40,908 nt of DNA from a virus, in IMG/VR virus record IMGVR_UViG_3300032053_000177, positions 1-40,908 of that record; one strand, given 5' to 3'. A program made the translations under genes and the position numbers. This document shows, in pieces, positions 1 to 40,908 of the stretch (within the stretch, counting starts at the first letter, position 1; every line of letters starts with the position of its first letter). The notes beneath the pieces were generated by a model. That model was not told the DNA's origin, did not search any database, and was given only the letters and a program-made list of their open reading frames with translations.

Positions 1-177
1 TAATTTTTCTTTTGCTTCATTATAAGAATTAAAAATAAAACCTTCAACCGTATCAACATCTCTATATCCATTAATTTCTCTTACAGTATAAACATCAATA
101 CGATCTTCTTCTCTTTGTCCTACAATTTCACCCTCAAAAATATCATTATAAACAGTATCAACAACCCAAACTGACAT
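1..177 (-). CDS. Hypothetical protein, C terminus outside window
   Basis: Only the first 59 codons are visible; the gene runs off the left edge. It starts with ATG at 177, which shares one base with the TAA stop of the metallophosphoesterase upstream (TAATG junction), so the two are probably translationally coupled. The visible part begins MSVWVVDTVYNDIF and is acidic and rich in beta-forming residues. I recognise no family. Confidence 0.6.
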   Translation of the reverse strand, partial: MSVWVVDTVYNDIFEGEIVGQREEDRIDVYTVREINGYRDVDTVEGFIFNSYNEAKEKL

Positions 178-668
178 TATATAATTTCCTTTTTTATTTG
201 TTCTATTGACACTGGATAAAAATTTTGAACATCTACACCAACATTATATACATTTTTTTGAATTTTAAAAAGTTCGTGAATATGACCGCATAAAAATGTT
301 TTATTTCTATCAATACATGATGCTGCCGGATCATGAACCATAACATATCCTTCTTTTTCCAATGATGTATGAACAGAAACAAAACCCATTTTCACACAAG
401 TAAATGGTCTGAAATCATCATGATTTCCAAGTATAAGATACTTTATTCCCTTTAGTTGACTTACAATTCTGGAGATTTTTCTATAATTATCTTCTTTATC
501 AAGTAATGTAAAATCTCCAATATGATAAACAATATCTTCATCTTTTACAACAGAATTATATCTTTTAATAATTTCATTATTCATCTCAATTGAATCTTTG
601 AATGGTCTTTTACAATATTCAATTATTCTATCATGATAAAAATGTTGATCTGAAGTAAACCAAATCAT
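177..668 (-). CDS. Calcineurin-like metallophosphoesterase
   Basis: A 163-residue protein with the metal-binding motifs of the calcineurin-like phosphoesterase superfamily in order: SDQHF (D-x-H) near residue 6, GDFT, GNHD in the middle, and GHIHE (G-H-x-H) near the C terminus. Proteins of this size and pattern hydrolyse phosphomono- or diesters with two metal ions; the substrate here is unknown. The open frame extends upstream into tRNA-Arg(ACG), but the motif-bearing domain starts at the ATG at 668, so I chose that start. A second phosphoesterase of a different subtype lies at 5455-6105. Confidence 0.85.
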   Translation of the reverse strand: MIWFTSDQHFYHDRIIEYCKRPFKDSIEMNNEIIKRYNSVVKDEDIVYHIGDFTLLDKEDNYRKISRIVSQLKGIKYLILGNHDDFRPFTCVKMGFVSVHTSLEKEGYVMVHDPAASCIDRNKTFLCGHIHELFKIQKNVYNVGVDVQNFYPVSIEQIKKEII

Positions 669-679
669 ATAAACCTTTC

Positions 680-758
680 TGGTACACCCGGCAGGATTTG
701 AACCCGCACGTTTCCTTGGTTCGTAGCCAAGAGCACTTTCCAATTATGCTACGGGTGC
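680..758 (-). tRNA. tRNA-Arg(ACG)
   Basis: A cloverleaf with acceptor GCACCCG/CGGGTGT (G1-U72), anticodon stem CTTGG/CCAAG and loop CTACGAA, giving anticodon ACG. The T-loop is TTCAAAT and the 3' CCA is encoded. It decodes CGN arginine codons, presumably after wobble deamination of A34 by host TadA. Confidence 0.9.
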
Positions 759-767
759 ATTATTCAA

Positions 768-1244
768 TTAAGATGTTTTCGGAGCAAAGGGATCGTCTGT
801 CTGCCAAACTTCTTCTTCAACCTCTACTCTTTTTGTAACAGGTACGGATGGAGAAACAACGGTTTCTGAAAAAACCTTTTCCACTTCTTCTTCAACTTCT
901 TCTTCAACTTCTTCATCTTCTTCCTTTTCAGGAAAACAATTCTCACAAGGTTTTACAACTATATTTCCAACATCATCAAGCGTAACATCTAATTCCGTAT
1001 CACACTTTTCACAATAAAATGCTTTATCTTCGGTTATACAGTTTTGACACGGCGTGACCTTGATCTTGATATCATTGAAACTGACCTCAAGTTCTCCTTC
1101 AAGCTCTTCTGAACATACATCACAAAACATCGGAATTGTCAATCCCATTTTCTTTTCTCCTTCTTCCTTTTCATCTTCTTTTTTATCTTTCTTATCGTCT
1201 TCATCTACTACATTCACAGGATAATGAACATTATAATTTCTCAT
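768..1244 (-). CDS. Acidic protein with two tandem four-cysteine zinc modules
   Basis: 158 residues. The middle holds two similar copies of a C-x2-C ... C-x2-C module (Cys41/44/66/69 and Cys78/81/100/103), each about 30 residues with matching spacing, so the gene probably arose by internal duplication of a zinc-ribbon-like unit. The N-terminal 32 residues and the C-terminal third are strongly acidic (Glu/Asp/Lys runs) and probably disordered. The ATG at 1244 follows AAAGGAATTAT. The gene sits between two tRNA genes and probably shares their transcript. Function is unknown; a protein- or RNA-binding adaptor is possible but not shown. Confidence 0.7.
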   Translation of the reverse strand: MRNYNVHYPVNVVDEDDKKDKKEDEKEEGEKKMGLTIPMFCDVCSEELEGELEVSFNDIKIKVTPCQNCITEDKAFYCEKCDTELDVTLDDVGNIVVKPCENCFPEKEEDEEVEEEVEEEVEKVFSETVVSPSVPVTKRVEVEEEVWQTDDPFAPKTS

Positions 1245-1258
1245 ATAATTCCTTTCTT

Positions 1259-1333
1259 TGGTATCCCCGTTGGGAGTCTAACCCAAATCACCGGCTTAGG
1301 AGGCCAGTATAATATACATTATACGACAGGGAC
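1259..1333 (-). tRNA. tRNA-Arg(CCT)
   Basis: Acceptor GTCCCTG/CGGGGAT and anticodon stem CTGGC/GCCGG with loop CTCCTAA give anticodon CCT, reading AGG. CCA is encoded. The D-arm is a GTAT/ATAC hairpin whose loop lacks the usual GG dinucleotide that contacts the T-loop, which is unusual. Confidence 0.85.
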
Positions 1334-1380
1334 AAAATTCTTATTATAATAATAACATAATTTTCACTAATTGTAAACTA

Positions 1381-1458
1381 TGGTGGCCCGGAGGAGGTTC
1401 GAACTCCCATCATCCAATTACGGGAAACTTGTTTAGAAGACAAGACCGATACCGGGCT
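1381..1458 (-). tRNA. Aberrant tRNA-like gene, anticodon TCT (Arg), no D-arm
   Basis: The acceptor (AGCCCGG/CCGGGCC, A1-C72 mismatch), T-arm (loop TTCGAAC) and encoded CCA are clear. An anticodon arm CTTGT-CTTCTAA-ACAAG gives TCT. Only 7 bases separate the acceptor from the anticodon stem, so there is no D-arm, while the variable region is 19 bases and can form a short TCC/GGA hairpin. It may be a degenerate or highly unusual tRNA. Confidence 0.65.
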
Positions 1459-1486
1459 ATAATATATAGATATTATTATCAAATGA

Positions 1487-1563
1487 TGGCTGAGGGGGGT
1501 GGGTTCGAACCACCAAATCTGTTGGGTCAAAGCCAACCGTCCTGCCTATTGAACGACCCCTCA
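1487..1563 (-). tRNA. tRNA-Gln(TTG)
   Basis: Acceptor TGAGGGG/CCCCTCA with discriminator G and encoded CCA; anticodon stem GTTGG/CCAAC with loop CTTTGAC, anticodon TTG. The U1-A72 pair is typical of glutamine tRNAs. Confidence 0.92.
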
Positions 1564-1567
1564 ATAA

Positions 1568-1879
1568 TTATTCATCAACATGCTCCAGAATTATTTTTTT
1601 CTTGAATCCACCATTCTTATTATATTTCAATTTTCTTTGTCTTTCAATTGCTTGATCATCAAGATAAAAATATTCAAGATACTCATAAAATACTTCAATC
1701 AAATCAGCGAGTTCATCAATTGTTCGAACCTTCTTGAATTCTTCAAACTCTTCAATAAATTTATTGTCCAGAGCAACAAGAAAATCATAACCCTCTACTC
1801 TATGAATAGAACATTTTTTTCCACTCTGTTCAATAATTTCTGGAATACGATCACGAACAAGTTTATTATATATTTTCAT
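1568..1879 (-). CDS. MazG-like / phosphoribosyl-ATP pyrophosphohydrolase-like protein
   Basis: 103 residues starting MKIYNKLVRDRIPEII. KLVRDRIPEII is the hallmark of the small house-cleaning nucleotide pyrophosphohydrolases related to MazG and HisE (all-alpha NTP pyrophosphatase fold). The acidic helix FIEEFEEF followed by DELADLIEVF supplies the E-x2-E ... E-x2-D type metal ligands. Family members hydrolyse (d)NTPs to NMP plus pyrophosphate; here the role could be control of nucleotides or alarmones during infection (inference). The frame is open further upstream into tRNA-Gln(CTG), but the conserved start is the ATG at 1879. Confidence 0.85.
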   Translation of the reverse strand: MKIYNKLVRDRIPEIIEQSGKKCSIHRVEGYDFLVALDNKFIEEFEEFKKVRTIDELADLIEVFYEYLEYFYLDDQAIERQRKLKYNKNGGFKKKIILEHVDE

Positions 1880-1885
1880 AATCTT

Positions 1886-1959
1886 TGGCTGAGGGGGAAA
1901 GAGTTGAACTCTCATTCGTAGGGTCAGAGCCTACTGTCCTACCGTTGAACGACCCCCCA
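1886..1959 (-). tRNA. tRNA-Gln(CTG)
   Basis: Acceptor TGGGGGG/CCCCTCA with G73 and encoded CCA; anticodon stem GTAGG/CCTAC with loop CTCTGAC, anticodon CTG. It is closely similar to tRNA-Gln(TTG) at 1487-1563, so the pair probably arose by duplication. Confidence 0.92.
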
Positions 1960-1966
1960 AAAATTT

Positions 1967-2043
1967 TGGTAGCGGTGGAGAGATTCGAACTCTCATAACT
2001 TGGTTTCTAAGACCAATATGTATGCCAATTCCATCACACCGCC
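1967..2043 (-). tRNA. tRNA-Leu(TAG) with a short variable loop
   Basis: Acceptor GGCGGTG/CACCGCT, encoded CCA, anticodon stem TTGGT/ACCAA with loop CTTAGAA, anticodon TAG (reads CUA). Bacterial leucine tRNAs normally have a long class II variable arm; this one has only 5 bases (GTTAT), so charging by host LeuRS is uncertain. Confidence 0.85.
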
Positions 2044-2047
2044 AAAA

Positions 2048-2122
2048 CTAATCTTTATTTCTTAACACAATAATAAAATATATAACTAAAATAATAATTG
2101 CTATTACAAAATATAATCTCAT
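2048..2122 (-). CDS. Possible 24-residue single-span membrane peptide
   Basis: A short frame between two tRNA genes encodes a peptide with one hydrophobic helix (VIAIIILVIYFIIVL) flanked by MRLY and the charged end RNKD. AGGAAAAG precedes the ATG at good spacing and overlaps the 3' CCA end of tRNA-Glu(CTC). Hydrophobic character and the ribosome site support it, but frames this short occur by chance in AT-rich DNA. Confidence 0.4.
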   Translation of the reverse strand: MRLYFVIAIIILVIYFIIVLRNKD

Positions 2123-2129
2123 CTTTTCC

Positions 2130-2204
2130 TGGTGAACATACGGAGAATCGAACTCCGATTTTAACTTTGAGAGAGTTATGTTCTTCCAATTAAACTATAC
2201 GTTC
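2130..2204 (-). tRNA. tRNA-Glu(CTC)
   Basis: Acceptor GAACGTA/TATGTTC with A73 and encoded CCA; anticodon stem TAACT/AGTTA with loop CTCTCAA, anticodon CTC. The D-arm GTTT...GAAC and T-loop TTCGATT are normal. Confidence 0.9.
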
Positions 2205-2210
2205 AAATTT

Positions 2211-2284
2211 TGGTAGACCCACTCTGAATCGAACAGAGGTCTTTCGCTAATCGGGCGAAGGTAATTCCATTATACGATGGGTCC
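2211..2284 (-). tRNA. tRNA-Ile(GAT), odd anticodon loop
   Basis: Acceptor GGACCCA/TGGGTCT, encoded CCA, anticodon stem TTCGC/GCGAA and loop CCGATTA, read as anticodon GAT. Position 33 is C instead of the near-universal U, and position 37 is U instead of a purine, so function or identity is uncertain. Confidence 0.75.
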
Positions 2285-2290
2285 ATATTT

Positions 2291-2367
2291 TGGTGCTCCC
2301 AGTCAGAATTGAACTGACATTTCCAGATTGAAGGTCTGATTGCCTACCATTTAGCAATGATGGGAGC
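2291..2367 (-). tRNA. tRNA-Glu(TTC)
   Basis: Acceptor GCTCCCA/TGGGAGC with A73 and encoded CCA; anticodon stem TCAGA/TCTGG with loop CCTTCAA, anticodon TTC. Position 33 is C rather than U. Its 5' 24 bases overlap the 3' end of the homing endonuclease gene upstream. Confidence 0.85.
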
Positions 2368-3048
2368 ATATAAACTTTCTAATCGTAAAATATTATATTT
2401 TTCTTTTACATAATCAATCATATATTTTATATCTCTAAGATATAAAACTTTTATAACATATCCTTGATCTATCACCGATTGCGTTTTAAAGTCAACTTTT
2501 TCTTGCCAATATCCTTTTATTTCATATATAACATTATCAATTTCAAAATCAGGAAAATATTTCAATCTCTTTCCTTTATATTCATATTCAAAAATTTTAT
2601 TACATCTTTTTATATTATAACTATTATCCAAATTCCAAATCAAAAAAGCAAGTTCATATGTAGAATGACAATATATATTTTTATAATATCCACCATTACA
2701 TCTTCCTGAACCTATTCTAAAACCACCCATTCCACCTTTTCTATACTTACAATATTTATCGTTGTTATAGCACTCTTTTGAACAATATATTTTCTTATTT
2801 TCAGAAACCCAACATTCAAATTCTTTTTTACATATAGGACATTTCTTTATTATCTTTTTTCCATAATTTCTACTTCTATTTTCTGCTAAAACTTTTTCTG
2901 AATTTTTTGCCGATATACTTATTTTTCTTTTTATTTCATCAGTTTTTATTGATGAAAATCTTCTCGCACATAATTTACTACAAAAATTACCATTTGATTC
3001 TTTGCTATACTTTTCAAAAAACTCATTTCCGCATTTTTTACATATCAT
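2344..3048 (-). CDS. Free-standing homing endonuclease, PD-(D/E)XK-like, with zinc fingers
   Basis: 234 residues. The N terminus holds two Cys4-type zinc fingers (CKKCGNEF...CSKLC and CPICKKEF...CSKEC) separated by a Lys-rich segment resembling NUMOD-type DNA-binding repeats. The C-terminal half has a conserved Glu in a helix (STYELAFLIW), then YFPDFEI and IYEIKGYW, matching the E...PD...E-x-K core of PD-(D/E)XK nucleases. The start is the ATG at 3048, eight bases after AGGAGG; a GTG six bases upstream is too close to that site. The gene is wedged inside the tRNA array, and its last 23 bases plus stop lie within tRNA-Glu(TTC). It probably spreads between phage tRNA regions (inference). Confidence 0.75.
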   Translation of the reverse strand: MICKKCGNEFFEKYSKESNGNFCSKLCARRFSSIKTDEIKRKISISAKNSEKVLAENRSRNYGKKIIKKCPICKKEFECWVSENKKIYCSKECYNNDKYCKYRKGGMGGFRIGSGRCNGGYYKNIYCHSTYELAFLIWNLDNSYNIKRCNKIFEYEYKGKRLKYFPDFEIDNVIYEIKGYWQEKVDFKTQSVIDQGYVIKVLYLRDIKYMIDYVKEKYNILRLESLYAPIIAKW

Positions 3049-3131
3049 AAACACATCCTCCTATTTGTATTTATGATTTGAACCCAGAATTTTCATAATG
3101 ATTATTTTTGTCTTATAAATTATAATATTTT

Positions 3132-3209
3132 TGGGCGGGGCGAAGAGAATCGAACTCTCATAAACTCGGTCCCAAGCCGAGTGGGCAGCCAATTTACCCG
3201 CACACCCCG
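3132..3209 (-). tRNA. tRNA-Pro(TGG)
   Basis: Acceptor CGGGGTG/CGCCCCG (C1-G72, typical of proline), C73 and encoded CCA; anticodon stem CTCGG/CCGAG with loop CTTGGGA, anticodon TGG. Confidence 0.92.
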
Positions 3210-3216
3210 AAATTTT

Positions 3217-3591
3217 TTATTTTTCTATTTTCTTTCTTTTCTTTATAAACATTTTATTCATTTTTAAAATATATTTACTTACAAGTTTATTTCTTCTATC
3301 AGTGATGATCTTTATATCGTAAATTTCAGCATTCCCTGTATTTGGACAATTATCTTCTCTGTTATTCCAGGCATTATCAGTAAGAGACATAACCAAAATC
3401 TTTCTATAATCTCTTGTATGAGTATCCCAAACTATACATTTTTCAGAATCATAAAACATATTAAATGTACTTGACAATATACATTTATTACAGAAAACCA
3501 TAATTTCTTTTCTGCTTGTATTATAATCTCCCAAATGCATTGGAAGCATTGTTCCACATATCTCACATGGCTTTGAAAGTATATCACACAT
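3217..3591 (-). CDS. Hypothetical zinc-ribbon protein
   Basis: 124 residues. The N-terminal third has PCEICG (C-x2-C) and FCNKC (C-x2-C) about 25 residues apart, a zinc-ribbon arrangement. The rest is a mixed alpha/beta segment ending in a strongly basic tail (MNKMFIKKRKKIEK). The ATG at 3591 follows AAGAGAAC. It lies between tRNA-Pro and tRNA-Ala and is probably co-transcribed with them. No family recognised; nucleic-acid binding is suggested only by the ribbon and basic tail. Confidence 0.65.
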   Translation of the reverse strand: MCDILSKPCEICGTMLPMHLGDYNTSRKEIMVFCNKCILSSTFNMFYDSEKCIVWDTHTRDYRKILVMSLTDNAWNNREDNCPNTGNAEIYDIKIITDRRNKLVSKYILKMNKMFIKKRKKIEK

Positions 3592-3612
3592 AAATGTTCT
3601 CTTATAAAAATT

Positions 3613-3687
3613 TGGTGGAGCGCCGGGGATTTGAACCCCGAAAAATGCGGTGCAAGCGCATTATGATCCCAGTTTCATCAGCACCCC
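3613..3687 (-). tRNA. tRNA-Ala(TGC)
   Basis: Acceptor GGGGTGC/GCGCTCC with A73 and encoded CCA; anticodon stem ATGCG/CGCAT with loop CTTGCAC, anticodon TGC. The G3-U70 pair that defines alanine identity is present. Confidence 0.93.
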
Positions 3688-3699
3688 ATATTAAATTTT

Positions 3700-3774
3700 T
3701 GGTAGGACCGGAAGGGCTCGAACCTTCAACTGGCGGGTTAAAAGCCCGCTGTGATTCCATTTCACCACGATCCC
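3700..3774 (-). tRNA. tRNA-Lys(TTT)
   Basis: Acceptor GGGATCG/CGGTCCT with A73 and encoded CCA; anticodon stem GCGGG/CCCGC with loop CTTTTAA, anticodon TTT. Confidence 0.93.
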
Positions 3775-3782
3775 AAAATCAT

Positions 3783-3865
3783 TGGCTCTGGTGGGAGGAC
3801 TCGAACCTCCATATTAATTCCACTTGATTAACAGTCAAGTCGCCTACCAATTAGCGTACACCAGA
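3783..3865 (-). tRNA. tRNA-Asn(GTT)
   Basis: Acceptor TCTGGTG/CACCAGA with G73 and encoded CCA; anticodon stem CTTGA/TCAAG with loop CTGTTAA, anticodon GTT. The variable region is about 12 bases, longer than the usual 5 for an asparagine tRNA. Confidence 0.9.
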
Positions 3866-3872
3866 ATAAACT

Positions 3873-3956
3873 TGGTGGGGATGAGTAGAATTGAACTACC
3901 ATGCTTTCGCAACGAGTTTACAGCCCGCTGGACTCACCACACTGTCCAACATCCCC
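3873..3956 (-). tRNA. tRNA-Tyr(GTA)
   Basis: Acceptor GGGGATG/CATCCCC with A73 and encoded CCA; anticodon loop CTGTAAA, anticodon GTA. A class II variable arm (TGC-GAAA-GCA) is present, as expected for bacterial tRNA-Tyr. Confidence 0.93.
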
Positions 3957-3957
3957 A

Positions 3958-4137
3958 TTAACTTTTCTTTATTGTCCTTGACGCTTTCTTAAATTTAAAA
4001 AAAGCCGTCTTCGGTAATTCAGGATGCTCTTTCATTTTCCCTTTTCGATATGCGAGAGTAAATTTTTCCCAATCTTCTCCTACAATACCTAATTCTTTTG
4101 CAACCGATTTCCTATCAGGACATAACATTGAACCCAT
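3958..4137 (-). CDS. Small basic hypothetical protein
   Basis: 59 residues, Lys-rich, starting MGSMLCPDRKSVAKEL and ending KKASRTIKKS. The ATG at 4137 is preceded by AAGGAG at 6 bases; the longer frame upstream would run through tRNA-Thr and is not credible. The stop lies one base from the 5' end of tRNA-Tyr. No family recognised. Confidence 0.6.
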   Translation of the reverse strand: MGSMLCPDRKSVAKELGIVGEDWEKFTLAYRKGKMKEHPELPKTAFFKFKKASRTIKKS

Positions 4138-4155
4138 AACATTCTCCTTAATTTT

Positions 4156-4230
4156 TGGAGCCCCCAGACGGATTCGAACCGCCATCTAATGGGTACAGGC
4201 CATTTGTTCTTCCGATTGAACTATGAGGGC
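4156..4230 (-). tRNA. tRNA-Thr(TGT)
   Basis: Acceptor GCCCTCA/TGGGGGC with U73 and encoded CCA; anticodon stem AATGG/CCATT with loop CCTGTAC, anticodon TGT. Position 33 is C rather than U, the third such case in the array. Confidence 0.87.
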
Positions 4231-4236
4231 TAAACC

Positions 4237-4313
4237 TGGTTGCGGGTGAGAGATTTGAACTCTCGATATCATGCTTATGAGGCATGTGTCTTAGACCACT
4301 GGACGAACCCGCT
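4237..4313 (-). tRNA. tRNA-Met or tRNA-Ile2 (CAT)
   Basis: Acceptor AGCGGGT/ACCCGCA with an A1-A72 mismatch, A73 and encoded CCA; anticodon stem CATGC/GCATG with loop CTCATAA, anticodon CAT. The three G-C pairs of an initiator anticodon stem are absent, so it is either elongator Met or a lysidine-modified Ile2 tRNA; sequence alone does not decide. Confidence 0.85.
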
Positions 4314-4322
4314 ATATTATTA

Positions 4323-4544
4323 CTATCCAATCTCTTTACTTATTTCAGGGGAAAATCCCCCTAACTCTTGAAACCTTTCAACTATCCTACTTAAAATTTT
4401 TGATTCTTTTTCTAACGCATCTTGAAATTTTTGAGTATATTTTTTATCAATACTATTCCATCCAGGTGACGGTAAAAATCTATACCATCTTGCTAATTGA
4501 ACCCTATCCGCAAATTCAACTTCTTCGATTTTAGGATAATTCAT
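4323..4544 (-). CDS. Conserved-type small phage protein, function unknown
   Basis: 73 residues: MNYPKIEEVEFADRVQLARW followed by YRFLPSPGWNSIDKK and a C-terminal helix. From memory this pattern (ARWYRFLPSPG) recurs in small proteins of large tailed phages, but I know no function. The start ATG directly follows the TAA of the upstream gene with no gap, so translation is probably coupled. It is helical and contains no membrane segment. Confidence 0.65.
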   Translation of the reverse strand: MNYPKIEEVEFADRVQLARWYRFLPSPGWNSIDKKYTQKFQDALEKESKILSRIVERFQELGGFSPEISKEIG

Positions 4545-4802
4545 TTACTTCCCTTTGTATAAATTTTTTATAGTATAAAGCATACCCTTTAAAGTTTTCT
4601 TCATAATGTTACGAACAATAATATTTCCATCGTCCCAAAAAAGAATATAATCTTCATTTTCCGCATATACACCCCAAAGAAGATCATTTTTTTGAAAAAG
4701 ATTTACAGATTCTCCGTCAGGGGAAACATCCATATATTGAATACCATTCTTTTTTAGAGAATTTACTAAACGCTGTATCTTGATAGTTTCAAAATTTGAC
4801 AT
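4545..4802 (-). CDS. Small hypothetical protein
   Basis: 85 residues, starting MSNFETIKIQRLVNSLKK. A beta-rich centre (LLWGVYAENEDYILFWDDG) is flanked by Lys-rich helices. The start follows AAAAAAGGAAAATGTT. It abuts the next gene (TAA then ATG) and lies directly downstream of tRNA-Asp, so it belongs to the tRNA transcript starting near 5034. No family recognised. Confidence 0.6.
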   Translation of the reverse strand: MSNFETIKIQRLVNSLKKNGIQYMDVSPDGESVNLFQKNDLLWGVYAENEDYILFWDDGNIIVRNIMKKTLKGMLYTIKNLYKGK

Positions 4803-4820
4803 AACATTTTCCTTTTTTTA

Positions 4821-4896
4821 TGGCGGTGTCAACGGGATTTGAACCCGCATCTTCCTGATCGACAGTCAAGTGTTTTTCCAGTTAAACTATAACACC
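4821..4896 (-). tRNA. tRNA-Asp(GTC)
   Basis: Acceptor GGTGTTA/TGACACC with G73 (an aspartate identity base) and encoded CCA; anticodon stem CTTGA/TCAGG with loop CTGTCGA, anticodon GTC. It is the first tRNA after the structured leader at 4905-5014. Confidence 0.93.
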
Positions 4897-4904
4897 GAAA
4901 TTGA

Positions 4905-5014
4905 TTGGGTATTCTCCTTGGATATTATCCGTATCCAGAAAAATTGCTTCATTTATTCCCGCATGGCGCCTTCAAGGAATTGTGTCTAACAGTTCCGTAT
5001 TCCAGAACACCCAA
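4905..5014 (-). ncRNA. Structured RNA at head of tRNA transcript
   Basis: A 110-base non-coding stretch closed by an 11-bp helix (TTGGGTGTTCT with AGAATACCCAA, one G-U pair). It also contains a hairpin TGGATA-CGGATAA-TATCCA and CCTTGAAGG and GGCGCC elements. It lies between a consensus promoter and tRNA-Asp and has no credible reading frame. T4 also co-transcribes small stable RNAs (RNA C and RNA D) with its tRNAs, so this may be an analogous species. It does not fold as a tRNA. Confidence 0.55.
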
Positions 5015-5040
5015 AATCTTTTCTCATCAAATTATATCTT

Positions 5041-5069
5041 ATTATATCAGATATCAAACAACTTGTCAA
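5041..5069 (-). promoter_or_regulatory. Consensus sigma70 promoter for tRNA array
   Basis: TTGACA (5069-5064), 17-base spacer, TATAAT (5046-5041), reading left. It matches the bacterial consensus perfectly and would start RNA near 5034, upstream of the structured RNA and tRNA-Asp. It is the strongest promoter seen in the window. Confidence 0.85.
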
Positions 5070-5113
5070 GAGAAATCTTTCATAATAATATCAATAACTT
5101 ATACCATAAACAA

Positions 5114-5154
5114 AAAACCCCGAAGAACTTTTTCTACTATTCCTTCGGGGTTTT
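5114..5154 (-). terminator. Rho-independent terminator
   Basis: A 12-bp inverted repeat AAAACCCCGAAG / CTTCGGGGTTTT with a 17-base loop and a T run on the minus strand after the stem. It ends transcription of the gene at 5178-5408 and insulates the tRNA promoter. The A/T flanks make it potentially bidirectional. Confidence 0.85.
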
Positions 5155-5177
5155 CCTCATTTATCGTTTGGGGAATT

Positions 5178-5408
5178 TTATTTTTCTCCCCCCTCTGGAA
5201 TATCATGTCTATGTGTTTGTTCTGGTTTCGCCGGCACTCTTACCATCTTTGTGCAATCGGCTAAGAGCGCAAAATCTCCCTCCAAGTTATTATAATTATA
5301 AAGTGTTTGACAAATCATTTGAATTTGGTTCCTAAAACTCATAATATTTTCTGTAAGTTTCAATAAATTATCTTTCGTTTTTTCATCAATTACAATTTCG
5401 TCTACCAT
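5178..5408 (-). CDS. Small hypothetical protein, helical
   Basis: 76 residues: MVDEIVIDEKTKDNLLKL, then a long amphipathic helix, ending PAKPEQTHRHDIPEGGEK. It has its own promoter (5415-5443) and terminator (5114-5154), so it is a one-gene transcription unit, unusual here. The ATG at 5408 follows AGGATAATAAT. No family recognised. Confidence 0.6.
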   Translation of the reverse strand: MVDEIVIDEKTKDNLLKLTENIMSFRNQIQMICQTLYNYNNLEGDFALLADCTKMVRVPAKPEQTHRHDIPEGGEK

Positions 5409-5414
5409 ATTATT

Positions 5415-5443
5415 ATCCTATCATACTTATTTATAAAAGTAAA
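5415..5443 (-). promoter_or_regulatory. Promoter, TTTACT-17-TAGGAT
   Basis: A TTTACA-class promoter reading left: TTTACT at 5443-5438, 17-base spacer, TAGGAT at 5420-5415. It drives the gene at 5178-5408. The -10 box is weaker than others in the window, and the RNA would start very close to the ATG. Confidence 0.6.
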
Positions 5444-5454
5444 CATCCTTTTTT

Positions 5455-6105
5455 TTATTCCCAATACTTTATTGACGCAACCCGTTGATTCAATTCAATA
5501 TAAGTCAATCCAGATTGATCAACTCCCCATGACCCATCACTATAAAACCATTCCATCAAACCAAAAACATCTGGGGTATGAGAATGGCCTATAATATATC
5601 TACCACTGGGATAATCTTTTATAAGTTTATTTATATAAGGTTCATTCATTCTATGACCCTGAAGAAGAAACTTTTCTAATTTTCCAATCAAAGGAGTATA
5701 ATCTCCAATTTTACCTGAAATATAACTTACATATCTTGCTAATTTTCTTTCCGGTTTACCGTCAAGGGCCATATCCAAAACATCACCATGCATTATAGTA
5801 AATCCATTACATTCTAATTTCGGAAGCACAGGATTACCAAAAACACTCATTTTACGATCATGATTTCCATAAAGATATATAAAATTTTTAGTCAATATTT
5901 TTTTCACTACTTCTGGATATGCTCTTACAATATGAAAAAGATCAGTTCTCCACAAATCAAATATATCACCATTAAGAATAAGAAGATTATTTTTTACATA
6001 ATCAAGGAAACGAATAAATGCTTCTGCGTTTGGTTTAAAAGGATCATCTTTTTCACCATCTTGCATATGTAAATCGGAAACAATAAATGCTCTATCTACT
6101 TCCAT
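5455..6105 (-). CDS. Metallophosphoesterase, LpxH-like
   Basis: 216 residues with the calcineurin-like metallophosphoesterase signature: VSDLHMQ (D-x-H, residues 9-15), NGDIFDLW (GD-x2-D), YGNHDR, MHGD and GHSHTP (G-H-x-H). The pattern and length are closest to the LpxH branch (UDP-2,3-diacylglucosamine hydrolase). That does not prove lipid A chemistry; phage members of this branch also act on other phosphoesters. The ATG at 6105 follows AGGGGAAATTGAA. It lies just downstream of tRNA-Gly and is distinct from the smaller phosphoesterase at 177-668. Confidence 0.85.
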   Translation of the reverse strand: MEVDRAFIVSDLHMQDGEKDDPFKPNAEAFIRFLDYVKNNLLILNGDIFDLWRTDLFHIVRAYPEVVKKILTKNFIYLYGNHDRKMSVFGNPVLPKLECNGFTIMHGDVLDMALDGKPERKLARYVSYISGKIGDYTPLIGKLEKFLLQGHRMNEPYINKLIKDYPSGRYIIGHSHTPDVFGLMEWFYSDGSWGVDQSGLTYIELNQRVASIKYWE

Positions 6106-6118
6106 TTCAATTTCCCCT

Positions 6119-6194
6119 TGGAGCGGGTGAAGGGATTCGAACCCTCATAAACTTGATTGGCAATCAAATACCTGGGCCTTTAGGTTACACCCGC
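6119..6194 (-). tRNA. tRNA-Gly(GCC)
   Basis: Acceptor GCGGGTG/CACCCGC with U73 (a glycine identity base) and encoded CCA; D-arm ACCT/AGGT; anticodon stem TTTGA/TCAAG with loop TTGCCAA, anticodon GCC. It sits apart from the main array, upstream of the terminator at 5114-5154. Confidence 0.93.
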
Positions 6195-6199
6195 TTATT

Positions 6200-6856
6200 T
6201 TATTCATGCATTATACATGTCTCAAAAAATATATCCTCTACAAAACCTTTTACATAATCACCCAACTCATGCATATTATATCCCATTGATCTAATAAGAC
6301 TATTTTCATGAAATTCTGCACGAAAATATTTTACCCTATTTAGAACATTTGTTTTATATAAAATCTCATATTCAGCACCCTCAACATCTATCTTTAAAAA
6401 TTTACATTCGTCTATTTTGAAGATATTGAATATTGAATCCAAAGTCAATGATTGAGTAAAAAACAATGAATTTCCTTCTTCAGATTTCATCATATAAGAA
6501 GATGCCCCACCTGTATTCCCATTCAAACTTCCAACCAATGTCATTCCTCTACCATCACCCGATACAGCAAAATGAAAAACTCTGACATTTCTTACATTAT
6601 TATTTTCAATATTTTTTATAAAATCCATATATAAAAACGGTATAGGTTCAAATGATATAATATTTATTTGAGGATATTTTTTCCCCATATAAATAGCAAA
6701 CTCTCCCGTATGTCCACCTATATCGACAACAATATCCCCGTTTTGAAAAACCATATCAGAAAGTCTGTAATGGTCTAACTTCATTTCTTCAAAAATACTA
6801 TTACATGCCCAGGTATCAGGAAACTCCAAATCAACATCACCGATTGTATATATCAT
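6200..6856 (-). CDS. FkbM-family methyltransferase
   Basis: 218 residues with a Rossmann-type SAM-binding domain: motif I VVDIGGHTGEFAIYMG (about residue 43), ISFEPIP (acidic residue binding the ribose of SAM), and FLKIDVEGAEYEIL, the signature of FkbM-type methyltransferases. These O-methylate sugars and other small substrates; in phages they often accompany glycan or nucleotide modification, but the substrate here is unknown. The start ATG directly follows the TAA of the upstream gene. tRNA-Gly begins just after its stop, so gene and tRNA probably share a transcript. Confidence 0.87.
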   Translation of the reverse strand: MIYTIGDVDLEFPDTWACNSIFEEMKLDHYRLSDMVFQNGDIVVDIGGHTGEFAIYMGKKYPQINIISFEPIPFLYMDFIKNIENNNVRNVRVFHFAVSGDGRGMTLVGSLNGNTGGASSYMMKSEEGNSLFFTQSLTLDSIFNIFKIDECKFLKIDVEGAEYEILYKTNVLNRVKYFRAEFHENSLIRSMGYNMHELGDYVKGFVEDIFFETCIMHE

Positions 6857-7138
6857 TTACGACTCCATAAACATTCGCCAACATTCATCACACCTATTAG
6901 CGGGTTTTGATTTTCCTGAATATCGAGGATGAAGTCTACATCTAAATTTATCTGTTACCTTTTCATTAGCACCTCTTTCCTTTTCTTCATACAATCTACA
7001 AGGATCGGTCCTTATATCATTATCAATATACATATTTCCCTTCAAACATCCATTGATAATATCATAATGTTTACAAAGTTTATGACATTTTTCGATAATA
7101 TATCTTTGTAATTCTTGAATTTCTCTCACACTCAACAT
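6857..7138 (-). CDS. Cysteine-rich hypothetical protein
   Basis: 93 residues with seven cysteines (KCHKLC, GCLKG, PCRLY, FRCRLH, RCDECW) plus several His, suggesting one or two metal-binding sites. The ATG at 7138 is preceded by TAAGGAG, which lies in the last codons of the small membrane gene upstream, so expression is coupled. No family recognised. Confidence 0.65.
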   Translation of the reverse strand: MLSVREIQELQRYIIEKCHKLCKHYDIINGCLKGNMYIDNDIRTDPCRLYEEKERGANEKVTDKFRCRLHPRYSGKSKPANRCDECWRMFMES

Positions 7139-7141
7139 ATT

Positions 7142-7300
7142 TTACTCCTTATTCAATTCCTTTAATAAAAAAGTTATAAGTTTTAATTCTCCAAGTGCCT
7201 TTATACCAATATATAAAACACCAAAACCAAAACCAATAACCATAACATCTGCAAGAGTATGCATCATCAATACGGTTTTTGTCCAAACTTCTAAATCCAT
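7142..7300 (-). CDS. Small single-span membrane protein (52 aa)
   Basis: A short frame directly downstream of the polymerase. It starts MDLEVWTKTVLMMH, has one hydrophobic span (VMVIGFGFGVLYIGI), and ends LLKELNKE. AGGAGGG lies 6 bases before the ATG and is strong. The end of the gene supplies the ribosome site of the next gene. No function can be assigned; small membrane proteins of this kind are common in early regions of T4-like phages. Confidence 0.65.
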   Translation of the reverse strand: MDLEVWTKTVLMMHTLADVMVIGFGFGVLYIGIKALGELKLITFLLKELNKE

Positions 7301-7312
7301 ATACAAACCCTC

Positions 7313-10300
7313 CTAAAAAAATAAATTTACAGCAACCCCAGACTCATCAAGAAGGCTCAACTTATTCATCGGATCAAGAAGAATTTCTATTTTTTTGATA
7401 AAATTATTTTGAATTTGTTTATTATAATCTATCTGAACAATATTATCAAATTCTTTTGGCCATATTAAAAATGACATTTCATCAAGCCCAAATTTATTAG
7501 ACTTTAAATATATTACCTTTGTCTTATTTCCTTCTTCTATATCTTCATATTTATCTTCCAAACCAAGATGTTTCAAAAGAAACCGATAATTACGAACACC
7601 CTTGACGTGCCATGGAGCACCTTTTAAAATATCATTACCCTTTATATATTTACTTATTCCTTTTGTTCCTATATTCATACAAATTTCTTCAGGTAAACAA
7701 TTACGAAGTTCCTTTTTATATTTAGCAATTTTACTTGATATTTCACTATCTGGAGATCCCTTCAAAATCATTTCCATAAGATCAACAAGTTTTGGTCTAA
7801 CGGCTTCTGGAGTTTCAGACCTTATAATTTCTAACCCCTTTGTTTTTATTTTATTTACAGAAACACCTTCTTCATTTACATGCCACATAGAATATTTTTT
7901 CTTCTTTACAAACAATGCTGTCTTTGCAATAATTTCCTGCTTAAACATAATTTTGAAATCTGTTACAGCAGAATTATAAAAACCTTTCTGTACTTCTTTA
8001 TAACACCTATCATTTATATACTCTTCTATGGTATGAGTAATCCTTCTTATATAATGTATCTTTTTTTCATCATCCAATACATTCCACTTTTCCTTACCTA
8101 TGAATTTCATTAGGTGTCCAACTTTTACATATAGGCTATCAGTATTGTGTAAAAGAATATTTCCTATACCACCAACAAAATGATGATTTTCTGTTTCAAT
8201 ATCATAAACATATATATTCGTTGGTTGTTTTATTATTTTTTTTATTAAATTTTTAGATTTAATTTTTTTATCATGAGAATTTATATTTATTCTACAATTG
8301 GTAACATTTTTCTTATCACTTCTTGTTGAAATTGTTAAATTTTTATTATCATTTTTTAATATTTGAACTAAACCAGACATCAATGTTTTGTCTATACTAC
8401 AAAAACATTCATCCTTTTCTTTTTTCTTATTATAACCATCCCCTTCATAATATCCTTGATAAAAGGACATTTTCACATCTTTATTTGAATTTAATATTTC
8501 TATTGGAATTTTTTTATCCATTTTTTTAGTAAAACATCTAATAAAAAAATCATAATTACTTTTCGGTTTTAAAATATTTAATGGATAACAATCTCGTTGT
8601 TTATTTACATTATATATCCTACTTTTAATATTCAATCTTAATAATTTATCTTTAATAACATTTAACAATTTAATATTTTTATTCGAATATTTAATTGAAT
8701 AATCCGCTTTATGACTTATTGTTTTTTTTCTTTTTCCTGTATTTCTATTTTTAAAAATTTTTTTACTCATTGATCCTTCAGCGCAAAACATACCAAGAAG
8801 CCATGCTTCATTCAAATTCATATTATTGTCTTTAGGAAGATTCCATTCAACAAACTCTACTTTATTCGTTTCTAATGGTTTAACTTTCTTATTATCAACT
8901 ACCAACGAATGATCTTCTGTACAATCAATTCTTCCGCCATAAGCATTTACAGAATAAATATTTTTATTTGTTTTATGTCTATATATGTATTTTATTGGTG
9001 TCCAACCATTATCACTCATTATATCAATATTTTCTATTATATGTCTTCCATCCACATCAAATTTATATAAATCTTCTATTGGAATAATATCAACCAATCC
9101 ATTATATCTTATAGGTATAGGTGTATCACCAGTAATACTATCTCCATATGCCACCATATCTTCTATAATCTTTGGAAACTCTGTTATATTGATCATATTC
9201 ATAGTATTGATTATTGCTTCATTATGTGCATATTTTCCTTGTTGAAAAAAATCATTGATAAATCTTTCTCCTGAACGAATTGTCATTCTACCACAAGATG
9301 TTATTGCTTCAGATATATTCATATTGAAATATCTCGAATATGGAACAGCAGTAATACCAAATGCGGCATTTAACATTGTCTTCAACGCATTTTGTATAGA
9401 ATCAAATTGACCTGCCCGCTCTTTCGCTTTATCAAGATTCTCCCCCCTTAATTCTGATAAAGACATTTTTGTTCTATCTCTTTTATCCTTTACTTCTTTT
9501 CTTTTTGTAAATACATATTTTTCAATTGCGGATAATACACCAACAGGTTTTGTATAAAAAACAGATCCGCAAGGAGCAATAGAAAACAGTCTCTTTTCCA
9601 ATGCTGAATTAAAGGCCAATAAATTTACACCCTCTATTCTTATTCTTCTATCCCCTTTAGATAAAGTAAATGGAGGATAATTTCTATCTTTAGTATAAAA
9701 AACCATCTGGTCTTCTGTTATTTCAAGAATCCTACCATAATATGTTTCAGGAGACATATTCAAAGTAATTATATGAGAAGGATATGAAGATGCTATATCA
9801 AAATCACATATCCATTCATGCATTCCGCTTTGTGGTTCTTTTACATATGCCGCTTCAAATGTTTCTTGAACACCACCATGAAAATGTGGAGCACATAAAT
9901 TATTTCTTCTCATATGGGTAAGCAACAAACCTTCAATCAGTTGTGTCTGGACTTGATAATATTTCATAGGAACCCTGCACAATAAAGATAATGCTTGAAC
10001 CAATTTTATATATCCAAGTTTATCTTCCAACTGTGAAGGTCTATAAGTATCCATTATATTATATTCGATAAATTTATTATAATCTTTTTCATATAATTCA
10101 TTCAAATTTTTATATTCTGAATAATCTATTTTACCTTTTTCCAATTCATGTTTAGATATAAAATCAAGAGAATATCTTTCTCTTTTATCAGGAGAATACC
10201 ATTTATATAAATGCATATAATCAAGAATAGTTACTCCCGCTATATCAAGTTTTATTTCTTTTTTATCATTTTCCCACAGTCTCACATTCCTAACAGGAGA

Positions 10301-10951
10301 CAGTGTTTTATATATATTAGTATCTTCCCCAAACAATTTTTTTGTTCTGTTTATCAAATACATCAAATCAAAATCCAAAACATTCCAGCCTGAAATAACA
10401 TCACAAGAATATCTATCTATAAAAATAAAAAACATACGCAATAGTTTTTCTTCGTCCTTACAATGAACATAATTGAAATCTTTCTCATCCCTATATTTTC
10501 CATCATACGGTTTCAAACCAAATACTGTTGTCCTGTTCTTATACGTATTATAAATAGCAATAGAAACAACCTTATCCTTTGCTTCACTTGCCTTAGGAAA
10601 TCCTTTTGTTTGATATACTTCAATATCCAAAAAATAAGTACAGAGTTTAGGAACTTCCATATCTTCATCTGGAAGTCTATAATATCTTTCTGTAAGAAAC
10701 TGAATTTCTGGTCTTACCCTGTCTTCATATGTAAAATTATTATCCTTTGTCGTATACTGATAATAATCAACATATGAATCAAAAATCTTTTTCTGAACCT
10801 TTGTTCCATCAATAGTTTTTATATCACCGCCTTGTGCAGGATGAAAAACATATGGAACCCAATCAATTTCGCTCGAAAGGTTCTCTCCTTTTATTTGTTC
10901 CCACAAATAAATCCGATTTTGTCTCGTATTATAAAAAATATTCTTAAACAT
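7313..10951 (-). CDS. Family B DNA polymerase with intein (gp43-like)
   Basis: 1212 residues, of which 605-936 are an intein, leaving an 880-residue polymerase, close to T4 gp43. The exonuclease domain shows YFLDIEVY (Exo I, about 106-113) and SGWNVLDFDLMYL (Exo II, about 187-199). Polymerase motif A is DFDIASSYPS (383-392), motif B is NALKTMLNAAFG (521-532), and motif C (YGDTDS) is split after YGD by the intein. It is the replicative polymerase working with the clamp and loader at 28256-30661. A promoter (10957-10985) would start RNA at or next to the ATG, and no Shine-Dalgarno is visible, so translation may be leaderless. Excision of the intein is required for activity. Confidence 0.95.
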   Translation of the reverse strand: MFKNIFYNTRQNRIYLWEQIKGENLSSEIDWVPYVFHPAQGGDIKTIDGTKVQKKIFDSYVDYYQYTTKDNNFTYEDRVRPEIQFLTERYYRLPDEDMEVPKLCTYFLDIEVYQTKGFPKASEAKDKVVSIAIYNTYKNRTTVFGLKPYDGKYRDEKDFNYVHCKDEEKLLRMFFIFIDRYSCDVISGWNVLDFDLMYLINRTKKLFGEDTNIYKTLSPVRNVRLWENDKKEIKLDIAGVTILDYMHLYKWYSPDKRERYSLDFISKHELEKGKIDYSEYKNLNELYEKDYNKFIEYNIMDTYRPSQLEDKLGYIKLVQALSLLCRVPMKYYQVQTQLIEGLLLTHMRRNNLCAPHFHGGVQETFEAAYVKEPQSGMHEWICDFDIASSYPSHIITLNMSPETYYGRILEITEDQMVFYTKDRNYPPFTLSKGDRRIRIEGVNLLAFNSALEKRLFSIAPCGSVFYTKPVGVLSAIEKYVFTKRKEVKDKRDRTKMSLSELRGENLDKAKERAGQFDSIQNALKTMLNAAFGITAVPYSRYFNMNISEAITSCGRMTIRSGERFINDFFQQGKYAHNEAIINTMNMINITEFPKIIEDMVAYGDSITGDTPIPIRYNGLVDIIPIEDLYKFDVDGRHIIENIDIMSDNGWTPIKYIYRHKTNKNIYSVNAYGGRIDCTEDHSLVVDNKKVKPLETNKVEFVEWNLPKDNNMNLNEAWLLGMFCAEGSMSKKIFKNRNTGKRKKTISHKADYSIKYSNKNIKLLNVIKDKLLRLNIKSRIYNVNKQRDCYPLNILKPKSNYDFFIRCFTKKMDKKIPIEILNSNKDVKMSFYQGYYEGDGYNKKKEKDECFCSIDKTLMSGLVQILKNDNKNLTISTRSDKKNVTNCRININSHDKKIKSKNLIKKIIKQPTNIYVYDIETENHHFVGGIGNILLHNTDSLYVKVGHLMKFIGKEKWNVLDDEKKIHYIRRITHTIEEYINDRCYKEVQKGFYNSAVTDFKIMFKQEIIAKTALFVKKKKYSMWHVNEEGVSVNKIKTKGLEIIRSETPEAVRPKLVDLMEMILKGSPDSEISSKIAKYKKELRNCLPEEICMNIGTKGISKYIKGNDILKGAPWHVKGVRNYRFLLKHLGLEDKYEDIEEGNKTKVIYLKSNKFGLDEMSFLIWPKEFDNIVQIDYNKQIQNNFIKKIEILLDPMNKLSLLDESGVAVNLFF
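8144..9139 (-). other. Intein with LAGLIDADG homing endonuclease in polymerase motif C
   Basis: Residues 605-936 of the polymerase frame. It starts with Ser (SITGDTPI) and ends in His-Asn (NILLHN); the first C-extein residue is Thr (TDSLYV), so all splice-junction nucleophiles are present. Block B is CTEDHSLVV (T-x2-H) and block F is VYDIETENHHF. Two dodecapeptide motifs, AWLLGMFCAEGS and FYQGYYEGDGY, indicate an intact LAGLIDADG endonuclease. The insertion point, between YGD and TDS, is the known Pol-c site. Confidence 0.93.
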
Positions 10952-10956
10952 ATCTT

Positions 10957-10985
10957 ATTATATCACACTCCAGCCAAATTGTATA
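10957..10985 (-). promoter_or_regulatory. Promoter of DNA polymerase
   Basis: TATACA (10985-10980), 17-base spacer, TATAAT (10962-10957) reading left, with a TGA just before the -10 box (extended -10). The RNA start falls at or within one base of the polymerase ATG at 10951. Confidence 0.7.
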
Positions 10986-11013
10986 TTATCAAAATTATAT
11001 TTGTTTTTATATG

Positions 11014-11042
11014 TTTACATAACCCCTGTAATATGATATAAT
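11014..11042 (+). promoter_or_regulatory. Promoter, TTTACA-17-TATAAT
   Basis: TTTACA at 11014-11019, 17-base spacer ending in ATATGA, TATAAT at 11037-11042. It drives the FnIII-like genes at 11098-11829, divergently from the polymerase promoter. Confidence 0.8.
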
Positions 11043-11047
11043 AATTT

Positions 11048-11066
11048 TGTGGAAACTTTTTCCACA
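11048..11066 (+). other. 5'-terminal mRNA hairpin
   Basis: A perfect 8-bp hairpin TGTGGAAA-CTT-TTTCCACA beginning at the predicted transcription start (about 11049) and ending about 30 bases before the ATG. Hairpins at the extreme 5' end protect mRNAs from decay (the E. coli ompA leader is the known example); a repressor site is the alternative. Confidence 0.5.
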
Positions 11067-11097
11067 AAAAAACATCTAAATAATAAGGTTGAAGAAA

Positions 11098-11517
11098 ATG
11101 AAACCAAACAGAATTATTATTCCATTTATCTTATTGTTCTTATTTGTATTGTCTACATTTACGTATTCACAAACAGAATATGTAATAACAACATCAACTG
11201 TAAAAATAGGTTGGAATGCTCCAACTACAGGACCAGTACCTACTTATTATGAAATCTGCGTTGTAAGAGATGATCCTACAAATACAGTATATTGTTTTGG
11301 TCAAACAGTAGAATTAAGTCTAACAATACAAAGACCAAGAAGCGGAAAATATGTAGCACGAATACGATCTGCTCTTGTAAATGCAGACTCAACAGTAACA
11401 TATTCAACCTGGGCAACATCTTTAGATGATAATGCTATGTTGAAAACTGGAGCAATAGGTAAATGGAAAATATACTGGAAACCATCGGGTCCAATAGGCC
11501 CGATACTACTTCAATAA
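11098..11517 (+). CDS. Secreted protein with fibronectin III-like fold
   Basis: 139 residues. The N terminus MKPNRIIIPFILLFLFVLST then FTYSQTEY is a classic signal peptide, cleaved probably after TYS. The rest (VKIGWNAPTTGPVPTYYEI ... GKYVARIRSA ... STWATSLDD) has the strand and Trp/Tyr pattern of a fibronectin type III domain. A TTG three codons earlier is possible, but the ATG at 11098 has AAGG at better spacing. It is transcribed with the cytoplasmic FnIII protein that follows. A secreted domain of this kind may bind surface glycans or act in the periplasm; the role is not evident. Confidence 0.75.
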   Translation: MKPNRIIIPFILLFLFVLSTFTYSQTEYVITTSTVKIGWNAPTTGPVPTYYEICVVRDDPTNTVYCFGQTVELSLTIQRPRSGKYVARIRSALVNADSTVTYSTWATSLDDNAMLKTGAIGKWKIYWKPSGPIGPILLQ

Positions 11518-11529
11518 GGAGAAAAAATA

Positions 11530-11829
11530 ATGGCAAAAATTGCGCAAAAAACATTGTCTTGGGGAGCAAGTTCGGATGCTGATGTTATTGGATATCGTCT
11601 AAGATGGGCAATTCCACCAGCACTAATTGATTATACCACACCATCATTTGATGTCGGAAAAGTAACACAAGTTGCATTACCAGTTACAGGAATGCCTTTG
11701 ATTGATGGTCAACTAACAATGGGACTAACAGCGGTTGACGATGTAGGAAATGAATCGGATATAGCAACACTAACAGCCCCTTTCGATTTGGTTGCTCCTG
11801 CCCCACCTACGGGTTTAATGATTGTTTAG
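11530..11829 (+). CDS. Fibronectin III-like protein without signal peptide
   Basis: 99 residues: LSWGASSDADVIGYRLRWA, then DVGKVTQVALPV, MGLTAVDDVGNESD and APAPPTGLMIV. This is the typical order of FnIII beta strands, including the TAVDDVGNES turn that precedes the final strand. AAGGAG lies 7 bases before the ATG. It forms an operon with the secreted FnIII protein 12 bases upstream, and a strong terminator follows. FnIII domains in phages usually decorate virions and aid surface binding; here the location is unknown. Confidence 0.75.
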   Translation: MAKIAQKTLSWGASSDADVIGYRLRWAIPPALIDYTTPSFDVGKVTQVALPVTGMPLIDGQLTMGLTAVDDVGNESDIATLTAPFDLVAPAPPTGLMIV

Positions 11830-11892
11830 CCTGGGCATGGTGCATCATTCGATGGAAATTAATTTACAAATTTTTTAGTAGGTAAAAATAAA

Positions 11893-11921
11893 AAGGGTGA
11901 GAATTCTCACCCTTCTTTTTT
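11893..11921 (+). terminator. Bidirectional terminator
   Basis: A perfect palindromic hairpin AAGGGTGAGAA/TTCTCACCCTT followed by CTTTTTT on the plus strand and preceded by A-rich sequence, so it can stop both the FnIII operon and the converging genes from 11969 rightward. Confidence 0.88.
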
Positions 11922-11968
11922 GTCTGCCCTACGGTGGTAGCGATACCCTGTCGGACACTTATTATTGT

Positions 11969-12217
11969 TTATAGATTATCTTCTACAAGATCATCCACTT
12001 TAGCCAAATATTCTATAACTAACCATAAATTTTCTATACGTTTCGTTCTCCCTTTCTGATGCATTACATCAATAGTATTTTGAACCAAACAAATTGATTC
12101 GTCTATAAGATCAGCGATCTCTTTTCTTACTGCCTCCATTTCTGCAAATTTAAGATTGATTTCTTTTTTTTCTGCAACTACTTCTTCAAGTTGAATCTGC
12201 TTAGTTACATTAATCAT
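11969..12217 (-). CDS. Small coiled-coil protein
   Basis: 82 residues starting MINVTKQIQLEEVVAEKKEI, nearly all helical with heptad hydrophobics and alternating charge, ending LAKVDDLVEDNL. The start is the ATG at 12217, 7 bases after AAGGAG. No family recognised; the terminator at 11893-11921 lies downstream. Confidence 0.65.
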   Translation of the reverse strand: MINVTKQIQLEEVVAEKKEINLKFAEMEAVRKEIADLIDESICLVQNTIDVMHQKGRTKRIENLWLVIEYLAKVDDLVEDNL

Positions 12218-12269
12218 AATCTTTCTCCTTTTCAATTTTGGCTAACTATCTCTTTCCCTCCACTAATAT

Positions 12270-13586
12270 TTATGGTTTTCTAAAAACAAAAATCGGCTCA
12301 TATTTAACATATTCACCTTCTATAACAACTACATTTAAACCCTTCTCATAATACTTTTCTATATCATTATCCCGACCAGGAGTAAATCTCATGAGCATAT
12401 AAAGTTTATCTTCTTCAATAAAACCTATTGCTTTTGCTATATCAATAGAGTCCTTTTCCAGATGAATAAATTTATCTTTACTTACTCGAAGATTTGCTAT
12501 ATTCCAAAATAAAAATCCCCTGCTTTTCATTATTTTATAACAATTCTCCAATGTCTTTTTAAGAAACCCCTCCTTCCAATTACCATAACTGGAAAATTTT
12601 TTATATGACTGTGTTTCTTCATCACAATATTTTTCCTTACCGAAATACGGTGGTGAAGTATATATTAAAGATACTCTTCCTTCATATTCTTTGAATATCT
12701 TATGATTATGAAATTCTTCTGAACCCATACAAACAGGAACAATTTCTGTATTACAATGAGAATCAATAAAACTTTTCCAAAATTTTTCTATCATCTTATA
12801 TCTATTATATATTTTTGTATTAGGATCGGTTCCTATATAAACGGTTTTTCTTTTTCTAAGCATAGGATGATTATTAGCAGCCAAAAAAGAAACCATCCTG
12901 CCTGCCCACCCCATCGAAGGATCATAAACAATTAATTCATTATCTTTCATTTTTGACAAATATGTTTGATATAACCATTTTGCAATAGATGTTCTAATAT
13001 TAACTACAGGTTGCGTCCCGCTACCAATCCGAATACCTTGTTTCATTGCAGGCCATATTTCAAAATTAGGATTTTGCTTCCAAGTTCCAAGAGCATCCTT
13101 CCATAAAACCCTCTTCATTTTCTTAATATAAATATCCTTATTATAAAAAGAACTCATTATAGAAAGGTTATTTTTATTATTAAGGCTTCTTACAATTTCA
13201 ACTTCCGCCATTTCTGGAAACCAATGATCAACAACATTTCCCCAACTATTATATCCTTTGAGAATCTTCTTCCCTTCTTCATCAAAAGAATAATTTTCTG
13301 TTTTTACATTTAATTCATTAAATTTTCTAAAACGAGATATAATTTCTTCAAGAGTAGCATATCCAGCATGAGGTGGTGTATTTTCTTTTTCATACTTCTC
13401 AATAAAAAACACCCGCATCTTTTCAGAAAAAACTTCAAATTCCTTTTCTGTCATATCTCTTACTTTAGACCAAGGAAAATTAAATTCTTTTGGAAAATTC
13501 ATTTCAGTATATAAAGGCAGACAATCACAATTTTTATACGGATCTTCATAATCAAAAAATGAAAACACCACATTATTTTTACTCAT
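12270..13586 (-). CDS. DNA (N4-cytosine or N6-adenine) methyltransferase
   Basis: 438 residues. The SAM-binding motif is YDPSMGWAGRM (221-231, a variant of the FxGxG motif preceded by DPS), and the catalytic motif is YTSPPYF (309-315). SPPY, rather than DPPY, is most common in N4-cytosine enzymes. The large N-terminal 200 residues probably contain the target-recognition region. No restriction partner is nearby, so it is likely an orphan modification enzyme that protects phage DNA or alters regulation (inference). The start ATG at 13586 lies 14 bases after the stop of the small upstream gene. Confidence 0.87.
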   Translation of the reverse strand: MSKNNVVFSFFDYEDPYKNCDCLPLYTEMNFPKEFNFPWSKVRDMTEKEFEVFSEKMRVFFIEKYEKENTPPHAGYATLEEIISRFRKFNELNVKTENYSFDEEGKKILKGYNSWGNVVDHWFPEMAEVEIVRSLNNKNNLSIMSSFYNKDIYIKKMKRVLWKDALGTWKQNPNFEIWPAMKQGIRIGSGTQPVVNIRTSIAKWLYQTYLSKMKDNELIVYDPSMGWAGRMVSFLAANNHPMLRKRKTVYIGTDPNTKIYNRYKMIEKFWKSFIDSHCNTEIVPVCMGSEEFHNHKIFKEYEGRVSLIYTSPPYFGKEKYCDEETQSYKKFSSYGNWKEGFLKKTLENCYKIMKSRGFLFWNIANLRVSKDKFIHLEKDSIDIAKAIGFIEEDKLYMLMRFTPGRDNDIEKYYEKGLNVVVIEGEYVKYEPIFVFRKP

Positions 13587-13600
13587 AAATAAACACCATA

Positions 13601-13798
13601 TTACATTTCTATAGGAACATCGGATAACTTTTTATACTCTCTATCAACTTCCCAATAATCATTTACTTTATTCAAAACTTTATAATCACCGTTCCAAGAT
13701 TTTATAATCATTCTTTTATTATTTTCACTTACAACATCAACTTCTATACCAGATACTTTTCCAAGAAATGTTTCGATTTTAACACTCTTTTTTTTCAT
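13601..13798 (-). CDS. Small hypothetical protein
   Basis: 65 residues starting MKKKSVKIETFLGKVSGI, with a beta-rich pattern (RMIIKSWNGDYKVLNKV). A TTG-initiated longer version would include 17 extra residues encoded by the structured element at 13816-13894; the ATG at 13798 is preferred, with GGGGGAG just upstream at rather short spacing. No family recognised. Confidence 0.6.
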   Translation of the reverse strand: MKKKSVKIETFLGKVSGIEVDVVSENNKRMIIKSWNGDYKVLNKVNDYWEVDREYKKLSDVPIEM

Positions 13799-13815
13799 AT
13801 CTCCCCCGAATTTTG

Positions 13816-13894
13816 TGTTCTGCCCGCTTTCACGCTGAATCAGTTTCAAGTCTTATTAGCTTTTCGCAGAATGTAACCATCCGACAGCAGAACA
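13816..13894 (-). other. Structured leader candidate (closed 8-bp stem)
   Basis: An intergenic element closed by TGTTCTGC / GCAGAACA, with an internal CTGATTCAG hairpin and a second GCAGAA copy (13866-13871) that could compete for the same partner strand. It starts right after one stop codon and ends 17 bases before the next gene's ATG, where a regulatory RNA would be expected. It could also be only a stable intercistronic hairpin. Confidence 0.4.
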
Positions 13895-14317
13895 TCAAAA
13901 TCTATTTTCATATTGATATGTAGAAATAAACTCAGGATTCATATTTCTTTTTTCTGCTTTCTTTTTATTTTTACCAGTAGCACCATAACCAAAACCAGAC
14001 ATAACCCCCATACCCATACTCGACAAATAAATATTAATTGCTATTTGCTGTAATATAGGTTGGGTATATTTATTTTCTGCTATATGGGTTTTAATTGAAT
14101 TTATTTTTCTTTGAATGGACCTATCTTTTCCTTCACTTATTTCCTCCATCATATCACAAGATTGAATAATCCATTCTTTGATAGCCTCACTTGGCATATA
14201 TTTAAGCATTGAAATACACGGAGATATAATATGTCCAATCGCCTGTCTTTCTTCAACCGCCGTCAAATATAATTTACCATTAATAAAAATATCAACATAC
14301 TGGGTGGGTTTACTCAT
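13895..14317 (-). CDS. Hypothetical protein, helical with Gly-rich C-terminal part
   Basis: 140 residues: MSKPTQYVDIFINGKLYL at the start, a helical middle (two Cys, many Ile/Met/Lys), then MGMGVMSGFGYGATGKNKKK and a polar tail. AGGAG lies 7 bases before the ATG at 14317; a TTG two codons upstream is less likely. The gene lies between the NADAR gene and a small gene on the same strand. No family recognised. Confidence 0.6.
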   Translation of the reverse strand: MSKPTQYVDIFINGKLYLTAVEERQAIGHIISPCISMLKYMPSEAIKEWIIQSCDMMEEISEGKDRSIQRKINSIKTHIAENKYTQPILQQIAINIYLSSMGMGVMSGFGYGATGKNKKKAEKRNMNPEFISTYQYENRF

Positions 14318-14335
14318 TATCAAACTCCTTTTCTT

Positions 14336-14791
14336 CTATTTATCAACATATCCAACTTCTTCACGAACCGCCATCAACAATTTTCCAAGTTGATTCTTTC
14401 CTTTACCGCTTCTAATATCTACTCCCCAAAATATATCACCACGATCATTTCCTTCTTTAAGTATTTTGTTTCCAGTAGATAAAAGTTTTCTTTTCAATTC
14501 ACCTTCTTTGAATTTCTGACGAAGAAGATTATACATAACAATAACTTTTATATCGTCCCAATCTTTTCTTTTTATTACTTGTTTACCTCGGCGTTTTGCG
14601 GAGAATGCGGTTGGTGCATATAAAATATTTTTTCTCTCCATCTCATCAAGGGTTTTTGCTGCCTGATATGCGTGTTCGACAGATGGATAAACAACCCCAT
14701 CAAGTTCAACATCAACATACCAAAAATTAGATAAAAATCTATACTCTCCCTGAAACTCTCTAATTACTTCTACTTCCTGACCGCCTTCCAT
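14336..14791 (-). CDS. NADAR-domain protein (YbiA-like)
   Basis: 151 residues with the NADAR/YbiA signature: FQGEYRFLSNFWYV near residue 13, YPSVEHAYQAAKT, NDRGDIFWGVD and GKNQLGKLLMAVR. The family hydrolyses N-glycosidic bonds: bacterial YbiA and plant homologues act on riboflavin precursors, and other NADAR proteins reverse ADP-ribosylation of guanine. In a phage that also carries several ADP-ribosyltransferase-like genes (19506-22747), the second activity is attractive but unproven. AAGGAG precedes the ATG at 14791, within the tail of the upstream lipoprotein frame. Confidence 0.88.
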   Translation of the reverse strand: MEGGQEVEVIREFQGEYRFLSNFWYVDVELDGVVYPSVEHAYQAAKTLDEMERKNILYAPTAFSAKRRGKQVIKRKDWDDIKVIVMYNLLRQKFKEGELKRKLLSTGNKILKEGNDRGDIFWGVDIRSGKGKNQLGKLLMAVREEVGYVDK

Positions 14792-14793
14792 TC

Positions 14794-15048
14794 TTATTCT
14801 CCTTCTTTCTTTTTATCTACTAATTCTACTTCAATCGTACCACGAACATACATTTCTTTATCTGTTCCTAATTCATAAAACTTTATACCATCACGATCAA
14901 ACCTATAAGGTTTTTTTACATCAATATTATATTCTTTTATCATATTCTTGTCTGTTCCATAGAGAATAACTTTCCCGCTTTCTTTTTGTCCTCAATCACA
15001 TCCAATAATAAAAATCAAGAAAAAAATAATACAAAATAATTTTTTCAT
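14794..15048 (-). pseudogene. Lipoprotein gene interrupted by in-frame TGA
   Basis: The ATG at 15048 overlaps the helicase stop (ATGA). The frame encodes MKKLFCIIFFLIFIIGCD, a lipoprotein signal with lipobox IIGC. TGA then follows at 14994-14992, and 65 more open codons (GQKESGKVILYGTDK ... VELVDKKKEGE) run to a TAA just before the NADAR start. The downstream part looks coding in codon use and fits the gap exactly. It is either a recent nonsense mutation, a sequencing error or read-through. Confidence 0.65.
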
Positions 15049-16421
15049 CTTCTCTTTTCCTTTCTTCTTCCAGGTGTTGATCTTTCATCCGGTTGTTCCG
15101 AAAGTTTACGATCATCACCACTTATTTTTGCATCTTCAATCCATACATCCAGTTCTGATGAATCATAAAGTCTTAGTGATCGTGCATCATAATAAAACTT
15201 ATTCATTTCACCAACACGACCGCCTAAACGATTCTTCACAAGTTTATAATTCAATTCACTTTCATAAACCATTTTATCTTCATCTTCCCCGTAAATCATC
15301 ATAAAATCTGCGGTTGCAGGAAGACCTAAACTCTCTGAAATATAAACCCAATCAACTTCACTGAATGCAACTACAGATCCTTCCCTATTCAATTGAGATA
15401 CTGTCACTACAGGACAATCAAAACCAAAAGATAATGCTCTCAATTCTTCTGAAATCTTTTTGATGTTTGAATACATAACATCAATTGTTCCGGTTGTGGG
15501 CTTCATCAAATTGATATAATCAACATATATAATGGAAGGTTTGATCCCTCGCATTTTCAATTCTCTAATGTATCTCTTGAAATCTAATACAGATGCTTCC
15601 CCTGTTGGAAATTGTTTTATCCATAAATTCCCACGATTTGGTTGTTCTTTTATTTGCTTCAAATAACCAACCATTCTCATAGTCTCCGTTCTTACTCCAT
15701 AAATTTTGTTTATATCAAGTTTGGAATATATAGCATCAAACCTCTGAGCAAACGCATCTTCACTCATTTCCATCGTCATAAGCAAAACATTATGTCCATG
15801 AAGAACTTGGCGGGATGCAAAATTTGCCATTGTTGCTGACTTGAACCCATGTATCCTGGCTGCAAATACAGATAGGGTGTATGGTGGAAATCCACCAGAA
15901 ATATATTCATCAAATTGCGGAAAATAAGTAGGAACTCTGATAGTGCTATTACTTATAATTCTTCGAAGCCTTTCATTTAGGCTATCAAAATAATTTGTTC
16001 CCAAATCTATTCGAAGGTCTTTTATCAAAGCATCTTCAATTTTTGAAGATATATTTGAATAAGAATCTCCCCTTTCAATCAATTCCACTGAATCAAGAAT
16101 TGCTCTCTTGATCGCTTTTTCCTTCAAATATTTATTGGTTTCATCAAAAAGATAATCATAATTTTGAGTGACACTAAAATCAACAGCATCAATTTCTTTG
16201 AATAAATTTTCAACTTCGGGAGTTGCTATCTCTGAAATAATAGCAGCCCTGGGCATAATATTATCATACTTTTCTACATGATCCTTTAATAATACAAAAG
16301 CCCTACCAACAGTTTCATCTTCAAAATAACTCTTCTCAAATACAGAAGATATAGTTACTAAAAAAGGTTTGTCTTCTAACGCACCTTTTATAATAAGTCG
16401 TTCTAATGTTGTATTCTCCAT
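15045..16421 (-). CDS. Replicative DNA helicase, DnaB/gp41-like
   Basis: 458 residues. The N-terminal helical domain (1-140) is followed by a RecA-type motor: Walker A region FAARIHGFKSA (186-196), where G-F-K-S keeps the lysine but lacks the canonical GxGK spacing; TMEMSEDAFAQR (DnaB motif 1a); IIYVDYINLMKP (Walker B); and PVVTVSQLNREG (motif 3/4 with Gln and Arg). Length and order match T4 gp41. It unwinds DNA ahead of the polymerase at 7313-10951. The C-terminal tail is basic (GRRKEKRR). It overlaps the lipoprotein start by 4 bases and lies 1 base downstream of the zinc protein at 16423. Confidence 0.9.
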   Translation of the reverse strand: MENTTLERLIIKGALEDKPFLVTISSVFEKSYFEDETVGRAFVLLKDHVEKYDNIMPRAAIISEIATPEVENLFKEIDAVDFSVTQNYDYLFDETNKYLKEKAIKRAILDSVELIERGDSYSNISSKIEDALIKDLRIDLGTNYFDSLNERLRRIISNSTIRVPTYFPQFDEYISGGFPPYTLSVFAARIHGFKSATMANFASRQVLHGHNVLLMTMEMSEDAFAQRFDAIYSKLDINKIYGVRTETMRMVGYLKQIKEQPNRGNLWIKQFPTGEASVLDFKRYIRELKMRGIKPSIIYVDYINLMKPTTGTIDVMYSNIKKISEELRALSFGFDCPVVTVSQLNREGSVVAFSEVDWVYISESLGLPATADFMMIYGEDEDKMVYESELNYKLVKNRLGGRVGEMNKFYYDARSLRLYDSSELDVWIEDAKISGDDRKLSEQPDERSTPGRRKEKRR

Positions 16422-16422
16422 T

Positions 16423-16827
16423 TTATTCCTTATCTGTTGAATATTGTGGGCAGCATGATAGAATTACCATACTACTTTGTTTGCACTCTCTGATACAGGA
16501 TAAACATACTTCGTTCAATTCAGACCACCAATAACTATCCAATTTTTTCAAAGAGTTTGTTTGGGGAGCAGATTCGACAGAATCTCGTCCTTTTGACTTG
16601 ATATATAATCTTTCTACATCATATGTTTTTAGAACATCTTCTTCTTTTATGGGAAGATTATTTTTCTTGATATATAAAGCAAGTGTAATATAATTCTTAT
16701 CACCTTTTACATCAGATAGCTTTTTCAATTTTGTCTTTGCTGTAAAAGCATCTCTCTTTCCACCAATTTTTGCTTTATACCATTTATAGCCACGCTTGAA
16801 TACAACAATCGTTCCGTTCTCAATCAT
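16423..16827 (-). CDS. Phage zinc protein, paralogue of the one at 32667-33089
   Basis: 134 residues. The N-terminal part VVFKRGYKWYKAKIGGKRD and the middle (LKTYDVERLYIKSK) match the protein at 32667-33089 along the whole length. Both end in a Cys cluster: CLSCIREC ... CC here, CVKCFKKC ... C there. The N-terminal block resembles a small beta-barrel, possibly nucleic-acid-binding, and the C-terminal block a zinc finger. It is the first gene after two tandem promoters and is co-transcribed with the helicase. Function unknown. Confidence 0.7.
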   Translation of the reverse strand: MIENGTIVVFKRGYKWYKAKIGGKRDAFTAKTKLKKLSDVKGDKNYITLALYIKKNNLPIKEEDVLKTYDVERLYIKSKGRDSVESAPQTNSLKKLDSYWWSELNEVCLSCIRECKQSSMVILSCCPQYSTDKE

Positions 16828-16846
16828 ATGCTATTCCTCTATATAT

Positions 16847-16875
16847 ATTATACCAAATTTCATCACAAGTGTAAA
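16847..16875 (-). promoter_or_regulatory. Promoter, TTTACA-17-TATAAT
   Basis: TTTACA (16875-16870), 17-base spacer, TATAAT (16852-16847), reading left into 16423-16827 and the helicase. It is the proximal of two tandem promoters. Confidence 0.8.
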
Positions 16876-16895
16876 CAATCTACTTGACCACTTCT

Positions 16896-16924
16896 ATTAT
16901 AACCCATTGAAATCAATTTGTAAA
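16896..16924 (-). promoter_or_regulatory. Promoter, TTTACA-17-TATAAT (distal copy)
   Basis: TTTACA (16924-16919), 17-base spacer, TATAAT (16901-16896). It lies 49 bases upstream of the proximal promoter and has the same -35 and -10 boxes. Confidence 0.8.
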
Positions 16925-16938
16925 TATATTATTTATCC

Positions 16939-16967
16939 TTTACAATTCAAGAGGTTTATGATACAAT
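16939..16967 (+). promoter_or_regulatory. Promoter, TTTACA-17-TACAAT
   Basis: TTTACA at 16939-16944, 17-base spacer ending TTATGA, TACAAT at 16962-16967. It drives uvsY-uvsW, divergently from the helicase promoters. Confidence 0.75.
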
Positions 16968-16987
16968 AAATAGACAAGAGGTATAAA

Positions 16988-17413
16988 ATGGACGATCAAG
17001 AAAAAACAGATGATGAAATATTACAAGAACTTCATACAAAACATCCAATAGACGAACTTGTAAAATTTTCCGAATATAATATTCAAGAAAAACTTGAACA
17101 AAATACATATCAAATAATAAAATTCAAAGAACTTTTTATAAAAGAAAAAAACAATCTTGATAAAATGATATCATTGAAAGAAAGAATTATTGGTGAAAGA
17201 TTTGATTTTTATCGTTTTCATTCAGATAAAGATTTACGGCCCAATGAAATCATACAATATTACCTACCAAAAGACCTAAAAATAATTCAGATAAACAAAC
17301 TTATCAGAAAACAACAGCTCGTTGTATCGTTCTTTGAAATGTGTGTTGATGCTATATCAAGACTGGGATGGGCAATGAAGTCATGGTTAGACAGCAATAG
17401 AATGGGTTTATAA
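16988..17413 (+). CDS. uvsY: UvsY-like recombination mediator
   Basis: 141 residues, the size of T4 UvsY (137). The C-terminal half matches the T4 layout: PKDLKIIQINKLIRKQQLVV, then FFEMCVDAISRLGWAMKSW, corresponding to the T4 DVLKV ... LLDFCSGALDAIKSRGFAIK segment. The N-terminal half is helical and acidic. UvsY loads the UvsX recombinase on single-stranded DNA covered by gp32. The next gene is UvsW, the same neighbour as in T4, which supports the call. Own promoter at 16939-16967; AAGAGGT precedes the ATG. Confidence 0.75.
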   Translation: MDDQEKTDDEILQELHTKHPIDELVKFSEYNIQEKLEQNTYQIIKFKELFIKEKNNLDKMISLKERIIGERFDFYRFHSDKDLRPNEIIQYYLPKDLKIIQINKLIRKQQLVVSFFEMCVDAISRLGWAMKSWLDSNRMGL

Positions 17414-17414
17414 A

Positions 17415-18884
17415 ATGGTTAGACTAAAGAAACTTGGTGTGTTATATATACAACTTGACCCCGATTATGACGATGAATATTTTTTAGGTTCCGTAAAACA
17501 TCATTTTACAGAATATATTGAAAATTACAGATTTACTCCAGCGTTTCGCAGCGGGCGGTGGAATGGTAAAATCAGTATGTATAACGGTTTCAAAAGAACC
17601 CTTCCATATGGTTTACTTACTGATCTTATTAGATTTCAGAAAGAAGAATATCCAGACCTGAAACTTGTCCCTGACAAGGATGTTCTTGATATGTTCAAAA
17701 ACCCAAAAGAATATGAAATCAATTGGGACTTGAAATATTTTCCAAGAGACTACCAAAGAGAAAGCGCAGAAGTAGTATTGAAGTATACCAAAGGAATTAT
17801 TCGATCTGCCACAGCAAGCGGCAAAAGTCTTATTATATCATACATAATAAAAACACTCCTTGAAAACAGAGCAACAAAACATAATCTGATTATTGTTCCT
17901 ACAATATCTTTAGTTGAACAATTCAAAAGCGACATGATAGAATATGGAATAAAACCCGATCTTATCGGTCAAGTATATGAAGCAAAAAAAGAATTTGATA
18001 AACCAATTGTTGTGTCAACTTGGCAGTCTTTGAGCACACACCATACATACTTGAAAATGTATGAATGTGTTATATGCGATGAGGTCCATCAAGCAAAAGC
18101 ATATGAAATAAAAAAGATTATGGAAAAATGTATAAACGCAATATACCGATTTGGATTTACCGGAACATTGCCCTCATCAAAAATAGACCTATGGAATATA
18201 AAATCATTCATAGGTCCGGTATTGAGAGAATATACAGCCCATGAATTATCTGAAATGGGGTATATAAGCAAGTGTAATGTTTTAGCAATAAATGTAAAAT
18301 ATCAAAATGAATATGATGGTGAATATAATGAATTGAAAGAAAAAATCTTCAACAACAAATTCAGATTGAACCTATTACATCATATAGTTTCAAGTGTAGA
18401 TGGAAATATCCTTTTACTGGTAGGTAAAGTTGAAAAAGAAGGAGAACTTCTAAAAGAATTCTTGAAATCAAAACAATATAAAAACAAAGAAATTATTTTC
18501 ATTCACGGTGGGACTGATGTAAAGGAAAGAGAAGAATGGAGAAAAGAATGTGAAAAGAGAAAAAATATTATACTGATTGCTACATATGGAACATTCCAAA
18601 TGGGAATAAATATTCCCTCTCTCAAATATGTTGCTCTCGCATCCCCATTCAAAAGCAAAATCAGAGTTTTACAATCAATCGGAAGATCGTTGAGAACCCA
18701 CGCAGACAAAGTAAACGGTGCTGTGGTCTTCGACATTATAGACGAAAGCAAATACCTTCTGGATCACGGTATCAAAAGATCACGCTATTATAGTTCCGAA
18801 GGATTCAATGTAATTGAAGAAGTCATAGAGGAGGGGGATAATATTATTGATCTCGTTCCTATGATGCTGAAGAAAATTTCATAA
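17415..18884 (+). CDS. uvsW: UvsW-like DNA helicase
   Basis: 489 residues, superfamily 2. Motif Q-like YFPRDYQRESAEV (108-120), Walker A SATASGKSL (131-139), motif II CDEVH (221-225), motif III FTGTLP, motif V region ATYGTFQMGINIPSL and motif VI QSIGRSLRTH. The N-terminal 100 residues resemble the small DNA-binding domain of T4 UvsW. T4 UvsW unwinds R-loops and branched DNA and switches replication from origins to recombination. It is one base downstream of uvsY with no clear Shine-Dalgarno, so it is probably translationally coupled. Its last 26 bases overlap the converging gene at 18859-19077. Confidence 0.9.
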   Translation: MVRLKKLGVLYIQLDPDYDDEYFLGSVKHHFTEYIENYRFTPAFRSGRWNGKISMYNGFKRTLPYGLLTDLIRFQKEEYPDLKLVPDKDVLDMFKNPKEYEINWDLKYFPRDYQRESAEVVLKYTKGIIRSATASGKSLIISYIIKTLLENRATKHNLIIVPTISLVEQFKSDMIEYGIKPDLIGQVYEAKKEFDKPIVVSTWQSLSTHHTYLKMYECVICDEVHQAKAYEIKKIMEKCINAIYRFGFTGTLPSSKIDLWNIKSFIGPVLREYTAHELSEMGYISKCNVLAINVKYQNEYDGEYNELKEKIFNNKFRLNLLHHIVSSVDGNILLLVGKVEKEGELLKEFLKSKQYKNKEIIFIHGGTDVKEREEWRKECEKRKNIILIATYGTFQMGINIPSLKYVALASPFKSKIRVLQSIGRSLRTHADKVNGAVVFDIIDESKYLLDHGIKRSRYYSSEGFNVIEEVIEEGDNIIDLVPMMLKKIS

Positions 18885-19077
18885 TATCATCCAAGGTTTT
18901 CCCACAATCAAAACACGTAACTATAGGAACAGGAAAAATCTCTTCTTTTCCTGTCGGGCTCTGTAATACAGATACCTTCTTGAGAATCATTACACTCTGA
19001 AAAAGTTCTGAACCACATTGACATTTTATATTTGGTAATTCTGCAACATTTACATTTTGATTCATCTGATTTGCCAT
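18859..19077 (-). CDS. Zinc-ribbon hypothetical protein
   Basis: 72 residues with two Cys pairs: IKCQCGSE (C19, C21) and TCFDCGKT (C55, C58), a zinc-ribbon spacing. AAGGAG lies 7 bases upstream of the ATG. It is the last gene of the ADP-ribosyltransferase operon by position and overlaps the uvsW 3' end on the other strand by 26 bases. No family recognised. Confidence 0.65.
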   Translation of the reverse strand: MANQMNQNVNVAELPNIKCQCGSELFQSVMILKKVSVLQSPTGKEEIFPVPIVTCFDCGKTLDDIMKFSSAS

Positions 19078-19087
19078 TATACACTCC

Positions 19088-19501
19088 TTACGTTTTAGTA
19101 TATCTTTCCATTCTTTTCATTGTTTCTTTTGTTCTCATTTCTTTTTCTTTCTCTAACTTTACAATCCTTTCTTTCTTTTGTTTCAAGGTAAGTTGCCTTC
19201 TTGCGTTTGCTTCCCTTTCTCTTTCTTTTGTTGAATTCTGCTGTGTTTGTTTTTGTATAATCTGTTTTCTTTCAGCGTCCTTTTTCGTTTGATTACTTCT
19301 TTCTTCTCTTTCTTTTTCTATTCCAATTTTATTCTTATTTGTAGCAACCGCCTTTGCATTATGTGAAGCAGTACCATAAGAAGTATCAGAATAAGTAGTA
19401 TACTTCACACCCTTTGTATTATAATTTATTTTTTTTGAATTATAATAAGGGTCTTTGAGTTGTTCCATAACAAAATCTAATCTTTCGGTTATATCTTTCA
19501 T
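19088..19501 (-). CDS. Charged coiled-coil hypothetical protein
   Basis: 137 residues. After a short N-terminal helix (MKDITERLDFVMEQLKDP) and a polar Tyr/Thr/Asn-rich stretch, residues 60-137 are an unbroken Lys/Glu/Arg/Gln helix, probably a coiled coil. The ATG is 4 bases after the stop of the upstream transferase-like gene and has no strong Shine-Dalgarno, so coupling is likely. It could be a scaffold or internal virion protein, but nothing in the sequence proves this. Confidence 0.6.
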   Translation of the reverse strand: MKDITERLDFVMEQLKDPYYNSKKINYNTKGVKYTTYSDTSYGTASHNAKAVATNKNKIGIEKEREERSNQTKKDAERKQIIQKQTQQNSTKEREREANARRQLTLKQKKERIVKLEKEKEMRTKETMKRMERYTKT

Positions 19502-19505
19502 ATTT

Positions 19506-20099
19506 TTATTTTAAAATCTCTTTTAGATCAGTTTCCTGCCACTGTGAATTTACAAGATAATATTCTTCACAATTGAATGAAATTTCTCTATACTGATTAA
19601 TTGGAGTCTTCAAATCATTATCTTTATAATGTCTAAGTTCTTCCTCTAATATTTCTTCAATATCTAATGGTAATTCATCATATCTATGATGAGGTAATTT
19701 TGCAAAAAGATCATATGCATTAGGACTCCATGCATACTTATATGATCCTTTAGGAAAAAATATCCACGGATGACCATATGTATCAGCAACACCGTATTGA
19801 GAAGTAACAAAAACACCATCACGAACATTCCAACCAAATTTTTTATAGAATATTCTATTCAATATATCATGAAGTTTTTGTCTCATTGATAAAGGTTTTC
19901 TTCCAGAACTAATTCTACTCTTTCTTAAAAAGATATCACCCCTTACACTTGCTTTTATTTCAGGAGTATCCTCTATTCCTCTAAAAAGAAATCTTTGCGA
20001 TCCTTTAATCTCTTTCAAAAAAATAGAACAATCCCGTTTAAGGGTTTTTATAATAACATCTATTCTTTTATTCTCATTAAGAAATTCTACAAGTCTCAT
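19506..20099 (-). CDS. ADP-ribosyltransferase-like protein A
   Basis: 197 residues. FLFRGIED (R40) matches the first catalytic strand of R-S-E ADP-ribosyltransferases. GVFVTSQYGVADTYG (95-109) resembles the STS strand plus helix (F-x-S/T-S ... A-x2-Y-G), and REISFNCEEYYLVN (E172) resembles the catalytic Glu strand. Shared blocks FGWNVRDGVF and GSYKYAWS tie it to the paralogues at 20102 and 20950. The N terminus MRLVEFLNE ends in L-x-E, like T4 capsid-targeting peptides. This copy keeps the best Ser/Thr-Ser motif of the three. Target unknown. Confidence in the fold is moderate; activity is inferred. Confidence 0.65.
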   Translation of the reverse strand: MRLVEFLNENKRIDVIIKTLKRDCSIFLKEIKGSQRFLFRGIEDTPEIKASVRGDIFLRKSRISSGRKPLSMRQKLHDILNRIFYKKFGWNVRDGVFVTSQYGVADTYGHPWIFFPKGSYKYAWSPNAYDLFAKLPHHRYDELPLDIEEILEEELRHYKDNDLKTPINQYREISFNCEEYYLVNSQWQETDLKEILK

Positions 20100-20101
20100 C
20101 T

Positions 20102-20953
20102 CTATTTTCCTAATATTTCAAAAACAAAATCTCTATGAATATTATCAATCATCAAATATCTTTGAATATTGAAACATATTTCATTTCCATATTCAAGTGC
20201 TTGTTTCAATCCATAATCCTGATATGTATTTACCTTATCTTTTATAAATTTATAAATTTCTTCTCGCTTTTCATCTTCATATTCTTCAAACTCTTGATAT
20301 GGATGAAAATAAGAATGACCTACAAGTTTTCCATTTTTTATTACCGCAACAGCATATCCATCTACTAATTTAATAAGATGAATAGGTTTATTTTCTGTCA
20401 CATCATATATGCTCTTATATTTTTTTCCTTCAAAATCCCAGTAACCCCTGACCTCTTCTTTCCCAGGAACAATGCTTGGTTCATTATCTATAATCCAATC
20501 ACTTTTTAATTGCTTTGTATTTTTAAAATTTTTTGCCCAACGATCAACATCCCACTCATTACTAACATTGACAAAAAAATCTTTTATCGCTTTTGACCAT
20601 ACATACTTATATCCATTAAGAGGAACGAATATAAAAGGAATACCATATGAAGCAGCCCTTTGCCAATCTCCCGCAAACACACCGTTCCTTACTCTCCATC
20701 CAAATCTTTCTTCAAATATTTCATTTGATATTTTATGAATTTCTGGATGTGTATCTCTTGGTATACGTTCTTCAAGATGAGAAGAAAACAATTTCCAAGC
20801 ACTTCCTTTTACAGAATTAAGTTTCTTTGTCCCTCTATACATAAGAATAGATGTTCCTTTTACTTCATTCATAAACTGAGAACACTTCATCTCCATGAAT
20901 TTTTTCAAAGCATCAGGATATAATGTTTCGTCTAAACGACTTCTAAATCTCAT
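20102..20953 (-). CDS. ADP-ribosyltransferase-like protein B, with insertion
   Basis: 283 residues. ILMYRGTKK (R40), FGWRVRNGVFAGDWQRAASYG (split about 84-104) and GYKYVWSKAIKDFF match the paralogues. The STS position reads AGD, so catalysis may be lost. About 100 extra residues lie between YVWS and the final strand GNEICFNIQRYLMI (E258), including IHLIKLVDGYAVAVIKNGK, which looks like a small beta-sheet insert. The N terminus MRFRSRLDE carries the L-x-E signal. The start overlaps the upstream stop (ATGA). It may be a regulator or an effector with altered specificity; unproven. Confidence 0.6.
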   Translation of the reverse strand: MRFRSRLDETLYPDALKKFMEMKCSQFMNEVKGTSILMYRGTKKLNSVKGSAWKLFSSHLEERIPRDTHPEIHKISNEIFEERFGWRVRNGVFAGDWQRAASYGIPFIFVPLNGYKYVWSKAIKDFFVNVSNEWDVDRWAKNFKNTKQLKSDWIIDNEPSIVPGKEEVRGYWDFEGKKYKSIYDVTENKPIHLIKLVDGYAVAVIKNGKLVGHSYFHPYQEFEEYEDEKREEIYKFIKDKVNTYQDYGLKQALEYGNEICFNIQRYLMIDNIHRDFVFEILGK

Positions 20954-21570
20954 TTTTTAAATACATCCATTAAATTATATTTTTTATCTTCATTTACCAA
21001 AATATATTTATCACACATAAATGAAATTTCTACATGATTTTTATATTTTGTATCAAGTGTATGCGTGAGTGCTTTTGCTAAATCTTTATCTATATATTTT
21101 TCTATAACCTTTTCTACTAAATCATTGACTTCATCGGGATATTGTTTATACCATTTTTCAGTTGTCATTCCACGCATTTCTGCCGGAGCATGGAAAACAC
21201 CGAACAAATCAGATATAGTGGGCGACCATACATACTTATAATCCCCGACCGGAAAAAAAAGAAAAGGTTTTCCATAAAAAGCAACAGCCATAGATTCTCC
21301 AAGACAAAAAACCCCATTTCTTGCAGCCCATCCAAATTTTTCCGTAAATTTTCTATTCAATAAATCATGAATTCCCTGCGCTGTGTTCATGGGCCTTCTG
21401 TCTATAAGATGACCTGGAAATATATCATAATTTTCTATACGTTTTTGAGAACCTCTATAAGCAAAATTAAATCCCGCCTCTTTGAGAAACTTAGAACAAT
21501 TCTCCTTAATAAAAAGAATCATCTCTTGATGTTTTTTATTCTCATTTATGATATATTTTTTTATCTTCAT
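20950..21570 (-). CDS. ADP-ribosyltransferase-like protein C
   Basis: 206 residues. FAYRGSQKR (R39), FGWAARNGVFCLGESMAVAFYG (79-100, given in parts) and YKYVWSPTISDLFG match proteins A and B; HVEISFMCDKYILVN (E181) is the candidate Glu strand. The STS position is CLGES, so the Ser is displaced. The N terminus MKIKKYIINE carries I-x-E at 8-10, close to the T4 internal-protein leader MKTYQEFIAE in length and pattern. It overlaps both neighbours by ATGA. Target and activity unknown. Confidence 0.6.
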   Translation of the reverse strand: MKIKKYIINENKKHQEMILFIKENCSKFLKEAGFNFAYRGSQKRIENYDIFPGHLIDRRPMNTAQGIHDLLNRKFTEKFGWAARNGVFCLGESMAVAFYGKPFLFFPVGDYKYVWSPTISDLFGVFHAPAEMRGMTTEKWYKQYPDEVNDLVEKVIEKYIDKDLAKALTHTLDTKYKNHVEISFMCDKYILVNEDKKYNLMDVFKK

Positions 21571-21926
21571 TTATAAACCTGAATTGTTTGTGTATTAATG
21601 CGCCTTTCTGTTGAAAGTTCTGCCTTATATCCAAGATCATCACAAAGATCAATAATCTCCTGTGCTAATTCTGTAAAATCCATATTGAAACTAAACAGTA
21701 TTCTTTTTCGTCCATCAAGAACAGTAATTTCAACTTCTCTTTCATCATCAGAATAATGATCCATATAACTTTTTAATATATATTTTTCATGTCTTGGATT
21801 TTTAAGTGATACTTCCAAATGATCCATATCTGATCTTTGTATTTTATTACTTTCTATGATCAAAAGCCGATCATCAATATTCTCATCAATTTTTTGTCTT
21901 TTTACATAATCTTTAAATTTACTCAT
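21567..21926 (-). CDS. Small protein of the transferase operon
   Basis: 119 residues starting MSKFKDYVKRQKIDE, again with I-x-E (13-15). A beta-alpha segment follows (EVEITVLDGRKRILFSF, then DFTELAQEIIDLCDDLGY). It overlaps transferase D upstream and transferase C downstream by ATGA, so it is made in step with them. No family recognised; the shared leader suggests it travels with the other products. Confidence 0.6.
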   Translation of the reverse strand: MSKFKDYVKRQKIDENIDDRLLIIESNKIQRSDMDHLEVSLKNPRHEKYILKSYMDHYSDDEREVEITVLDGRKRILFSFNMDFTELAQEIIDLCDDLGYKAELSTERRINTQTIQVYK

Positions 21927-22747
21927 TTTTCTTTCCTCACTATATCAAGCAATCTATAAACATGATTATTATTAACCAATAAACAATCAGAATCGGTCCA
22001 CACTTCTACATCATCGGGAAGAGAACCAGAACCGTATGTCATAATTTTAAACCCGTTTGGTTTTGGAAGATATGCCTCTTCACACGCATTGAGAAATTTA
22101 ATATTAGTTTCAAAATAAACAATTTTAAACATAAAAAATGTTTTTACATCATTATAAAGAAACTCTTGTAATTCTCCTTTATCAATACTATCGCAAATAT
22201 CTGCTAACTCAATAAATTCAGACCATGTAGTAACATTAAGATTTTTAGAAAACAATCCTTTTATATCTAATGCTTTCTTAAAAAGTTTTTCAATCATACT
22301 ATTAGCATTATCTACACCATATGGTTCAAAACTCTTAAATGATCTCCATATATCACCACCAGAACAAACACCATATACCCCACCTTTTTTCGCAAATACC
22401 TGATAAACTTCCTCATTTGCAAACCCAGAAGCATAATCTTCATTGGTTGAACATATTATTGATTTACTCCTTTTAGGAAAACTATTCCAAGATTTAAAAT
22501 TATCAATCATCAATGTATAATAATTTAGTGTATTCCTTGATTTTCTCGTATGTTCAGATGGACGAACAATACCATACGGACTAATAAAAGATGTTCCTCT
22601 AAAAATTCTTAAACGAGATCCTTTCCAACCATCGTTTTTTCTTAACCATTCAAGAGCAACCTCTTCACTGACTTTCATTGTTCTTTCAAAGGTTTTGTAT
22701 TCGGGTTGAATAATAATGTTTTCTTTAAGATAATTATCAAATCTCAT
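21923..22747 (-). CDS. ADP-ribosyltransferase-like protein D (divergent)
   Basis: 274 residues. LRIFRGTSF (R50), SKSIICSTNEDYASGF (S100-T101-N102 in place of STS, then A-x-G-F) and DDVEVWTDSDCLLVN (E248) give a complete R-S-E set in the right order, the clearest of the four. The N terminus MRFDNYLKE has the L-x-E signal. T4 encodes three ADP-ribosyltransferases (Alt, ModA, ModB), and Alt is packaged and injected. The gene overlaps the kinase stop (TAATG) and the next start (ATGA). Substrate unknown. Confidence 0.7.
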   Translation of the reverse strand: MRFDNYLKENIIIQPEYKTFERTMKVSEEVALEWLRKNDGWKGSRLRIFRGTSFISPYGIVRPSEHTRKSRNTLNYYTLMIDNFKSWNSFPKRSKSIICSTNEDYASGFANEEVYQVFAKKGGVYGVCSGGDIWRSFKSFEPYGVDNANSMIEKLFKKALDIKGLFSKNLNVTTWSEFIELADICDSIDKGELQEFLYNDVKTFFMFKIVYFETNIKFLNACEEAYLPKPNGFKIMTYGSGSLPDDVEVWTDSDCLLVNNNHVYRLLDIVRKEK

Positions 22748-23478
22748 TATACCGACCTATACCAATCAGAAACTTTTCTTTTAAGTTGGCTCATAGTCAT
22801 GATACTTGGTGCCAAATATTTCCATCCATTTCTTTTCATCAAATCGAAATATTCTTTTCCAATAGGGTTTTTTATAGGAGAATCATAAAAATAAGAAACC
22901 TTCTTGAAGGCATCGAGGACAACTTCATTTGTTAATTCCCCAACATCATTACTCACTTCTATATAAAAAGGAAATTTTGATTTTAAAAAGTTTTTAGTAT
23001 CTTTTATCTGATTATAATAATTTTCAAAGGATTCTCTATCAACCTTTCTTGTTCTTTTCTGTATTCTGTCCCATGCGGTTTCAGATGATGTATTTACAAA
23101 TATCATACCCAGATCATATCCAAGATTTTCTAAAATATTATATCTTCTAACAACCGCAGTAGACTGTGCGGATGTTGTATCTATAGCAAGGGGAAGAACA
23201 GAATTTATATAAAGAGTTAATTTTGATTCAAGTAAAATTCTTGATCTATTATAAAACTCTTCATAGTGTCCACCGTGAGGATCTTTAAACTCTACATATA
23301 GATCGACATTAACCATTCTTGGTTCAATTAAACCTGACTTGACTTTAGAAAGAGTATATGACTTTCCAGACCCAGGAAATCCTGCCATAAAAACGGCTTT
23401 AAATATTCCCAAATCATTTATACCTTCATTAATCAATTCTGTTTCAGATATATCTTTATAAAATGAATCAAATCTCAT
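22747..23478 (-). CDS. P-loop kinase, zeta-toxin/AAA_33-like, with L/I-x-E leader
   Basis: 243 residues. Walker A is FMAGFPGSGKSYT (30-42), NVDLYVEF supplies an acidic residue, and LPLAIDTTSAQ and RTRKVDRESF resemble the Walker B/lid regions of small-molecule or polynucleotide kinases of the zeta-toxin group. The leader MRFDSFYKDISETELINE shares MRF and I-x-E with its neighbours. The substrate could be a nucleotide, sugar or RNA end. Start and stop overlap both neighbours (TAATG). Confidence 0.75.
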   Translation of the reverse strand: MRFDSFYKDISETELINEGINDLGIFKAVFMAGFPGSGKSYTLSKVKSGLIEPRMVNVDLYVEFKDPHGGHYEEFYNRSRILLESKLTLYINSVLPLAIDTTSAQSTAVVRRYNILENLGYDLGMIFVNTSSETAWDRIQKRTRKVDRESFENYYNQIKDTKNFLKSKFPFYIEVSNDVGELTNEVVLDAFKKVSYFYDSPIKNPIGKEYFDLMKRNGWKYLAPSIMTMSQLKRKVSDWYRSV

Positions 23479-24128
23479 TATTTTTTCCTAAACAACCCTG
23501 GTAAAGAACCGAATGATTGAATCATACTTTCGCTTACTGTACCATCGGGAAGTCCCGCTTTCTTTTCCTGTGTTCTACCTATAACATAACCAGTAAATGA
23601 AATAGAGAATGTTCCGAATAAAAATCCTGCTATATACTCAAGCATCCCAACAACCGAATTAAGAGTTGCTTCATCAAACCTATAATACGATCCAAGCGCA
23701 ACAATTCCTGGGGCAAAGAAAACATAAACACAAATCAAATAAAAAAGTTTTCTTAAAATCATCGGTCTTGTTCTACGAACATATTCGTCCGGTGCTAAAT
23801 ATGCAGCCTTCTCAACATCCTGAGAACCTTTCATCAAATCATATTCTACTGTCTTTTCTTTTAGAACGAGTTCTTGTTCTCTCAACGCAATTTCTTTAAT
23901 TTTCTCTTCGTGTTGATTGATTAATTCTTGTAGTTTCAATTGTGTTTCGGGCGAAACCGCCCCCTGTGTCAAAGAACCGAGAACTGAATTCGCTAATTCT
24001 CCTGCTTTTGTAACGGAATCTGGAACCTTCGCACCAAACAATCCTGCAATAGCACCCCAAAGTTCAGGTATTTTTGGTAACAGTGTAAGACCCGCACTCA
24101 CCAATAAAGGTATTGCTGGTAATGGCAT
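23478..24128 (-). CDS. Holin-like membrane protein (3-TM type)
   Basis: 216 residues. A hydrophobic N terminus (LPAIPLLVSAGLTLLP) is followed by a charged coiled coil (EEKIKEIALREQELVLKE). Then comes DEYVRRTRPMILRKL, leading into two long membrane spans (YLICVYVFFAPGIVALG and VVGMLEYIAGFLFGTFSISF). The RRTRP motif before the spans is typical of the three-span holins of gene-transfer agents and tailed phages. It heads the transferase operon, with AGGAG before the ATG. A structural membrane role is the alternative. Confidence 0.6.
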   Translation of the reverse strand: MPLPAIPLLVSAGLTLLPKIPELWGAIAGLFGAKVPDSVTKAGELANSVLGSLTQGAVSPETQLKLQELINQHEEKIKEIALREQELVLKEKTVEYDLMKGSQDVEKAAYLAPDEYVRRTRPMILRKLFYLICVYVFFAPGIVALGSYYRFDEATLNSVVGMLEYIAGFLFGTFSISFTGYVIGRTQEKKAGLPDGTVSESMIQSFGSLPGLFRKK

Positions 24129-24173
24129 ATTTCACACTCCTATTTTTTTATATAAAATATTTTCAAACATATG

Positions 24174-24202
24174 TTTACAATTTATTCAAAATATGATATA
24201 CT
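24174..24202 (+). promoter_or_regulatory. Orphan plus-strand promoter, TTTACA-17-TATACT
   Basis: TTTACA at 24174-24179, 17-base spacer ending ATATGA, TATACT at 24197-24202, as good as promoters in front of genes. It points right into a minus-strand gene (24275-24562), so it would make antisense RNA or a very short unannotated product starting near 24209. Confidence 0.6.
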
Positions 24203-24274
24203 CAGTTATCTTTGCTGTTCGGTATACCATGTTATATATTTACATTGATTTCATTGAACATTTTCATAACTTTT

Positions 24275-24562
24275 TTACACCCTTTCTTGTTTCTCTTTAT
24301 CCTGTTTAATTACTCCTGTTCTTTTCAATTGACTACTACTCATATGTCCATATAAAACACGTACATTGTTTACTATTTTTCGGACAAAAGGAACAGTTTT
24401 TAATTCACCATCAATCTTTTTTATTTCCAATTCAGAAAATTCATCAAGATCAGAAGAATGTTTAAATTCCGCTTTAAGTATCTCATTTTCTCTCATTTCA
24501 TCACGTATACTTTCAATTATTTCTTCATTTATAGTCTGTGATTTTACTTTTAATTTAGGCAT
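24275..24562 (-). CDS. Small hypothetical protein, helical
   Basis: 95 residues from the ATG at 24562 (GAGG 6 bases upstream): MPKLKVKSQTINEEIIES and more charged helix, then VPFVRKIVNNVRVLYGHM and a basic tail. TINE near the N terminus may be chance. The gene is isolated by the terminator at 24628-24666. No family recognised. Confidence 0.6.
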   Translation of the reverse strand: MPKLKVKSQTINEEIIESIRDEMRENEILKAEFKHSSDLDEFSELEIKKIDGELKTVPFVRKIVNNVRVLYGHMSSSQLKRTGVIKQDKEKQERV

Positions 24563-24627
24563 GATATACCTCAAAACATAATAATTCTGTATTATTTATA
24601 AAAGATTTACTATTAAAAACTATGAGC

Positions 24628-24666
24628 CAAAAAAAAAGACCGTCTAAAAAATATATAAACGGTCTT
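24628..24666 (-). terminator. Terminator of E2-E1-JAMM operon
   Basis: Minus-strand hairpin AAGACCGT / ACGGTCTT with a 15-base loop, followed by a run of nine T. It closes the operon ending at 24686. Confidence 0.87.
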
Positions 24667-24685
24667 ATATTCAACATACACAAGT

Positions 24686-26203
24686 TTAATTCATAAGTTT
24701 CTTGTGTAACTCTTCCATTTTATCTCGTCTAACAACAACAATATTAGATTTAACTACTGGTTGTGTGGATATTTTTGGTGGAAGACCTGTATTCCATTCA
24801 GACACCTCTTCTTTTTTCTTTGCTGTATAATGATAAGAATTACATATCATTTTTTCTGCAATACAGAAAGGACCATCAATATCTGGACATGCGCATCTCA
24901 TATGATCTTTATCTACAACACTTTCTCTAATCCACTTACAATTATTGAAATCCTGTTGATCGAATTCATCAAGTTTTTGTATTTCATTATCAAATACAAC
25001 TCGCTCATCATCAACTTCAAAATTACCACATTTATGTAAAACACCAGGATCACAAAACCTACAATCAGTTCCATATACTTTTTGATTAGAACAACATTCT
25101 GAATCAGGAACTCCTTCATAAAACCATCGACAATAATGGGGATCAAAAAAATTCTTTCGATCTTTTACCATTATCTTCTTCCCGTTGTTTTCATCAGGTA
25201 ATTTTTCCCCCGCTGTCTCTGTTTTTTCAATTGACTCTTCCTCCACTTTTTCCGTTGCTTTCTGCTCAATTTTTGTGGGGGCTCCAGATCCGTTGTCTGG
25301 TTCTGCCCCTGAGCGAAAAAAGGTATTCTCTTCACTATCTCCACCGTTCCAACCACCTGAATAAACGGGAACGGGTCTTGGAGGGTTTATTTTTTCATCG
25401 GCCTCCTTTACAAAAGCATCTGAATCAAAAGTAACATCATAAATTATTTTTAATTTTCCAGGAAGAATCATTAAAGAACCACAAGCAGTTTTATACCTTA
25501 CCTGTGTTTTACTTCCTTTTTCATGAGTTACAACTGTTGAAATATTATGGTTCTGATTAATCCATGCTTCATCAGTTCCAGAAAACCCCGCAAACATTGT
25601 ATGATGAGAATGAACAACACCAATAAGAGATACACCTTCAGGAACTGTAAAATTAATATCATTAACACTTCCGGCAGTTGCTCTTTGTTCTGGAATGATA
25701 AGATCATTTACCATAAAATCATCCCCTACTCTTTCACCAACATAGTATCCCAACCATTCCTGATTTTTATACTTATTCATCAAGGCATCAATTTTCATTT
25801 TGACAATTGGTTTAAGATTTACACAAACTTCTTTGGGAGCCTTTCCACATTCCTTTACACAATCAAGTTTAACTTCCCATGAATCATCTCTTCTTGCTTC
25901 TGGAAAAGAATTTTTATGTGCCCATTTTTGCCAAGGTTCCTGATAATTACCTTGATAATTATAACCTTCCATTCTAACAACCTCCTTTGGTTTATTTCCT
26001 TCAATCTGAAATGGTAATTCCCCTTTTGGATTCAAAAAGATTTTACCCATTATTATCCTATTAACTGTTTGAACGGGCGGGATTTCATTCTGAAGTTCAA
26101 AATCAATAACTGTTTTTCCATCTCCCATCAGATAAACCCATTGTTCTTTTCCAGACTCTTTTAATTTTTTCAATTTTTCTAAACAGTCTTTTTGTATCAT
26201 CAT
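24686..26203 (-). CDS. JAMM (JAB/MPN) metalloprotease with Cys-rich C-terminal domain
   Basis: 505 residues. The zinc-protease motif is H198-S-H200 ... S208-x2-D211 (VVHSHHTMFAGFSGTDE), with the upstream Glu in GYYVGERVGD (E157): a complete JAMM active site. Residues 1-130 are a separate domain with three Cys. Residues 285-345 are a Glu/Lys/Pro linker. Residues 360-470 carry about a dozen Cys (HYCRWFY, ECCSNQ, DCRFC, RCACP, FCIAEKMIC) and probably bind several zincs. JAMM proteases remove ubiquitin-like tags. Its partners are an E1-like enzyme 10 bases upstream, an E2 candidate and a Ubl gene. The Cys-rich tail may bind targets or act as an E3-like module (speculative). Confidence 0.85.
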   Translation of the reverse strand: MMIQKDCLEKLKKLKESGKEQWVYLMGDGKTVIDFELQNEIPPVQTVNRIIMGKIFLNPKGELPFQIEGNKPKEVVRMEGYNYQGNYQEPWQKWAHKNSFPEARRDDSWEVKLDCVKECGKAPKEVCVNLKPIVKMKIDALMNKYKNQEWLGYYVGERVGDDFMVNDLIIPEQRATAGSVNDINFTVPEGVSLIGVVHSHHTMFAGFSGTDEAWINQNHNISTVVTHEKGSKTQVRYKTACGSLMILPGKLKIIYDVTFDSDAFVKEADEKINPPRPVPVYSGGWNGGDSEENTFFRSGAEPDNGSGAPTKIEQKATEKVEEESIEKTETAGEKLPDENNGKKIMVKDRKNFFDPHYCRWFYEGVPDSECCSNQKVYGTDCRFCDPGVLHKCGNFEVDDERVVFDNEIQKLDEFDQQDFNNCKWIRESVVDKDHMRCACPDIDGPFCIAEKMICNSYHYTAKKKEEVSEWNTGLPPKISTQPVVKSNIVVVRRDKMEELHKKLMN

Positions 26204-26213
26204 AACATACCTC

Positions 26214-26804
26214 TTAACTTTTTAGACTAAATAACCGATAAACTGTAGTTGAAATCTCTTCTTTTTCATATTTCATAATTTTAGCAACTGTCAATGAGGC
26301 AACAATTACAGCAGGAACAACCCATGATGGTACAATCGTATATCCATCGGGAGCCACACCCCATTCAGCGAGATCATTATTAATAGATATATGTTCCCCA
26401 TCATAACCAGCCTTTACATACTTACTTCCAAATGAGTTAGCAATTTTTTTATTTTGAACTTGAGCATCTGCAATATCAGTACAATCAACAACCCAATCAG
26501 TTTTTTTCCCCAAATGTTCCTGATACTTGAATGGTAAAGCATAAACAGTTACTTCAGGACGAAGGTGAATAATAATTGACTTTAATACTTCTGCCTTATT
26601 CGTACCTACAGCATTTTCACCAACATCAAGCCGATTACGATTATGTTCTTCAATAACATCGGGATCAAAAAGCAAAATATTTTCTATTCCAGACATTGCG
26701 CAAAATTTTCCTACCCAAAACCCAATCCCACCGCAACCAACAATAGTGATAGTTGGAGTTTTCAGATTTAATGTTTTTTGACGATCATATAAACCCGTAC
26801 TCAT
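26214..26804 (-). CDS. E1-like ThiF/MoeB-family adenylyltransferase
   Basis: 196 residues. TIVGCGGIGFWVGKFCAMSG is the glycine-rich nucleotide loop (about 19-38), followed by LLFDPDVIEEHNRNRL (ribose-binding Asp and the N-x-N-R signature), GTNKAEVLKS (conserved Lys) and WVVDCTD. These residues adenylate the C terminus of a beta-grasp protein. It lacks the CxxC zinc pairs of MoeB and an obvious transfer Cys in a crossover loop, so thioester transfer may go straight to the E2 candidate. GGGGG precedes the ATG. Operon: E2 candidate, E1, JAMM. Confidence 0.87.
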   Translation of the reverse strand: MSTGLYDRQKTLNLKTPTITIVGCGGIGFWVGKFCAMSGIENILLFDPDVIEEHNRNRLDVGENAVGTNKAEVLKSIIIHLRPEVTVYALPFKYQEHLGKKTDWVVDCTDIADAQVQNKKIANSFGSKYVKAGYDGEHISINNDLAEWGVAPDGYTIVPSWVVPAVIVASLTVAKIMKYEKEEISTTVYRLFSLKS

Positions 26805-26827
26805 AAAATAATCCCCCTTCTATATTA

Positions 26828-27757
26828 TTATCGTCTTACTTCCCAAACATCATCTACTTGTCTTGCAGGAGCAGGAGCAGGAGCAATGACTGGCGGGACA
26901 GGATTTAAAATTTCTTCTTCTGCCCAAGAGGTTCTTCTTCTTCTTGGTGATGCAATTGTACTATCAGGAATATTCAACTCATCTTTAAAATCTCTTGAAG
27001 ATACAACATATCTTTGTAACACTTCAAGACGGGGAAAACCATCAGGATTTCTATTTGCTACTGAACCTGAATTAATATTTTCGAGAACACCTTCGGCATT
27101 TCGAGCAATATCAATAAGATCCTGTGGTGATTTATATTCTTTTGGCCAAACCCATTTTCCCCAACAATCAGGCCTTGCTTGATGGTAATGAGAAAATAAT
27201 TCAAGATCAGAAACTCTACGAGTAGATACACTTGTAATGAATTTATCATCTTTTGTTGTGATCATATAATAAATATCATTTTCAAGTTTCTTTGCTTGAG
27301 ATGGTTTAATAGGTTTATGGTCAATCATAAGAGGTCTATATTTTCCACGGACCAACCATGCAACTTCACCACGCTCCCATTTAAAAACAGATAATCCTTT
27401 ACGAGCATATGAATAGTCCACTTCAGGCATCGGAGAAAGATTTTTCATTCTATCACTTAATTGTCTTTCCTTACGTTCAAATTCAGATTTCATCTGACTA
27501 ACAAGAGAAGTTACTTCATTCATCTTATTATTGATAACTTCTGAAATTGTCCCAAGTTTTTTTGTCAACTTGTCGCTATATTCTTTTCTAATTTCAGTCT
27601 CAATAGATGTTGCGTTTGCATCACCTATAACCTGAAATTTTACGATTCTTCCCCCGATCCTCATAGTAATTTGATCAAGAGAAACATCCTTTATATCTAC
27701 AGCTAACAATGCACTATTCATTTCTGTTTTTAATTGTTCAAAATCTTTTGGTGGCAT
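26828..27757 (-). CDS. Candidate E2-like protein of the Ubl operon
   Basis: 309 residues from the ATG at 27757 (GGAG 6 bases upstream; an ATG four codons earlier has no ribosome site). The N-terminal 120 residues are helical (coiled coil around LVSQMKSEFERKERQL). The middle is beta-rich (VFKWERGEVAWLVRGKYRPL), then SHYHQARPDCWGKWVWP and a helix ending ENINSGSVANRNP. The order His, then Cys-Trp-Gly, then WxP, then a helix resembles the E2 (UBC) active-site region, with the Cys as candidate nucleophile. The C-terminal tail is Pro/Ala-rich and disordered. The call rests on context plus this pattern and is tentative. Confidence 0.5.
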   Translation of the reverse strand: MPPKDFEQLKTEMNSALLAVDIKDVSLDQITMRIGGRIVKFQVIGDANATSIETEIRKEYSDKLTKKLGTISEVINNKMNEVTSLVSQMKSEFERKERQLSDRMKNLSPMPEVDYSYARKGLSVFKWERGEVAWLVRGKYRPLMIDHKPIKPSQAKKLENDIYYMITTKDDKFITSVSTRRVSDLELFSHYHQARPDCWGKWVWPKEYKSPQDLIDIARNAEGVLENINSGSVANRNPDGFPRLEVLQRYVVSSRDFKDELNIPDSTIASPRRRRTSWAEEEILNPVPPVIAPAPAPARQVDDVWEVRR

Positions 27758-27785
27758 AATATTCTCCATGTAAAGTTATATATAC

Positions 27786-27814
27786 AGTATAACATAAAAT
27801 AAAAGAAATGTAAA
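27786..27814 (-). promoter_or_regulatory. Promoter of E2-E1-JAMM operon
   Basis: TTTACA (27814-27809), 17-base spacer, TATACT (27791-27786), reading left. The RNA would start near 27779, 22 bases before the chosen ATG. Confidence 0.78.
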
Positions 27815-27825
27815 CTTTCAATAAA

Positions 27826-27860
27826 TAAAAAAGCGAAAAGAAATTTCTTTCCTTCCGCTT
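27826..27860 (-). terminator. Terminator of Ubl gene
   Basis: On the minus strand AAGCGGAAGGAAAGAAATTT pairs with the following TTTCTTTTCGCTT with small bulges and is followed by TTTTATTT. It separates the Ubl transcript from the promoter of the E2-E1-JAMM operon. Confidence 0.75.
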
Positions 27861-27910
27861 ATGCTTGGGCTGGCCCACATTTTATATGGTGACTGTATAC
27901 AGTTTATAGT

Positions 27911-28183
27911 TTAGCCAGCAACGTCAAATGCTCTGATTTCCATACGCATACCTTCGGAAACCAATTCGGGAGCTTCACTTGGCTTTACTTCTGCACCGTT
28001 CAAGAAAACACGGAACTTTCCAAAACCCGCATCTCTTGACAAACGAACACAAGTATCCTTGAAACTCGCACCTGGATCAAGAGTAATGGTAGCTCCGTTC
28101 ACTCTTGCAAATGTAGTTACATCTGCTTCGGGAGTATCAACAACCCTTTCCTCTTCTCTTGCCCAAAATCTTTGTTCTTCCAT
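27911..28183 (-). CDS. Ubiquitin-like (beta-grasp) protein ending in Gly
   Basis: 90 residues. After a polar N-terminal 25, the rest has the beta-grasp order: two strands (ARVNGATITLDPGASF), a helix (KDTCVRLSRDAGF), strands GKFRVFLNGAEV, a turn region SEAPELVSEGM and the final strand MRMEIRAFDVAG. It ends in a free C-terminal Gly, as needed for E1 adenylation without processing. AGGAGGG precedes the ATG, and the codon use is more GC-rich than its neighbours, like the HU gene, suggesting high expression. It has its own promoter and terminator, so it can be made in excess over the enzymes. A ThiS/MoaD-type sulfur carrier is the alternative. Confidence 0.72.
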   Translation of the reverse strand: MEEQRFWAREEERVVDTPEADVTTFARVNGATITLDPGASFKDTCVRLSRDAGFGKFRVFLNGAEVKPSEAPELVSEGMRMEIRAFDVAG

Positions 28184-28217
28184 CTTTCCCTCCTGATTTT
28201 TTCTTTACTACATAATC

Positions 28218-28246
28218 ATTCTACTACATCCAACCTGAATTGTAAA
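28218..28246 (-). promoter_or_regulatory. Promoter of Ubl gene
   Basis: TTTACA (28246-28241), 17-base spacer, TAGAAT (28223-28218), reading left into the ubiquitin-like gene. Confidence 0.75.
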
Positions 28247-28255
28247 CATATTTTT

Positions 28256-29008
28256 TTATTCAAGCCTTGACATTACAAAATATTTCTCAGAACTATCTGA
28301 TTTTTCTAAGTAAATTAATCCCATATCTTGTTCTTTGATATATGAAATATTCAATTTGAATTGAGCATAATCATCACCAATTACAGAAAAAGCATTAATT
28401 ATATCTTTATATTCAAAATATAATGAATGATCTTCTACTTTAACTTTATCCAATTCAAAACTTAAACGATTAGAATATAGATTTGTTTTTTCAGATGCTT
28501 CCATATATATTGTATTCTTCTTTACTGAAAAATAAACCTTACCGAAAATCGGACCAATTTTTTTGATCTTACTGAAGTCCATCATAAAATCATCATCCAA
28601 CTGTCTATTATAATAATATTGAATATTTGCCCGTGGGGATTCTCTATTAAAAACTCTCACAATTTCTGTTCCACAAAAATGCATATCCATTCTCATTTTT
28701 CCACAGACAACAACAATTTTTTCAGATGATACATCTATTTCTGCGGGCTGGTCATCATCAACAAGAGCAAGAAACGGAAGAAGTTTTGTGTTAGGATCTT
28801 GAAAATTGAATGAAAAATCTTGACCATCTTTCATTTCAGGTAAAACATTATTTACATTTTGATTGATAATGGCAACAGAAGTTTGTGTATTAGAAATCAT
28901 ACCACTTTTTACAGACTTCTTAGTAAAATTTAATTGCACACTTTCAAATGAGAAATTCAATGTTGCTTTTTTTAGCAACGATTTAAATTCACCAACATTT
29001 AGTTTCAT
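28256..29008 (-). CDS. Sliding clamp (gp45-like)
   Basis: 250 residues, near T4 gp45 (228). It begins MKLNVGEFKSLLKKATLNF and shows the repeated beta-alpha-beta clamp pattern, with DDFMMDFSKIKKIGPIFG at the domain boundary and VEDHSLYFEYKDIINAFSV in the second half. It encircles DNA, tethers the polymerase at 7313 and, in T4, also activates late transcription. It is the last gene of the clamp-loader operon, with AGGAGG before the ATG. Identification is supported by the adjacent gp62- and gp44-like genes in the T4 order. Confidence 0.85.
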   Translation of the reverse strand: MKLNVGEFKSLLKKATLNFSFESVQLNFTKKSVKSGMISNTQTSVAIINQNVNNVLPEMKDGQDFSFNFQDPNTKLLPFLALVDDDQPAEIDVSSEKIVVVCGKMRMDMHFCGTEIVRVFNRESPRANIQYYYNRQLDDDFMMDFSKIKKIGPIFGKVYFSVKKNTIYMEASEKTNLYSNRLSFELDKVKVEDHSLYFEYKDIINAFSVIGDDYAQFKLNISYIKEQDMGLIYLEKSDSSEKYFVMSRLE

Positions 29009-29016
29009 ATTTCCTC

Positions 29017-29409
29017 CTATATATCATCATCTTTTTTCTTATCTGGATATTTAAAAACAATTTCTTTATCATCTATAAAACCAACCTTTTTAGATTGTAT
29101 TTCTATTATAACAGCAATTTCTAACATTTGATTTAAATCCATCTGTCCTTTAGGATAATAATTAGAACACTCTACAATAGGATCTGTTCTATTTGGTGAT
29201 AAAAAACCATCGGGAAGTTCATAATACATATCACACCATGACCTATCACCACCAAACTCTGATACTTGTAATTTAAAACATTTACATGCTGAACATAACC
29301 CATAAGACCCTTTTCGTTTTCTTGATGGGTAATCTTGAAATGCTCGTTCTAATCTTTCTTCTTCTATTTTAAAATTTGTGTTGTTTTCTCCCCTTTTTTG
29401 TATATTCAT
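29017..29409 (-). CDS. Hypothetical Cys-containing protein in clamp operon
   Basis: 130 residues. A polar N terminus is followed by GLCSACKCF (C39, C42, C44), SWCDMYY (C59) and VECSNYYP (C81), enough for one zinc site. The second half is helical (LNQMLEIAVIIEI) and ends in a Lys/Asp tail. It is inserted between the gp62-like gene (4-base overlap) and the clamp, where T4 has no such gene. No family recognised; a clamp-operon accessory is possible. Confidence 0.6.
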   Translation of the reverse strand: MNIQKRGENNTNFKIEEERLERAFQDYPSRKRKGSYGLCSACKCFKLQVSEFGGDRSWCDMYYELPDGFLSPNRTDPIVECSNYYPKGQMDLNQMLEIAVIIEIQSKKVGFIDDKEIVFKYPDKKKDDDI

Positions 29410-29762
29410 CTATTCCCCTTCCATTCCTTTTCAAGAATAGGTAGATATTTTTTCATTTCAATTTTAGAGATATTCAATCTTTCCCTTTCTTCTTCTATTT
29501 TTTCTTTTAACTTTTCATCAAATATTTCTTTCTTCTTTGTCCATTTTATATATCGTCTACCTTTTGGTGCTTTATAAAAATAGTATTTAAATACCATTTC
29601 TGGTGGAAGTTCAAATTGAATTTCGTTCACCCTGTTTACCATATCTATAAGGGCCCGATCATGGGATAACCATAAAGAAATGATATATGGTGGAAGATCG
29701 CTTTGCTTATAATTCACTTTTTTCTTTTCGAATATAGCATTTAGGACTTCAAATGCTGTCAT
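29406..29762 (-). CDS. Clamp loader small subunit (gp62-like)
   Basis: 118 residues, shorter than T4 gp62 (187). The best match is VFKYYFYKAPKGRRYIKW, corresponding to YLMAAVPRGKRYGKWAK of T4, with the same Pro-x-Gly-x-Arg-Tyr-x-Lys-Trp core. The flanks are helical. Gp62 joins four gp44 subunits to open the clamp. It overlaps gp44 upstream (ATGA) and the Cys gene downstream. The truncated C-terminal part suggests a reduced version. Confidence 0.72.
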   Translation of the reverse strand: MTAFEVLNAIFEKKKVNYKQSDLPPYIISLWLSHDRALIDMVNRVNEIQFELPPEMVFKYYFYKAPKGRRYIKWTKKKEIFDEKLKEKIEEERERLNISKIEMKKYLPILEKEWKGNR

Positions 29763-30661
29763 ACTACACCAAGTTTTAACATATATACAACCATATGCAT
29801 AAAATTTATTTCTTTTATTGCTACAATAGCATCCCTGTATAAATGTTCCCCAATGTGAATGATTGCATCCCCAGGAGATTTAAACTGATCTACGTTATCA
29901 AACATATATTGATATAGTTCTGGATAATTAATAGCAAAAGTTCGAAGATTTTTTCTTATACCTTCAAGGTCATTTACTTTCATCTGTCCTAATATTTCTT
30001 TATATATTTCATTTGATTTTTCTATTTTTATAAGATCAATGGTTTTATTTATTGTATTGTATTGCAAGGTATTTATAATTGATCGAATATCAGGATAAAG
30101 TTTTTTGATTGTATCTACAATCGCTTTCTTATTCATTACTTCGATATTTTCTTTTTCAAGTATTTTTAAACAAAACCCGAATATATCTTTTGCGGGAGGA
30201 TTTCCTAATTCAATAACTTGACAACGAGAAATAAGTTCTGGTAACAATCTGTTCCCATAATTACACATAAAAATAAATCTCGTAATTCTTTGAACAGATT
30301 CAATTAAATCTCTAAGCATTGCTTGTGCATTAATACTTAAATAATCTGCTTCATTCATTATAACAACTTTTAACTTACTTACTCCGAGAGCAGTTGCAAA
30401 TGATTTTACATTATCTCTAACATTATCTATTGACGTTTGATCAGAACAATTTATCTTCATTGAATCAAGTTTAGTCTCTTTAAGAAAGATTTCAGTGAAG
30501 GTTCCTTTACCTACTCCCGCCGGGCCCACTAATAAGATGTTAGGTTTTTCGATAATAATTTTTGCTAACCTTTCTCTTGTATCCGATGGAACGATCATTT
30601 CATTTAAAGTTCTCGGCGCATACTTAAAAGGCCAAAGCGCAGTTTCATCAAATGTTGTCAT
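29759..30661 (-). CDS. Clamp loader ATPase subunit (gp44-like)
   Basis: 300 residues from the ATG at 30661 (AAGGA upstream; the longer frame starts inside a hairpin). AAA+ motifs: WPFKYAPRTLNEMIVP at the N terminus, Walker A GPAGVGKGT (46-54), Walker B VVIMNEADYL, sensor 1 FMCNYGNR and the arginine-finger SRC motif (LISRCQVIEL). T4 gp44 is 319 residues. With gp62 it loads the clamp at primer ends. Translation is coupled to the gp62-like gene. Confidence 0.92.
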   Translation of the reverse strand: MTTFDETALWPFKYAPRTLNEMIVPSDTRERLAKIIIEKPNILLVGPAGVGKGTFTEIFLKETKLDSMKINCSDQTSIDNVRDNVKSFATALGVSKLKVVIMNEADYLSINAQAMLRDLIESVQRITRFIFMCNYGNRLLPELISRCQVIELGNPPAKDIFGFCLKILEKENIEVMNKKAIVDTIKKLYPDIRSIINTLQYNTINKTIDLIKIEKSNEIYKEILGQMKVNDLEGIRKNLRTFAINYPELYQYMFDNVDQFKSPGDAIIHIGEHLYRDAIVAIKEINFMHMVVYMLKLGVV

Positions 30662-30680
30662 TGTTTCCTTCTTTGGTGAG

Positions 30681-30705
30681 ATATGGGGGAGAATCTCCCC
30701 CATAT
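30681..30705 (-). other. Intercistronic hairpin between HU and clamp-loader genes
   Basis: A perfect inverted repeat ATATGGGGG-AGAATCT-CCCCCATAT (loop can pair further) with no T run. It lies 20 bases upstream of the gp44-like start. It may slow read-through, mark RNA processing or stabilise the upstream HU mRNA. Confidence 0.6.
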
Positions 30706-30718
30706 TAATAATGATAGA

Positions 30719-31030
30719 TTATTCCGCTTCTTCGCTTACCGTTTCTGACGCTACAGTACCTTTTACCAACTCTTTTAAGGCACGGGCCGCTTTAAATCTG
30801 GGAACAATCCTTTCTGGAACTTCTACAGATTCCCCTGTTCGTGGATTACGAGCAGTTCTGGCGGGTTTATTAACCGCAATGAAGCTACCAAAATCAACCA
30901 CCGTAACCTTACCTTCATTTATCATACCGTCTGTGATACGACTAAAGATAATAGATACAGCGTTTTTTGCCTGTGTCTTGGAAATTCCAAGCTCAGCCGC
31001 TAAATCAACAACTAAATCAGCTTTGTTCAT
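30719..31030 (-). CDS. HU/IHF-family DNA-binding protein
   Basis: 103 residues from the ATG at 31030, 9 bases after AGGAGG. MNKADLVVDLAAELGISKTQ is the N-terminal helix pair, VTVVDFGSFIAVNKPAR the first beta arm region, TARNPRTGESVEVPER the DNA-intercalating arm (with the R-N-P core) and PRFKAARALKELV the final helix. HU proteins bend DNA and compact genomes. The C terminus has an extra acidic tail (SETVSEEAE). Codon use is more GC-rich than its surroundings, indicating strong expression. Confidence 0.92.
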   Translation of the reverse strand: MNKADLVVDLAAELGISKTQAKNAVSIIFSRITDGMINEGKVTVVDFGSFIAVNKPARTARNPRTGESVEVPERIVPRFKAARALKELVKGTVASETVSEEAE

Positions 31031-31077
31031 GAATAACATCCTCCTGTTATTATTTGGCAACAGCCATATTCTTCATT

Positions 31078-31106
31078 ATTATATATCATTTAAATTCAAA
31101 TGTAAA
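31078..31106 (-). promoter_or_regulatory. Promoter of HU gene
   Basis: TTTACA (31106-31101), 17-base spacer, TATAAT (31083-31078), reading left. The -35 box and the following ten bases mirror those of the plus-strand promoter at 31196. Confidence 0.8.
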
Positions 31107-31195
31107 CATTATATAATCTTGTTTTTCAAAAATATAATAAAAACTATTGCGGGATAACGATAATATATTATTGAAATAATTTTTCTATCTTTATG

Positions 31196-31224
31196 TTTAC
31201 ATTTGAATTTCAATATGATATACT
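31196..31224 (+). promoter_or_regulatory. Promoter of KTSC gene
   Basis: TTTACA at 31196-31201, 17-base spacer ending ATATGA, TATACT at 31219-31224. It is divergent from the HU promoter; ATTCAAATGTAAACAT and its exact complement occur in the two. Confidence 0.8.
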
Positions 31225-31265
31225 GTATTTAAATTCGCAAATAGAAATAGGAGGCGAGAAAAATT

Positions 31266-31472
31266 ATGAGAGTAAAATCAAGTGCAGTAAAAAGTGTGAA
31301 ATATGATCAGGATTCTCATACCCTGACCATTGCTTTCAAAGGCAGTGGAAGAAGTTACCAGTATTTTGATGTGTCCAAGAGGACATTTGATCGTTTGGTA
31401 AATTCTGAATCAAAAGGCTCTTTCGTAAATAAGTGGATTACTCCACGCTACGATTATATGCCGTTGGTGTAA
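31266..31472 (+). CDS. KTSC-domain protein 1
   Basis: 68 residues. SSAVKSVKYDQDSHTLTIAF, then GRSYQYFDVSKRTFDRLVN and SESKGSFVNKWI match the KTSC domain (S ... V-x-Y-D ... L-x-V-x-F-x-x-G-x-x-Y-x-Y-x-V ... S-x-G-x-F-x-N). This small beta-rich domain is common in phages and bacteria and has no settled function. AGGAGG lies upstream of the ATG. It is a monocistronic unit with its own promoter and a strong terminator. A second KTSC gene is at 37324-37581. Confidence 0.87.
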   Translation: MRVKSSAVKSVKYDQDSHTLTIAFKGSGRSYQYFDVSKRTFDRLVNSESKGSFVNKWITPRYDYMPLV

Positions 31473-31494
31473 TTACCTACATATAGGTATAAAA

Positions 31495-31518
31495 AAAGGG
31501 AACGAAAGTTCCCTTTTT
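31495..31518 (+). terminator. Terminator of KTSC gene
   Basis: Hairpin GGGAAC-GAAA-GTTCCC with a GNRA tetraloop, A run before and T run after, so it can work in both directions between the converging KTSC gene and the minus-strand genes. Confidence 0.9.
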
Positions 31519-31620
31519 TGTTTTATAGGCAGCGGTATCGGGGATCATCGCTATTTAACTCATTCCGATACCCTTTTCTCTGCTAACGAAACCCGTATAC
31601 AGGTATAGTCAGATAGCCTT

Positions 31621-31770
31621 TTATTTTTCTGCTGGTGTAGAAAACCACTCTACCGCTTTCTCTCGTTTCCTTTTATATCCCTTATCACCCTTTTGTGTTC
31701 CGATTGGGCGACTCGCTTTATGAGAAACAGGAATCCTTGTCTTTATACGATCCTTTTTTGTCTTGCTCAT
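31621..31770 (-). CDS. Small basic hypothetical protein (49 aa)
   Basis: A short frame starting MSKTKKDRIKTRIPVSHKAS and ending AVEWFSTPAEK, with about one third Lys/Arg in the first 38 residues. GGAG lies 8 bases before the ATG at 31770, and the ATG follows the stop of the upstream gene by one base. It is probably nucleic-acid-binding by composition only. Confidence 0.6.
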   Translation of the reverse strand: MSKTKKDRIKTRIPVSHKASRPIGTQKGDKGYKRKREKAVEWFSTPAEK

Positions 31771-31771
31771 T

Positions 31772-32110
31772 TTACACTCTCCTATCGACATTTTTACCCT
31801 TTGGGGGTTTAGTTTGATTTTTGTATTCTCGAAGTTTTACATATCTTTTCCCTTCATCATATAAAGGGCTTGATACAAAACTTACTTTCCTAATACTCGA
31901 AAAATATTTAGATAAATCATAATAATGAATTTTTAAACTAAATAACCCTTGACCTCTTACATAAATTGTATATTCATATTCCCCTTTGAATTTTCCTCGC
32001 ATCATTTTATCTGATTTTATAACAACACCAATTCGACCTTTTACTTTTTGATTTCCCATAGCAAATGTTACAAGCGTTCCAGGTGTTAAACAAACAATAG
32101 TTTTCCACAT
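31772..32110 (-). CDS. C-terminal part of frameshifted J-domain-like protein
   Basis: 112 residues from the first ATG in this frame: LTPGTLVTFAMGNQKVKGRI and YEYTIYVRGQGLFSL indicate a small beta-barrel of the kind seen in KOW- or SH3-like domains. The frame is open well upstream of the ATG, back to the poly-G/poly-T run at 32241-32251, and joins the J-domain-like fragment at 32229-32399 if one base is removed there. No good ribosome site precedes the ATG at 32110, so it is more likely the tail of a longer protein than a free-standing gene. Confidence 0.6.
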   Translation of the reverse strand: MWKTIVCLTPGTLVTFAMGNQKVKGRIGVVIKSDKMMRGKFKGEYEYTIYVRGQGLFSLKIHYYDLSKYFSSIRKVSFVSSPLYDEGKRYVKLREYKNQTKPPKGKNVDRRV

Positions 32111-32228
32111 ATCCGACTTTTCAACAAATGTAGTCCAAAAATTATCCTCCCATTTATTTGATGATTTGAAGGGATCGGAAAACTTAAAAGGATCGGAAAT
32201 TTTTTTCTTATCTTGAAGAAATGGAAAA

Positions 32229-32399
32229 TTATTTCTTGATAAAAAACCCCCATTTTATTCCAAGATTAATCAAAGAAAAGATATCACCCTTTACCAAATT
32301 CAACTCCTGCGTTTTTTTGGTAGCATTAAAAACATTAGGGTTTAAATCAGGATGTACTTTTCTTACAAGAAATCTATAAATTTCTATTGATGTTGTCAT
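32229..32399 (-). CDS. N-terminal J-domain-like fragment, frameshifted
   Basis: 56 residues: MTTSIEIYRFLVRKVHPDLN followed by a helix with TQELNLVKGDIFSLINL and GIKWG. The H-P-D tripeptide between two helices is the hallmark of DnaJ-type J-domains, which stimulate Hsp70. The frame ends at a TAA shortly after the run of five G and six T at 32251-32241; losing one base there continues it into the frame of 31772-32110, giving a protein of about 200 residues. The ATG overlaps the end of the upstream gene by 26 bases. Confidence 0.55.
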   Translation of the reverse strand: MTTSIEIYRFLVRKVHPDLNPNVFNATKKTQELNLVKGDIFSLINLGIKWGFFIKK

Positions 32400-32664
32400 T
32401 GATTTTTTTCTCTTCTACTATTGGATTTTGAAGATGTTTCCAGCATAAACCGATACCAAAACCAAAAACCCGAATCACAACAGCCCATTCCCATTCCCAA
32501 TTTTTATTAGGACGATAGAGGAAAGAGGTTGGAGCAAAAAAACCTTTTGTCATTTTTGACCATTGAAAATCTATCCAATAAAATTGTATTGAAAGTTTAT
32601 CAATAAAAAAGGTAATTCTGTCTCTATCTACCGATACATGTCTGCTGGAATAATAAGGTTTCAT
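32374..32664 (-). CDS. Hypothetical protein, aromatic-rich
   Basis: 96 residues starting MKPYYSSRHVSVDRDRITFF, with many Trp/Phe/Tyr (WEWEWAVVIRVFGFGIGLCW), suggesting a compact beta-sheet protein that might touch membranes. It begins 2 bases after the stop of the zinc protein upstream. No family recognised. Confidence 0.6.
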   Translation of the reverse strand: MKPYYSSRHVSVDRDRITFFIDKLSIQFYWIDFQWSKMTKGFFAPTSFLYRPNKNWEWEWAVVIRVFGFGIGLCWKHLQNPIVEEKKINDNINRNL

Positions 32665-32666
32665 TA

Positions 32667-33089
32667 TTACTTTTCCTTTTTATATGATGGACAAAAAATT
32701 GTGGTAAATGCGCTTTGCTTACATTTCTTAAAACATTTTACGCATTTTTTATTCAGTTTCATCCACCAATGTTTTTCAATTCTCTTCGGAGTAAGTTTCC
32801 CTTCCAATAAAATAACCTTGGGAATTTTCTTGGATTTTTTTACCCTCTTAGGTAATTTGAATTTGATATAAAGGCGATTTACTTCCCATTTGTCCAGAAG
32901 AGAAGATTCTTTCACCTTAATCTGAGTTTTTTTAATCCATAAAGCGGAAGTGATAAAACATTTCTTTTTTGCGTCTGAAAGAGATTTGATCCTTTCGGTA
33001 GAATAAGCAAAATCTCTTTTTCCACCAAAACGACCTTTAAACCATCTCGACCCTCTTTTAAAAATTACCGGAGTGCCTTTTTTCAACAT
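32667..33089 (-). CDS. Phage zinc protein, paralogue of the one at 16423-16827
   Basis: 140 residues. VIFKRGSRWFKGRFGGKRD (N terminus), KWEVNRLYIKFK (middle) and CVKCFKKCKQSAF ... C (C terminus) align with the protein at 16423 throughout. The Cys spacing C-x2-C-x3-C-KQS ... C is shared. It is more basic than its paralogue, with a Lys-rich linker. It overlaps the stop of the zinc-ribbon gene upstream. Function unknown. Confidence 0.7.
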   Translation of the reverse strand: MLKKGTPVIFKRGSRWFKGRFGGKRDFAYSTERIKSLSDAKKKCFITSALWIKKTQIKVKESSLLDKWEVNRLYIKFKLPKRVKKSKKIPKVILLEGKLTPKRIEKHWWMKLNKKCVKCFKKCKQSAFTTIFCPSYKKEK

Positions 33090-33229
33090 TATTTTTTCTC
33101 CTTTAGTTTATCATAAACTTCTTTTGGCAAATATTTACCGCCGCATTTACAAGATGAAGGATGGATAAATTTTCTACTAATATACCATCCACCGCACCTA
33201 AAACAAATATATCTTTTTTTATCAAACAT
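33089..33229 (-). CDS. Small zinc-ribbon protein (46 aa)
   Basis: MFDKKRYICFRCGGWYISRK followed by SSCKCGGKYLPKE: a C-x2-C and C-x-C zinc ribbon with Lys-rich ends. The ATG at 33229 follows AGAGAG; an ATG four codons earlier is possible. It is the first gene after the promoter at 33261-33290. Confidence 0.6.
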   Translation of the reverse strand: MFDKKRYICFRCGGWYISRKFIHPSSCKCGGKYLPKEVYDKLKEKK

Positions 33230-33260
33230 TTTTTCTCTCTTCATTTTCACTTTATAATAC

Positions 33261-33290
33261 AGTATATCACACAATGCTTTTCTATGTCAA
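33261..33290 (-). promoter_or_regulatory. Promoter, TTGACA-18-TATACT
   Basis: TTGACA (33290-33285), 18-base spacer, TATACT (33266-33261), reading left into the zinc-protein genes. It is divergent from the promoter at 33391. Confidence 0.7.
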
Positions 33291-33317
33291 GTAAAAAATA
33301 AATTATTTTATCTATAA

Positions 33318-33397
33318 ATAACCTCTTGATATTATTATAAAAGAAAGTTTTCGACAGATAACCTATTGATATTATTATGAAAGAAAGTTCTTGACAA
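33318..33397 (+). repeat. Tandem 40-bp repeat upstream of promoter
   Basis: Two copies of a 40-base unit, each with ATAACCT, TTGATATTATTAT and AAAGAAAGTT, ending TCGACA (copy 1) and TTGACA (copy 2, the real -35 box). A related copy precedes the -35 box at 35517. The AT-rich core may act as an UP element or activator site. Confidence 0.7.
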
Positions 33398-33419
33398 AAG
33401 TTTTGAATTTTGATATAAT
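33391..33419 (+). promoter_or_regulatory. Promoter, TTGACA-17-TATAAT
   Basis: TTGACA at 33391-33396, 17-base spacer ending TTTTGA, TATAAT at 33414-33419. It matches consensus perfectly and drives the gene at 33448. Confidence 0.85.
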
Positions 33420-33447
33420 AAGGATACATTCAATGAGAAAGGAAAAT

Positions 33448-33921
33448 ATGGAAATCAAAAATGGTCAATTAGAAAAATCCAATGTTATCAAATACTTATT
33501 CGCTGGAAATTCTACCACGACAGTTCTCAATGAACAATCTGGGAATAGATTTACCTTCAAAATCACGGAGTTAGGTCGTGCAATTCCTGAAACAAAAAAA
33601 GAGCATAATAATAATGTTGGAAATCTTTTTTTCATCAAAGTTTTAACAGGACAGGACAATAATACTGATTATCGGTTTATTGGTTCTGTAAGTAAGCGGA
33701 ATAACAAGTATTATTTCAAATATTCTTCAAAAGCAAAAATTTCTGCTGATGCCCAATCTGTAAGAGCATTTACCTGGATTGTAAACAAACTTGAAACCGA
33801 TCAAGTACCTGATTTTATTACTTTTTATCACGAAGGTCGATGCGGTCGCTGTGGAAAGAAATTGACGGCTCCTGAAAGCGTTTCAAGCGGATATGGTCCC
33901 GAATGTATTCAGGTAATTTGA
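33448..33921 (+). CDS. DUF6011-type zinc protein
   Basis: 157 residues from the ATG at 33448, after AAAGGAAAAT. The first 110 residues are beta-rich (RFTFKITEL, FFIKVLTG, YRFIGSVSKRNNKYYFKY). The C terminus holds GRCGRCGKKLTAPESVSSGY then GPEC, the pattern of the small zinc domain DUF6011 found in phages and plasmids (C-x2-C ... G-x-G-x-x-C). An ssDNA- or protein-binding role is plausible, but none is established. It is the first gene of the plus-strand block. Confidence 0.8.
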   Translation: MEIKNGQLEKSNVIKYLFAGNSTTTVLNEQSGNRFTFKITELGRAIPETKKEHNNNVGNLFFIKVLTGQDNNTDYRFIGSVSKRNNKYYFKYSSKAKISADAQSVRAFTWIVNKLETDQVPDFITFYHEGRCGRCGKKLTAPESVSSGYGPECIQVI

Positions 33922-33933
33922 TGCATTTTTTTC

Positions 33934-33962
33934 TTGACAAACATTCTGAAAAATGTTATAAT
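33934..33962 (+). promoter_or_regulatory. Promoter, TTGACA-17-TATAAT
   Basis: TTGACA at 33934-33939, 17-base spacer, TATAAT at 33957-33962. It drives the short genes from 33993. Confidence 0.83.
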
Positions 33963-33992
33963 AGATATAGAAAGTGAGGAAAAAAAGAAAAA

Positions 33993-34160
33993 ATGAATAA
34001 AAAAACTCTCGCAAAAACAATCGAAGAGGCACTTGAAGATGCAAGAAAACCGGAAAATCAAAACATCATCAAAGATGATGAAGACCTTTCGCATTTTCTT
34101 GCGGGATGGTTGAGGGGAGCAGTAAATCAAAATCTTATAAGCGATTGGAGAAAAAAATAA
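33993..34160 (+). CDS. Small hypothetical protein (55 aa)
   Basis: MNKKTLAKTIEEALEDARKP then DDEDLSHFLAGWLRGAVNQN, helical and acidic with a basic end. AGTGAGGAAAAAAAG precedes the ATG. Its stop shares one base with the next ATG (TAATG), and its last codons supply the GGAG for that gene. No family recognised. Confidence 0.6.
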   Translation: MNKKTLAKTIEEALEDARKPENQNIIKDDEDLSHFLAGWLRGAVNQNLISDWRKK

Positions 34161-34387
34161 TGGTAGTCGAAAAAAATATTTTTTATACGTTCGATGAAAA
34201 AGAAGGAAAGAAAAATCTGTATAAGAAATTTGATTATATTTGGGATAATAGATATGAAACGGGAATTTGTTCTGTTTATTGTTTTTCAAGAGATGATTTT
34301 GTAAACCTGCTTGAAGAATGGAATAGAAAAGGATCATTGACCAAATATACAAACGCTAACATTTGGAATTATAGGGAGAAAATATAA
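34160..34387 (+). CDS. Small hypothetical protein (75 aa)
   Basis: Starts MVVEKNIFYTFDEKEGKKN and continues with a Tyr/Trp/Asn-rich segment (ICSVYCFSRDDFVNLLEEW). The longer frame starting at 34106 overlaps the previous gene and is not credible. The stop overlaps the next ATG (TAATG). No family recognised. Confidence 0.6.
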   Translation: MVVEKNIFYTFDEKEGKKNLYKKFDYIWDNRYETGICSVYCFSRDDFVNLLEEWNRKGSLTKYTNANIWNYREKI

Positions 34388-34794
34388 TGGATATCAAAGA
34401 AATCGCTTCTGGAATTAAAACTCAATTGAAAAAAGAATTTCCTACATGTGTTTTTTCGGTAGGATGCAAGCGTTATTCTGGTGGGCAATCTCTCAATATT
34501 TCTTTGATGAAAGGCCCTTTTTCTGTTTTCGAAAAAGATGTAACTACGAATGGTTATAAAATCGAAAAATTCCATGCCCAATTGAATCAGTATCAATTTA
34601 ATGATGTCAATGATGAACGTATTAGCAATGGTGTTTATCTAACTCAAAAGGCATGGGATGTTATGAAACGAGCATATGATCTTACCAAGAAACATAATTG
34701 GGACAGGTCTGATATTCAAACTGATTATTTTGATGTTAATTTCTATCTTCATCTTCATATCGGAAAATGGGATAATCCTTATAAGGTAATTTAG
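34387..34794 (+). CDS. LPD29-like conserved phage protein
   Basis: 135 residues. IKTQLKKEFPTCVFSVGCKR followed by YSGGQSLNISLMKGP is the pattern of the large polyvalent protein-associated domain 29 (a helix, then F-S-V-x ... Y-S-G-G-x-S-L-x-I-x-W/L). This domain is frequent in phage and plasmid polyproteins and as a stand-alone gene. A second half (QYQFNDVNDERISNGVYL ... DVNFYLHLHIGKW) is conserved-looking but unassigned. The start overlaps the previous stop. Confidence 0.65.
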   Translation: MDIKEIASGIKTQLKKEFPTCVFSVGCKRYSGGQSLNISLMKGPFSVFEKDVTTNGYKIEKFHAQLNQYQFNDVNDERISNGVYLTQKAWDVMKRAYDLTKKHNWDRSDIQTDYFDVNFYLHLHIGKWDNPYKVI

Positions 34795-34796
34795 TT

Positions 34797-35044
34797 ATGA
34801 GAAAAGCATCACAAATCTTCGAATTTATGTATGCGGTTTTTTGTCGATAATTTCACTTGGAACGGGTTTTACCATTTTTACATTCTATGATAAAATGAAC
34901 ACCGTTCCAAATGAATTAATGTTTTGCTGTATTTTTTTTATTATTATTTTTTTTGTGATATCCATTTTCAACTGGATAATGGAAGTCAAAAATGATTTTC
35001 TTTGGTTTACCAAGGATAATTTTAACCCGTTTTATAAGGAGTAA
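34797..35044 (+). pseudogene. Two-span membrane protein with a one-base shift in a T run
   Basis: The ATG at 34797 opens MRKASQIFEFMYAVFCR and then hits TAA. Adding one T to the run at 34838-34843 would join it to the long frame LSIISLGTGFTIFTFYDKMN ... FFIIIFFVISIFNWIM, ending at 35044. Together they give about 82 residues with two membrane helices. The second frame alone has no ATG or ribosome site near its start. It is either a real mutation or a homopolymer sequencing error. Confidence 0.6.
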
Positions 35045-35048
35045 AAAA

Positions 35049-35282
35049 ATGACAACTGATTATTACGCATTTCAAACGATGGAAGGTCATACAAAAGAAG
35101 ATGGAACGATTGAGGTTTTTGTTTATACAAACGACAATCTTGATCTTGGATATCCTAATGAACGAGCATCCTGGGATTTTATTTGTAAAACCAAGGAAGC
35201 GTTTATTGGTCGATGCGGAAACACCCGCTTTGGTTGTTCTGGAATCATGGTTACTGTAACCCTGGATGGGAAAAAAGTATAA
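35049..35282 (+). CDS. Small hypothetical protein (77 aa)
   Basis: MTTDYYAFQTMEGHTKEDGT, beta-rich, with GRCGNTRFGCSG near the end (two Cys) and a final strand MVTVTLDGKKV. AAGGAG lies 7 bases before the ATG at 35049. The longer frame upstream overlaps the membrane gene and was rejected. No family recognised. Confidence 0.62.
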   Translation: MTTDYYAFQTMEGHTKEDGTIEVFVYTNDNLDLGYPNERASWDFICKTKEAFIGRCGNTRFGCSGIMVTVTLDGKKV

Positions 35283-35295
35283 TGAGAGAAATAAA

Positions 35296-35403
35296 ATGGG
35301 AATTAGCATAAAAAAATTATTTTTGGGTTTTTTATATGGGATAATCATTGCAATCGGGCTTTATTATCTTTTATTTGAACCCTTGGGCTTTGGTCTTAGA
35401 TAG
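35296..35403 (+). CDS. Small single-span membrane protein (35 aa)
   Basis: MGISIKKLFLGFLYGIIIAI then GLYYLLFEPLGFGLR: positively charged start, one membrane helix. GAGAG lies before the ATG at 35296. It ends the operon that starts at 33993. Function unknown. Confidence 0.5.
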   Translation: MGISIKKLFLGFLYGIIIAIGLYYLLFEPLGFGLR

Positions 35404-35448
35404 GTCGCCAGAGCCCGTAGAATGACCTGTGGCGGGTCTTCTTTTACA

Positions 35449-35469
35449 GGGTAATGGCAACCATTACCC
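35449..35469 (+). other. Perfect 9-bp hairpin in intergenic gap
   Basis: GGGTAATGG-CAA-CCATTACCC, without a T run. The gap 35404-35516 also holds a GC-rich stretch that could fold weakly (GACC ... GGTC followed by TTCTTTT). It may be the terminator region of the 33993-35403 operon. Confidence 0.5.
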
Positions 35470-35516
35470 CCCGAAACACCCTTCTATCTTATTGATATTA
35501 TTCATAAAAATAGTTC

Positions 35517-35545
35517 TTGACATATTCCCTGAAATTTGGTATAAT
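35517..35545 (+). promoter_or_regulatory. Promoter, TTGACA-17-TATAAT
   Basis: TTGACA at 35517-35522, 17-base spacer, TATAAT at 35540-35545, preceded by an AT-rich copy of the element repeated at 33318-33397. It drives the genes from 35568. Confidence 0.85.
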
Positions 35546-35567
35546 AAGTATAGAAAGTGAGGAAAAA

Positions 35568-35780
35568 ATGACTGGATGGAATGTTTGGTTGAATGGTAAA
35601 TTGATTGACAAGGTTTTTTATGTTGACGGATTTTCTTCTGAAGAAGTCAAAGAAAGTTTGGTAGATCATGACGCCTACAATCCCAATATCAAAGTGAGAA
35701 AAGAAAAAAAATACGATTATTTTATTGAATATCAAGGTCGTTATTGTTGTTGTGAAGATTATCCCTGCTGTGGTCATTGA
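35568..35780 (+). CDS. Small hypothetical protein with Cys-rich C terminus
   Basis: 70 residues: MTGWNVWLNGKLIDKVFYVD, a helix SSEEVKESLVDHDAYNP, a strand DYFIEYQGRYCCCEDYPCCG, His end. Five Cys in the last 15 residues could bind metal or form a cluster. GAGG lies 6 bases upstream of the ATG. The fold resembles small phage proteins of unknown function. Confidence 0.62.
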   Translation: MTGWNVWLNGKLIDKVFYVDGFSSEEVKESLVDHDAYNPNIKVRKEKKYDYFIEYQGRYCCCEDYPCCGH

Positions 35781-35826
35781 TTCTAAAACAATTAGAAAAA
35801 CATAATCAAGAAAGGAAAAAAATAAA

Positions 35827-36084
35827 ATGAACGAAAAGATTTATGTTTACAGTGTCGAGAGAGGCGTTAGAACGCTAAAAGAAGGGATCACTCTTGAAAA
35901 ATATCGTGACAGCCATATTTTTTCTGTTCCGCCTGTGAAATGTAAGAAACCGCCCTCTATGAAGACTTTGGAAAAGTGGTCGATGGATGGAGTAGCAAAA
36001 GCACTTGACGGATGCAAAGTTGAGCCCGATGGGTATTGTTCTCACGGTTTGCCTTCTTGGCTGCTTGCTCTTGGATACATATAA
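35827..36084 (+). CDS. Small hypothetical protein
   Basis: 85 residues starting MNEKIYVYSVERGVRTLKEG, with a helix-turn-helix-like middle (PSMKTLEKWSMDGVAKALDG) and the end GYCSHGLPSWLLALGYI. AAAGGAAAAAAATAAA precedes the ATG. It is co-transcribed with the SWIM gene that follows 2 bases later. No family recognised. Confidence 0.62.
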   Translation: MNEKIYVYSVERGVRTLKEGITLEKYRDSHIFSVPPVKCKKPPSMKTLEKWSMDGVAKALDGCKVEPDGYCSHGLPSWLLALGYI

Positions 36085-36086
36085 AA

Positions 36087-36323
36087 ATGTCCAAGTGGGT
36101 TCAAATATATGAGGTTCCCGCCTCAAAGATGGGAAATTTTTGGACGGTGGCAATTGACAGAGATGGAAATTATGGATGCTCTTGCCCCGTCTGGAAATTT
36201 CGCAGGCTTGAATGTAAACATATTATACAGATCAAAGAAAAATTGAAAAGAAATAAATCTCTTGAAAATCACCTGATAGATTTCAAGAATAAAATTTTAG
36301 AAGAACTGAATGAGGAATTATGA
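36087..36323 (+). CDS. SWIM zinc-finger protein
   Basis: 78 residues. YGCSCPVWKFRRLECKHIIQ matches the SWIM finger (C-x-C-x(n)-C-x-H), preceded by a beta hairpin FWTVAIDRDGNY as is usual. SWIM fingers bind DNA or proteins and often accompany helicases or transposases; here it stands alone. The start ATG at 36087 lies 2 bases after the previous stop, and the stop overlaps the next start (ATGA). Confidence 0.85.
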   Translation: MSKWVQIYEVPASKMGNFWTVAIDRDGNYGCSCPVWKFRRLECKHIIQIKEKLKRNKSLENHLIDFKNKILEELNEEL

Positions 36324-36517
36324 AAAAAAATATACCATTGATCATTACAGTCATAATGAATATTTGTTTTATGGTTATATTTTTTGTTGCTGCCAAAGTT
36401 ACTTATACTTTTCCATCTACTCCATTATGGGTAAAACTTATTACAATACCTCTTTGGTTTACTTGTATTTGGGTTTGTGTTATAATGTGGGATAATTTTG
36501 TGGAAACTTATAAATAA
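36320..36517 (+). CDS. Small two-span membrane protein
   Basis: 65 residues: MKKNIPLIITVIMNICFMVI extends into the first span, then TYTFPSTPLWVK and a second span (LITIPLWFTCIWVCVIMW), ending DNFVETYK. The start overlaps the SWIM stop. Function unknown; inner-membrane location expected. Confidence 0.6.
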   Translation: MKKNIPLIITVIMNICFMVIFFVAAKVTYTFPSTPLWVKLITIPLWFTCIWVCVIMWDNFVETYK

Positions 36518-36537
36518 AGAATAGGAAATCAAATTAC

Positions 36538-36625
36538 GGAAGTGTGGGCATTTGGTAGGCCGTCCTGTCTTGAAAACAGTCACCGCTAATCACGGTTGCA
36601 GGTTCGAATCCTGTCGCTTCCGCCA
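36538..36625 (+). tRNA. tRNA-Ser(TGA)
   Basis: Acceptor GGAAGTG/CGCTTCC with G73 and encoded CCA; anticodon loop CTTGAAA, anticodon TGA; a class II variable arm (CACCG ... CGGT) as expected for serine. It is the only tRNA gene on the plus strand and lies far from the main array. Confidence 0.93.
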
Positions 36626-36633
36626 CCCCAAAG

Positions 36634-36662
36634 TTTACAATCATTTTATTCTATGGTATAAT
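36634..36662 (+). promoter_or_regulatory. Promoter, TTTACA-17-TATAAT
   Basis: TTTACA at 36634-36639, 17-base spacer, TATAAT at 36657-36662. It drives the genes from 36690, just after tRNA-Ser. Confidence 0.8.
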
Positions 36663-36689
36663 AAGTTATCAAATAAAATTGGAGAAATA

Positions 36690-37076
36690 ATGATTCAGTT
36701 TTCCCTTACGGGAATACCCTACATACAAATTGATAGTGATACAAGGGTTATATTTTCAGGCCTGGAAAATGACAGATATAAAAGATTGACTTTTTCCGGT
36801 CACATAATTCAGATGATACGAACTAAAGAAGATGAAAATGGTAAAACAAAAATTACAGAAGTCAGACATTTGAAAGAAAAACTTGGATTTACAATGGATA
36901 TGGATATGTCAAAACTTCCAACCAAAGCGAAGAAAGCATTTTTCTTTACCACAAAATCACAAAAATTATGGAAAGAAATTATAGAAAAATATCTGGATGA
37001 AAATAAAACAATACATAAAAATGATATAAATAAATTCAATAAAGAATTAGAAAATGTAAAATTAGAGGTGAAATAA
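36690..37076 (+). CDS. Hypothetical protein
   Basis: 128 residues: MIQFSLTGIPYIQIDSDTRV and a second strand pair, then a helical Lys-rich half (KAKKAFFFTTKSQKLWKEII) ending in a coiled-coil-like tail. GGAG lies 5 bases before the ATG at 36690; the longer frame upstream reads through tRNA-Ser and was rejected. No family recognised. Confidence 0.62.
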   Translation: MIQFSLTGIPYIQIDSDTRVIFSGLENDRYKRLTFSGHIIQMIRTKEDENGKTKITEVRHLKEKLGFTMDMDMSKLPTKAKKAFFFTTKSQKLWKEIIEKYLDENKTIHKNDINKFNKELENVKLEVK

Positions 37077-37077
37077 A

Positions 37078-37293
37078 ATGAAAATGTCAGGTGATATATT
37101 CAAAAATTGTATTTGTGTCAATGGGAAAAATGTTATAATTAGAAGAATAAAACGATGGTCAAAGTCAGCAAAAATTATGGGCGAACAAAAATCAACAAGA
37201 ATGATTGGATTTTGTCCAAAATGTAAAGGTCACGGTTTTGAAGTAGTTCAAATTTTCTCTAATAATAAAGAATTTTCATCTAAATATAATTGA
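37078..37293 (+). CDS. Small basic protein with Cys pairs
   Basis: 71 residues starting MKMSGDIFKNCICVNGKNVI. NCIC and FCPKCKGHGF give a probable zinc ribbon, with a basic stretch (IIRRIKRWSKSAK) between. The start lies 1 base after the previous stop; GAGGTG is 7 bases upstream. No family recognised. Confidence 0.6.
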   Translation: MKMSGDIFKNCICVNGKNVIIRRIKRWSKSAKIMGEQKSTRMIGFCPKCKGHGFEVVQIFSNNKEFSSKYN

Positions 37294-37323
37294 TGAAAAA
37301 TAGTAATATTATAGGGGGTGCTT

Positions 37324-37581
37324 ATGTTATACAATTATGATCTTCCAAATTCTTCATTTATTACCGATGTATCATATGATGTTGAGAGTGAAGAATTGAC
37401 AATTGGTTTTGAAAGTGGAACAGAGTATATATATTACGAAGTTCCCGCAGGATTGGTTGCTCAATTGATGTTTTGTGAATCAGCAAGCAATATTTTCAAT
37501 GATGAAATCAAAGATAACTTCGAGTTTGAAAAGGTAGATGGATATGGAGATAATGATCCTGAACCGCTTGAAGAAGATTAG
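37324..37581 (+). CDS. KTSC-domain protein 2
   Basis: 85 residues from the ATG at 37324, 5 bases after AGGGGG. SSFITDVSYDVESEELTIGF, then TEYIYYEVPAGLVAQLM and ASNIFNDEI match the KTSC pattern seen at 31266-31472, but the end is acidic (DNDPEPLEED). It was probably duplicated from, or shares ancestry with, the first copy. Function unknown. Confidence 0.82.
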   Translation: MLYNYDLPNSSFITDVSYDVESEELTIGFESGTEYIYYEVPAGLVAQLMFCESASNIFNDEIKDNFEFEKVDGYGDNDPEPLEED

Positions 37582-37592
37582 AAAGTAGAAAA

Positions 37593-38585
37593 ATGAGAGA
37601 AGCAACTGTTCAAATTATAAAAAATGTTGAAGCGATTGAAAACGCAGATATGCTTGAACAGGCCACTGTTTTAGGATGGAAGGTTGTTGTCAAAAAGGGC
37701 GAATTCAAGATTGGGGATAAGTGCGTCTTTGTTGAGTTAGATTCTTTACTTCCAGAGAAACCAGAATTTGAATTTCTCCGAAACAAGAAATTCAGAATCA
37801 AAACAGTTCGCCTACGTGGAGCATTATCTCAAGGTATTATTTTTCCTTTATCTATTCTTCCATCAAAAGAATATGACCTATATGAAGAAAGTGAAGATGT
37901 ATCCGAAATCATTGGCGTCACTCACTATGAAAAACCTATTCCGGTAAATCTTCGTGGACAAGTAAAAGGGAATTTTCCACCATATATTCCAAAAACAGAT
38001 GAACCACGAATTCAAAACTATCCAAATATTTTGGATGAATTTATGGGAGTAGATTGTTATATCTCTGTAAAATGTGATGGAACAAGCGCAACATTTTCAA
38101 TGAAAGATGGTGATTTCAATGTATGTTCTCGTAATTTAGCATATAAAGAAACAGATGAAATTATTTACTGGAAGATTGCAAAAAAATATAATATAGAAAA
38201 AATTCTTTCATTATATAAGAATTATGCAATTCAAGGTGAAATTTGTGGTCCTGGGATTCAGAAAAATAGACTTGGGCTGAAAGATTATGAACTTCTTGTT
38301 TTTGATCTTTGGGATATTGACAATCAAGAATATTTAGACTTCGAAGAAATGATGTTTTTTTGTAGACTGAATGGTCTAAAAACTGTTCCTATTGAAGAGG
38401 TAATTGCTTTCAATTTTACCTTTGATAAATTACTTGAAAAAGCAAAAGGTAAATATGAAGGAACCTCAAACCGAAGAGAGGGTATTGTTATTCGCCCATT
38501 GATGGGGCGTTATAGCAGAACACTAAAACGCAGACTTTCAATAAAAGCATTGAATAACGAATACTTAGAAAAAGATGAAGAATAA
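37593..38585 (+). CDS. RNA ligase, Rnl5 (DraRnl)-like
   Basis: 330 residues. The N-terminal OB-like module (VLGWKVVVKKGEFKIGDKCV ... FRIKTVRLRGALSQGIIFP) is followed by a nucleotidyltransferase domain: motif I SVKCDGTSA with AMP-acceptor K160, motif III region YAIQGEICGPG, motif IV EGIVIRPL and motif V RRLSIKALN. An N-terminal OB domain is typical of the Rnl5 group (Deinococcus DraRnl), which seals nicks with RNA at the 3'-OH side. It could repair tRNAs cleaved by host anticodon nucleases, as T4 Rnl1 does (inference from the tRNA-rich genome). The start follows GAAAGTAGAAAA. Confidence 0.87.
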   Translation: MREATVQIIKNVEAIENADMLEQATVLGWKVVVKKGEFKIGDKCVFVELDSLLPEKPEFEFLRNKKFRIKTVRLRGALSQGIIFPLSILPSKEYDLYEESEDVSEIIGVTHYEKPIPVNLRGQVKGNFPPYIPKTDEPRIQNYPNILDEFMGVDCYISVKCDGTSATFSMKDGDFNVCSRNLAYKETDEIIYWKIAKKYNIEKILSLYKNYAIQGEICGPGIQKNRLGLKDYELLVFDLWDIDNQEYLDFEEMMFFCRLNGLKTVPIEEVIAFNFTFDKLLEKAKGKYEGTSNRREGIVIRPLMGRYSRTLKRRLSIKALNNEYLEKDEE

Positions 38586-38587
38586 AC

Positions 38588-38638
38588 ATTATAGCATAAA
38601 GATTTTTTGTTTACAACGATCTACCTTTATGCTATAAT
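38588..38638. other. 14-bp inverted repeat enclosing a promoter
   Basis: ATTATAGCATAAAG at 38588-38601 is the exact complement of CTTTATGCTATAAT at 38625-38638, with a 23-base gap. The right arm ends in the plus-strand -10 box. The left arm carries a mirrored TATAAT with TTGTAA 17 bases away on the minus strand, so it may be an operator or two overlapping divergent promoters. Confidence 0.7.
38610..38638 (+). promoter_or_regulatory. Promoter, TTTACA-17-TATAAT
   Basis: TTTACA at 38610-38615, 17-base spacer, TATAAT at 38633-38638. It drives the secreted Asn/Gln-rich protein and lies inside a 14-bp inverted repeat. Confidence 0.8.
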
Positions 38639-38685
38639 TTTAGAAAATGCTCTTTGAGCATAAAAAAACAAAAGGAGAAAATGTA

Positions 38686-39843
38686 ATGAGAAAAATGTTG
38701 TCAATGGTGATGGTCTTGGTTTTTGTTTTGTTTTCTGCGTTTGCCTTTGCGGGAGATAACAGTTCTGGTGGTAATGTTACTGCTACTGCTACAGGTGGGG
38801 CAGGTGGTGCCGGAGGATCGGCGAATGTTGGAAATGTTGGTAATACAAGTGGTTTTGGAAATACGGTGAATTCATTTTCACCAAATTCTACCGCAAATAG
38901 CACAAATTTGAATGCAAACACTAACACAAATTTGAATACAAATACAAATTTGAACGCTAATACGAATTTGAATTCAAACAAACAAGGTCAAGGTCAGTTA
39001 CAGGGTCAAGGTCAGTTACAGGGTCAGCAAATGAAACAAGGTCAGTCATTGAATAATAACAACAATCAAGTTATTAGTCCAACACAGACCAATAATCAGG
39101 TTGTCAGTCCGACACAGACCAATAATCAGGTTGTCAATCCGACACAGACCAATACCAATTCACAGACTGTAAATATTACCCCAACCGCAACATCGCAGAG
39201 TGTTAATATTCAGAATGAAGCTCCTGCCCAGGGTATCAATCGCCAGTTCGCTATCAATACAGGTGCTATGGGATATGGAGATCAGAATTTTCAGAGTAAT
39301 GATACAAAGGGTCGTGGATGGAATATTTTAGAGCCAGAATTTCTGGATAAAGCAGGTATTCCACGTAAACTTACAATGCAACAGGCAGAAACATTATTGA
39401 AGGGTGGATCAGTTGCAACAGTTCGTATGACCGACATTTTGAAATATGAATTTGATTATTGCTATCGTTATGATAGTATCCCAAAGGATTCAGTATTTCT
39501 TGGTCGTATCTATATGAAAACTAAACAGGGATGGTTCGGTGAAGCGGGAGTTACCGATGATCTTATTGCTAACGCATCTATTCTCGCAATGAAAGCAGGA
39601 CGAAATGGATTTGTTATTGTTCGTCAAGGTGCTATTAGTGATCCTAAATCATCAACCCTTGGTTTGGGTCTTTCTTATACAGCCGCAACTTTGAGCGGAG
39701 ATCAATTACAGAACGCTCAGACTGGTGGTGGTGGAACAGGATTTTCAACATCTTGGGGTTCCAGGGAGTTCAACGATACAATGGTTGTCGTTTTCTTCCA
39801 GAGTAATCAGGGACAAACAGAAGTAAAGAATCAGGTCAAATAG
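38686..39843 (+). CDS. Secreted low-complexity Asn/Gln-rich protein
   Basis: 385 residues from the ATG at 38686 (AGGAG 8 bases upstream). MRKMLSMVMVLVFVLFSAFA is a signal peptide cleaved after FAFA. Residues 23-60 are Gly/Ala/Thr/Ser-rich. Residues 60-180 are short repeats: NTNLNANTNLN, QGQGQLQGQ, and three copies of NNQV(I/V)(S/N)PTQT. Residues 200-385 form a folded domain with an IYMKTKQGWFGEAG segment. Phages and bacteria have similar signal-peptide plus QLQGQ-type proteins of unknown role; amyloid-like or surface-coating behaviour is possible. It is strongly expressed by promoter and terminator quality. Periplasmic or surface location is inferred from the signal peptide. Confidence 0.75.
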   Translation: MRKMLSMVMVLVFVLFSAFAFAGDNSSGGNVTATATGGAGGAGGSANVGNVGNTSGFGNTVNSFSPNSTANSTNLNANTNTNLNTNTNLNANTNLNSNKQGQGQLQGQGQLQGQQMKQGQSLNNNNNQVISPTQTNNQVVSPTQTNNQVVNPTQTNTNSQTVNITPTATSQSVNIQNEAPAQGINRQFAINTGAMGYGDQNFQSNDTKGRGWNILEPEFLDKAGIPRKLTMQQAETLLKGGSVATVRMTDILKYEFDYCYRYDSIPKDSVFLGRIYMKTKQGWFGEAGVTDDLIANASILAMKAGRNGFVIVRQGAISDPKSSTLGLGLSYTAATLSGDQLQNAQTGGGGTGFSTSWGSREFNDTMVVVFFQSNQGQTEVKNQVK

Positions 39844-39870
39844 TTATTGGTTTCCTGTTTGACATAACCC

Positions 39871-39903
39871 AAGGGATGTTGAGAAATCAGCATCCCTTTT
39901 TTT
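39871..39903 (+). terminator. Terminator of secreted-protein gene
   Basis: A long hairpin AAGGGATGTTGA-GAAA-TCAGCATCCCTT with a GAAA tetraloop followed by seven T. Confidence 0.9.
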
Positions 39904-39916
39904 ATAAATATTTTAG

Positions 39917-39945
39917 TTGACTATGTAGGAGTAATATGATATAAT
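39917..39945 (+). promoter_or_regulatory. Promoter, TTGACT-17-TATAAT
   Basis: TTGACT at 39917-39922, 17-base spacer ending ATATGA, TATAAT at 39940-39945. It drives the zinc protein and endonuclease genes at the right end. Confidence 0.82.
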
Positions 39946-39975
39946 GTATATAAATAGATTCTATAAGGAGTTTTT

Positions 39976-40245
39976 ATGCCCAAATGCGCTAAATGCTATT
40001 TCTGGTTGCCACCAGAATTTTTGACAGATGTATCACCAACAGATAAAATTTGTGTATTCTGTGAACATAATTTGAAAGAAATCGCTTATGGTAAAGATAA
40101 GTCTTTGAAAATAACAAAAAAAGAACTTGCAGAAGAATACAAAGTTTTTCTAAGAATGATAAAAGATAAAAACGATATTCTAAAAAAGACAGTAAGGGGA
40201 AACGATGAGGACATTCCCAAAAAAATAAAATTAGAGGAAGGATAA
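39976..40245 (+). CDS. Zinc-finger hypothetical protein
   Basis: 89 residues. MPKCAKCYFWLPPEFL (C4, C7) and DKICVFCEHNLKE (C26, C29) form a zinc ribbon; the rest is a Lys/Glu-rich helix. AAGGAG lies 5 bases before the ATG. It is co-transcribed with the HNH gene 5 bases downstream. The ribbon resembles those found next to HNH nucleases, but the role is unknown. Confidence 0.68.
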   Translation: MPKCAKCYFWLPPEFLTDVSPTDKICVFCEHNLKEIAYGKDKSLKITKKELAEEYKVFLRMIKDKNDILKKTVRGNDEDIPKKIKLEEG

Positions 40246-40250
40246 TTACA

Positions 40251-40769
40251 ATGTTAGAACAAAGATCAGTTATTCTATTGAACGCCGATTATCGCCCAAT
40301 GGGTGTAATTGACTGGAAGAAGGCAATAAGATTGATATTCAAGAAAAAAGTAGAAGTTTTACAGTATGCTGAAACAGTAATTCAAACAGCATCAAAAACT
40401 ATCACTATGCTTTTACCAAAACTGATCCGCCTGTTGAAGTTTGTTCGTTTACTATACAGAAACAAAGTTCCATTCAACAAAAGAAATGTTTTTGTAAGAG
40501 ACGGTTTTACTTGTTGCTATTGCGGAGATAAATCAAATAAATTATCTCTCGATCACGTTGTTCCAAGATCGTCTGGTGGATTATCAACATTTGAAAATGT
40601 TGTTACTGCCTGCTTTTCTTGTAACAACAGAAAGGATAATAAAACACCTGAAAAAGCAGGAATGTTCTTGAAGAAAAGACCATTCGCACCCACTGTAAAT
40701 GAATTTATGTTGATTCAAATTCAGAAACTTGGGCTTGCCGGTGTTTTAAAGGAATATGGATTGTTATAA
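40251..40769 (+). CDS. HNH endonuclease
   Basis: 172 residues. The HNH core is CCYCGDKSNKLSLDHVVPRS then TFENVVTACFSCNNRK, with zinc-binding Cys pairs (CYC-x, CFSC) and the His-Asn-His-type residues (LSLDHV, ENVV, NNRK). The N-terminal half (VILLNADYRPMGVIDWKKAI) matches the phage and bacterial HNH group that begins with L-N-A-x-Y-x-P. Such enzymes are either homing nucleases or packaging helpers. Downstream lies a second nuclease of a different type. Confidence 0.9.
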   Translation: MLEQRSVILLNADYRPMGVIDWKKAIRLIFKKKVEVLQYAETVIQTASKTITMLLPKLIRLLKFVRLLYRNKVPFNKRNVFVRDGFTCCYCGDKSNKLSLDHVVPRSSGGLSTFENVVTACFSCNNRKDNKTPEKAGMFLKKRPFAPTVNEFMLIQIQKLGLAGVLKEYGLL

Positions 40770-40770
40770 G

Positions 40771-40908
40771 ATGATTGTTTATTTGTGTAAAAATCTGGCC
40801 GATGGGAAATCTTACATCGGTCAGACAAGTAAAACATTAAAAGAAAGAAAAACACACCATTTTAGTGAAAAAAATAATAATACGTATTTTCATAATTCAT
40901 TAAAAAAA
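40771..40908 (+). CDS. GIY-YIG endonuclease, N-terminal part (cut by window edge)
   Basis: 46 residues visible: MIVYLCKNLADGKSYIGQTS, then TLKERKTHHFSE. VYL ... SYIGQTS is the GIY-YIG motif of Seg- and I-TevI-type homing endonucleases; the catalytic Arg is in LKERK. The start lies 1 base after the HNH stop. The gene continues past the right edge. Confidence 0.8.
   Translation, partial: MIVYLCKNLADGKSYIGQTSKTLKERKTHHFSEKNNNTYFHNSLKK

Follow-up and report, generated by a model that had tools for sequence, protein, structure and literature searches.

A candidate ubiquitin-like conjugation pathway encoded beside the sliding clamp of uncultured T4-like phages

Described ubiquitin-like systems and the phage locus

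Bacterial ubiquitin-like protein (Ubl) pathways, including type II CBASS with Cap2 and Cap3, Bil and Bub, are defence systems (PMC10097602; PMC13373217). In the PRTRC or type 6d sets described by Iyer, Burroughs and Aravind in 2006 (PMC1779556), which reside on mobile elements, Ubl, E2-like protein, ThiF-type E1 and JAB protease are encoded by separate genes, and in phages the tail assembly proteins I and K of lambda and T1 pair a Ubl bearing a C-terminal Gly with a JAB protease (PMC1779556). In this study, we focus on four consecutive minus-strand genes within a 40,908-nt stretch of viral DNA (the window; record IMGVR_UViG_3300032053_000177), which encode a Ubl, a candidate E2, an E1 and a JAMM protease next to a putative sliding clamp. 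All four open reading frames were confirmed, and so was their placement in a T4-like replication region, as the sequence-only reading had described it. The set is unreported in the literature searched, a search whose coverage excluded most subscription journals and preprints.

The phage locus shares with the PRTRC sets its separate genes, as well as a JAB protease whose N-terminal region carries a conserved Trp, as does that of the phage JAMM. The sequence echoes are weak, namely PRTRC_A on the JAMM (E 9e-4) and PRTRC_ThiF on the E1 (E 0.018), with scores of 18.8 and 14.4 bits against cut-offs of 101.8 and 144.75, and neither the Ubl nor the E2 candidate matched a PRTRC model. ParB and other PRTRC genes are absent from the conserved block, which belongs to a replication operon, unlike the plasmid partition context of PRTRC. 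Type 6d E2s lack an upstream His (PMC1779556), whereas the phage candidate has HYH ahead of its Cys. A PRTRC cassette was found on plasmid pGSUB1, and none on pMOL30. By these tests the phage genes cannot be counted among the PRTRC sets that the sequence-only reading had brought into the comparison, nor among the Cap2/Cap3 systems that it also named. The adenylation core of the E1 does match PADLOC E1-E2 models (E 5e-15), the JAMM has a counterpart in Cap3 (a JAB protease), and Cap2 (7to3) is a weak fold match for the E2 candidate; however, the phage E1 and E2 candidate are separate proteins, not an E2-E1 fusion, the Ubl is separate as well, and the conserved block holds no CD-NTase. With Bil and Bub, compared through PADLOC models only, the locus has in common the division of labour among Ubl, E1, E2 and JAB, but it has a single Ubl domain, and its conserved block adds no other partner. 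The Ubl, E2 candidate and JAMM gave no match beyond noise in PADLOC-DB 2023, a library that may not cover all Bub families. The lambda and T1 proteins differ in having no described E1 or E2 and in lying among tail genes.

A further set occurs in crAss-like Steigviridae, where four consecutive genes (gp79-gp76 of crAss001) between DNA primase and uracil-DNA glycosylase encode a protein whose N-terminal domain is predicted to be Ubl-like, another with an invariant HSH...C, a JAMM (HSH..SGTD) and a ThiF E1. The first two may be designated Ubl and E2, by motif and order only. The order Ubl-E2-JAMM-E1 differs from the T4-like Ubl-E2-E1-JAMM, and neither the crAss-like Ubl nor the E2 has detectable profile similarity to the T4-like proteins. 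The crAss-like set is unrelated to the T4-like one, and is present in cultured phages. Profile comparison by hhalign likewise led us to reject homology of the T4-like E2 candidate to the crAss-like E2-like protein, to the E2-like protein encoded in a plasmid cassette of PRTRC type and to a Cap2.

The four proteins

The Ubl (27911..28183, minus strand) is a 90-residue protein with a disordered N-terminal tail, which contains a conserved W7, and a C-terminal end reading ...FDVAG. Its structural model has the order bb-a-bbb, with strands at 25-28, 31-34, 57-61, 64-66 and 80-85, a helix at 41-52 and a core pLDDT of about 90. The top 50 Foldseek matches in the PDB are all ubiquitin- or ThiS-like (best E 3e-3, probability up to 1.00). 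The predicted beta-grasp fold with a terminal Gly is therefore supported by the model, and the sequence-only description of this protein holds. Among 25 homologues A89 is invariant and G90 is present in 24. A D-x-A-G-type motif forms the exact end in 17 of 33 homologues, while in the other 16 the protein continues for 1-6 residues, and hence a trimming protease would be required; three of the 33 lack the exact AG, reading DKAA, DVPG and DTPA.

The E1 (26214..26804, minus strand; 196 residues) is a minimal ThiF-type adenylation domain (Pfam ThiF, E 3e-22). It carries the residues expected of the E1/ThiF/MoeB family, comprising an arginine finger (RQ8-9), GxGGxG at 23-28, D47, N55/R58 (NxxR), K70 and D107-C-T-D110 (DxxD). 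The ATP-site and arginine-finger columns are invariant among 20 homologues, which bears out the intact ATP motifs noted at the outset. The protein has neither CxxC zinc pairs nor a universally conserved Cys, C108 being present in 28 of 31 homologues. The JAMM/JAB metalloprotease (24686..26203, minus strand; 505 residues) carries a full HSHHTMFAGFSGTD site, formed by HSH 198-200, S208 and D211, together with an N-terminal WE...C motif and a variable, Cys-rich C-terminal extension. Prok-JAB matches the window protein weakly (E 2e-4), but all 20 of the family members match it, the best at 8e-8, and HxH..SxxD is retained in 31 of 31 homologues. The complete protease site first read from the window is thus a property of the family, and these residues support an enzyme that appears active.

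The candidate E2 (26828..27757, minus strand) has 309 residues, or 313 from an upstream ATG at 27769; a GGAGAA ribosome site precedes the second ATG, which starts the 309-residue form. It consists of an N-terminal region, a long coiled coil, a catalytic-type domain and a C-terminal DVW tail. In the 313-residue numbering its central motif is H194-Y-H196-x5-C202-W-G. HYH...CWG is present in all 32 complete homologues, and the spacing HxH-x5-C in most of them. The HPN-x5-C of UBC enzymes has this same spacing, so that by residue pattern alone the candidate carries an HPN-type motif before its Cys. The downstream pattern W-P...L..I...L..IN..S.A mirrors UBC, and the predicted topology, a four-strand meander followed by the active-site loop and then a helix, is compatible with it. 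Profile searches against PDB and Pfam with the full-length and the trimmed protein gave no match to known E2s, and a viral structure library returned nothing. In the fold search Cap2, UEV and Ubc13 appeared within the top 50, at a non-significant level (best UBC-type E about 1, probability at most 0.2). Of the E2-like character first proposed for this protein, the invariant motif with its UBC-like spacing and topology stands, whereas a significant match to E2s was obtained in none of the searches. The protein is plausibly an E2, judging from its residues and predicted topology, and it is the weakest link in reading the four genes as a pathway.

Conservation and transcription of the block

Upstream of the Ubl lie the putative sliding clamp (28256..29008, minus strand), which is gp45-like by position and conservation and always adjoins the Ubl, the gp62-like clamp loader small subunit (29406..29762, minus strand; Phage_clamp_A 2e-9, phrog_225 7e-18) and the gp44-like large subunit (29759..30703, minus strand; phrog_168 2.5e-62). 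The order gp44-gp62-clamp-Ubl-E2-E1-JAMM is kept in about 30 other uncultured phage records, whose flanking genes vary. These are independent contigs with 30-78% protein identity, a recurrence far beyond chance, and the seven genes named are the only near-universal ones of the block. The four genes form one conserved unit. In the gp44 tree the unit is limited to one clade (100/97 support), where it is carried by 30 of 38 lineages, as compared with none of 23 outside. Its absences, in about eight lineages, are scattered within the clade and indicate multiple losses; the unit is thus not indispensable. A distant phage pair without the gp44 clamp loader (L008/L009) keeps E2-E1-JAMM, with a colinear E2. 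The family is known from metagenomic contigs alone: among 50,697 annotated phage records the candidate E2 found no match and no cultured phage carries the T4-like family, and tblastn with the putative clamp found none there either. The one match in a genome scan with the E2 lay in a Thermoplasmata MAG, on a T4-like phage contig that had been assigned to that bin.

The sequence-only reading had placed the Ubl and the three enzyme genes in two transcription units, each with its own promoter and terminator. The separation is borne out by a conserved terminator-like hairpin with a T-run between Ubl and E2 (27831..27860, minus strand), found in 15 of 24 contigs as against 1.1 expected from shuffles; hairpins occur at the clamp/Ubl gap in 0 of 25 contigs and at the E2/E1 gap in 1 of 20. 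The promoters fared less well. TTTACA-17-TATACT (TG-extended) before E2 (27786..27814, minus strand) and TTTACA-17-TAGAAT before the Ubl (28218..28246, minus strand) are consensus matches only, and such sites are not enriched (19 observed, 24.7 in shuffles), which leaves the Ubl's own promoter unproven. Since the clamp/Ubl gap lacks a terminator, the Ubl is probably transcribed also by read-through from the clamp.

Proposed pathway, rival explanations and significance

It is likely, in our view, that the products of the four genes attach a Ubl to proteins and remove it again, and that this pathway has been passed on vertically as part of the replication operon. The Ubl fold, the E1 and JAMM sites, the invariant Cys and His of the E2 candidate, the linkage of the genes and their confinement to one clade were all computed here; that the candidate acts as an E2, in which order the Ubl changes hands and what kind of protein is tagged are inferred. 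The Ubl would probably be produced in excess of the enzymes, because the hairpin behind its gene cuts off theirs. The JAMM would trim it, where needed, to ...D-x-A-G, and the minimal E1, probably dimeric, would adenylate its C-terminus using ATP. Given that no cysteine is conserved throughout the E1 homologues, the activated Ubl would probably pass straight to Cys202, an invariant residue of the E2-like protein; the latter would transfer it onto lysines or other amines of targets, from which the JAMM could remove it again. No E3 was identified for the set.

Other explanations differ mainly in what the 309-residue protein does and what the Ubl is for. It is unlikely that this protein is a structural or DNA-binding coiled coil with a metal- or redox-active HxH/Cys, with Ubl, E1 and JAMM performing reversible adenylation or processing without conjugation. 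Its lack of a significant E2 match and its long N-terminal coiled coil, which is unusual for E2s, would suit such a role; its UBC-like spacing, downstream pattern and topology speak against it, and so does the place of its gene, which in each complete set is flanked by Ubl and E1. A sulfur carrier, in which the E1 would make a thiocarboxylate of a ThiS/MoaD-type Ubl for tRNA thiolation or a cofactor, the JAMM would mature it and the 309-residue protein would be an accessory or acceptor, seems improbable. The best fold matches of the Ubl include ThiS (3cwi), one member matches Pfam ThiS (E 0.054), the nearest curated E1 models are ThiF and MoeB, and the phage has 17 tRNA genes. However, the single-Gly D-x-A-G end is not GG, the conserved block has no fixed gene for a rhodanese, an MnmA/TtuA/ThiI-like tRNA thiolase or a cofactor, and we know of no ThiS/MoaD route with a fourth protein bearing an invariant Cys and HxH, which counts against this alternative.

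With regard to targets, the pathway might, instead of acting on the replication machinery of the phage, tag or decoy immune proteins of the host (components of CBASS or Bil, for instance) or cap one virion protein, a counter-defence or single-partner role that we consider rather doubtful. The defensive use of bacterial Ubl pathways makes a viral counterpart conceivable, and multiple losses within the clade would suit a dispensable arms-race function. Anti-defence genes usually turn over and switch neighbours, though, whereas the position and order of this set beside the clamp are fixed across deep gp44 divergence, and none of its Ubl, E2 and JAMM was seen to resemble the defence-system models searched. 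The clamp itself, always the upstream neighbour of the Ubl, could be tagged and untagged to switch partners, as clamp ubiquitination is the classical eukaryotic case, yet this appears very improbable. Its Lys201 is kept in 81% of module-bearing as compared with 33% of module-free lineages, but the module-free clamps number only nine, lysines 14, 147, 149 and 150 are conserved to much the same degree whether or not the module is present, and the related L008/L009 set occurs in records without gp44. The clamp was accordingly rejected as an obvious substrate, no acceptor lysine being convincing and the Lys201 difference being weak. A shared Trp motif, considered as a clamp-binding tag, was also rejected; it is present in L008/L009 as well, whose records lack the gp44 clamp loader, so that the motif more likely serves a partner inside the module, for example the E1. 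When other proteins with repeated motifs were sought, 13 of 1625 ORFs emerged, mostly unconvincing.

The genes of the proposed pathway are part of the core replication block in a single, uncultured clade of T4-like phages. This suggests that the pathway acts on phage or host proteins during replication or late transcription, and it would then not be an exchangeable anti-defence gadget. We tentatively raise the possibility that a deep T4-like clade, with relatives in unrelated phages, holds in its replication core a complete Ubl pathway, whose E2 and Ubl belong to families peculiar to it and in which reversible tagging regulates a replisome or late-transcription switch. If true, phages would possess an equivalent of the PCNA-type signalling of eukaryotes, and one that mirrors bacterial Ubl immunity.

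What is known at present of bacterial Ubl pathways concerns mainly defence against phages. If phages themselves encode an entire set, at a fixed site in the replication operon and within a single old clade, tagging of this kind would serve phages as well, be it in their own programme or against the host. The E2-like enzymes would gain a family that no profile library recognises, and a minimal pathway of four genes would become available for reconstitution. Cultured Bacteroides phages, crAss001 and DAC15 among them, carry the unrelated crAss-like set, and with these phages the general question could be addressed directly in bench experiments.

Genomic setting and distribution

The source of the window is a T4-like phage, and the window is a complete IMG/VR record (40,908 bases) encoding a family B DNA polymerase, a DnaB-like helicase, the gp44/gp62 clamp loader, an RNA ligase, a small DNA-binding protein (phrog_379) and 17 tRNAs, of which 16 are clustered on the minus strand (680–6194) and one, a tRNA-Ser, lies on the plus strand at 36538. 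The four minus-strand genes in which the sequence-only reading had seen a ubiquitin-like (Ubl) conjugation module, namely Ubl (27911–28183), candidate E2 (26828–27757), E1 (26214–26804) and JAMM protease (24686–26203), are all present as ORFs. The candidate E2 has 313 residues from the first ATG and 309, as first proposed, from the second, which is favoured as the start because of its GGAGAA ribosome site; residue numbers here follow the 313-residue frame (minus 4 for the 309-residue frame).

IMG/VR was searched with E1, E2 and Ubl, each as a single query and as an alignment, and nearly all matching contigs share the order gp44-gp62-clamp-Ubl-E2-E1-JAMM, incomplete only at contig ends. When the ORFs of 26 contigs were clustered, these seven genes alone were near-universal, and those flanking the block on either side were variable. 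To avoid module-biased sampling, contigs were also gathered by clamp and gp44 queries and each was scored for the module. In the resulting gp44 tree, which covers 61 lineages, a single clade (support 100/97) holds the module, which occurs in 29 of its 38 rows as well as in L047, a contig that stops just after its Ubl, and in 0 of 23 rows outside. It is absent from about eight scattered lineages within the clade, and neither E1 nor E2 was found elsewhere in their records, which are mostly fragments. A single early gain followed by several losses is the simplest history, although not one proven by the tree alone. None of the clade's members is cultured: the closest gp44 from an isolate is ~35% identical, and searches of 50,697 phage records with the clamp and E2 gave no match for either. 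In two contigs (L048:3775-6104 and L016:116-2404) gp44 is in two pieces ~1 kb apart, the L048 break falling around position 110 of the family model; this looks like an intron or an inserted endonuclease gene.

The putative tag, its enzymes and their expression

The model of the 90-residue Ubl, built with 25 homologues, is a beta-grasp fold (bb-a-bbb, core pLDDT ~90), as had been proposed. Its top 50 PDB fold matches consist entirely of ubiquitin, ThiS and further ubiquitin-like proteins, led by one from Bacteroides fragilis (E 3e-3, probability 1.00); sequence-family profiles do not recognize the Ubl, a single member reaching ThiS at E 0.054. Nearly all of 33 Ubls carry a C-terminal D-x-A-G, with three deviants (DKAA, DVPG and DTPA). 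This motif is the exact end in 17/33, and the other 16 have 1–6 extra residues, which would require trimming, as JAMM could provide.

E1 consists of a minimal ThiF domain (E 3e-22), and the intact ATP motifs first read in it were borne out by 20 homologues, in which the arginine-finger RQ, GxGGxG, D47, N55/R58, K70 and D107/D110 are invariant. It lacks CxxC zinc pairs and any universal cysteine; Cys108 is found in 28/31, with Thr instead in the distant L008 and L009. JAMM matches Prok-JAB in 20/20 members, and its HxH..SxxD site, likewise recognized as complete beforehand, is kept in 31/31. Some JAMM proteins have long N-terminal extensions (L026:11487-12809, L027:4637-6232), and others, the window's included, have Cys-rich C-terminal ones; extra-domain matches are HTH_23 in two members and zinc-finger in single ones.

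In the model of the candidate E2, built from 24 sequences only, an N-terminal region and a predicted 54-residue helix, likely a coiled coil, precede a domain with strands 126–130, 136–144, 164–173 and 177–185, an active-site loop and a helix (215–229). The loop carries H194-Y-H196-x5-C202-W-G, and HYH...CWG is present in 32/32 complete homologues. UBC enzymes have a four-strand meander, HPN-x5-C, a helix and then W-P...T...L..I..LL..PN, a spacing and pattern that the candidate closely matches. The E2-like character suggested earlier agrees with motif, spacing and predicted topology, but significant fold or profile matches were not obtained: Foldseek returned none (its 50 best hits include Cap2, several Ubc13 entries and the UEV domain of Tsg101, at E of about 1 and probability <=0.2), and full-length and trimmed profile searches against PDB and Pfam gave no matches. 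On balance, we consider this protein probably an E2. One phage has a second, shorter paralogue with HYH...CWG and no C-terminal Trp tail (L001:9233-9979), and the E2 ORF of L109 (approximately 9251-10200), intact in its close relatives L108, L110 and L111, is in two HMM pieces through sequencing error or decay.

The E2, E1 and JAMM genes are mostly spaced within ~20 bases, and the Ubl-E2 gap is mostly 66–150 bases. This gap holds a terminator-like hairpin in 15/24 contigs (1.1 expected) and hairpins without T-runs in several others, while clamp-Ubl gaps have none (0/25); Ubl is therefore likely to end the clamp transcript or to have its own start. Of the two transcription units envisaged initially, the separation of Ubl from E2-E1-JAMM stands, but the promoter matches are no more frequent than chance. 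Ubl may be made in excess over its enzymes.

Relation to other systems

L008 and L009, phage contigs without the gp44 clamp loader, have Ubl-E2-E1-JAMM in the window's order (L008:8957-11478, L009:1193-3852). Their E2s are colinear with the window family through the Cys (hhalign E 0.002, probability only ~14%, shallow profiles), and their Ubls were identified by eye from position and motif, that of L009 having DQAG and then a long extension. An acidic-x-Trp-small/acidic motif, common to the Ubl N-terminal tail (W in 27/33), the E2 C-terminal tail (23/24) and the JAMM N-terminal region (W109, 20/20), is found in these contigs too. Since their records lack gp44, the simplest partner would be another module protein, of which only E1 lacks the motif; the motif is a candidate for docking, perhaps to E1. 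Several copies (DSVWKS, DQVWDC, KWDGGW) also occur in the C-terminal tail of a 186-residue protein upstream of gp44 in L052 (4876-5436), a phage contig (JAEHCK010000102) that had been placed in a Thermoplasmata MAG.

The E1 and JAMM queries in tblastn also reached crAss-like Steigviridae, where a set lies between DNA primase and uracil-DNA glycosylase. In crAss001, gp79 (Ubl-like N-terminal domain) is a putative Ubl and gp78 (invariant HSH...C) a putative E2, both assigned from motif and order only, followed by JAMM (gp77) and a ThiF E1 (gp76). The set is kept in nine genomes (L050, L051 and L057-L063; Crassvirales, Steigviridae), including the cultured crAss001 and DAC15; the cr106_1 protein at the gp79 place lacks the Ubl-like domain. 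These genes are mostly annotated as 'thiamine biosynthesis protein', 'metalloprotease domain' or hypotheticals. Profile comparison of their E2 and Ubl with the T4-like counterparts gave no link, and they form a separate, putative set.

Membership in PRTRC, which we take to be operon type 6d, was rejected, as model scores are far under the cut-off and PRTRC partner genes are missing. In layout the phage module is closest to type 6d of Iyer et al. 2006 (PMC1779556), whereas its candidate E2 has a His upstream of the Cys that the type 6d E2 lacks. Bil and Bub are known or putative immune pathways (PMC13373217). In its working the phage module would resemble a Ubl pathway, and by the tests run it is neither PRTRC nor CBASS. 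The literature search, which took in the jumbo-phage survey PMC7824862, turned up no description of an E1-E2-Ubl-JAMM set encoded by a phage; subscription journals and preprints were mostly outside the search, and an earlier description may exist.

Proposed working and role

From the conserved sites and folds we infer that JAMM would mature Ubl where needed, E1 would adenylate it, and Ubl would pass directly or by brief relay to Cys202 of E2, which would transfer it onto targets from which JAMM could take it off again. Clamp lysines examined as Ubl acceptors offered no clear candidate. The module is not indispensable, being absent from some lineages of the clade. Its fixed place beside the clamp (28256–29008 in the window) and its confinement to one clade speak for the module serving the phage itself, in its programme of replication or late transcription.
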